DNA of 37,853 nt from the NCBI RefSeq assembly GCF_001646655.1, contig NZ_LPZN01000046.1, positions 1 to 37,853 of the forward strand, read 5' to 3'. This document shows positions 1-37,853 of the stretch, piece after piece (positions within the stretch are counted from its first letter, which is position 1; the number at the start of each line of letters is the position of its first letter). This DNA is from Rhodococcus gordoniae (GTDB taxonomy: Bacteria > Actinomycetota > Actinomycetes > Mycobacteriales > Mycobacteriaceae). The notes beneath the pieces were generated by a model. That model was given only the letters and a program-made list of their open reading frames with translations. It was not told where the DNA came from and made no database searches. The translations under genes were made by a program, and so were the position numbers.

Positions 1-365
1 GTGCGGGTCCGTTGTTCAAGTTGAAGGACGATCCGCGGGTTACTCGTGTGGGGAAGGTGATGCGGCGGTTCAGTATCGACGAGTTGCCGCAGTTCCTCAA
101 TGTTCTTTGTGGGGAGATGAGTGTGGTGGGTCCGCGTCCGCCGTTGCGGCGTGAGGTGGAGGCCTACGACGGTCGGGTCCAGCGCCGGTTGTTGGTTCGC
201 CCCGGGGTGACGGGTCTGTGGCAGGTGTCGGGTCGGTCGGATCTGTCGTGGGACGAGTCGGTGCGGCTGGATCTGTCGTATGTGGAGAACTGGTCGATGG
301 TCTCGGATGTGTTGATCATCGGCAAGACCGTCAAGGCGGTGCTCGCCAGCGACGGCGCTTACTGA
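1..365 (+). CDS. Priming sugar-1-phosphate transferase (bacterial sugar transferase family), 3' end only
   Basis: This is the C-terminal part of a polyprenyl-phosphate sugar-1-phosphate transferase (PF02397 family), the membrane enzyme that starts a polysaccharide repeat by moving a sugar phosphate onto undecaprenyl phosphate. The frame is open to the left edge (codons at 3, 6, 9 and on), so the start, the membrane segments and the catalytic N-terminal part lie outside the window. About 120 residues remain. They hold the family's signatures: [12 protein letters not shown], then [11 protein letters not shown], then [11 protein letters not shown], then [13 protein letters not shown] near the end. 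The stop is TGA at 363-365. It sits 64 bases upstream of ugd, on the same strand, as is usual for the first gene of an exopolysaccharide cluster. Family assignment is firm; the sugar transferred cannot be told. Confidence 0.93.
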
Positions 366-429
366 AGACCTAGCATGAGGCGCTCGGCGCCCATACATAA
401 CAAAGCACAGATAATTAGGGAGTTTCCGA

Positions 430-1755
430 ATGAGTTGCCGAATTGCCGTCTTTGGTACTGGCTATCTGGGCGCCACCCATGCCGCATGCATGGCGGAGTT
501 GGGTCACGAAGTCCTGGGCGTGGACGTTGATCCTTCGAAGCTCGCCAAGCTCGAAGCTGGCGAGGTGCCTTTCTACGAACCGGGCTTGGAGGAAGTACTA
601 CGGCGGAACCTCGAAAGTGGGCGCCTGCGCTTCACTTCTTCCTACACAGAGGCCGCTGAGTTCGCCGACATTCATTTCATCGGGGTAGGAACGCCGCAGC
701 GAAAGGGTGAATACGCTGCAGATCTGACGTTCGTACACTCGGTGATCGACACACTTGCGCCCATGCTGACGAGACCGGCAGTGATTTTCGGCAAGTCGAC
801 GGTTCCTGTAGGGACAGCACGGGAGCTGGGCATGAAAGCCCGCTCGCTGTCGCCGGTAGGCGACCAGGTCGAAGTGGCTTGGAATCCAGAGTTTCTTCGA
901 GAAGGATTTGCCGTACAAGACACATTGCATCCTGACAGAGTCGTCCTAGGCGTAGACCCTTCACTACCGGGCAGAGCAGAAGAAGTCGCGAGAGAGGTGT
1001 ACGCCAACCTATTAGCGGAGAACATTCCGTTTATCCTTACAGATTTGGCAACTTCCGAGTTGGTAAAAACTGCGGCTAATGCATTCTTGGCAACGAAAAT
1101 CTCGTTCATTAACGCGATGGCTGAAGTCTGCGAGGCGGCGGGCGCCGACGTCACGGTCCTCGCTGACGCAATTGGACACGATGCAAGAATCGGTCGCCGC
1201 TTCTTGAATGCTGGGATCGGATTCGGGGGTGGTTGCCTCCCTAAAGATATCCGCGCATTTATGGCCCGGGCCGGAGAAATTGGTGCGGATGAGGCGCTCA
1301 CATTCCTCCGTGAAGTAGACAATATCAATATGAGGCGTAGAACCCGCCTAGTCGAGTTGACTCGCGAGGTAGTCGGAGGATCTCTCCTCGGCACGCGCAT
1401 CGCAATTCTTGGGGCAGCATTCAAGCCAGATTCCGACGACGTGCGTGATTCACCGGCTCTAAATATTGCTGGACAGATTCAGCTTCAAGGAGCCTCGGTG
1501 AGTGTGTACGATCCGAAGGCAATGGACAATTCTCGAGCCATATTTCCAACTCTTGAATACGCTACGAGCGTCTGCGAGGCTTGCGCCGGTGCAGACGCCA
1601 TTCTTGTACTAACTGAGTGGGATGAGTTCAAGACGCTTTCTCCGAATAAGCTTGCTGACGCGGTCCGCGCGAAGCGGATTATCGACGGGAGAAATTGCCT
1701 TACGCCAAGCGACTGGACTGGTAACGGATGGTCCTATCGGGGAGTGGGACGATGA
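430..1755 (+). CDS. ugd: UDP-glucose 6-dehydrogenase
   Basis: The gene encodes a 441-residue UDP-glucose/GDP-mannose dehydrogenase family protein that would oxidise UDP-glucose to UDP-glucuronate with two NAD+, supplying an acidic sugar for the polysaccharide. The N-terminal Rossmann motif GTGYLG is at residues 9-14. The catalytic-cysteine motif GFGGGCLPKD places the thiohemiacetal-forming cysteine at about residue 269. The C-terminal UDP-binding domain includes AAFKPDSDDVRDSP. The ATG at 430 follows AGGGAG (417-422) with good spacing. The gene ends in an ATGA overlap with the next glycosyltransferase, so it heads the operon. Codon usage is markedly more AT-rich than in the NRPS region. UDP-N-acetylmannosamine dehydrogenase is the main alternative, but the epimerase neighbour with a glucuronate-type N-terminus favours UDP-glucose. 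Confidence 0.9.
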   Translation: MSCRIAVFGTGYLGATHAACMAELGHEVLGVDVDPSKLAKLEAGEVPFYEPGLEEVLRRNLESGRLRFTSSYTEAAEFADIHFIGVGTPQRKGEYAADLTFVHSVIDTLAPMLTRPAVIFGKSTVPVGTARELGMKARSLSPVGDQVEVAWNPEFLREGFAVQDTLHPDRVVLGVDPSLPGRAEEVAREVYANLLAENIPFILTDLATSELVKTAANAFLATKISFINAMAEVCEAAGADVTVLADAIGHDARIGRRFLNAGIGFGGGCLPKDIRAFMARAGEIGADEALTFLREVDNINMRRRTRLVELTREVVGGSLLGTRIAILGAAFKPDSDDVRDSPALNIAGQIQLQGASVSVYDPKAMDNSRAIFPTLEYATSVCEACAGADAILVLTEWDEFKTLSPNKLADAVRAKRIIDGRNCLTPSDWTGNGWSYRGVGR

Positions 1756-3740
1756 GCGACCTTCGCACGACGACACCGCCGGTTTCCGATAATGGGTTCC
1801 ACGAGCAAAATAGTCGAACCACTTCGGAAAAGATCCCACTAGGCGGTATCCATACCAATCCGTCTACGTTCGATCAGGCGATCAGGAAGATCCTGAACAT
1901 GCTCGATGAGGCACGCTCACACCTGGTCGTTACTCCCAACATCGCCCATGTGCTGCAGAGTAAATCCGAGCCTGTACTGAGACGAGCGTATGAGCTCGCG
2001 GACTTCGCTCCACCGGACGGGTGGCCGGTCGTCAGCGCGATCCGCTTCCTCGTGCCAGAACCTGTTGAGGTTGATCGGGTTGCAGGATCTGACCTGATGA
2101 TCGAGCTTTGTAAGTACCCGGTCTCGGTGGCAATCGTGGGCGGTGCTGGCACCTCATGCGTCGATGCAGCAACGCAGTTGAAGGCTGCAAATGACCAACT
2201 CGACGTGGTGCGCACGGAACCGGTTCCTCGACCGGAGTTTGACGACGATCACGCAAGAGCTCAACTTGTCGAACGAATCGCTGAGGCAAACCCCGATATC
2301 ACATTTGTGGGCTTGGGCGTTCCTCGCCAGGAACAACTTGCCTTGGAGCTCGTTGAGCGACTCGACAGAGGTGTCGTGATGTGTGTGGGTGCCTCGATCG
2401 AATTTGCGGCAGGGTCGCTACGTCGTGCGCCGAAATTCTTCAGAGAGCATCGGCTGGAGTGGGCCTTCCGCGTGGCTGTCGAGCCTCGTAAACTCGCGCG
2501 AAGATACCTGCTGTCGGCGCCCTTCTTCGCCGGAACCGTGGCGCGCGAGAAGTTTCGTTCGATTGTCAACGGTCCGGGCAGGGAAGGCCAGCACAATAGG
2601 ATGAGTCAGATGCAGATTGACCGTCTTATCGTTCATCAGTTTGATCCTGCACGACCCTCGCCGGGAGGAATCGACACTTGCATCCGGGGCTTGCTCCGGT
2701 ACGCACCCGACGGTAAGAATATCGCCGTTGTTGGCGTAGATACGTCATCCGAGAAGGACGTCTCCCGTTGTGGGAAATGGGAAACGCACGTTTTCGAAGG
2801 TAAGAAGTTCTGGTTCCTCCCTGTCGCCAAATTGGATCCTGCCGACCAAAAGCGTCGTATTCCTCATTCCGTCAGATTGGTGGCAGGACTAGTCCGATAC
2901 CGTTCGCGTCTACCGCACGCGAAAATCGTTCAAGCGCACCGTATGGATACTGCGCTGTCGTTGCTCACGATCCTGAAAAGACCGCTCGCATATTTTATCC
3001 ACACCCAAGAATCAGGACTGACAGGTGAGACCTCGGACTCCATCTGGCGGTTCGCGGGTAAACTGCACGCCAAGCTCGAACGGACCGTAGTAGACCACTC
3101 ACGCAGGATCTTCGTGTTCAACGAGGAATATGCCGCGGTCGTAAAGCGCTGGAACCAAACCGCACAGTTCTCGCCGACTTGGTTCGACCCTGCGTTGATC
3201 AAGCGAACAGAGTTGGACCGCGATCAATTCCGGGTCCTCTGGGTTGGGCGCGTAGAGGAGCCAAAGGACCCACTCCTCGCAGTCCGAGCGTTCGAAAAGC
3301 TTCTGGAGAAACGCCCAGGCGAACCATGGACAATGGATGTTGTCGGGAGTGGCACCCAACTTGAGGAAGTGTGCCAGTTTATTGAACGAGCGGGACTCTC
3401 GTCTAGGGTTACTGCCCACGGCCGGGTCGGACCGAAAGACGTCGCTACTCTGATGTCCCGGGCGGGCGTGTTTCTCATGACTTCCCATCCTGGGTACGAG
3501 GGCTATCCTCGCGTACTTGTAGAAGCGTTAGCGTCGGGCGCGATCGCGGTCGTCACGACCGGTTCGGACACCGGGTCCTTGGTAAAAGATGGAATCAACG
3601 GCTTCACCGCCAAGGACCGAGACGCTGGACGTTTGGCCGAGCTCGTCGGCCGAGCTAGGGAATGCAGTAGGTCTGCGGCACGTGCTTCCGTTGAACACCT
3701 CGAAGCACCGCGAGTTGTTGAAAAAATATTCGCTGAATGA
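1752..3740 (+). CDS. Two-domain glycosyltransferase: WecG/TagA/CpsF (GT26) fused to GT4
   Basis: The protein (662 aa) joins two glycosyltransferases in one chain. Residues about 25-270 form a WecG/TagA/CpsF domain: VVTPNIAHV, the PDGWPVV segment with the family's catalytic-type aspartate, VGLGVPRQE, and the C-terminal LRRAPKFFREHRLEW...EPRKLARRYL block. Residues about 284-660 form a GT-B fold GT4 domain: PGGIDT near its start, VLWVGRVEEPKDP, and an EX7E-type motif in EGYPRVLVE. I chose ATG 1752, which overlaps the ugd stop as ATGA and has GGAG upstream; an in-frame ATG at 1728 would lie deeper inside ugd. A methionine codon at 2601, at the domain junction, could be an internal start, but it has no well-spaced ribosome site. 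A 53-base gap follows. Acceptors and donors are unknown; two successive sugar additions at the inner membrane are inferred. Confidence 0.88.
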   Translation: MSDLRTTTPPVSDNGFHEQNSRTTSEKIPLGGIHTNPSTFDQAIRKILNMLDEARSHLVVTPNIAHVLQSKSEPVLRRAYELADFAPPDGWPVVSAIRFLVPEPVEVDRVAGSDLMIELCKYPVSVAIVGGAGTSCVDAATQLKAANDQLDVVRTEPVPRPEFDDDHARAQLVERIAEANPDITFVGLGVPRQEQLALELVERLDRGVVMCVGASIEFAAGSLRRAPKFFREHRLEWAFRVAVEPRKLARRYLLSAPFFAGTVAREKFRSIVNGPGREGQHNRMSQMQIDRLIVHQFDPARPSPGGIDTCIRGLLRYAPDGKNIAVVGVDTSSEKDVSRCGKWETHVFEGKKFWFLPVAKLDPADQKRRIPHSVRLVAGLVRYRSRLPHAKIVQAHRMDTALSLLTILKRPLAYFIHTQESGLTGETSDSIWRFAGKLHAKLERTVVDHSRRIFVFNEEYAAVVKRWNQTAQFSPTWFDPALIKRTELDRDQFRVLWVGRVEEPKDPLLAVRAFEKLLEKRPGEPWTMDVVGSGTQLEEVCQFIERAGLSSRVTAHGRVGPKDVATLMSRAGVFLMTSHPGYEGYPRVLVEALASGAIAVVTTGSDTGSLVKDGINGFTAKDRDAGRLAELVGRARECSRSAARASVEHLEAPRVVEKIFAE

Positions 3741-3793
3741 GCGTGCGTTCTGCGCGCATCGGCACGACATCGACGTCGAAGTGAGGTAGTAGG

Positions 3794-4744
3794 GTGAAGG
3801 CTTTAGTCACGGGAGTTGCAGGATTCGTAGGTTCGAACCTTGCGAAAGAACTCGTTGGGCGAGGCGATACGGTAGTTGGGATCGACAGCTTCACTGATTA
3901 TTATTCGCCCGAACTCAAGCGACTGAATGTCTCTTCGCTGGAGCACGAGCGTTTCAACTTGGTGGAAGGAGACCTCAATCTGGTCGACCTCTCTGCACTT
4001 CTTGAGGACGTCGACGTTGTTTTCCACCAAGCCGGCCAGCCCGGCGTGCGGAAGTCTTGGGGAAATGACTTCTCGGATTATATCGACGCAAATATTCGTG
4101 CAACACAACGGCTCTTGGAGTGTGCCCGAGAATCCCGTGCGCTAAAGCGTCTCGTGTACGCTTCGTCCTCCTCCGTGTACGGCGACGCAGAAAGATATCC
4201 CACTACGGAACTCGATCGACCGCAACCGCGAAGCCCCTACGGGGTGACCAAGTTGTCGGCAGAACATCTCTGCAACTTATACGCTGCAAACTTTGGAGTA
4301 CCTACTGTGTCTCTCAGGTACTTCACTGTCTATGGGCCGGGCCAGCGCCCCGATATGGCTTTCACACGATTTACTCGTGCTGCAGTGGAGAATACAGAAA
4401 TCACCCTCTACGGTAGCGGCGATCAAGTCCGTGACTTCACCTACATCTCCGACGTGGTGAAGGCGAACATTGCAGCTGTGGACAACGAAGTCGCGCCAGG
4501 ATCAGTATTCAATGTAGCCGGAGGTAGCAACATCTCGGTCAACGGAGCTATCGATATCATCTCAAAGTACAGCGGCCGTCCGCTCCGAATTCGGCGCGAG
4601 CCTGTTGTCAATGGTGACGTTTTTCGAACTGGAGGCGATATCACTAAGATCCGCGAGGCGCTTGGATGGGAACCGGTTGTACCGATCGAGGAAGGTCTCC
4701 GCCTTCATCTAGAATGGGCGAAAGCGATGGCGGATGTCGGATAG
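3794..4744 (+). CDS. NAD-dependent UDP-sugar 4-epimerase (probably UDP-glucuronate 4-epimerase)
   Basis: This is an extended short-chain dehydrogenase/reductase of 316 aa. The NAD-binding GVAGFVG motif is at residues 7-13, the SSSSVYG strand carries the catalytic serine/threonine, and the SPYGVTK motif gives Tyr149 and Lys153 of the YxxxK pair. The stretch DSFTDYYSPELKR after the second beta strand is typical of UDP-glucuronate 4-epimerases, which fits the ugd gene two genes upstream: together they would make UDP-galacturonate from UDP-glucose. UDP-glucose 4-epimerase is the alternative. The start is GTG 3794, preceded by GTGAGG; no better start is seen. The 3' end overlaps the next gene by 11 bases, so the two are probably translationally coupled. 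Confidence 0.87.
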   Translation: MKALVTGVAGFVGSNLAKELVGRGDTVVGIDSFTDYYSPELKRLNVSSLEHERFNLVEGDLNLVDLSALLEDVDVVFHQAGQPGVRKSWGNDFSDYIDANIRATQRLLECARESRALKRLVYASSSSVYGDAERYPTTELDRPQPRSPYGVTKLSAEHLCNLYAANFGVPTVSLRYFTVYGPGQRPDMAFTRFTRAAVENTEITLYGSGDQVRDFTYISDVVKANIAAVDNEVAPGSVFNVAGGSNISVNGAIDIISKYSGRPLRIRREPVVNGDVFRTGGDITKIREALGWEPVVPIEEGLRLHLEWAKAMADVG

Positions 4745-5369
4745 AAACGAATATTTAGCAGTCGTAGCAAGGGATGAAATCGCAAACATTCGTGACTTCA
4801 AGAAATTTCGTGAGGCGGATCTTGAGGCATACGGCTACGAGCGATGGAGGTTCCACTACCGACTGACGGAGCCTTGTCTCTACTACCAGCGAATACTTCG
4901 CAGTGTTGAGCTGTTGCGAGCTCTGGGATTTCGACGTCTCGGTCTAGTTCGACGCGTATACCTCAAATGGGTGGGAATCATACTAGGCATCTCGATACCG
5001 CCTGGGGTGTTTGGTCGTGGCCTCTCGATACCCCACTATGGCAGTATCGTTGTTAACGATAAAGTTAGAGCCGGGAAGTACTGTCGCATCCACTCGTCGA
5101 CCAATCTAGGCGAGCAGAACGGCGGGGCTCCGAGCCTTGGCGACGGCGTATATATCGCGCCTGGGGCCGTTCTCTACGGCGATATCAGGGTTGGTGACCG
5201 ATCAGTTGTAGGTGCGAACTCAGTCGTTAGCAGAGATGTTCCTGCAGATGTCACCGTCGCCGGCGCCCCTGCACAGGTGGTGTCTGCGAAGTCGTCACTT
5301 CAAGTAATGCCCCGGTGGATATCGAATGCGATTGAGCGCGGCGTTCCCAGCAACTCTCGGATGGAGTAG
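4734..5369 (+). CDS. Serine-acetyltransferase-like hexapeptide acyltransferase
   Basis: The product (211 aa) is a left-handed beta-helix acyltransferase of the CysE-like type. The N-terminal half is helical and charged. The hexapeptide helix begins near LSIPHYGSIVVND, where the histidine corresponds to the catalytic position of the family, and ends with VGANSVVSRDVPADVTVAGAPAQVV, the usual capping segment. In an exopolysaccharide operon such proteins usually O- or N-acetylate a sugar residue rather than make O-acetylserine, so I infer acetyl decoration of the repeat unit. ATG 4734 lies inside the 3' end of the epimerase gene (11-base overlap), and the next gene starts 5 bases after the stop. 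The substrate is unknown; true cysteine-pathway function is unlikely by context. Confidence 0.82.
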   Translation: MSDRNEYLAVVARDEIANIRDFKKFREADLEAYGYERWRFHYRLTEPCLYYQRILRSVELLRALGFRRLGLVRRVYLKWVGIILGISIPPGVFGRGLSIPHYGSIVVNDKVRAGKYCRIHSSTNLGEQNGGAPSLGDGVYIAPGAVLYGDIRVGDRSVVGANSVVSRDVPADVTVAGAPAQVVSAKSSLQVMPRWISNAIERGVPSNSRME

Positions 5370-5374
5370 ATTGC

Positions 5375-6265
5375 ATGCCGCACTTATCAGTTATTCTTCC
5401 AGTTCGGAACGGTGAGAAGTTTATCCGCCATGCGGTGAATTCGACATTGCGTGCGTTGCCACGCGACGCGAACTTAGTAATCCTCAACGACGGAAGTACC
5501 GACGCTACTCCAGATATCCTCGACTCACTCGCTTGCTCAAAGGTTGAGGTTATCGAATCTGCTGGTTGCGGCGGCTTGGCAAATGCCTTGAACTTGCTCC
5601 TCGACTCTACTGATAGTGAGTATGTGGCGAGGATGGACGCGGACGACATCGTATTGCCATGGAGATTCAAACATCAAACGGGTGTCAGAGATGCAGATGT
5701 TGTTTTCTCTCCGGTTATTCATTTGGGGCCGAAGCCGTTGTCTATCCGTCCCACAAGACCGGGCAAGTTGAGTCCTGCCACTCTAAATAGGATTCTCTTG
5801 ATCGAAAATCCAATTGCACATTCAACCGCCCTATTTAGACGAAGTGCAATTTCAGCTGTGGGGGGATATCGGAGCGTCCTTGCAGAAGATTACGATCTGT
5901 GGCTCAGAATTGCCGCTCAGGGTATGAAGATTCATCGCACCGCATGGCCTGCGCTCCTGTACAGGCATCACAGCGAGCAAATTACAAGCGACGGGGAGTG
6001 GAAGGCTGCCTCCCGCGTCGAACCGTTACTGTTAGAGGCACACGAAGCGCTGGCACGCGGACTATGTGGGCTAGGCGGGGATGCTCTGTCTGGTCTTCGG
6101 GACCCCGGCGCCGATCAGGCAGCGATGTTGCGTTCAACCCGCATGATTGACTCCATCCACGCGTTTGCGGACGAAGTCCTCAACAAGCGTGAAGGGGATT
6201 ACTTGCGGAGGAAGTGCACCACCGTGTCGCGGCAGTTGGCACGAAGACTGGAGGCAGCACGATGA
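5375..6265 (+). CDS. GT2 family glycosyltransferase
   Basis: The protein (296 aa) is an inverting GT-A glycosyltransferase. The N-terminus has the classic LSVILPVRNGEKFI strand-loop and LNDGSTDATPDIL, which binds the nucleotide. ARMDADD supplies the DXD-type metal ligand. GGYRSVLAEDYDLWLRIA is the acceptor-side segment carrying the ED motif common in GT2 enzymes. There are no membrane segments, so it probably acts at the cytoplasmic face on the lipid-linked repeat unit. The start is ATG 5375, 5 bases after the upstream stop. The end overlaps the polymerase gene as ATGA. Family assignment is firm; donor sugar and linkage cannot be read from sequence. Confidence 0.88.
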   Translation: MPHLSVILPVRNGEKFIRHAVNSTLRALPRDANLVILNDGSTDATPDILDSLACSKVEVIESAGCGGLANALNLLLDSTDSEYVARMDADDIVLPWRFKHQTGVRDADVVFSPVIHLGPKPLSIRPTRPGKLSPATLNRILLIENPIAHSTALFRRSAISAVGGYRSVLAEDYDLWLRIAAQGMKIHRTAWPALLYRHHSEQITSDGEWKAASRVEPLLLEAHEALARGLCGLGGDALSGLRDPGADQAAMLRSTRMIDSIHAFADEVLNKREGDYLRRKCTTVSRQLARRLEAAR

Positions 6266-7542
6266 CGACACCCATCCTAATCCTAGGTGGTCTTGTTTGT
6301 GTGTTCGCTATTCCCGTCATTCCAATACGGCCGCTGATCATCGGCTTAGTCGTCCTACGGTCTCTGGCCGATTACGGTATTGCGACAGGAAATCGGCCGG
6401 CGCTACTAAGCTCTCTCACTCTTGCTGTTTCCTTTATATCGATCTATGCGCTCGTTGTCCATATCGCAAACAGACAGGGTTCCTTCCGCTGGATGCGTTT
6501 CGGATTTCCGGGCGTAATGATTGTATTATTTTGGACAGCGGTGGGGTTTGGGCGATACGGGATCGACGGCGACCTGATTCTCGAATCAATGCGGTTGTTG
6601 TCAGCGCTCTCTATTTTTATTCTTGCATATGCGTACTGCAGACCTAATTTACCAAGAACAACCATCTTGTGGATGATCGCGCCCGCAGCGGTGGTGGCGC
6701 TCGCGAGCGCACTGACAACAATCGAGGGCACATTCACGCGTGCTGGGCGACTTACTGCGACGTTCAGCCATCCGAATGCCGCAGGGGCGTTCTTCGGATT
6801 GTCGGTCGTCGTACTGTTAGCGATCTGGCTAAAGAAGCGGGATCGGATTACATTTTCAATATGCCTGGCGGCCGGAATCTGTCTTCTTTTGACCGGTAGT
6901 CTTGGGGGGATTGTCGGGTGTATCGTCGGAGTTCTAGTGGTGGTATGGACTAGACCCGCCCGTTCCTCGGGGCGCCGAATACTGCAATCATTAGCGGTGG
7001 CGGCCGTTCTGGCTGCAGGCTACATCATGTCTGGATTGTCTGCCCGGGTGGCTGAATTTAATTGGGGCGCCCAATCCGCATCAAAATCCGATGCCGATTC
7101 CTTTCAGTGGCGATTCGAAAACTGGCGTCGATTAATCGACGAATGGCAAGAGAACCCGCTGCTGGGATATGGATTAGGGGCGTCTAGCCATAATGTAATG
7201 CCAATGGGTGGTCCTCCACATAGTTTGTATTTTCAAGTCATGGTTGACATGGGAGCGGTTGGCGTCCTCCTCTTGGTTGTAGGGGCCGTAGCGATGTCGA
7301 AGCATGCCCGAAAGGTTGCTAAGGTGCCAGGGTGGGAAGGTGCAGCCCTCCTCGGTATCCTGTCGTTTGCACTGGTGAACGGCCTAGTTAGTAATTTGGT
7401 TGGTTATACCGCAACTATATATCTGATGGCTGCCGTAACGGGATTTATCCTGGCTTACGTCCGCCAGCGGAACGTGCCGGATTCGCCGTGCGGCGCGTTG
7501 GCGCGCAACGACATGGAACGAGCCCCTGTGAGGAAAAGTTGA
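6262..7542 (+). CDS. Wzy-like polysaccharide polymerase / O-antigen ligase family membrane protein
   Basis: This very hydrophobic 426-aa protein has roughly ten membrane segments and the O-antigen-ligase/Wzy layout. A long outward loop before the last membrane helices contains NPLLGYGLGASSHN followed by GGPPHSLYFQVMVDMG, matching the family's glycine-rich and PxHSxY/HN elements. In this locus it most likely joins repeat units at the outer face of the membrane. I chose ATG 6262, which overlaps the GT2 stop (ATGA) and has GGAGG about 7 bases upstream. A GTG at 6214 would extend it 16 residues into the previous gene without need. Base composition is AT-rich like the rest of the cassette. Ligase activity cannot be excluded, but with flippase and chain-length genes nearby polymerase is the better reading. 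Confidence 0.8.
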   Translation: MTTPILILGGLVCVFAIPVIPIRPLIIGLVVLRSLADYGIATGNRPALLSSLTLAVSFISIYALVVHIANRQGSFRWMRFGFPGVMIVLFWTAVGFGRYGIDGDLILESMRLLSALSIFILAYAYCRPNLPRTTILWMIAPAAVVALASALTTIEGTFTRAGRLTATFSHPNAAGAFFGLSVVVLLAIWLKKRDRITFSICLAAGICLLLTGSLGGIVGCIVGVLVVVWTRPARSSGRRILQSLAVAAVLAAGYIMSGLSARVAEFNWGAQSASKSDADSFQWRFENWRRLIDEWQENPLLGYGLGASSHNVMPMGGPPHSLYFQVMVDMGAVGVLLLVVGAVAMSKHARKVAKVPGWEGAALLGILSFALVNGLVSNLVGYTATIYLMAAVTGFILAYVRQRNVPDSPCGALARNDMERAPVRKS

Positions 7543-8048
7543 ATTCTGGCATTTTTCAGGACTTTGCTGCCAATCGCGGTCGCCCCCATATGCAACTAGT
7601 CTTGGTCTTATTTCGGGCTAGTCAGACTCTCCGCAATTCTAGGGCGCCCATAGTCCGGATCGTTTTTGGAGTACCGGTCTCGGCTATATATCGGCTTATC
7701 GCTTTGACTGGATTCGGTGTTGACATTCCAACATCCACCAAGATTGGGCCGGGCTTCGCGGTGCATCATGGAATGGGCCTCGTAATACACAACGACAGTA
7801 TCGTCGGTTCGTCGGTGACGATGCGTCACTGCACCACGTTGGGATCGAAACGTGGTCTGGGCGCGCCCGTTATTGAGGACAATGTAAATATCGGTCCGAA
7901 CACCTGCGTAATTGGTCCGGTTCGAATTGGGCAAGGTGCGACCATTGGAGCCGGTAGTGTCGTCGTTCACGATGTGAAGGACTACGCAACGAGCGCGGGA
8001 AATCCAGCTAAGGAGATCGGCACGTCGTCTGCGACTGCTCGTTGCTAG
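7539..8048 (+). CDS. Second hexapeptide O-acetyltransferase (serine-acetyltransferase-like)
   Basis: The product (169 aa) is a compact hexapeptide acyltransferase. The N-terminus (FQDFAANRG...LVLVLFR) matches short serine-acetyltransferase-like enzymes of capsule clusters. GPGFAVHHGMGLVIHND carries the catalytic-type histidines, and repeated hexapeptides (VIEDNVNIGPNTCVIGPVRI) form the beta helix, closed by GAGSVVVHDVKDYATSAGNPAKEI. I chose TTG 7539, which overlaps the polymerase stop as TTGA, has AGGA at 7531-7534, and gives the usual family length. A GTG at 7488 would add 17 residues unlike the family. It is the last well-supported gene of the plus-strand operon. Two different acetyltransferases suggest two acetylation sites in the glycan, which is inference. 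Confidence 0.82.
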   Translation: MNSGIFQDFAANRGRPHMQLVLVLFRASQTLRNSRAPIVRIVFGVPVSAIYRLIALTGFGVDIPTSTKIGPGFAVHHGMGLVIHNDSIVGSSVTMRHCTTLGSKRGLGAPVIEDNVNIGPNTCVIGPVRIGQGATIGAGSVVVHDVKDYATSAGNPAKEIGTSSATARC

Positions 8049-8051
8049 GAG

Positions 8052-8246
8052 TTGAACACCGCCTACCTATTACCCGGAATCCGAGCGGGGTGGTTCTGGC
8101 GCACCCGCCAGGCTCCAAATATCATGAACTCTCGCTTGCTCCTGTGGGCTACTGGCATAGTGACGCTTGCGAGTATCGTTAGTGCCCGGATTGCCAACCA
8201 GTTATCCGTCAGCGACTCGTTCGCCTGGCTGCACGACCTGTTATAA
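8052..8246 (+). CDS. Doubtful small membrane ORF
   Basis: A 64-codon frame follows the acetyltransferase stop by 3 bases. It starts with TTG at 8052, and AGGAG is almost directly against the start, which is poor spacing. An internal ATG at 8124 would leave 40 residues. From there the protein has one plausible membrane segment (LLLWATGIVTLASIVSA). I recognise no family. It may be a small membrane protein, the leftover of a longer gene, or chance. Confidence 0.2.
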   Translation: MNTAYLLPGIRAGWFWRTRQAPNIMNSRLLLWATGIVTLASIVSARIANQLSVSDSFAWLHDLL

Positions 8247-8584
8247 GGACCATATGGGACTTGGAAGGATAATCGCCTCGGTTCTGACGTACTATTATTC
8301 CCTATAGAGTTTTTTGAGGTATCTCGAGTCTTGTCCTACTTCAAAAGACTCTCAAACCGATGCATCTCTCGGAACGCGGCTTGCTGGTGTGGTCATGTGT
8401 TTGTGCTTAGCTTAGGGCGGTTTCGCGCAAGTTCGCGACTGCCGTACATGGAATTAGTGCGGCGCTGAGCCGCCCCTCTCCCAGAAATCAACGCTCAGGA
8501 GATATTGAAGTTGGTTGATTCGGCGCTCGTGTAGACGCCCGGAACGCGTTAGCCGGCGACCAGCATGAACGAGGAGTTCAGATT
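8247..8584. other. Non-coding stretch of about 340 bases with one weak inverted repeat
   Basis: No convincing gene is seen on either strand. It is AT-rich around 8285-8320. An inverted repeat GAGTCTT (8326-8332) and AAGACTC (8345-8351) could fold into a 7-bp stem with a 12-base loop, but no T-run follows on either strand, so I do not call a terminator. The end carries GAGGAG (about 8570-8576), which serves the next gene. The promoter of that gene is presumably here; no clear -35/-10 pair was identified. Confidence 0.4.
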
Positions 8585-9343
8585 GTGGGCATGCGGTATA
8601 ATATCGGGAACAGCAGGGGCACCATGAGACGTCGACACATGATATTGATCGGCTTAATACTGGGTGGATTAGTCCTCGCCTGCGGCACGTACTTCACTAT
8701 CGAGAACCGGGCGTCAGAGGAGACTGATTACGTCTCGACCTACACATCAGTTCTGCCACGTCCATCAGCTCCTACACCGATCGTACCGGCCTCGCCGTCA
8801 TTATTGTTCTATGGCGGCACGTTGACCATCGGCTCGTCTACAGCTGACGATTTGACTACGTTCCGGTCGCGGATTATTCATGCAGCGTCCAAACGGGGGC
8901 AAGCACGTGAACAAGTAAACGCTGTAAGCGGTATTCGGATATGGTCGTTCATTGCTCAGATGCAACCTGCGCCGGCTGGGATAGATCTTGCGGTGATAGA
9001 ACTAGGCACAAACGATGTTGGCCGCACCGATCCAACCGATTTTCGTGGGGGATATGACGCCGTGGTGACGAACGTCCGCACCACTAACCCCAACGCGGGG
9101 GTATTATGCATCGGGACCTGGGGTCCGTCAGCGAAGACGAAGCGATACGACTACGAGATCCGTGAGTCATGTCGGAACGCCGGAGGCGTATTCGTACCCA
9201 TCTCTCGCCTTTACGCGAAACCTCAGCTTCGCGGTCCCGCGGGTGCTCTAGTAGGCGGGCAGGTGGCCGATGCATTCAATCCAAATGCTGTCGGCCACGA
9301 AGCAATAGCAGCGGCTGTCCTTGAGGCGATCACGTTCGGGTAG
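8585..9343 (+). CDS. Membrane-anchored SGNH-hydrolase-like protein with substituted catalytic residues
   Basis: The protein (252 aa) has a short basic N-terminus, one membrane segment (MILIGLILGGLVLACG), a Pro/Ser/Thr-rich linker, and an extracytoplasmic domain with SGNH/GDSL layout. Block I is FYGGTLTIG (residues 75-83): the usual GDS is GGT, so Thr79 stands where the nucleophilic serine is expected. Block III is intact (GTND, 141-144). Block V reads DAFNPNAVGH (229-238), with Asn232 where the catalytic histidine of DxxH is expected. It may therefore be an inactive or altered esterase, perhaps glycan-binding. A cysteine after the membrane segment (VLAC) gives a weak lipobox. GTG 8585 is preceded by GAGGAG; ATG 8591 or 8624 are alternatives. 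The fold call is good, activity doubtful. Confidence 0.72.
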   Translation: MGMRYNIGNSRGTMRRRHMILIGLILGGLVLACGTYFTIENRASEETDYVSTYTSVLPRPSAPTPIVPASPSLLFYGGTLTIGSSTADDLTTFRSRIIHAASKRGQAREQVNAVSGIRIWSFIAQMQPAPAGIDLAVIELGTNDVGRTDPTDFRGGYDAVVTNVRTTNPNAGVLCIGTWGPSAKTKRYDYEIRESCRNAGGVFVPISRLYAKPQLRGPAGALVGGQVADAFNPNAVGHEAIAAAVLEAITFG

Positions 9344-9560
9344 GATCGCTCGGAGGCTCGTGCCCTCGTAATGTCTACCTCGCATGCCGTAGATTGCTGA
9401 GCACGGATGGGATGTCGGCGGAACGCTCAGCATCCAGATCTCTCCCTGTCGACTGGCAATTGGCAATGCACGTCACGGTTAGGGGGCAACCGAGAGGTTT
9501 CCTCACGACGGCGAGCAGGTCCGAACCCTCATTTGGTTGATTTGCAAGGAAATTGTGCCC

Positions 9561-9577
9561 GCCACGCGGAACGTGGC
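9561..9577. terminator. Short GC-rich hairpin between convergent genes
   Basis: GCCACG (9561-9566) and CGTGGC (9572-9577) form a perfect 6-bp stem with a 5-base loop in the 267-base gap between the SGNH-like gene and the convergent flippase gene. A second inverted repeat, TGCTGAGC (9395-9402) and GCTCAGCA (9425-9432), has an 8-bp stem and a 22-base loop. Neither is followed by a strong T-run, so terminator function is inferred from position only. Nothing else is seen in this gap. Confidence 0.3.
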
Positions 9578-9610
9578 TCCGAACTGCGAATTTGCTTCCA
9601 AGCGTAGCCG

Positions 9611-10897
9611 TCAGGTACCGAGCAATAATGCGACAATGGTCGTCAGGGTGGTGTAGAGACCAAGCATCATGCACAAGGAAATCCATGGGGTGTAACGACG
9701 CGCAACGAGGGTCAGCAAGCCAAGCACGAGCACCTCGCGGACAACTGCCAAGGTGGCGGCATACTGGATAGACTGCACCGCTGCAAATGCTATTGGTAGT
9801 GCGCACAGGGCACCGATCATTTTGATCGGTGCCGCCCAACGGATTCGCTTTGCAGCAATGAGAATAACAGTCATGCACCAGGCGAATAGTGTGGGACCTG
9901 TTGTCAGCGACAATATAATCGCGGCATCAAGGGAGCTGTCCCACTCATTGTCGAGGAGGGGGCGCAGGACAAGTTCAATGCCAGCGATTGTCGTCGCGGT
10001 TGCGGCTGCTGCGATTGGCGTGGATTTGAGAAGAATCGCATCAGCACCTGAACGGACGGTCGCCGCTTCCGAGTCACCTCTGTTGAAAAGTCGAGGTCGT
10101 AGGACATTGGCCGTCGAGGTTGAGATTGCGTCACCTGCGCTACGTGCGATTGACGTGGCGACGGTGTACTCACCCAAACGAGCAGCACCTGCGAGAGGTC
10201 CCATGATGACGCGGTCGGCTTGTGTCTGTATCCATGCAACCATGGAGTATAGGGAAAGGTGCACGAATTCCCGGTGGGGGTTATGCGTCTCCTGAACTAT
10301 TTCTGACTCGCCTTGCGAATCCTCTTTTACGTCGCATTCGGCCAAAGCTCTACGAGAGAGTATTGTGAAACCGAGTTCGGTTATAAATAGCTGCAAAGCG
10401 GGCGCAAGTAGTGAGTGCGTTATGAGGAGGACCGGAACACTCACCAGAAATGACAGTAGCGCGGCGATCAGTTGAAACTTTGCAAGCGCCTTCCAGTTAC
10501 CGCATTTCTGGTGATATGCAATGGTAGTGACACGCCGTGCGGTGACTGTAGGTATTAGTACGAAGATAAACACCGGTATAAATTCTGCTTTGGTATCAGC
10601 CGGTAACGTTATGTAGATCGCTGCCAGAGGAAGGGCGGTGAATAATGCGCCTACGATAGGTGTGCGTTTGGAGTAGCGAGCAAGGAAATCCCGCCCAATT
10701 TCGGTCCGTAGTGCGGGTACGGCGATCTGGCGGATGGCTGCGTCGGTGGCTGATTGAAAGAAGGTCACTACCAGGATTGCGAGTGCGTAAATTCCCACAG
10801 TTGATGGAGAAATGAAGAATGTCATGCCGAGCATTACAAGCGCAGAAGCGATGCGGGGGAAAACACGTTCAAGGAACGCCCAAATTAGATCCTTCAT
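9611..10897 (-). CDS. Wzx-like polysaccharide flippase (MATE/MOP superfamily)
   Basis: The 428-aa protein is hydrophobic throughout, with about twelve predicted membrane segments and short charged loops, as in lipid-linked repeat-unit flippases. The N-terminus (RIASALVMLGMTFFISPSTVGIYALAILVVTFFQSATDAAIRQIAV) has the spacing typical of this family, and a long charged loop in the middle separates the two six-helix halves. In this locus it would carry the lipid-linked oligosaccharide across the membrane to the Wzy-like polymerase. ATG at 10897 has AGAAGG just upstream on the minus strand. It lies 34 bases after the pyruvyl transferase gene and is the last gene of a three-gene minus-strand set. 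AT-rich composition matches the sugar cassette rather than the NRPS. The exact substrate is unknown. Confidence 0.82.
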   Translation of the reverse strand: MKDLIWAFLERVFPRIASALVMLGMTFFISPSTVGIYALAILVVTFFQSATDAAIRQIAVPALRTEIGRDFLARYSKRTPIVGALFTALPLAAIYITLPADTKAEFIPVFIFVLIPTVTARRVTTIAYHQKCGNWKALAKFQLIAALLSFLVSVPVLLITHSLLAPALQLFITELGFTILSRRALAECDVKEDSQGESEIVQETHNPHREFVHLSLYSMVAWIQTQADRVIMGPLAGAARLGEYTVATSIARSAGDAISTSTANVLRPRLFNRGDSEAATVRSGADAILLKSTPIAAAATATTIAGIELVLRPLLDNEWDSSLDAAIILSLTTGPTLFAWCMTVILIAAKRIRWAAPIKMIGALCALPIAFAAVQSIQYAATLAVVREVLVLGLLTLVARRYTPWISLCMMLGLYTTLTTIVALLLGT

Positions 10898-10931
10898 TTC
10901 ACCTTCTGGATTTTTGGCTGTACGATTCGTG

Positions 10932-11870
10932 TCAGCCAGCGAGCTCGATCGCCTCTGAGAACGAGTTTGCGAAACGGATATCGGGCTGAGTGTTGCCGAA
11001 CCACGTGTCTGCGTACTTGCTCAGTTTCCGATTGTTGTTGTCGATCGCTATTACTCGTCGGCCCATTTGGAGAGAAATGAGCATGGCATGGAGGCGATCC
11101 GTAACTACGGTTTCTCCCTGGCTGAGCAGGTTCACTCCGCGCTGTAGTCGACTCTCGGCGATTTCCTGCCACTGTTTAACCGATTTGTTTACGTATCTAG
11201 CAAGTGGGGGTATCCGCAACGATTTCCAACGGATTGAGGACGACACGGCAAGTCGTCGGTCATCCTTCTTCCAGTCAAATGATTCGATAGGAGCATCGCT
11301 AAATCCGGATTCTTGATCGCGCCGTGCTAGAACAACATGCTTAGCGATCGGTTTCGCGGAGGGTATGAAGCCTAGATGGTGCACCGCGTCGGGGGCTAGT
11401 ATCGGGTCCGAGATAATTCCCGCGAGCTCGTCCAGGGCGGTGCGGTCTCTTACGGCCATTCTCAAATTCGGTCGAGTCGCGAATTCGTCGATGAAACGCG
11501 ATTTTCCCCTCGGGCTTGCAAAATGGACTGATTGAGGTGCTTGGATGAGCAGGGTATCGGGATGGAGTTCTTGTGCTAATCGGTTTCGATGATCGTCGAT
11601 GCCGTCGAAAAGGCCGGCGATATTACCTCCACCGTTTATCATGACTGTCACACGTGATTCGAATATCGACTTCGGAAGTGTCGCGATGCAGTATGCCGAT
11701 TTAACGGATATGGCGCTTTCTTCGAAATACTTCAGTTGCCCAAGGGCAATTGCTGAATCGCCTACGTTGGGATAGTCCGGGAAGTCTGTGAATGTAAGCT
11801 GTGAAACGCCCTTGTACAGTATTCCATAGCGATCAGCAGCAATGCTCTTCATTGCATCGATGTAGTTCAT
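10932..11870 (-). CDS. Polysaccharide pyruvyl transferase family protein
   Basis: This 312-aa protein belongs to the polysaccharide pyruvyl transferase family (PF04230), which adds pyruvate ketals from phosphoenolpyruvate to sugar residues. Seen motifs are YPNVGDSAI (NxGD at residues 35-38), VTVMINGGGNIAGLF, LIQAPQSVHF, and the C-terminal VVTDRLHAMLISLQMGRRVIAIDNNNRKLS, all standard for the family. I chose ATG 11870, with AGGA about 8 bases upstream on the minus strand. The frame is open further up to 11984, but that extension would run into the end of the DUF4012 gene and looks non-coding. It lies 88 bases downstream of DUF4012 and just upstream of the flippase. Pyruvylation would add negative charge to the glycan. 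Confidence 0.86.
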   Translation of the reverse strand: MNYIDAMKSIAADRYGILYKGVSQLTFTDFPDYPNVGDSAIALGQLKYFEESAISVKSAYCIATLPKSIFESRVTVMINGGGNIAGLFDGIDDHRNRLAQELHPDTLLIQAPQSVHFASPRGKSRFIDEFATRPNLRMAVRDRTALDELAGIISDPILAPDAVHHLGFIPSAKPIAKHVVLARRDQESGFSDAPIESFDWKKDDRRLAVSSSIRWKSLRIPPLARYVNKSVKQWQEIAESRLQRGVNLLSQGETVVTDRLHAMLISLQMGRRVIAIDNNNRKLSKYADTWFGNTQPDIRFANSFSEAIELAG

Positions 11871-11958
11871 AGGTCTTCCTGAATTGGTTCGGTTCTTGCA
11901 AACGCTAAGAGTGGTCCTGAACGGTCGTGGATGAACGTGCGGTTGGCGGCGTTGTAGA

Positions 11959-13791
11959 TCAGCCACACACGGGGACTTGCACATTTACAACGGGATTATC
12001 GATAAGTGGCTGCGTTGGTACTTGAGCAGCGCCGTGAGAGGCAGGCTCCTCAAGCTCGTAGGCAATCTCGACCGTCTCGCCTTGAGGCACCGGGATCTGC
12101 ACATTGAACAGCGGGTGACCCCGTTCTACTCCGGTGTATCCAAAGGCAGTGGTGCCGTTGACGGTCACCTTCTTCAACTTGGCCCCTTGTGTCGCAAGCA
12201 ACCCGACGTCAGTGAGGTTCGTGCCAACGGGCGCACCGACAGGGTTGTCGAACATTCCTGCAACGTAGTTCGTGTAGTCCCCTGGAGGGAGACCGTTGGT
12301 GAGCCGCACGGTCACCTTCGACTCACGGACTTCCCCATCACACGATCCCGCTGTGTACTCGATCTCGCGCTCCAAGTAGTAGTCCAGCTTGTTTCCACCG
12401 AGGTTGTTGATCACCACGTGGGCATAAGGCGCGGGGTCATCGGGCACGACATGACCGAGAGGTGTAGTGGCGAGGACGTCTTGCTCCTCCGGGACGGAGC
12501 TCCATACCGCAAGGCGACCTTCGCCTGCCGCGCGTCCCAGAGCCTCGAGGAGTGCTTGCGGCCTGGAAATGCTGCCGGTCAGCTTCTTCACCACCGTTTG
12601 CGCAACCGTTTCCAGGTATGCCTTGCGTGCTTTCTGGTCGTCGCCGAAACGTGCGTAGGCCGTGGATTCGGTCAACTCCACCACGTTCTCCGCGGTGATC
12701 TTCTCACCGCCGGGGAGGGTTACATCCCCGACCACGTCGAGGACGTAACTCAGTGCGACGGGATCGGTCGCGATCGCACCGTCCACACGCTGGCCTGTCT
12801 CCTGCTGCCACATCGACTGCCAGATCTGGCCCGCGTACGGGAAGTGGGGACTCACATTGCTGTTACGGAAGTCCTGGGTGGGGCGGCTGTGGCCATATGC
12901 TCGCTGATAGTCGGGACCGAGGTCGATCGGGTCGTAGTCGAACCGGAATTCCCGATTGCTCGTGACGTCGTCGACGGAGACAGCACCGTCGTTTGCGCGG
13001 ATGACAGCGAAACCGCCGAGCAGTCCACCTGTGCCACGTGCCTCTGCGTTCGTCTGGAAACCCACGAAGTAACTACGCGGACCGTCTGCGCCCAGCATTG
13101 CCGGCGCGATCTGCGCCGCGAGCGACGTGTTGTTCAGCAGACCGGACAACTCGGACACCTGCTGCTGCAAGTCGACTCGTGCATCGTCGATCACCCCGAG
13201 CCACGTGCTGTCGACATTCTGAGCCTGCTGGTCGAGATTACTGATGGCCGCGGAAGTCGTCTCGAGGACGGGTGCGGCGTCCCGGAGGGCGGCGAGATTG
13301 ATGCGTGCGCCGTCCAAAATCAACTGATCGGGAGAGACTGCACTGCCTGCATCGACCGCCGGTAGGAGGACCTGCTCTGTGAGACCGCTCACAATGGTGG
13401 TCATCTGGCGAGTGGAATCGAACGGGCTGCCAAGGAATGGGACGGCGCCTGCGATGCGCCACGGCACCGAATCGACCGAACCCTGGGCGTCCTGGGCGTA
13501 ACGATCGGCGTCGGCTGCGGCGACGCGAGCCTTGTCGGTATCGCCTGCGAGCAGAGCATCTTTCGCCTGTGTGGCGAAGTTCTGCGCCTTCTCCAGATTC
13601 GACTTCGCCTGCAGGCCTTCGTAACCCAGCCAGCCGACGAATCCGACGACCACGAGTGCTCCTATACCGCAGCCGATCTGCACGCGACGGCGCTTCGCGC
13701 GCTGGGCTGCGATCTCCTCGTCGGACAGACGCCTCCGTACCTTGCGTCGACGCCGTTCGGGCGAATGTGACTCACCGGTAACATCGTTCAC
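11959..13791 (-). CDS. DUF4012 domain membrane-anchored protein
   Basis: The protein (610 aa from the chosen start) has a basic cytoplasmic head (RRRRKVRRR), one membrane segment at about residues 37-57, and a large extracytoplasmic DUF4012 region (PF13196). A coiled, Ala/Asp/Gln-rich part follows the membrane segment. The conserved core includes YFVGFQTNAEARGTGGLLGG and DGAIATDPVALSYVLDVVG. DUF4012 proteins recur in actinobacterial exopolysaccharide loci; their biochemical role is not established. GTG 13791 is preceded on the minus strand by AAGGGGG with acceptable spacing; the frame stays open up to 13962, so a longer form is possible. It is divergent from the NRPS with about 190 bases between them, and leads the minus-strand set with pyruvyl transferase and flippase. 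Its GC is higher than that of those two genes. Confidence 0.85.
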   Translation of the reverse strand: MNDVTGESHSPERRRRKVRRRLSDEEIAAQRAKRRRVQIGCGIGALVVVGFVGWLGYEGLQAKSNLEKAQNFATQAKDALLAGDTDKARVAAADADRYAQDAQGSVDSVPWRIAGAVPFLGSPFDSTRQMTTIVSGLTEQVLLPAVDAGSAVSPDQLILDGARINLAALRDAAPVLETTSAAISNLDQQAQNVDSTWLGVIDDARVDLQQQVSELSGLLNNTSLAAQIAPAMLGADGPRSYFVGFQTNAEARGTGGLLGGFAVIRANDGAVSVDDVTSNREFRFDYDPIDLGPDYQRAYGHSRPTQDFRNSNVSPHFPYAGQIWQSMWQQETGQRVDGAIATDPVALSYVLDVVGDVTLPGGEKITAENVVELTESTAYARFGDDQKARKAYLETVAQTVVKKLTGSISRPQALLEALGRAAGEGRLAVWSSVPEEQDVLATTPLGHVVPDDPAPYAHVVINNLGGNKLDYYLEREIEYTAGSCDGEVRESKVTVRLTNGLPPGDYTNYVAGMFDNPVGAPVGTNLTDVGLLATQGAKLKKVTVNGTTAFGYTGVERGHPLFNVQIPVPQGETVEIAYELEEPASHGAAQVPTQPLIDNPVVNVQVPVCG

Positions 13792-13866
13792 GCCGCTTGT
13801 GCCCCCTTCGTGGTTTCCGTTCGAGACGATAACCCGATTCCGAACTGGCCGACCGTTCAAGTGGTG

Positions 13867-13934
13867 GGTAACCGTGACTGTAAGTAAACTTCTGCACGGT
13901 GATCGTGACAGTGGAGTTGGGAGGCTCCGTCCAC
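13867..13934. promoter_or_regulatory. Direct repeats and inverted repeat in the DUF4012/NRPS divergent promoter region
   Basis: Two imperfect direct repeats lie in the 188-base gap: GGTAACCGTGACTGT (13867-13881) and GGTGATCGTGACAGT (13898-13912), identical at 12 of 15 positions. Their starts are 31 bases apart, close to three helical turns, so a protein could bind both on one face. An inverted repeat follows: GTGGA (13911-13915) with TCCAC (13930-13934), enclosing GGAG/CTCC (13920-13928). The position suggests an operator shared by both divergent genes. No confident -35/-10 boxes are called. This is inference from pattern only. Confidence 0.4.
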
Positions 13935-13979
13935 GATCGCACGATAGGGGAGGATTCTGCACGTCCCCTGTCCTGAATT

Positions 13980-16870
13980 GTGTCGGGCGAGGGCGAGGGG
14001 AGCGTGGTGCATCTACTTCCGCTGTCCCCTAGTCAGCGGGGGCTCTGGTACGCGCAAGCTCTCCATCCCGATGTGCCCTTCACGATTGCCCAGTACGTAG
14101 AACTTCGGGGCGAGCTCGATCACGACCTCGTTCGTCAGGCATGTGTGCAGGGTGCGCGCGACGTGGAGTCGGGTTTCCTGTTCCTCGTCGAGAAGGAAGG
14201 GCTTCCGGAGCAGGTTGTCGATGTCGAGTTCGACGACGACGTCCCGTACGTGGATTTCCGCTCGTGCGAGGATCCGGAAGCTGCGGCCCACCGGTGGATG
14301 AGCGAGCGATTCTCGCAGCCCATCGATCCGCTGCGCGACCGATTGATCGCGACGGCGTTGCTCCATATCGGCGACGGTCGTTACTTCCTGTCCAGCTACG
14401 TCCACCACATCGCTCTGGACGGGCACGGCGCGATGATCATGCTCAACCGCTCCGCCGAGCTGTACTCGGCGTGGATTGCGGGGGAGGAGACACCGCCCGT
14501 CACGTCGATGCCCGTCGAGAAGATCGTCGAGTTCGAGGCTGCATACACGGGGTCGAAACGTCAGACCGCCGATCGCGCCCATTGGCTCGAGCGGCTCTCC
14601 GGCCTGCCCGAGCCGATTTCACTCGTCGAAGGCGTCGCTCCGCCGACGGCGCCGGCACGCCATGCCGGCGCCGAGCTGCTGTCCGAGGTCGCCGACGCCG
14701 TGACGGCTCTGGCCTACGACGCGAACTCGACCGACGTCCCCATCGTCGTCGCCGCCTTCGCCGCATTTCTGTCGCGCGCGTGCGGCACCGACGATGTGGT
14801 GCTCACGCTCCCGGTCTCGGCGCGCACCACCGCGCCGCTGCGTCGCTCCGCCGGAGCCATCTCCAACGTCGTTCCGCTGCGGGTGCGCGTCGATCAGGCG
14901 GCGCCGGCCACCGATCTGATCCGCGACGTGCAGGTCGAGCTCACCGGCGCCCTGCGCCACCAGCGCTACCGCTACGAAGACATGCTGGCCGACCTGCGCG
15001 AGATGGGTCGCGAGCACAGCGAGACGCGCAACGCTTTCGGTCCCGTCGTCAACCTGATGATGTTCCACCCGCAGATCGCGTTCGGTGATGTCATCGGTGA
15101 TTACCACGTGCAGTCCACCGGACCGGTCGACGACCTGTCGGTCAACGTCTACCCGGGCGTCGCCGGCCGCACCATGCGCGTCGATTTCGAGGCCAACCCC
15201 AATCTCTACAGCGGCGAACACCTCTCGTCGCTGCACAGCCGTTTCCTCGGATTCCTGAAGCAGTTCGTGCAGAACGCGGGCGTCGCGGTGGGCGATCTCG
15301 CCCTCGCCGGCCCGGCCGAACTCGACGGCCTGGCGCCCGCCCGTGGCCGTACCGTGCCCGAGCCGGAACTGCTGCCCGACGTCCTCACCCGTCACGCCGC
15401 GCGCGACGCCGTCGCCGTCGTGGACGGGAGCGAGAGCATCACCTACCGCGAACTCGACGCTCGCTCCGACACGCTCGCTCATGCGCTGGTCGCGGCGGGT
15501 GCCGCCCCCGAAGAACGCGTCGCGGTGCTGCTGCCGCGCTCGTTCGACTCGGTGGTCGCGCTGTGGGCCGTCGCCAAGACCGGTGCCGCCTATACCCCGC
15601 TCGACCCCGAACTTCCCGCCCGCCGCCTCGGCCAGGTGCTGCGCGACGTGCGGATCGCCGTCGCCCACGACCACCCGGCGCTGCCCGGGCACGTCACCCG
15701 CATCGCGCCGCCCGCCGACGCATCCGGTGAGACCTTCACGGCCGAGCATCGCCTGCGTCTGCTGCACGTCGACAACGCGGCGTGGATCATCCACACCTCC
15801 GGTTCCACCGGCACCCCGAAGGCCGTCGCGGTGGGCCACCGCGGTGTGTCGGCGCTCGTGTCGACGCTGCGCGATCGCTACCGAGCCGACGAGGCGTCTC
15901 GCGTGCTGCACCTCGCCGCACCGTCCTTCGACGCGTCGCTGCAGGAACTGCTCCTCGCCTTCGATGCCGGCGCCACCCTGGTGATCTGCCCGCGCGACGC
16001 CGTCGGCGGGCCGGCCCTTGCCACCCTGCTGCGCAGCGAAGCCGTCACCCACGCGATCACCGCACCGGCGATCCTCGCCGTCACCCCCGACGACGGCTTG
16101 CCCGACCTGCAGGTTCTCGACGCCGGGGGCGAAGCGCTGCCGCAGGCCGTGGCCGACCGTTGGTCCACCGGCCGCACCATGCTCAATGCCTACGGGCCCA
16201 CCGAGACCACGATCCTCGCGACCCTCAGCGACCCCCTGCCGCCCGGCGCGGGTGTGCCCATCGGCCGGCCGATCGACGGCACCACCGCCGTGGTCCTCGA
16301 CGCCCGCCTGCATCCCGTGCCCGCCGGCGTGATCGGCGAGCTGTATCTCGGGGGACCGGGCGTGGCGCGCGGCTACCTCGGCGCACCGGCCCTCACCGCC
16401 GAACGCTTCCTCGCCTCGCCGTTCGGTGGTCGCATGTACCGCACCGGCGACCGCGTCCGCTGGACCACCGACGGGCAGCTCGAATTCCTGGGCCGTGCCG
16501 ACCAGCAGGTGAAGATCCGGGGCTACCGCATCGAACTCGGTGAGATCGAATCCGCGCTCGTCGCCGTCGACGAGGTGCAGACCGCGACCGTCACCGTCCG
16601 CGGCGACCACATCGCGGCCTACGTCGTGGGCGACGTCGACCCCGCCGATCTCACCGTCCGCCTCGCCGACGAACTGCCCACCTATCTGCGGCCGTCGTCG
16701 ACCACTGACGACTTCTTCGCGCTCGGCGGTCATTCGCTCGGCGCCGCCCAGCTCGCCGCACGTCTCGGTGCCGCACTGGGCCGCGACGTGCAGTTGCGCG
16801 ACGTGTTCGCCCATCCCACCGTTGCTCGTCTGGCAGCAGCCGCGGCGAAGCGACCCGAATCGGAATCGCG
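13980..16870 (+). other. NRPS module 1: EntF-like C, A lacking A10, shortened carrier protein
   Basis: C1 spans about residues 9-450, with HHIALDG at 142-148. Its C-terminal half ([10 protein letters not shown], then [13 protein letters not shown]) follows the EntF/DhbF pattern. A1 begins near residue 460 and has TSGSTG, FDASLQE, NAYGPTE, YRTGD and [15 protein letters not shown]. After [10 protein letters not shown] (about residue 905) the chain jumps directly to [13 protein letters not shown] of the carrier protein. The A10 motif with its catalytic lysine, the linker and the first carrier helix are absent, in frame. By-eye specificity residues are D-A-Q-I-L-A-A-I-L; I assign no amino acid. 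Confidence 0.85.
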
Positions 16871-19800
16871 ACCCGTCGCCACTCCCGATGCCGGGCCGTC
16901 GCCGCTGGCCCCAGCGCAGCGCCGACTGTTCCTGCTCGCCCGGGCGCACGGCGACCCGGCTGCCTACCACCTGCCGTTCGCACTGCACCTCGACGGTGCC
17001 CTCGACCTGCCGGCGCTGCAGGCCGCGGTGGTGGACGTCCTCGACCGGCACGAAACCCTCCGCACGCTGTTCCGCCTCGACGTCGACGGCCCGGTACAGG
17101 ACGTGCTGCCGCTCGATCGTGCCGTCGCCGGATTCGCTCTCGAACCCGAAACCGCCGAGGGCGACGTCGAAGCGCTCATCACCGAGTGGGCGGCCGAACC
17201 GTTCGATCTCACCGCGCAGATCCCGTTCCGCATCCGTCTGCTGCGACTCGCCGACGACAAGCACGTGCTCGCCGTCGTCGCCCACCACATCGCGCTCGAC
17301 GGTGCGTCGTTCGTGCCGCTCACCGCCGACGTCGCCACCGCATATCTCGCCCGCACGGCGGGGGAGGCGCCCGCGTGGACGCCGCTGCCGCTGCACTACC
17401 GGCACTACGCGCGGTGGCATCTCGATCGCCTCGGCGATCCGGCGGCATCCGACACTCGTGCCGGTCGCGAGATCGACTACTGGACACGCACACTCGACGG
17501 GCTCGCCGACGCGGCGCCGCTGCCCACCGACCGTCCCCGCAACGGCGGCTTCGGTCCCGCTGCGGCCGTGGACTTCACGGTGCCGGCCGAACAGGTCGCG
17601 GCACTGCGGGCCGTCGCCGCCGCACACGACGCCACCACCTTCATGGCCGTGCACGCCGCCGTCGCCGTGTGGCTCGCCGCCTGGACCTCCGGGCACGACA
17701 TCGCCATCGGCACCGGAACGGCAGGTCGCGACCATCCCGACCTCGACGCCCTCGTCGGCATGTTCGTCGGCACCGTCACCCTGCGGACGAATGTCGACCC
17801 GGCCGAGCCGTTCACGTCGCTGCTCGCGCAGGCCCGCGACACCGACCTCGACGCCTTCGCGCACGCCACCGTGCCGTTCGACTACGTCGTCGACGCCCTG
17901 GGCTTCTCGCCCTTCCACGTGATGCTCGCCTACGACAACGTGGACGTGCCCGACCTCGAACTGCCCGGACTCACCGTGCGGCCGCAGGAGATCGCCTCGG
18001 CGCAGGCACGATTCGACGTCGAGATCTCGCTGCGCGAACTGCGCGACGGATCGCTCACCGGCCGCCTCGTCTACGACACGAAGCTGTTCGACGACGACAC
18101 CATCGCCCGCTGGGTGACCCGCCTCAGCGGAGTGCTCGCGCAGGTCGCGCAGCATCCGTCGCTGCCCGTGGGCGACCTCGACCTCGGTGCCCCGGCTGTC
18201 GAGGCTGCCGAACCCGGCACGGAAGCGACCTTCGCCGAGATCATCGACCGGTCGCCGGCCTGCGTGACCGAACCCGGTGGACGGACCGTCGAGATCCGCA
18301 CGGCGGCACGCCCGCTCGCGTGGACGTTGATCGAGCGGGGTATCGGGACGGAAGATCGTGTGGCCGTCGTGCTCTCGCGGTCGACGCGCTCGGTGCTCGC
18401 CGCCGCGGCCGTCGCGCTGAGCGGCGCGGCCTTCGTGCCCGTCGATCCCGGCCAGCCCGCCGCGCGGATCGCCCGGTTGCTCGGCGCATCCGGCGCGCGG
18501 TACGCGATCGTCGACGGCGAGGTCGCGTTGCCCGACGGGATCGAGCCGATCGTCTTCACCGTCGAGGGCGATGCCCGCCCGATCACCGATGCCGATCGGG
18601 TGCGACCGCTGCGCCTCGACAACACCGCCTACGTCGTCTACACCTCGGGATCCACCGGCCGGCCCAAGGGCGTGGTGGTCTCGCACCGCGGACTCGGCCC
18701 GCTCGCGCAGTCGTTCATCGAGCGCTTCGACCTGCCTGCTGCCTCCGGCACCGTCACCGACGCGCGGGTGCTGCACTTCGCGACCCCCGCCTTCGACGGC
18801 GCGGTGCTCGAATACGTCCTGGCGCTCACCTCCGGTGGCACGCTGGTGGTGGCGCCCGCCGACCTGTTCGGTGGCGACGAACTGGTGGAACTGCTTCGCG
18901 CCGAAGGCATCACCCACTGGTTCTCGACGCCCTCGGTGCCCACCCAGCTCGACCCCACCGCACTCGACGCTCTCCGCACGATCGCGATCGGTGGCGAGGC
19001 GTGGCCGGTCGAGACCGCCGAACGCTGGGCACCCGGCCGCACCCTGCTCAACGTCTACGGACCCACCGAGACGACGGTGCTCGCCACCTCGAGCGAACCC
19101 TTCGCACCGGGCGACCGGCTCACCATCGGTACCGGCCTCGTCGGCGTCACCGCGGTGGTGCTCGGCGAACGCCTGCGGCCCGTGCCCGAGGGAGTGACCG
19201 GCGAGCTGTACCTCGGGGGACAGGGCGTCGCCCGTGGATATCTCGACGCACCGGCACTCACCGCCGACCGGTTCGTCGCGAACCCGTTCGGCGCCGGACG
19301 CCTCTACCGCACAGGCGATCTCGTCCGCTGGACGGGACACGACGACGACCGCGCCCTCGAATTCGTCGGCCGCAGCGACCATCAGGTCAAGATCCGCGGT
19401 TTCCGCATCGAACTCGGCGAGATCGACGCGACCCTGCAGAACCACCCGGGCATCGGCACCGCCGTGACCGTGGTGCGCGGCGACACCCTCGCCACCTACG
19501 TGCACAGCCGCAACGGCCGCCTCGACCCGCACGAGATCCGCGAGTGGGCCGCCGAGCGGCTGCCCCGGCACATGGTGCCCGCGACCGTCACCGTGCTCGA
19601 CGCGCTGCCGCTCACCAGCACCGGCAAGATCGACCGCGCGGCCCTGCCCGAGCCGGTGGTCGCCGCGACTCGCACCGACGGGTATCGCAGCGCCACCGAA
19701 GAACTCGTCGCCGGTGTCGTCTCCGACCTGCTCGATCTGCCGAGCGTCGCCGGATCCGACGACTTCTTCGCTGTCGGCGGCAACTCGCTGCTCGCGACCC

Positions 19801-22800
19801 AGCTCGCGGCGCGTCTGCGGGGCGTCGCCGGTCGCCGGGTGGGTGTGCGCGACATCTTCGAGCACCCCACCGTCACCGAACTCGCGAACCTGCTCGCCGA
19901 GGAACCCGCGGGCGAGCACCTGCCGCTCGTGCACGTCGACGACGACAGCGACGTACCGCTCGCCCCCGCGCAGCAGCGCATGTGGCTGCTCAACCGGTTC
20001 GACGTGGCCGACCGCGTCGACGGCGGCGATCACATCGCCTTCGCGCTCGACCTCGACGCCGACACCGATCTCGACGCGGTGCGCGCGGCCGCCGCCACGG
20101 TGGTCGCACGCCACGACTCGCTGCGCACGGTCTTCCCCGACAGCCCGTCCGGCCCGCGCCAGCACGTGCTGCCGACGGTGACACTCGACCTCGAGCCCGT
20201 CGACCCCGGCACCGCCCTCGATGCGGAACTGGCCGAATTCGCCCGTGTGCGTTTCGATCTCACCGTCGACGCGCCGATCCGCACCCGCCTGTACCGGACG
20301 GACTCCGGTTACGTGCTCGCCGTGGTGATCGACCACATCGCCGCCGACGGCCTGTCGCTGCTGCCGCTCGGACGCGACGCCGTCGCCGCCTATCGCGCCC
20401 ACCGCGACGGGGAATCGCCGGACCTGCCGGCTCCGGCGGTCACCTACCGCGACTACGCGCGCTGGCACCGGGCCGTGCTCGGCGACGAGAACGACCCCGA
20501 CAGCCTCGCGGCCCGGCAGCTCGCCTTCTGGAAACAGACCCTCGACGACGCGCCGCCGCTGCTCGCGCTGCCCACCGACCGTCCCCGCACCGCGGCGTCG
20601 ACGGGCACCGCGGGTCGCGCGAGCTTCACGATCCCCGCCGAACTGCACGCCGCGATCGACAAGCTCGCCCGCGCCCACGACGTCACACCGTTCATGGTGC
20701 TGCACGCCGCGCTCGCGACGCTGCTCTCGGCGCTCGCCGCCACCGACGACGTCACCGTCGGCACCCCGGTCTCCGGACGCAGCGACGCCGCGGTCGACGA
20801 CGTGGTGGGCATGTTCGTCGGCACCGTGCCGCTGCGGCTGCGGGTGCATCCGCGCCGCACCTTCGCCGACCTGCTCGCCGATACCCGCCGCGCCGACCTC
20901 GACGCCTTCGCCCACGCCGACGTGCCGTTCGACCGCATCGTCGACGCGGTGGGCGCCGGCACCGACGCCCACCATCCGTTGTTCCAGGTCATCCTGGCGT
21001 ACGAGTCGTTCTCACTCGACGAGTTCGCGCTGCCCGGCAGTTCCACGACGATCCGCGAGATCCCGGTGGGCACCGCCCGCGTCGACCTGGAGATGACCGT
21101 CCGGGAACGTCGTTCGGAGACCGGTGTACCGGCCGGCTTGGACACGATCCTGACGTACTCGGACGAACTTTTGGATTCGCACACGATTGTGCAGTGGCAG
21201 TCGTGGTTTGTGCGTATCCTCGACTCTGTTACCGCCGATCCGGCAGTGCCGGTCGGCGGTATCGAGTTGTGCGGCGCCGACTTCACCCCCGTCGGCGCCG
21301 CGCAGCAACTTCCGGCCGAGTCGCTGCCCGAGCTGGTCGCGCAACGCGTGGCCGACGATTCCGAGGCCGTCGCCGTGGTGGGGGACGGGTACTCCCTCAG
21401 CTACGGCGCCCTGTGGTCGCGCTCGGGCGCGCTCGCCACACTCCTTCGTGAACACGGCGTCACCGCCGAGGACGTCGTCGCGGTCGCACTGCCGCGGACC
21501 CCCGAACTGGTCGTCGCGATCCTCGCCGTCTCCCGCGTCGGCGGCATCTACCTGCCCGTCGACGTCACGCATCCCGCCACGCGCCTGCAGGCCCTGCTCG
21601 ACGACGCGCAACCCACCCTGGTGGTCACCGACAGCGACCTCACCGACATCCGTTTTCCCGCAGTGCGACTCGACGATCCGCAGGTGGCCGCCCGCCTCGA
21701 CGACGGTGCCCTCTTCGATTTCCCGCTCGTCGCGGATCTCGGCGCCTACATCGTCTACACCTCGGGATCCACCGGCACCCCCAAGGGCGTGCAGGTGACG
21801 CACCGCAACGTGCTGTCGCTGCTCGCCGCGACCGTCGGCGAATTCGGGTTGCGCGCCGACGACGTGTGGACGCTGTTCCATTCGCCGGCCTTCGATTTCT
21901 CCGTGTGGGAGATGTGGGCGCCGCTGGGCACCGGTGCCCGCGTCGTCATGGTCGACCACCTCACCGTGCGCGACCCGGCCGCCTTCGTCGACGTGCTCAC
22001 CCGCCACCGCGTGACGGTGCTCAACCAGACCCCCACGGCGTTCTACCAACTCGCCGCCACCGACCACGCGCCGCTCGACGACCTGCGGCTGCTGATCTTC
22101 GGCGGCGAAGCCCTCGACCCCGCGCGCGTACGTCCGTGGGCCGAGCGCCACCCGCACGTGCGGGCGGTCAACATGTTCGGCATCACCGAGACCACCGTGC
22201 ACGTCACCTTCGGCGATGCCACCGCGACCGGCATCGGCGCGCCGCTGCCCGGTCTCGCCGTGGACGTGCTCGACTCGTCGCTGCGACCCGCACTGCCCGG
22301 CGCGATCGGCGAATTGTACGTGCGCGGAGACCAACTCGCGTGCGGCTACCGCGCCCACCCCGGCCGGACCGCGACGCGCTTCGTCGCCGCCCCGGGTGGC
22401 GCCCGCCGCTACCGCACCGGCGACCTCGGACGCCGCGACAGCAGCGGTGCCCTGCACTATCTGGGGCGCGCCGACCAGCAGATCGAACTGCGTGGCTACC
22501 GCATCGAACCCGGCGAGATCGAAGCCGCCCTGCTGCGCAGCGAGGGTGTGCGTCAGGCGGTGGTGCTGCTGCGCGACGACCGGCTCGTCGCCTATCTCGT
22601 CGGCGGCGACGCTCCCGCCGCCCTGCGCGACCTGCGCCGCAGCCTGCCCGACTATCTCGTGCCGTCGGCCGCCGTGGTCCTCGACGCGCTGCCGCTCACC
22701 GCGAACGGCAAACTCGACCGCGCCGCGCTGCCCACCCCCGACATCACCGCCGGTGGGGGAGCGGCACCGCACGGGCCGGTCGAGGAGCTGGTCGCGGACC

Positions 22801-25800
22801 TGTGCGCCGAACTGCTCGGGATCGCCCCCGGCACCCTCGGCGCCGACGACGACTTCTTCCACCTCGGTGGCAACTCGCTGCTCGCCACGCGTCTCGCGGG
22901 CCGCCTGTCGGATGTGCTGGACACCGATGTCACCGTGAGAGACATCTTCGAGAACCGGACCATTGCGGCCTTGACCTCATACATAACCACCAGAAGCGAT
23001 ACGCCTTCTCGCCGTGTGCCTCTCGTCGCCGACCCCGACGCACCGGCTCCGCTGTCGGCGGCGCAGCAGCGCCTGTGGTTCATCAACCGCCTCGACCCGC
23101 AATCCCCGAGCTACAACCTGCCGTTCGCGGTGCGGCTCGAGGGGAACCTCGACATCGGCGCTCTCGCCGCCGCCGTAGGCGACGTGCTCGAACGGCACCG
23201 CACGCTGCGCACCGTCTACCCGGCCGCCGACGAGTACACCGTGCTGCCCGCGGCACGCCCCGATCTCGAACCGGTGGCCGTGCCCGAAGACGCCCTCGAC
23301 GAGTTCGTCCGCGATTACGCCACCACCGGTTTCGATCTCACCGTCGAACCCCCGGCCCGCCTGCGGCTGTACCGGACGGCACCCGACCGGCACGTGCTGC
23401 TCGTCGTCCTGCACCACATCGCGGCCGACGGCTGGTCGCTCACGCCGCTGCTGCGCGACATCGCCGTCGCCTACGAAGCCCGCCTCACCGGCGCGGCCCC
23501 CGAGCTGCCGACACTGCCCGTGCAGTACACCGACTACGCGCGCCGGCAGCGCAGCATCGCCGACGAGCAGATCCCGTACTGGCTGGACGAACTCGCCGGC
23601 CTGCCCGACGAGGTGACCCTGCCCGGCGACCGGCCGCGACCCGCACAACCCACCGGACACGGTGCCGCCCACACCGTCTCGCTCGACGCCGATCTCGTCC
23701 GCGGTCTGCACGCCCTGGCCCGTGAGGGTCGCGCGACGGTGTTCATGGTGCTGCACGCCGCGCTCGCGGCGCTGCTCGCGCGGCACGGTGCCGGTCGCGA
23801 CATCCCGATCGGCACCGCCGTCTCCGGTCGCGGCGACCCGCAGCTCGACGACGTCGTCGGTATGTTCGCCGGCACCCTCGTGCTGCGCACCGACGTCGAT
23901 CCCGGCGTCACCTTCGCCGAGCTGCTCGCGCAGGTGCACCGCCGCGACCTCGCGGCCTACACGAACCCCGACGCGCCGTTCGAGACGCTCGTCGAGAAGC
24001 TGCGGCCCGCCCGCAGCGAAGCGCGGCACCCGCTGTTCCAGGTGGCGCTGTCGCAGGCGCGGCCCGTCGCCTCGACCTTCGCGCTGCCCGGCCTGACCGT
24101 CACGGCCGAGCCGGTCGACACCGAACACGTCAATGTCGACGTGCAGGTCACCGTCACCGAGCAGCAGGACGGCATCGACCTCGAATTCTTCTACAGCACA
24201 GACCTGTACGACGCCGACACCGTCGCCGCCTACGCCGATCGTCTGCGCGCGATCCTCAGCGCGGCCGTCGCGGATCCGGATGTGCGGGTCGGGGAGATCG
24301 ACCTGCACGGCGACACTGCTCTGCCCGCCGTGGGTGCCACACTGGGTGCGCCGCGATCGCTGCGGCGGTGGCTGGCGCAGGGTGCGGCCGCCGGTGGCGA
24401 GGAACTCGCGATCGTCGACGGCGACCGCGAACTGTCGTATCCCGAACTGCTCCACTACTCCGACGCTCTCGCTGCACGCCTGCAACTCGCCGGTGTGCGT
24501 CCGGGCGATCCGGTGGCGTGCGCCTACCCGCGCTCGCTCGAATCGGTGCTCGCCGTGTGGGCCATCATCGGCGCCGGTGCCGCACCGATGCTCGTCGACC
24601 CCACCGCCCCCACCGCGCGCCTGGCCGAGATGCTCGCCGAGGTGCGCGTGGGGGTCGGTGAAGCACCGGCACTTCCGACGAGCGTGCGGTGGCTCGAGGT
24701 GACCTCCGACGACGAGCATCCGCTCGCCGACGTCGTCGACCCCGCACCCGACGCCCCCGCCTATTTCGTCTTCACCTCCGGCACCACCGGAAATCCCAAG
24801 GCCGTCACCGTCACCCAGCGCGCCGCGAGCGCGTTCGCCGAGGACATCGGCGAATACATCGCGGCCGTCCCGGGCGATCGCGTACTGCACGTCGCGGCAC
24901 CGTCGTTCGACGCCGCGATGCTCGAGATGCTCACCGCCGGCATCGCCGGCGCGACGCTCGTGGTGGCCGGCGCCGACGGCTACGGCGGCGCCGCCCTCGG
25001 TGATCTGCTCGACAGCGCCGCCATCACCCACGCGATGATGACACCGTCCACTCTCGCCACTGTGCCGGTGCGCGACCTGCCCGCCCTGCGCACCCTCGTG
25101 CTCGGCGGCGACCGCCTGACCCGCGAGATCGTCGACCGCTGGAGCGGCGGGCGCACTCTGATCAACAGCTACGGCCCGGCCGAGGCCACGATGTTCGTCA
25201 CCAACTCGCAGCCCCTGCGCCCCGGCGACGACATCGTCATCGGCACCCCCGTCCGCGGCGTCACCGTCGAGGTGCTCGACGAGCGGCTGCGTCCCGTGCC
25301 CGCCGGAGTGGTCGGCGAACTGTACGTCTCGGGACCGCGACTCGCGTCGGGCTACCGCGACGCCGCCGCACGCACGGCAGCGCGCTTCGTCGCCGGACCC
25401 GACGGCCGCCGCTACCGCACCGGCGACCTCGTGCGCTGGACCCGCGCCGGTGCACTCGAATTCGTGGGCCGCAGCGACAACCAGATCAAGCTGCGCGGCG
25501 TGCGCATCGAACCCGGCGAGATCGACACCGCCCTCACCGCACTCGACGGCGTCGAACGGGCGGTGACCCGCGTGCGCGGAGGTCGCCTCGTCTCGTACGT
25601 CACCGGCGGGAACCTCGACGGCTCCGACCTGCGGGCGCAGCTGCGCAGCGTCCTGCCCGCACACCTCGTGCCCACCGCGATCGTGCCGCTCGCCGCGATC
25701 CCGCTCACCTCCCACGGCAAGGTCGACGCCGCCGCGCTGCCCGAACCCACCGCCGGTGACGGCAGCGAACCGCGCACGGAGACCGAGGCGCTCGTCGCCC

Positions 25801-28800
25801 GGATCATCGGCGACGTCCTCGGCGACGGTGCGACGGTGGGACGCACCGACGACTTCTTCGCCGTCGGCGGCAACTCGCTGCTCGCCACCGTCCTCGTCGG
25901 ACGCCTGCGCGACGAGACGGGCACCGAGGTGCCGCTGCGCACCGTCTTCGCGAACCCCACCGTCGACGCACTCGCGGCCGCTCTCGACGCCGGTGGTTTC
26001 GACACCGGTGCCGGGCCCGCCGCGGTCTCGCCGCGACCGGCACGGATCCCGCTCGGCCGCGCGCAGCGCCGCCTGTGGGGTCTGAGTTCCCTTGCCCCCG
26101 ATGCGTACCGGCTGCGCAGCGAGGTGAGCCTGAGCGGACCGCTCGACCTCGGTGCCCTGCAGGCCGCGCTCGGCGACGTCGCGCTGCGCCACGAGATCCT
26201 GCGCACCGACTACATCGTCGACGGCGACGGGGTGTACCAGCAGATCCACGAGGCGCCGCGCAGCGACCGGTGGCGCGTGCGACTCGAACGCACCGGCCCC
26301 GACCGGCACGTGCTGCACCTCGACGTCGACCATTCGATCGCCGACGGCACGTCGCTGCGACCGTTGCTGCGCGACCTCACCATCGCCTACCTCGCCCGGG
26401 TGAACGGCACGGCCCCGCAGTGGGAGCCGCTGCCGCTGCAGTACGCCGACTACGCCCTGTGGGAAGCCGAACGCGGTATCCCCGAACGCGACCTCGAGCA
26501 CTGGCGCCGCGCCCTCGACGGACTGACCGTCACCGAACTGCCCGCCGACGCCCCCGGAACCGACACCGGGGCGCGCAGCGTCGACTTCACCGTGCCCGCC
26601 GATGTGCGCGACGCGCTCGCCGAACTCGCCCGAGCGCACGGCGCCACCGAGTTCATGGTGCTGCACGCCGCGCTGTCGGTGCTGCTCGCGCGACTCGGCG
26701 GCAGCGACGACATCGCCGTCGCCGCGGTGGTGGGCGGACGCCGCTGGGCGCAGCTCGAAGAGCTCGTCGGGCCGTTCCTCGACACGCTCGTGCTGCGCGC
26801 CCGCGTGGCCCCCGACATGTCGTTCACCGGGTTGCTCGGCCAGGTCCGCGATTTCGACGTCGCCGCCTTCGACCACGTGACCGTGCCCTACGAGCAGCTG
26901 CTGTCGGAGCGGCAGAGCGGTGCACCGCAGGTCGCGCTGGCGTTGCAGGACTTCGGCATCGGCCCGATCACCCTCGGCGAGCTCACCGTCGAGGCCCGCG
27001 AAATCCTCGACGACACACCGAAGTTCGACCTGCAGTTCACCCTCGCCCCGCGCCCCGGCGGCTACACCGGCACGCTCGTGTTCGACGCCGCCCGCTTCAC
27101 CGGCCGCACCGCCGAACTGCTCGCCACCCGATTCGTCGCGCTCCTCGAGGCCGTGGCCGGCGCACCCGGCAGCACCATCGGTGAAGTGGCGGTCGACACC
27201 CCGGCGCCCGCCCTCGACGGCGGCGAACCCGCCCCGGCACGCACGCTCGCCGAGATGCTGCGCGCCACCGCCGCCGCACATCCCGATCGCGAGGCCCTGC
27301 GCGGCGACGGCGAATCGCTCACCTACCGCGAACTCGACGAGCAGTCCGACACCCTCGCCTGCCGGTTGCGGGCCGAGGGCGCGCGGGACGGGAAGATCGT
27401 GCGCATCGACGCCCCGCGCAGCGTCGACTACATCCGCACCCTGTGGGCGATCACCAAGACCGGTGCGGCCTTCACACATTCGCGGCAGGCGGGGGAGACG
27501 TGCCTGCCCGGCACCGCCTACGTCGTGTCCACCTCCGGCTCCACCGGCACCCCGAAGCGGGTCGCGGTGACGCACCGCGGACTCGCCCCGCTCGCCGCCG
27601 AAGCGGCCGAGCGATACCGGGTCGAGCCCGGCGACCGCGTGCTGCACGGCTATTCACCCGAGTTCGACGCGGCACTGCTCGAACTGCTGCTCGCCCACAC
27701 CACCGGCGCGACCCTCGTCGTCGCACCCCCGGACGTGTATGCGGGTCAGGACCTGCACCGCTACCTCGCCGAGCAGCGCATCACCCACTACCTGTCGACC
27801 CCCACCGTGCTCGGCACCCTCGACCCCGAGGGCCTGCCCGACCTGAAGGTCGTCGCCTCCGGAGGCGAATCGCTGTCGCCGTCGCTCGCGGCACGCTGGG
27901 CCGACGGCCGCGTGATGCTCGACGCGTACGGGCCGACCGAGGCCACGATCGTCGCGACCCTCGTCGATATCGAACCCGGCACCCGCCCGAACATCGGTAA
28001 GCCCGTGCCCGGCACCGTCGCCCACGTGCTCGACGCGCGACTGCGTCCCGTCCCGGCCGGCGCCGTCGGCGAGCTGTACCTCGCCGGTGAAGGCCTCGCC
28101 GCCGGTTACCTCGACGACCCGGCCCGCACCGCCGAACGCTTCGTCGCCGCCCCCGGCGGCGCACGCATGTACCGCACGGGCGACCGCGTCCACCGCCGCG
28201 TCGACGACACCCTCGGCTATCTCGGCCGCACCGACCGCCAGCTCAAGGTGCGCGGCGTGCGCATCGAACCCGGCGAACTCGAGGCGACGCTGCTCGCCCA
28301 GCCCGGTATCCGGCAGGCCGCGGTGGTCGCGGTGGCGGGCACGCTCGTCGCCTTTGCGGCCGGACCGGACCTGTCGGCCGACGACATCACCGCGCGCGTC
28401 GCGCTCGTCGTGCCGCCGCACCGCATGCCCACCCGCGTGCACGTGCTCGACCAGTTGCCCCTCACACCCAACGGCAAACTCGACGTCGCCGCACTCGAAC
28501 TGCACGATACCGCCGCACTCGACGACGATGCCGCCCTCGACCGGCCCCTCACCGACGCCGAGGACCTCGTGGTCACCGTCGCCGAGGACGTGCTCGGTGC
28601 CCGTCCGGCCGCGCACCGCGGGTTCTTCACCGCCGGCGGCGACTCGCTCTCGGCCGTCGTCTTCGCCGCGCGGCTGAGCGAGGCGTTCGGCACCGACGTG
28701 CCGGTGCGCGAGGTACTGGCCGCCCCCACCCTCGCTGCGCTCGCCGCCCGCATCGAATCCGGCGACGACCATCGCATCGCGCTGCGCCGCTACGACGACG

Positions 28801-31800
28801 ACACCCCGCCGCCCATCGCCCCCGCGCAACGCCGCCTCGGCATCGTCGCGCGCGCCGAGACCGGCACCGCCGGCTATCTCGTGCCGGTCGTGCTGTCGCT
28901 GACCGGCGACCTCGACGTCGACGCCCTCGCCGCCGCGGTGAGCGACGTCGTCGACCGGCACCGCGTGCTGCGCACCGCCTTCACGGGCGACGTGCAGGTG
29001 CTCGCCGACCCGCCGGTGCTCGAACACTCCGCGCCGGACGATGTCGCCGCGGCCGTGACTGCCACGATCACGACCCCCTTCGACATCACCGCGCAGGCGC
29101 CGATGCGGATCCGGTTGTTCGACGCCGAACCCGGCCGCCGGGTGCTCGCCGCCGCCGTGCACCACATCGCGTTCGACGGCGCGTCCGTCGCACCGCTGCT
29201 CACCGATCTCGCCGCCGCCTACGCCGCGCGTCGCGGGGGAGCGGCGCCGGTCTTCGAACCGCTGCCCGTCACCTACGGCGACTACGCCCGCTGGCAGCAC
29301 GAACTGCTCGGCGACGCCACCGATCCGGGCTCGCTCGCGGCCCGCCAACTCGGCTACTGGACAACCGCACTCGCCGGCCTGCCCGACAGCCCGCTGCCGC
29401 TGCCCGCCGACCGGCCGCGCCCCGCGCAGCCGAGCCACCGTGGCGCGCAAATCGTCTCGACTCTCGATGCCCAGACCCATCGTCGCCTGCGGGAGGTGGC
29501 GCGCAGCCACGACGTGACGGTATTCATGCTCGTCCACGCCGTCTTCGCCGCGATGCTCGCGCGTCGCAGCGGACGCACCGACATCGCCGTCGGCACAGCG
29601 ATCGCGGGTCGCACGGATGCGCGCCTCGACCGGCTCGTCGGCATGTTCGTCGGCACCGTGGTGCTGCGCACCGCCGTCGACCCGTCCCGGCCGTTCACCG
29701 AACTGCTGCGCGAGGTGCGGGCCACCGATCTCGGGGCACTCGCGCACGCCGACGTGCCGTTCGACGAGGTCGTCGCCCGGCTCGCGCCGCGCCGCGATCC
29801 GTCGTACAGCCCGCTCTTCCAGGTGCTGCTCACCCACCGCGTCGAGGTCAAGGAGGCGCTGCCGCAGTTGCCGGACGTGCAGGTCGCCGACACCGATGCC
29901 GGGGAACCGGCCGCGCAGTTCGATGTGGTCGTCGAGCTCGTCGAACGCGAGGCCGGACTGGACCTGCGCCTGGTGTACGCGACGGACCTGTTCGACGCCA
30001 CCACCGGCGACGCGATGCTCACCGACCTCGTCGCGATACTCGCCGCCGCGCTCGCCGAACCCGAGCGTGCCGTCGGCGATCTCGCCGTGCCGGTGCCCGA
30101 GCCGCTGTCGGCGCCCGCCGTCGAGCCGCGCACCCTGCCCGAGATCCTCGCGACCAGCGTCGACCGGCATCGCGGACGCATCGCGGTGCGCTCGGGCACC
30201 GTCGCCTGGACCTACGGCGGACTCGACGCCCGCGCCGACGAGATCGCCTCCGTGCTCGCCTCGCACGGCGTGCGACGCGGCGACCTCGTGGCGATCGCGG
30301 TGCCGCGCAGCGAGTACTGGCCGCTCGCCGTCTGGGCGATCACGAAACTCGGTGCGGCCTGGGTGTCGGTCGACCTCACCCAGCCCGACGCGCGCAGCGC
30401 CGCGATCCTCGCCGGCTCCGGTGCCCGCATCGGCCTGACCGTCGGCGACCGCGAACTCGGCCACGTGACGTGGATCGACCTCACCGCCGACCGCAGCATC
30501 GACTTCGACGCCGTCGAACCACCGCGCCCCGCAGTGACATCCGGCGATCTCGCCTACACGATCTACACATCCGGCACCACGGGCACCCCCAAGGGCGTCG
30601 ACGTCACCCATCGCGGACTCGCGGCGCTGCTCGACGTCCAGAGCACTCTGCTCGGCCTCGGACCGGAATCGCGTGTACTGCAGGTCGCCTCGCACACCTT
30701 CGACGCCGCGATCTTCGAACTGCTCTCCGCCCACGCGCACGGCGGCGCCCTCGTCATCGCCCCCGATCACACCTTCGCCGGGGAACCCTTGCAGGAGTTG
30801 ATCGTCGACGAGCGCGTCACGGACCTCAACCTCACGCCCACCGTGCTCGGCACACTCGACCCCGAGGCGTTCGAGCCCACGACGATCGTCGCCGCAGGTG
30901 AATCGCTGCCCGGTGCGCTGGTGAGCCGCTGGTCGCGGCACCGGATCGTCAACGGTTACGGGCCCACCGAGTTCACCGTCGCCGTCTCGTATTCCGCTCC
31001 GCTGAGCGGCGGCGAGAAGCCGGGCATCGGCACGCCCGTCGCCGGTGCCGGCGCCTACGTGCTCGACTCGCGCCTGCACCCCGTGCCGCGCGGCACCGTC
31101 GGCGAACTCTACGTGACCGGCGACAGCATCGCCCGCGGGTACCGCTACGAATCCGGTCTCACCGCAACACGATTCGTCGCCGACCCGTTCGGCGACGGCG
31201 GGTCGCGGCTGTACCGCACGGGCGACCTGGTTCGGATCCTGCCGAACGGGGTACTGGATCACGTGGCCCGCATCGACGATCAGGTGAAGATCCACGGGAT
31301 CCGCATCGAACCCGCCGAGGTCGACGCCGCGCTGCTGACCCGCCCCGGCATCGCCGCGGCCGTCACCGTGCCGCAGCCCGGGCGGGCCGGAGACACCGTG
31401 CTCGTCTCCTACATTCAGCCCGAGACCGGCACCGCACCCGACGTCGCCGCACTGCGCCGCGCGCTCGTCGCCGAGCTGCCCCGGCACCTGCGGCCGGCGA
31501 GCATCACCGTCGTCGACGCGTTGCCGCTGTTGCCGTCCGGCAAGGTCGACCGTGCGTCGCTGCCCGAACCCGACGGCACGACCGACGAACCGCTCGTGGC
31601 GCCGCAGGGACGCATCGCGCAGACCGTCGCCGCAGTGTTCGCCGCCCACCTCGACCTGCCCGTCGACGAGATCTCCGCCGACCGCGGATTCTTCGACCTC
31701 GGAGGCAGTTCCATCGGAGCCGTCGGTGTGGCCGGTGAACTGCGCGACGCCCTCGGCGCCGACGTCCCCGTCGAATGGCTGTTCACCAGCCCGGATCTCG

Positions 31801-32627
31801 CCGCTCTCGCCGACCGCATCGAACACGGCCGCAGTAATGACGAGCGCGACCCGCGCAGCGACGACGACCGCGACCCGCTCGGCAGCATCGTCGAGATCGC
31901 CGGTCGCGGCGACGAACGGCCCCCGCTGTTCTGCGTGCACCCCATCAGCGGACTCGCCTGGATGTACGCAGGATTGGCGCCTCATCTGGGCGGCCGCACC
32001 GTCTACGGTCTGCAGGCAACGGGCTTCGACGACATTCCGGACAGCATCGGCGAACTCGCCGCGCGGTATGTCGCCGAGATCCGTAAGGTGAACGCCGATG
32101 GTCCCTACCACCTGCTGGGCTGGTCGGTGGGCGGCACCATCGCACACGAGATGGCTGTGCAACTACGCGAGCGCGGTGAGCAGGTCGGTGCGGTAGTGCT
32201 GCTCGACACCCTCACACCCGAGACCTTGCCTGCCGAGCCCCATCCCGCGGCAGAGAACGTGCCCGACATCGCCGGGCTGCCCGAAGAACTCGTCGCCGAG
32301 GTCCGCCGCCGCACCGACGCCGCCGCGCAGGCCGTCGAAACCGCGGTGCGCAGGCACACCCTCAGCGAATACGACGGCGACATCGACCTGGTGGTCGCCG
32401 CACCCGATCTCGACCGGCACCCAGACCTCGCTGCCACCTGGCAGCGATATGTGCGCGGTCTCGTCGTCGAACATCCGGTGCCGTTCACGCACTCGGAACT
32501 GGCCGATCCGGACGCGGTGCGTGCGATCGGCCCGGTGCTCGACAGCGTGCTCGAGCGCCACGACGACCCCCACACCGCGCCCACCGGGTGCGCACGCAGT
32601 GTTACCGCAACGAGGGAGACGCCCTGA
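13980..32627 (+). CDS. Giant six-module non-ribosomal peptide synthetase with terminal thioesterase
   Basis: The 6,215-residue protein reads C-A-T six times and ends in a type I thioesterase. There are no epimerisation, methylation, cyclisation or reductase domains. Condensation motifs (HHxxxDG) are at residues 142, 1102, 2118 (DHxxxDG), 3145, 4117 (DHxxxDG) and 5061. Carrier serines are at 919, 1936, 2966, 3966, 4889 and 5911, and the thioesterase serine is at 6049. The first C domain resembles that of EntF, implying an acylated or arylated start. Two adenylation domains carry internal deletions (modules 1 and 5). The upstream start is GTG 13980, with no clear ribosome site; GTG 14007 follows GAGGGGAG (13995-14002) and fits the family N-terminus as well or better. 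The stop overlaps the start of the Wzz/BY-kinase gene (TGATG). No MbtH-like protein or carrier-protein transferase is in the window. The product is unknown. Confidence 0.95.
16890..19920 (+). other. NRPS module 2: C-A-T, specificity unassigned
   Basis: C2 carries HHIALDG at residues 1102-1108. A2 (about residues 1417-1890) has [45 protein letters not shown] and an intact A10 ([10 protein letters not shown]). Its first core segment is atypical: the usual LTYxEL is replaced by [13 protein letters not shown]. By-eye specificity residues are D-G-L-F-A-G-V-V-L, which I cannot match to a known code. The carrier serine is Ser1936 in [14 protein letters not shown]. Confidence 0.85.
19935..23000 (+). 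other. NRPS module 3: C-A-T, threonine predicted
   Basis: C3 has DHIAADG (residues 2118-2124); the second histidine, the catalytic one, is kept. A3 has complete core motifs: [51 protein letters not shown] and NGKLDRAAL. The specificity residues read D-F-W-N-I-G-M-V-H plus the A10 lysine, the canonical threonine code. This is the only module whose substrate I assign with confidence. The carrier serine is Ser2966. Confidence 0.9.
20690..26674 (+). repeat. Near-identical sequence blocks repeated between NRPS modules
   Basis: The same 24 bases, coding for FMVLHAAL with the preceding base, occur at 20690-20713 (C3), 23741-23764 (C4) and 26651-26674 (C5); in C3 and C4 the match runs 4 bases longer. 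Similar blocks recur around the YTSGSTG motif of A2 and A3 (near 18632 and 21748). They come from module duplication or gene conversion and could serve as recombination sites. Confidence 0.75.
23025..26020 (+). other. NRPS module 4: C-A-T, specificity unassigned
   Basis: C4 has HHIAADG at 3145-3151. A4 carries [47 protein letters not shown] and an A10 with its lysine (HGKVDAAAL). By-eye specificity residues are D-A-L-M-V-G-S-M-F; no match is offered. The carrier protein [14 protein letters not shown] holds Ser3966. The module appears complete. Confidence 0.85.
26040..28775 (+). other. NRPS module 5: C-A-T with A domain shortened between A2 and A3
   Basis: C5 carries DHSIADG (4117-4123), keeping the catalytic histidine. 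A5 lacks the region between TKTGAAF and STSGSTG: 18 residues separate these landmarks, against 66 in A1 and 67 in A6, so about 48 are missing. The A3 lysine is kept, but PKG is PKR. Later motifs ([30 protein letters not shown]) are present. By-eye specificity residues are D-A-L-L-A-G-A-I-V, unassigned. The carrier protein reads GGDSL (Ser4889) instead of GGNSL. Confidence 0.85.
28785..31840 (+). other. NRPS module 6: C-A-T, specificity unassigned
   Basis: C6 has HHIAFDG at 5061-5067. A6 has [32 protein letters not shown] and SGKVDRASL. Its A8 segment deviates: [20 protein letters not shown], where GRxDxQVKIRG and GEIE are usual. By-eye specificity residues are D-A-F-N-V-A-G-V-A, unassigned. 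The carrier protein reads [15 protein letters not shown] with Ser5911 and passes the chain to the thioesterase. Confidence 0.83.
31880..32600 (+). other. NRPS type I thioesterase domain
   Basis: The alpha/beta-hydrolase domain starts at [14 protein letters not shown] (about residue 5981). The nucleophile is Ser6049 in GWSVGG. A late THSELADP segment provides the expected catalytic histidine. It would release the finished chain by hydrolysis, cyclisation or transfer to another acceptor. A short charged linker (residues about 5940-5975, rich in Asp/Arg) separates it from the last carrier protein. Confidence 0.87.
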
Positions 32628-34429
32628 TGGAAGTACATGATTACCTGCGAATTCTGCAGGCGAGGTGGAAGATCGTCGCCGTCACGACGGTGGTGGCGGT
32701 TCTTGCCGCACTCGGCGCCTCCCTGCTGACCACGCCGCAATACGAAGCCAAGACACGCCTGTTCGTGTCGACCTCGTCGGGCGCGTCGGTGCAGGAGATC
32801 TACCAGGGCAACCTGTTCTCGCAGCAGCGCGTCACCTCCTACACCCAACTGCTCGAAGGCACCACCCTCGCGCAGCGCACCCTCGACACGCTCGGTCTGG
32901 GCGACCTGTCGGCCGTCGACCTCGCCGGCAAGGTCACCGCCTCGTCGACCCCCGACACGGTGCTCATCGACACCGCCGTCACCGACGAGTCGCCGGAGCG
33001 TGCCCGCGACCTCGCCAACGCACTGTCGGACGAATTCGTCGTCATGGCACGCGAACTGGAGACCCCCGAGGACGGCGGCCCGCCCACCGCCCGCGTGGTG
33101 GTCGAGCAGTACGCGGCCACTCCGTCGTCGCCGGTGACGCCGAAGACCACGCGGAACGTCGCGCTGGGCCTGGCCGTCGGTCTGCTGCTCGGTATCGCCC
33201 TCGCGGTGCTGCGCGACCGCCTCGACAACACCATCAAGGACCGCAGCGCCGTCGAGGAACTCGCCGGCACCGGTGTGGTGGGTGTGATCCCGCTCGACAA
33301 GGCCCGGCACGAGGACCCGGCGATCGTGTTCGCCGACGCCAACAGCGGCGACGCCGAGGCCTACCGCGAGATGCGGACCAACCTGCAGTTCCTCGAGGTC
33401 GACAACCCGCCGCGCGCGATCGTCATCACCAGCTCGCTGCCCAGTGAGGGCAAGACCACCACGGCCGTCAACACGGCTCTCGTGCTCGCCGAGGCCGGCC
33501 ACTCTGTGGTGCTCGTCGAGGCCGACCTGCGCCGTCCGCGCGTGACGAAGTACCTCGGCACGCTCGGCGACGCCGGCCTGTCGACCGTGCTGGCGAACCA
33601 GGCCACCCTCGAGGACGTGCTCCAGCCGACCCGCTTCGACGGCATGTGGGTGCTCGCCGCCGGCGGACTGCCGCCCAACCCGTCCGAGCTTCTCGGGTCC
33701 GCGCACGCCCGCGAGGTCATCGAGGACCTGCGGTCGCGCTTCGACTACGTCATCATCGACGCGCCGCCGCTGCTGCCCGTCACCGACGCGGCGATCCTGA
33801 CGAACATCGCCGACGGCGCGCTGCTCATCGCGCGCTACGGCAAGACCACCCGCGAGCAGTTCGCGCGGGCCGTCGGCAACCTGCGTGCGGTCAACGCCCC
33901 CGTGCTGGGCACGATCCTCGCGATGACCCCCACCAAGGGTCGCGGCACGGCCTACGAGTACCGGTACTACTACAGCTCCGACAAGGACGGCGCCGCTCCG
34001 GCCGCCCGGACGAGCACGCCGGCGGCGCAGCGCGTCGATCCGTCGGGGCAGACCGCACCGGCATCTCGGACGGCCCCGGCACCTCGGCCGGCCGAGCCGG
34101 CGCGAGAGGCACAGCCGGCACACTCGGCACAGCCGTCGCAGCCGACCCCGTCGGCGCCCGCCCAGGAAACGGCCCGGCCGCAGAACGGTCACCGTCACGT
34201 CGAGCCGCCGGCCACGCAGGCCTACCCGGCGCCGAGCAACGACGCCTACCACTACCGCGCCGCGGAGCAGTTCCCGCCCGCGCCGCAACCCGCCTCGGAG
34301 CGCTACGGCAGCGAGCCCTACCAGGCGCCGCAGGCGTACTCCTCCGCCGAGCCGCTGTCGCGACCCGTGGTGCACGCACCGCGGCGCCCGGTGAACGATT
34401 CAGGAACGGAGACCGGCGAGGAGAGGTAG
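32627..34429 (+). CDS. Wzz chain-length determinant fused to BY-kinase (CpsD/Wzc-like)
   Basis: The protein (600 aa) combines a polysaccharide co-polymerase with a bacterial tyrosine kinase. Membrane segments at about residues 15-35 and 177-197 bracket an extracytoplasmic Wzz domain starting with YLRILQARWKI. The cytoplasmic kinase has Walker A (SSLPSEGKTTT, Lys276), Walker A' (VVLVEADLRRP) and Walker B (YVIIDAPP). A tyrosine cluster YEYRYYY begins at about 443, then a Pro/Ala/Gln-rich tail of about 150 residues with scattered tyrosines (YHYRAAE, YQAPQAY). It would control chain length and export through autophosphorylation. ATG 32627 shares its A with the NRPS stop (TGATG) and has GAGGGAG upstream, so translation is probably coupled. 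The 3' end overlaps the phosphatase gene on the other strand by 30 bases. Confidence 0.92.
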   Translation: MEVHDYLRILQARWKIVAVTTVVAVLAALGASLLTTPQYEAKTRLFVSTSSGASVQEIYQGNLFSQQRVTSYTQLLEGTTLAQRTLDTLGLGDLSAVDLAGKVTASSTPDTVLIDTAVTDESPERARDLANALSDEFVVMARELETPEDGGPPTARVVVEQYAATPSSPVTPKTTRNVALGLAVGLLLGIALAVLRDRLDNTIKDRSAVEELAGTGVVGVIPLDKARHEDPAIVFADANSGDAEAYREMRTNLQFLEVDNPPRAIVITSSLPSEGKTTTAVNTALVLAEAGHSVVLVEADLRRPRVTKYLGTLGDAGLSTVLANQATLEDVLQPTRFDGMWVLAAGGLPPNPSELLGSAHAREVIEDLRSRFDYVIIDAPPLLPVTDAAILTNIADGALLIARYGKTTREQFARAVGNLRAVNAPVLGTILAMTPTKGRGTAYEYRYYYSSDKDGAAPAARTSTPAAQRVDPSGQTAPASRTAPAPRPAEPAREAQPAHSAQPSQPTPSAPAQETARPQNGHRHVEPPATQAYPAPSNDAYHYRAAEQFPPAPQPASERYGSEPYQAPQAYSSAEPLSRPVVHAPRRPVNDSGTETGEER

Positions 34430-34915
34430 CAGCAGGTCGGCGATCTCGGATCCGACCGCGACGAACGTCTCCTCGTCGCGGCCGATCGGGTCGACGATGT
34501 CCTCCGGCCCGGGCGCAGACATCTGCGCCCGGGCCGTCGCCAATTCTGCGACGGTCTGTGCTCCGGTGGCCTCGTGCAGCCGGGCCGCCTCACGCAGAGT
34601 GAACGTCGCGCGCATCCTGCGCGGCGCGAGCTGGATCACCTTGGCCCGGTGCCGCTCGCTCATCGTGATGATCATGTCGGAGTCCTCCGCGATCTGCGGT
34701 GTGATCCGACGCGCGGCGAAACCGTCCGGATCGCCTCCGAGCTGCTGCAACACGAGTGCTGCGGTGGGTTCCATGCCGTAGCCGACCATGGCCCGGGTGC
34801 CGGCGCTGTGCGCCGAGAGATCATCGCGGCCGACCTCGGACGCGTACGCGGTGGTCAGCCTCTCTGCGGTCGGTGAGCGGCAGATGTTTCCGGTACACAC
34901 ATAGAGAATCCGCAT
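34400..34915 (-). CDS. Low-molecular-weight protein-tyrosine phosphatase (Wzb-like)
   Basis: The 171-aa protein is a low-molecular-weight tyrosine phosphatase. The P-loop VCTGNICRSPTAE at the N-terminus gives the CX5R signature (Cys7, Arg13), and the general-acid aspartate is in the C-terminal VDPIGRDEETF. Such enzymes remove phosphate from the tyrosine cluster of the Wzc/CpsD kinase and so reset capsule assembly. It faces the kinase gene tail to tail, with 3' ends overlapping by 30 bases. ATG 34915 has AGGA seven to eight bases upstream on the minus strand. Its promoter would lie in the gap shared with the Hsp70-like gene. Pairing with the kinase is inferred from context and family knowledge. 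Confidence 0.92.
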   Translation of the reverse strand: MRILYVCTGNICRSPTAERLTTAYASEVGRDDLSAHSAGTRAMVGYGMEPTAALVLQQLGGDPDGFAARRITPQIAEDSDMIITMSERHRAKVIQLAPRRMRATFTLREAARLHEATGAQTVAELATARAQMSAPGPEDIVDPIGRDEETFVAVGSEIADLLLPLLAGLRS

Positions 34916-34963
34916 CCGGCGATCCTATGGGAGAGGCCTTCGGGGTGCTCGGTCCCGGTGTAT

Positions 34964-35009
34964 GTCACCCTAACGGCCCTGGTGACTCGCCGGTAACGTT
35001 CTGTACCAT
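34964..35009. promoter_or_regulatory. Inverted repeat overlapping a possible promoter upstream of the Hsp70-like gene
   Basis: In the gap between the phosphatase and Hsp70-like genes, GTCACC (34964-34969) and GGTGAC (34981-34986) form a perfect inverted repeat with an 11-base spacer. On the plus strand TGGTGA (34980-34985) and TACCAT (35004-35009), 18 bases apart, resemble a weak -35/-10 pair, so the repeat would cover the -35. An operator is possible; a hairpin is the alternative. Confidence 0.3.
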
Positions 35010-35074
35010 CGTCGGTGATTTCGGGCGCCGGGGGAAGCTGACGCAGCTGGCGCAACCAACGTCGAAGGCGGCTG

Positions 35075-36484
35075 ATGAGTTCTATTCTCGGTGTAACCGT
35101 GGGGGAGAGCGCCGTTCGGGTGGTGCGGCCGGTGGATCGAACATCCCCGACCGCAGGATTCCAGTTCCAGGTGGTCGAGACGGGTAAGGACGATCCGGCG
35201 CGTCTGGCTGCGGGCACCCTCGGGGTGCTCTTCCAGACGGGTGTCGCGGGCGACCCGATCGAGCGTGTGGGGTTGGTCTACCGCGACCAGGCCCAGGCCG
35301 ATCGGCTGCGCGCGGCGATGGCCGTCGAACACATCGACCGCTACCTGCTCGTCTCCGAACCCGAGGCCGCGGTCACCTATCTGCAGGCCACCGGAGAACT
35401 CGGGAGCAACACCGCAGTCTTCTACGACCTCGGCGACGCCGGACTCACCGTCACCGTCGTCGACCTCGTCTCCCGGGAAGTGCTCGCCGAACGCACCGAC
35501 AGCATCGGCGGCCGGGTCTTCGACAACGTCATCCGCGACCACCAGCTCGACACCAACGGCGTGTGGCGACCCGACGACCCCGCCACCGACGACGAACTGT
35601 CGGCGCAGTGCCGCGAGGCCAAGGAGAAGCTCTCGCAGAGCGACACCGTGGCGGTGCCGGGCGCTGCCGGGGTCGTACTCATGTCGCGCGAAACCTTCGA
35701 TCCGCTCATCGGTCAGTGCGTCGAGTCGTCGGCCCAGTTCGTGCACCAGGTGATCTCCCGTGCCGGTCGCAACCCGGAGGCAGTGGTCCTGATCGGCGGC
35801 GGTGCGCACATCCCGCTCGTACAGGAGGTGCTGCGCTCCTGGCTCGGCCTGCCCCTGGTGGTGCCGCACGAGCCCGAACTCGTCCTCGCCAAGGGCGGGG
35901 CCATGGCCGCCGCGCAACCGGCCACCTCGCAACCGGTGAGCACCCTCACGCGCATCGTGCCGGGCCGGCCCCCGTCGACGAGCGCCGACACCGAGCAGAT
36001 CCCGGTCGTCGCCACCGCGGCCGCTGCGCCCACGGCTGCCGCCACCGGCGCGGAGTCCGCCGACGCGAAGAAGCCGTGGTGGTCGTCGCTGGCCGGTCGC
36101 GGTCCGTCGGTCAGCGGCAGGCAGATCTCCGGCGCCGGGATCGCGGGCACGGCCCTCGCAGTGGTCGCGGTCATCGGCGTGGCGCTGAGTACCGGATTCA
36201 CCGGTGCCTCCGCCGACGAGACGAGCCCGACCCAGTCGTACGTCCCGCCCACCACCAGCGCGCCGCGTCCGAATCCGGCACCGGCTGTAGCTCCCACGGA
36301 GGTCACCACGACCACCTCGGCCACTCCGGAACCGGTCCCGACGACCTACACACCGCGCCCCGTCCCGCCGGCACCCGAGCCGGAACCCGCGCCGCCGCCG
36401 CCGACCATTCCGGGTCTCGGTGTGCCGTTGCCGCCGCTGCCGACGATCGAGCTGCCGCCGCTGCCGCAGATCCGCCTGCCCTGA
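35075..36484 (+). CDS. Hsp70-like (actin-fold) protein with membrane segment and proline-rich tail
   Basis: The protein (469 aa) starts with a shortened Hsp70/actin-type ATPase domain. YDLGDAGLTVTVVDL resembles the second phosphate-binding strand, SIGGRVFDNVI follows the Hsp70 pattern, CREAKEKLSQSDT is typical of Hsp70 ATPases, and VVLIGGGAHIPLVQEVL is the adenosine motif. The first phosphate motif is unusual (ILGVTVGESAVRV, without the common DLGT). There is no substrate-binding domain. Instead a linker leads to one membrane segment (about residues 351-375) and an outward tail of about 90 residues rich in Pro, Thr and Ala. ATG 35075 follows GAAGG. It is divergent from the phosphatase. The function is unknown; an envelope-related role is inferred only from topology and place. 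Confidence 0.8.
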   Translation: MSSILGVTVGESAVRVVRPVDRTSPTAGFQFQVVETGKDDPARLAAGTLGVLFQTGVAGDPIERVGLVYRDQAQADRLRAAMAVEHIDRYLLVSEPEAAVTYLQATGELGSNTAVFYDLGDAGLTVTVVDLVSREVLAERTDSIGGRVFDNVIRDHQLDTNGVWRPDDPATDDELSAQCREAKEKLSQSDTVAVPGAAGVVLMSRETFDPLIGQCVESSAQFVHQVISRAGRNPEAVVLIGGGAHIPLVQEVLRSWLGLPLVVPHEPELVLAKGGAMAAAQPATSQPVSTLTRIVPGRPPSTSADTEQIPVVATAAAAPTAAATGAESADAKKPWWSSLAGRGPSVSGRQISGAGIAGTALAVVAVIGVALSTGFTGASADETSPTQSYVPPTTSAPRPNPAPAVAPTEVTTTTSATPEPVPTTYTPRPVPPAPEPEPAPPPPTIPGLGVPLPPLPTIELPPLPQIRLP

Positions 36485-36502
36485 GGTCGCCGAGTCCCCG
36501 GC

Positions 36503-37792
36503 TCACGCGCGTCGCGCGTGCCGGCCACTCGTCTGTCGTCCGGGTGCATCGGTGCGCGCGAGCACGGCGGCGATCGCCGTGGTGAGCGGCACCGACAAGG
36601 TGAGCGCGATGCCGCCCACGCATGCGCGGACCACCTCGATGGCCACGGCGTCACCGGTGATCACGTCGGTGATCGACCGCCCGGCCACCGAGAACAACAG
36701 CAGCAACGGCAACGCGCCGCCCGCATAGGCGAGGACGAGCGTGTAGACGGTGCTCGCGATGTGGTCGCGGCCCACGCGCATCGCCGCCGAGAAGATGTCC
36801 CGGCGCGACGAGTCGGGATCGAGCCCGGCGAGTTCGAACGCCGACGACGCCTGCGTGATGGTGACGTCGTTGAGCACACCGAGCGAGCCGATGATGAATC
36901 CGGCCAGCAGCAGGCCCGAGATCGACACGTGCCCGATGTACAGCTGCACGTCGGTGTTCTGTTCCTCCGACAGACCGGTCAGGTGCGTCAACCGGATCGC
37001 GGCATAGGACAGCACGGCCGCGACGACCATCGAGGCGAGGGTGCCGAGCAACGCCGAACTCGTCCGCAGATTCACGCCGTGCGCCAGATACAGCACCGCG
37101 TAGAGGATGAGCGCACCGCCGACGAGCGCGACCGGCACCGCGGGTTTGCCGTCCAGGAGCGCCGGAAGCATGAACACCACCAGCACGCCGAACGCGACAC
37201 CGAGGCCGATCAGGGCGCGCAGACCGCGCCACCGGGCGATCGCGACGACGACGATCGCGAAGGCCGCGACCACCGCCGCGAGCGGTAAGCCGCGGGCGTA
37301 GTCGTAGAAGGAGTACTGGGTGGTGCCCGACGGGTCGGTCTGGCGGACGAGGCGGATCTCGTCGTCGGCCTGCAGTTCCGGTTGGCCCGGGCCCGGGATC
37401 ACCTCGAGGAGCGTGCGGGCGCCGTCGTCGGGCCCGGATTCGATGGCGACGATGCTGCGTTCGCAGGCGAAGGTGTCGACCGCGGGCGGGGACGGTTCGC
37501 CGGTGAAGACGCGACCGAAGGACGGGCTTCCGCACGGCCCGGTGTTCTGTTCCACGACCGTCCCGGCCTCGGTGACGACTGCGCCGCCGTCGGTGGTCCG
37601 GAAGGGGGCGGGGATGTCCACGGAGCGGCTGCTCGGCCACAGCAGAGCGGTGCCGAAGAGCACCAGCAGGCCGATCCCGGTCAGCAGGCCGACGACGATC
37701 TTCGCGGCGATGGGGCCGAGGGGTGTAGGACTTTCGGCCTGTCCATGTCCGTGTCCGTGGCTGTGGCCGAAATGCCCATGTCCGTGACTCAC
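36503..37792 (-). CDS. YibE/F family multi-pass membrane protein with histidine-rich N-terminus
   Basis: The 429-aa protein matches the YibE/F-like family (PF07907): one N-terminal membrane helix, an extracytoplasmic domain of roughly 110 residues with two cysteines, then about seven membrane helices including the conserved IGSLGVLNDVTITQASSAFEL segment. The first 18 residues alternate His and Gly (SHGHGHFGHSHGHGHG), a likely metal-binding stretch. The family's function is not established. The start is GTG 37792; no clear ribosome site is seen upstream, and no other start codon is available before the first membrane helix. It converges with the Hsp70-like gene, 18 bases between stops, and is probably the first gene outside the polysaccharide locus. 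The remaining 61 bases to the right edge hold nothing I can identify. Confidence 0.85.
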   Translation of the reverse strand: MSHGHGHFGHSHGHGHGQAESPTPLGPIAAKIVVGLLTGIGLLVLFGTALLWPSSRSVDIPAPFRTTDGGAVVTEAGTVVEQNTGPCGSPSFGRVFTGEPSPPAVDTFACERSIVAIESGPDDGARTLLEVIPGPGQPELQADDEIRLVRQTDPSGTTQYSFYDYARGLPLAAVVAAFAIVVVAIARWRGLRALIGLGVAFGVLVVFMLPALLDGKPAVPVALVGGALILYAVLYLAHGVNLRTSSALLGTLASMVVAAVLSYAAIRLTHLTGLSEEQNTDVQLYIGHVSISGLLLAGFIIGSLGVLNDVTITQASSAFELAGLDPDSSRRDIFSAAMRVGRDHIASTVYTLVLAYAGGALPLLLLFSVAGRSITDVITGDAVAIEVVRACVGGIALTLSVPLTTAIAAVLARTDAPGRQTSGRHARRA

Positions 37793-37853
37793 TCGAACAG
37801 GCTAGCCAAGGCGGCGGGGAAAGATGGGCTGGTGGTGGCGGGGAGCAGGGGGG

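Follow-up and report, generated by a model that had tools for sequence, protein, structure and literature searches.

A nonribosomal peptide synthetase gene kept between DUF4012 and Wzc genes in a surface-polysaccharide locus of Rhodococcus

The window, a stretch of 37,853 nucleotides from Rhodococcus gordoniae (contig NZ_LPZN01000046.1), brings together an initiating sugar transferase, cut at the contig start, with Wzx, Wzy and Wzc genes (Table 1). The original prediction placed a nonribosomal peptide synthetase (NRPS) in a Wzx/Wzy-type locus, which is borne out by the Pfam content of the window; the 18.6-kb NRPS gene sits between the genes for a DUF4012 protein and for Wzc. The kinase scores 39.8 bits for its Wzz/PCP membrane domain (PF02706, cut-off 25.5) and 163 bits for its autokinase domain (TIGR01007, polysaccharide tyrosine autokinase, cut-off 108). 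It aligns to the structures of BceF and Wzc and carries a YEYRYYY cluster, a putative target of tyrosine autophosphorylation. The region between the DUF4012 and NRPS genes is likely the promoter region for NRPS-Wzc, and a scan of 31500-35200 for sigma-70 promoters and terminators returned none.

Table 1. Features of the window, with their positions, strands and the basis of each assignment
Feature	Position	Strand	Basis
Initiating sugar transferase (cut by contig start), UDP-sugar dehydrogenase, WecG-GT4 fusion, epimerase, hexapeptide acyltransferase	3..5369	+	
Wzy-type polymerase	6214..7542	+	PF04932
Wzx-type flippase	9611..10897	-	PF13440/PF01943
Polysaccharide pyruvyl transferase	10932..11984	-	PF04230
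DUF4012 protein, divergent from NRPS	11959..13791	-	PF13196; residues 225-450 predicted LCP fold
DUF4012/NRPS intergenic region	13792..14003	.	Partly conserved, also where NRPS decayed
NRPS, six C-A-T modules and thioesterase	14004..32627	+	Pfam domains; frame opens at 13980
Starter-type condensation domain C1	14007..15302	+	PDB matches and partial NCBIfam matches
Adenylation domain A3, code DFWNIGMVHK	21300..22814	+	Code fourth-last in 14 of 14 full NRPSs read
Adenylation domain A5, penultimate module, code DALLAGAIVK	27183..28592	+	Code penultimate in 14 of 14 full NRPSs read
Thioesterase end of NRPS	31776..32627	+	PF00975; partial EntF match; thioesterase tree
Shine-Dalgarno-like GAGGGAG, within NRPS frame	32612..32618	+	8 nt 5' of kinase ATG
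TGATG, NRPS stop overlapping kinase start	32625..32629	+	Sequence itself and relatives' loci
Wzz/BY-kinase (Wzc-like)	32627..34429	+	Pfam Wzz and AAA_31, TIGR01007, BceF and Wzc structures
Low-molecular-weight tyrosine phosphatase (Wzb-like), convergent	34400..34915	-	PF01451

The NRPS frame spans 13980-32627 (+), and its conserved start codon is the GTG at 14004 or 14007, supported by a TGA just 5' in CH91 and SMB37 and by the near-identical P0122, which opens with MVHLLPLSP. Six C domains, six A domains and one thioesterase give the C-A-T modules and releasing domain of a modular type I NRPS, with A1 being short in this strain at about 16.69 kb: 56 residues of its C-terminal part, the lysine position included, are missing from the window and kept in P0122, CH91 and G129. 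This gap might mean that the strain has a defective NRPS, or that its contig was wrongly assembled, and that only Wzc expression matters here, which would be compatible with any of the other readings for the relatives. We regard such damage as very unlikely, since the missing stretch preserves the reading frame, the rest of the roughly 6,200-codon frame is open, and a draft assembly of 114 contigs could have collapsed the sequence here.

The best PDB matches of the C1 domain are 7c1k and CDA synthetase I (5du9, 4jn3), followed by ObiF1 and EntF, and its partial NCBIfam matches are MxcG and EntF; for the question of acyl loading, the C1 domain of CDA is among the nearest PDB relatives, with EntF-type starters also near. 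The A3 code, which probably denotes threonine, recurs as DFWN(I/V)GMVHK in the fourth-last A domain of all 14 full NRPSs read, is missing from the NRPSs of g6 (3 of 3) and g28 (1 of 1), and is present in 2 of 27 control A domains. The penultimate code reads DALLAGA(I/V)VK or DALLGGAVVK in all 14, and no code of this type occurs among the 27 control A domains, which come from the genome of the window. Across the NRPSs, the module number ranges from 4 to 8 and the gene length from 13 to 25 kb, and the NRPS is under purifying selection.

At its 3' end, the junction with the kinase gene reads ...acgagggagacgccctgatggaagta..., with one A common to the NRPS TGA (32625-32627) and the kinase ATG (32627-32629), so that the predicted one-base overlap is confirmed. 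The ribosome site GAGGGAG does lie inside the NRPS gene as claimed, but at 32612-32618 rather than at about 32611-32617, and it is also found in relatives that have the overlap. A one-base overlap is by itself ordinary in bacterial operons. The same overlap, as TGATG or TAATG, is seen in 8 of the 18 Rhodococcus loci that contain the NRPS; in the other 10 the stop lies 38-132 nt ahead of the kinase ATG. Among these loci, the overlap is a lineage-specific detail of one Rhodococcus group, and we dropped it as the central result. Translational coupling is consequently not the general feature; it may operate in the window, where overlap and Shine-Dalgarno position agree with it.

On comparison of the loci, the gene order, rather than the overlap, is the real finding. 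Sixty DUF4012 places in related genomes divide into 32 with an NRPS as 5' neighbour, spread over 9 of 15 genera, 2 with a decayed NRPS and 26 without an NRPS neighbour. Among the 32 NRPS-positive places, 25 have Wzc as the other neighbour of the NRPS, and the remaining 7 have no Wzc flanking it. In Rhodococcus and Prescottella, DUF4012 points away from the co-directional NRPS and Wzc genes (arrangement A), and in Williamsia, probably also in Gordonia, the order is Wzc, NRPS, DUF4012 in a single direction (arrangement B), with the Williamsia glycan genes collinear with all three. An absence of this adjacency in relatives had been named as grounds for refutation; it is instead kept far beyond this strain, and reordered in Williamsia. 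Survival of the neighbourhood through such reordering across genera shows the NRPS to be, at the level of gene order, a long-standing and stable member of the Wzx/Wzy-dependent surface-polysaccharide locus between Wzc and DUF4012.

Neighbours may also stay together through plain co-inheritance without any shared function, with the TGATG overlap as a by-product. Such retained synteny would agree with the behavior of the Wzc, phosphatase, HSP70-like and YibE/F genes, which likewise remain clustered at many Rhodococcus loci, and with the DUF4012 tree, where 3 changes explain the NRPS-linked state, indicating that the linkage is mostly one inherited state. We nevertheless give this explanation little chance of being correct. 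The trio holds together despite its rearranged order (NRPS-Wzc with divergent DUF4012 against Wzc-NRPS-DUF4012), it is kept in other Rhodococcus regions although the glycan genes upstream of DUF4012 differ there, with few of the window's glycan proteins finding a match, and the NRPS gene is both very long and under purifying selection.

Judged by these neighbourhoods, DUF4012 is the tighter partner of the NRPS. Wzc was set aside as the main partner, since 14 of 15 distant Wzc homologues (13 genomes) have no adjacent NRPS within 13 kb upstream and ~2.5 kb downstream; DUF4012 is therefore the better predictor of the NRPS. Three Mycolicibacterium loci (L028-L030) have DUF4012 just ahead of Wzc and no NRPS, and the other 7 loci of this genus have no DUF4012 within the stretch examined. 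Insertion of the NRPS into an ancestral DUF4012-Wzc pair is weakened as a scenario, as L028-L030 nest inside the NRPS-linked set of the DUF4012 tree, in which several forks are weak, making loss of the NRPS as likely as its insertion. The idea of one orthologous NRPS throughout is weakened as well, because the thioesterases of the two arrangements do not form one clade. In the thioesterase tree, which took in 39 of 88 frames with one g19 row only, 21 rows (most of arrangement A) form one set and 9 arrangement-B rows another, with the arrangement-A rows G076 and G109 (g10) and G054 (g6) outside the main set. Given this split, separate recruitment or domain exchange is possible.

The core of the DUF4012 protein (residues 225-450) is predicted to fold like the LCP (LytR-CpsA-Psr) glycopolymer transferases, a likeness of predicted structure with Foldseek TM-scores to LCP below 0.5. 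A Foldseek search with the full 610-residue model gave nothing at E 0.001 or better, the best rows being M1 aminopeptidases; Pfam finds PF13196 only and no LCP family, and a profile search of PDB sequences, followed to E 10, recovered no member of the LCP family. The protein thus shares its predicted core fold with Cps2A, TagT/U/V and LcpA, and differs from them in having no sequence-level match and in carrying an extra helical N-part and a C-terminal beta region. In the DUF4012 alignment A2, E26, R28, D113, D119 and R165 are invariant and represent candidate catalytic residues.

On balance, and with modest confidence, we lean toward an account that combines an NRPS belonging to the locus, an LCP-like DUF4012 protein and an acyl peptide acting with the glycan at the surface. 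NRPS and Wzc would be expressed together, through translational coupling in the group of the window and as close neighbours elsewhere. The product would be N-acylated, about 3-8 residues long and fairly constant in its core, and this acyl peptide is probably attached to the glycan or presented alongside it. DUF4012 would move the lipid-linked glycan to an acceptor, and peptide and glycan may cooperate at the cell surface either covalently, with the peptide as acceptor, anchor or substituent, or with the peptide as a co-displayed lipopeptide. A narrower version makes the acyl peptide both acceptor and anchor of the capsule or EPS, with the LCP-like DUF4012 taking the Wzy polymer off its polyprenyl carrier and placing it on the lipopeptide, for instance on a threonine hydroxyl in peptides that have one. 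In this specific form the proposal is quite unlikely; if true, it would amount to a lipopeptide-anchored polysaccharide, for which we know of no precedent in actinobacteria.

In R. coprophilus and Rhodococcus sp. 105337, DUF4012, Wzc and the glycan genes persist although no working NRPS remains, which counts against obligate decoration, as does the lack of an NRPS beside 14 of the 15 distant Wzc homologues. The favoured account is further weakened by the 26 DUF4012 places and three Mycolicibacterium loci that lack the NRPS, the 7 NRPS-positive places that lack a flanking Wzc, the split thioesterases, the threonine code missing in g6 and g28 and found in 2 of 27 control domains, the low TM-scores and absent sequence match to LCP, and the short A1 domain. 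Retention of the glycan genes after NRPS loss would also suit an NRPS whose product is a separate secreted lipopeptide, either surfactant or antibiotic, co-regulated with the coat by shared conditions and having no chemical link to the glycan. The variable module number is reminiscent of diversifying natural products and points the same way, as does an ABC ATPase gene beside DUF4012 in arrangement B, accompanied by an ABC-2 permease gene in 3 of 4 loci checked. In addition, PMC5550956 describes C-starter NRPSs as frequent in Rhodococcus and treats them as producers of lipopeptides. We consider an independent product rather unlikely, as Pfam shows the NRPS of the window without a dedicated exporter or tailoring gene next to it, and the partners kept across genera are the LCP-like protein and Wzc.

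This NRPS may be the NRPS-2 family of Ceniceros et al. 2017 (PMC5550956), whose main text does not contain the word polysaccharide and which, in the sections consulted, describes most Rhodococcus NRPS products as unknown. In excerpts of PMC7358434 and PMC12298843, NRPS clusters are listed without a link to Wzc or DUF4012, and the titles and abstract openings of open-licence PMC papers yielded no description of an NRPS within a Wzc/DUF4012 locus. The conserved Wzc-NRPS-DUF4012 unit joins two problems, namely the attachment of the coat and the orphan NRPS products of Rhodococcus. How capsules and EPS are retained on a mycolic-acid envelope is poorly understood. Through this unit, purified surface glycan becomes a place to look for the product of one such NRPS, and DUF4012 gains a testable role as LCP-like glycopolymer transferase.

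Among known systems, the mycobacterial glycopeptidolipid is a sugar-bearing surface lipopeptide made by NRPSs in related bacteria, and its loci feature epimerase domains and non-thioesterase release. In contrast, the window is a Wzx/Wzy/Wzc locus whose NRPS has a terminal thioesterase, and a simple motif search found no E-type epimerase motif in any of the 14 NRPSs. The EPS cluster of Bifidobacterium longum 105-A resembles the window in its neighbouring priming transferase, DUF4012 and wzz genes, whereas its description, in the part of PMC5412050 consulted, includes no NRPS. With Wzx/Wzy capsule or EPS loci that encode Wzc and Wzb, the window has the initiating transferase, Wzx, Wzy, Wzc and the low-molecular-weight phosphatase in common, and what it adds to the standard set is an NRPS between DUF4012 and Wzc.

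At the junction between the NRPS and the Wzz/BY-kinase (Wzc-like) gene, the overlapping stop and start codons and the ribosome site inside the NRPS are as the original prediction described them. This overlap is present in 8 of the 18 NRPS-bearing Rhodococcus loci, while in the other 10 the NRPS stop lies 38-132 nt before the kinase ATG. The kinase satisfies the BY-kinase model TIGR01007 and can be aligned to the BceF and Wzc structures, and the gene content of the window identifies a genuine Wzx/Wzy locus. Elsewhere, the same genome encodes another Wzc homologue, a distant one with 34% identity.

Used as a query, the kinase picks up close relatives only, giving 31 loci (20 Rhodococcus, 10 Mycolicibacterium and one planctomycete). 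An NRPS lies immediately upstream in 18 of the 20 Rhodococcus loci; no Mycolicibacterium locus has one there, the upstream stretch of one of these 10 being just 3.2 kb long. The remaining two Rhodococcus loci, those of R. coprophilus and Rhodococcus sp. 105337, retain short remnants of both NRPS ends between DUF4012 and Wzc, indicating loss of the NRPS rather than primitive absence. Among 15 Wzc homologues from other genera (13 genomes, 30-64% identity), viewed over 13 kb upstream (8.6 kb at one locus) and about 2.5 kb downstream, only that of Williamsia genome G028 adjoins an NRPS; the homologue in G021 has a weak 25% NRPS match 4-6 kb upstream. Wzc alone is thus no predictor of the NRPS, and DUF4012 is a better one. 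Several Rhodococcus genomes carry another NRPS about 7-16 kb past Wzc, and in most of them its starter C domain is similar.

The divergent neighbour of the NRPS is DUF4012 in all 16 Rhodococcus regions examined. Searching 121 genomes sampled from 31 genera of the family (labelled g1-g31) returned 62 DUF4012 places in 53 genomes; with two fragments (G137, G030) excluded, 60 places in 51 genomes were analysed, 53 from newly fetched stretches and 7 within earlier regions, paired by coordinates. The 5' neighbour of DUF4012 is an NRPS at 32 places, a decayed NRPS at 2 and no NRPS at 26, one of the 60 (G050:C60) having just 2.75 kb upstream. NRPS-linked places occur in 9 of 15 genera. The negatives belong to g2 (7), g6 (5), g19 (4), g21 and g29 (3 each) and g16, g18, g27 and g31 (1 each), and include the first DUF4012 copy of G054, whose cluster holds an NRPS on the other side. 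Three Mycolicibacterium loci (L028, L029, L030) lack the NRPS, and in them DUF4012 comes a short way ahead of Wzc in the same orientation. Condensation domains occur in about 14 open frames of the window's genome, out of an estimated 4,400 or so genes, so the chance that a random gene has an NRPS on a given side is well below 1%. The 32 of 60 are therefore not chance, even though the places share descent and are not independent; bare synteny seems to us an improbable account of them.

There are two ARRANGEMENTS of DUF4012, NRPS and Wzc, termed A and B, and at 25 of the 32 NRPS-positive places Wzc flanks the NRPS within about 0.9 kb, on the side away from DUF4012. In arrangement A (g1, g6, g10, g24), DUF4012 diverges from an NRPS followed by Wzc on the same strand; in arrangement B, the order is Wzc, NRPS, DUF4012, all on one strand. 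The latter occurs in g11 and g19 (two genomes of g11 and one of g19 being Williamsia) and in g9, probably Gordonia, where the phosphatase sits between NRPS and DUF4012; three named Gordonia proteins are phosphatase-DUF4012 fusions. Wzc does not flank the NRPS at the other seven places: G101, G115 and G041:C13 (g24), G036 (g19), G135 (g9), G046 (g28) and G044 (g27; just 12 kb upstream examined). In G101 (L163/L230; R. erythropolis-like by its thioesterase) and G115 (L164/L231), no Wzc was found within about 31 kb, and NRPS and DUF4012 are still together.

Williamsia G028 displays a collinear run of priming transferase, phosphatase, UDP-sugar dehydrogenase, WecG-GT4, epimerase, acyltransferase, GT2, Wzy, acyltransferase, pyruvyl transferase, Wzx, Wzc, NRPS, DUF4012, ABC ATPase and ABC-2 permease, with the NRPS abutting or overlapping Wzc. 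Of the 11 genes on the glycan side of the window, 10 have homologues there, the exception being the SGNH hydrolase. A 717-aa G028 protein resembles the window's WecG/TagA-GT4 fusion. In many relatives, an HSP70-like gene stays beside the phosphatase and YibE/F genes.

A DUF4012-domain tree of 40 rows, built by a quick method, requires three changes in NRPS linkage, which points to mostly one old association with loss rather than many gains. The thioesterase tree is split: a supported set of 21 rows brings the bulk of arrangement A together with proteins from R. hoagii, R. erythropolis and R. opacus, arrangement B forms a separate set, and the arrangement-A rows G076, G109 and G054 fall outside. 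More than one exchange or recruitment of the NRPS, or of its end, may thus have taken place.

Full-length NRPSs were compared from the window and 13 of 18 genomes (the other five comprise two with remnants and three Mycolicibacterium). These 14 have 4 to 8 modules, additional ones being placed at the N-terminus, and a terminal thioesterase motif; a simple pattern found no epimerase motif in them. Their last four adenylation codes share one order in all 14: threonine-type DFWN(I/V)GMVHK, variable, DALLAGA(I/V)VK or DALLGGAVVK, variable. The DALLAGAVVK-type module is common to g1, g6, g10, g24, g27 and g28, and its code is absent from 27 control A domains of the window's genome; the threonine-type code occurs in 2 of these 27 and is absent from g6 and g28 NRPSs. 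Both in the window and in P0122, a near-identical relative, the stretch from motif A2 to motif A3 of the penultimate A domain is short, and the A-domain match is split there in several other relatives too.

The dN/dS values of five pairs (NRPS 0.17-0.23, kinase 0.07-0.25) argue for clear purifying selection on the NRPS. The window's first adenylation domain lacks 56 residues, lysine position included, that are present in P0122 and in the relative CH91, reflecting either a deletion that keeps the frame or a collapse in the assembly. Damage to the NRPS in this strain, compatible with any other reading, we regard as unlikely.

Features and their coordinates (window positions unless a locus or contig is named)
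Feature	Position	Remark
WecG/TagA-type glycosyltransferase fused to GT4 glycosyltransferase	1728-3740	
NRPS open frame	from 13980	
Conserved NRPS start, GTG	14004 or 14007	
56-residue gap, first A domain	about 16690-16700	
Penultimate A domain	27183-28592	DALLAGAIVK
GAGGGAG	32612-32618	
NRPS stop, TGA	32625-32627	
Kinase start, ATG	32627-32629	
HSP70-like protein	35075-36484	hydrophobic stretch and proline-rich tail (by eye)
Distant Wzc homologue	G000:C69:74024-75292	window's genome
Decayed NRPS remnants	L011:9290-10000	Rhodococcus sp. 105337
Decayed NRPS remnants	L014:9430-10000	R. coprophilus
Second NRPS beyond Wzc	L011:18327-21572; L014:18347-21572	also G007, G008, G009, G014, G129

NRPS, DUF4012 and Wzc form a conserved neighbourhood in surface-glycan loci. 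The solved structures nearest to the first condensation domain are the starter domains 7c1k and that of CDA synthetase I. A separately secreted lipopeptide, its control shared with the glycan locus, is possible, if somewhat doubtful. We favor an acyl peptide that would act in service of the glycan. In the boldest version, this acyl peptide would be the acceptor onto which DUF4012, predicted to resemble the LytR-CpsA-Psr glycopolymer transferases, puts the polymer.
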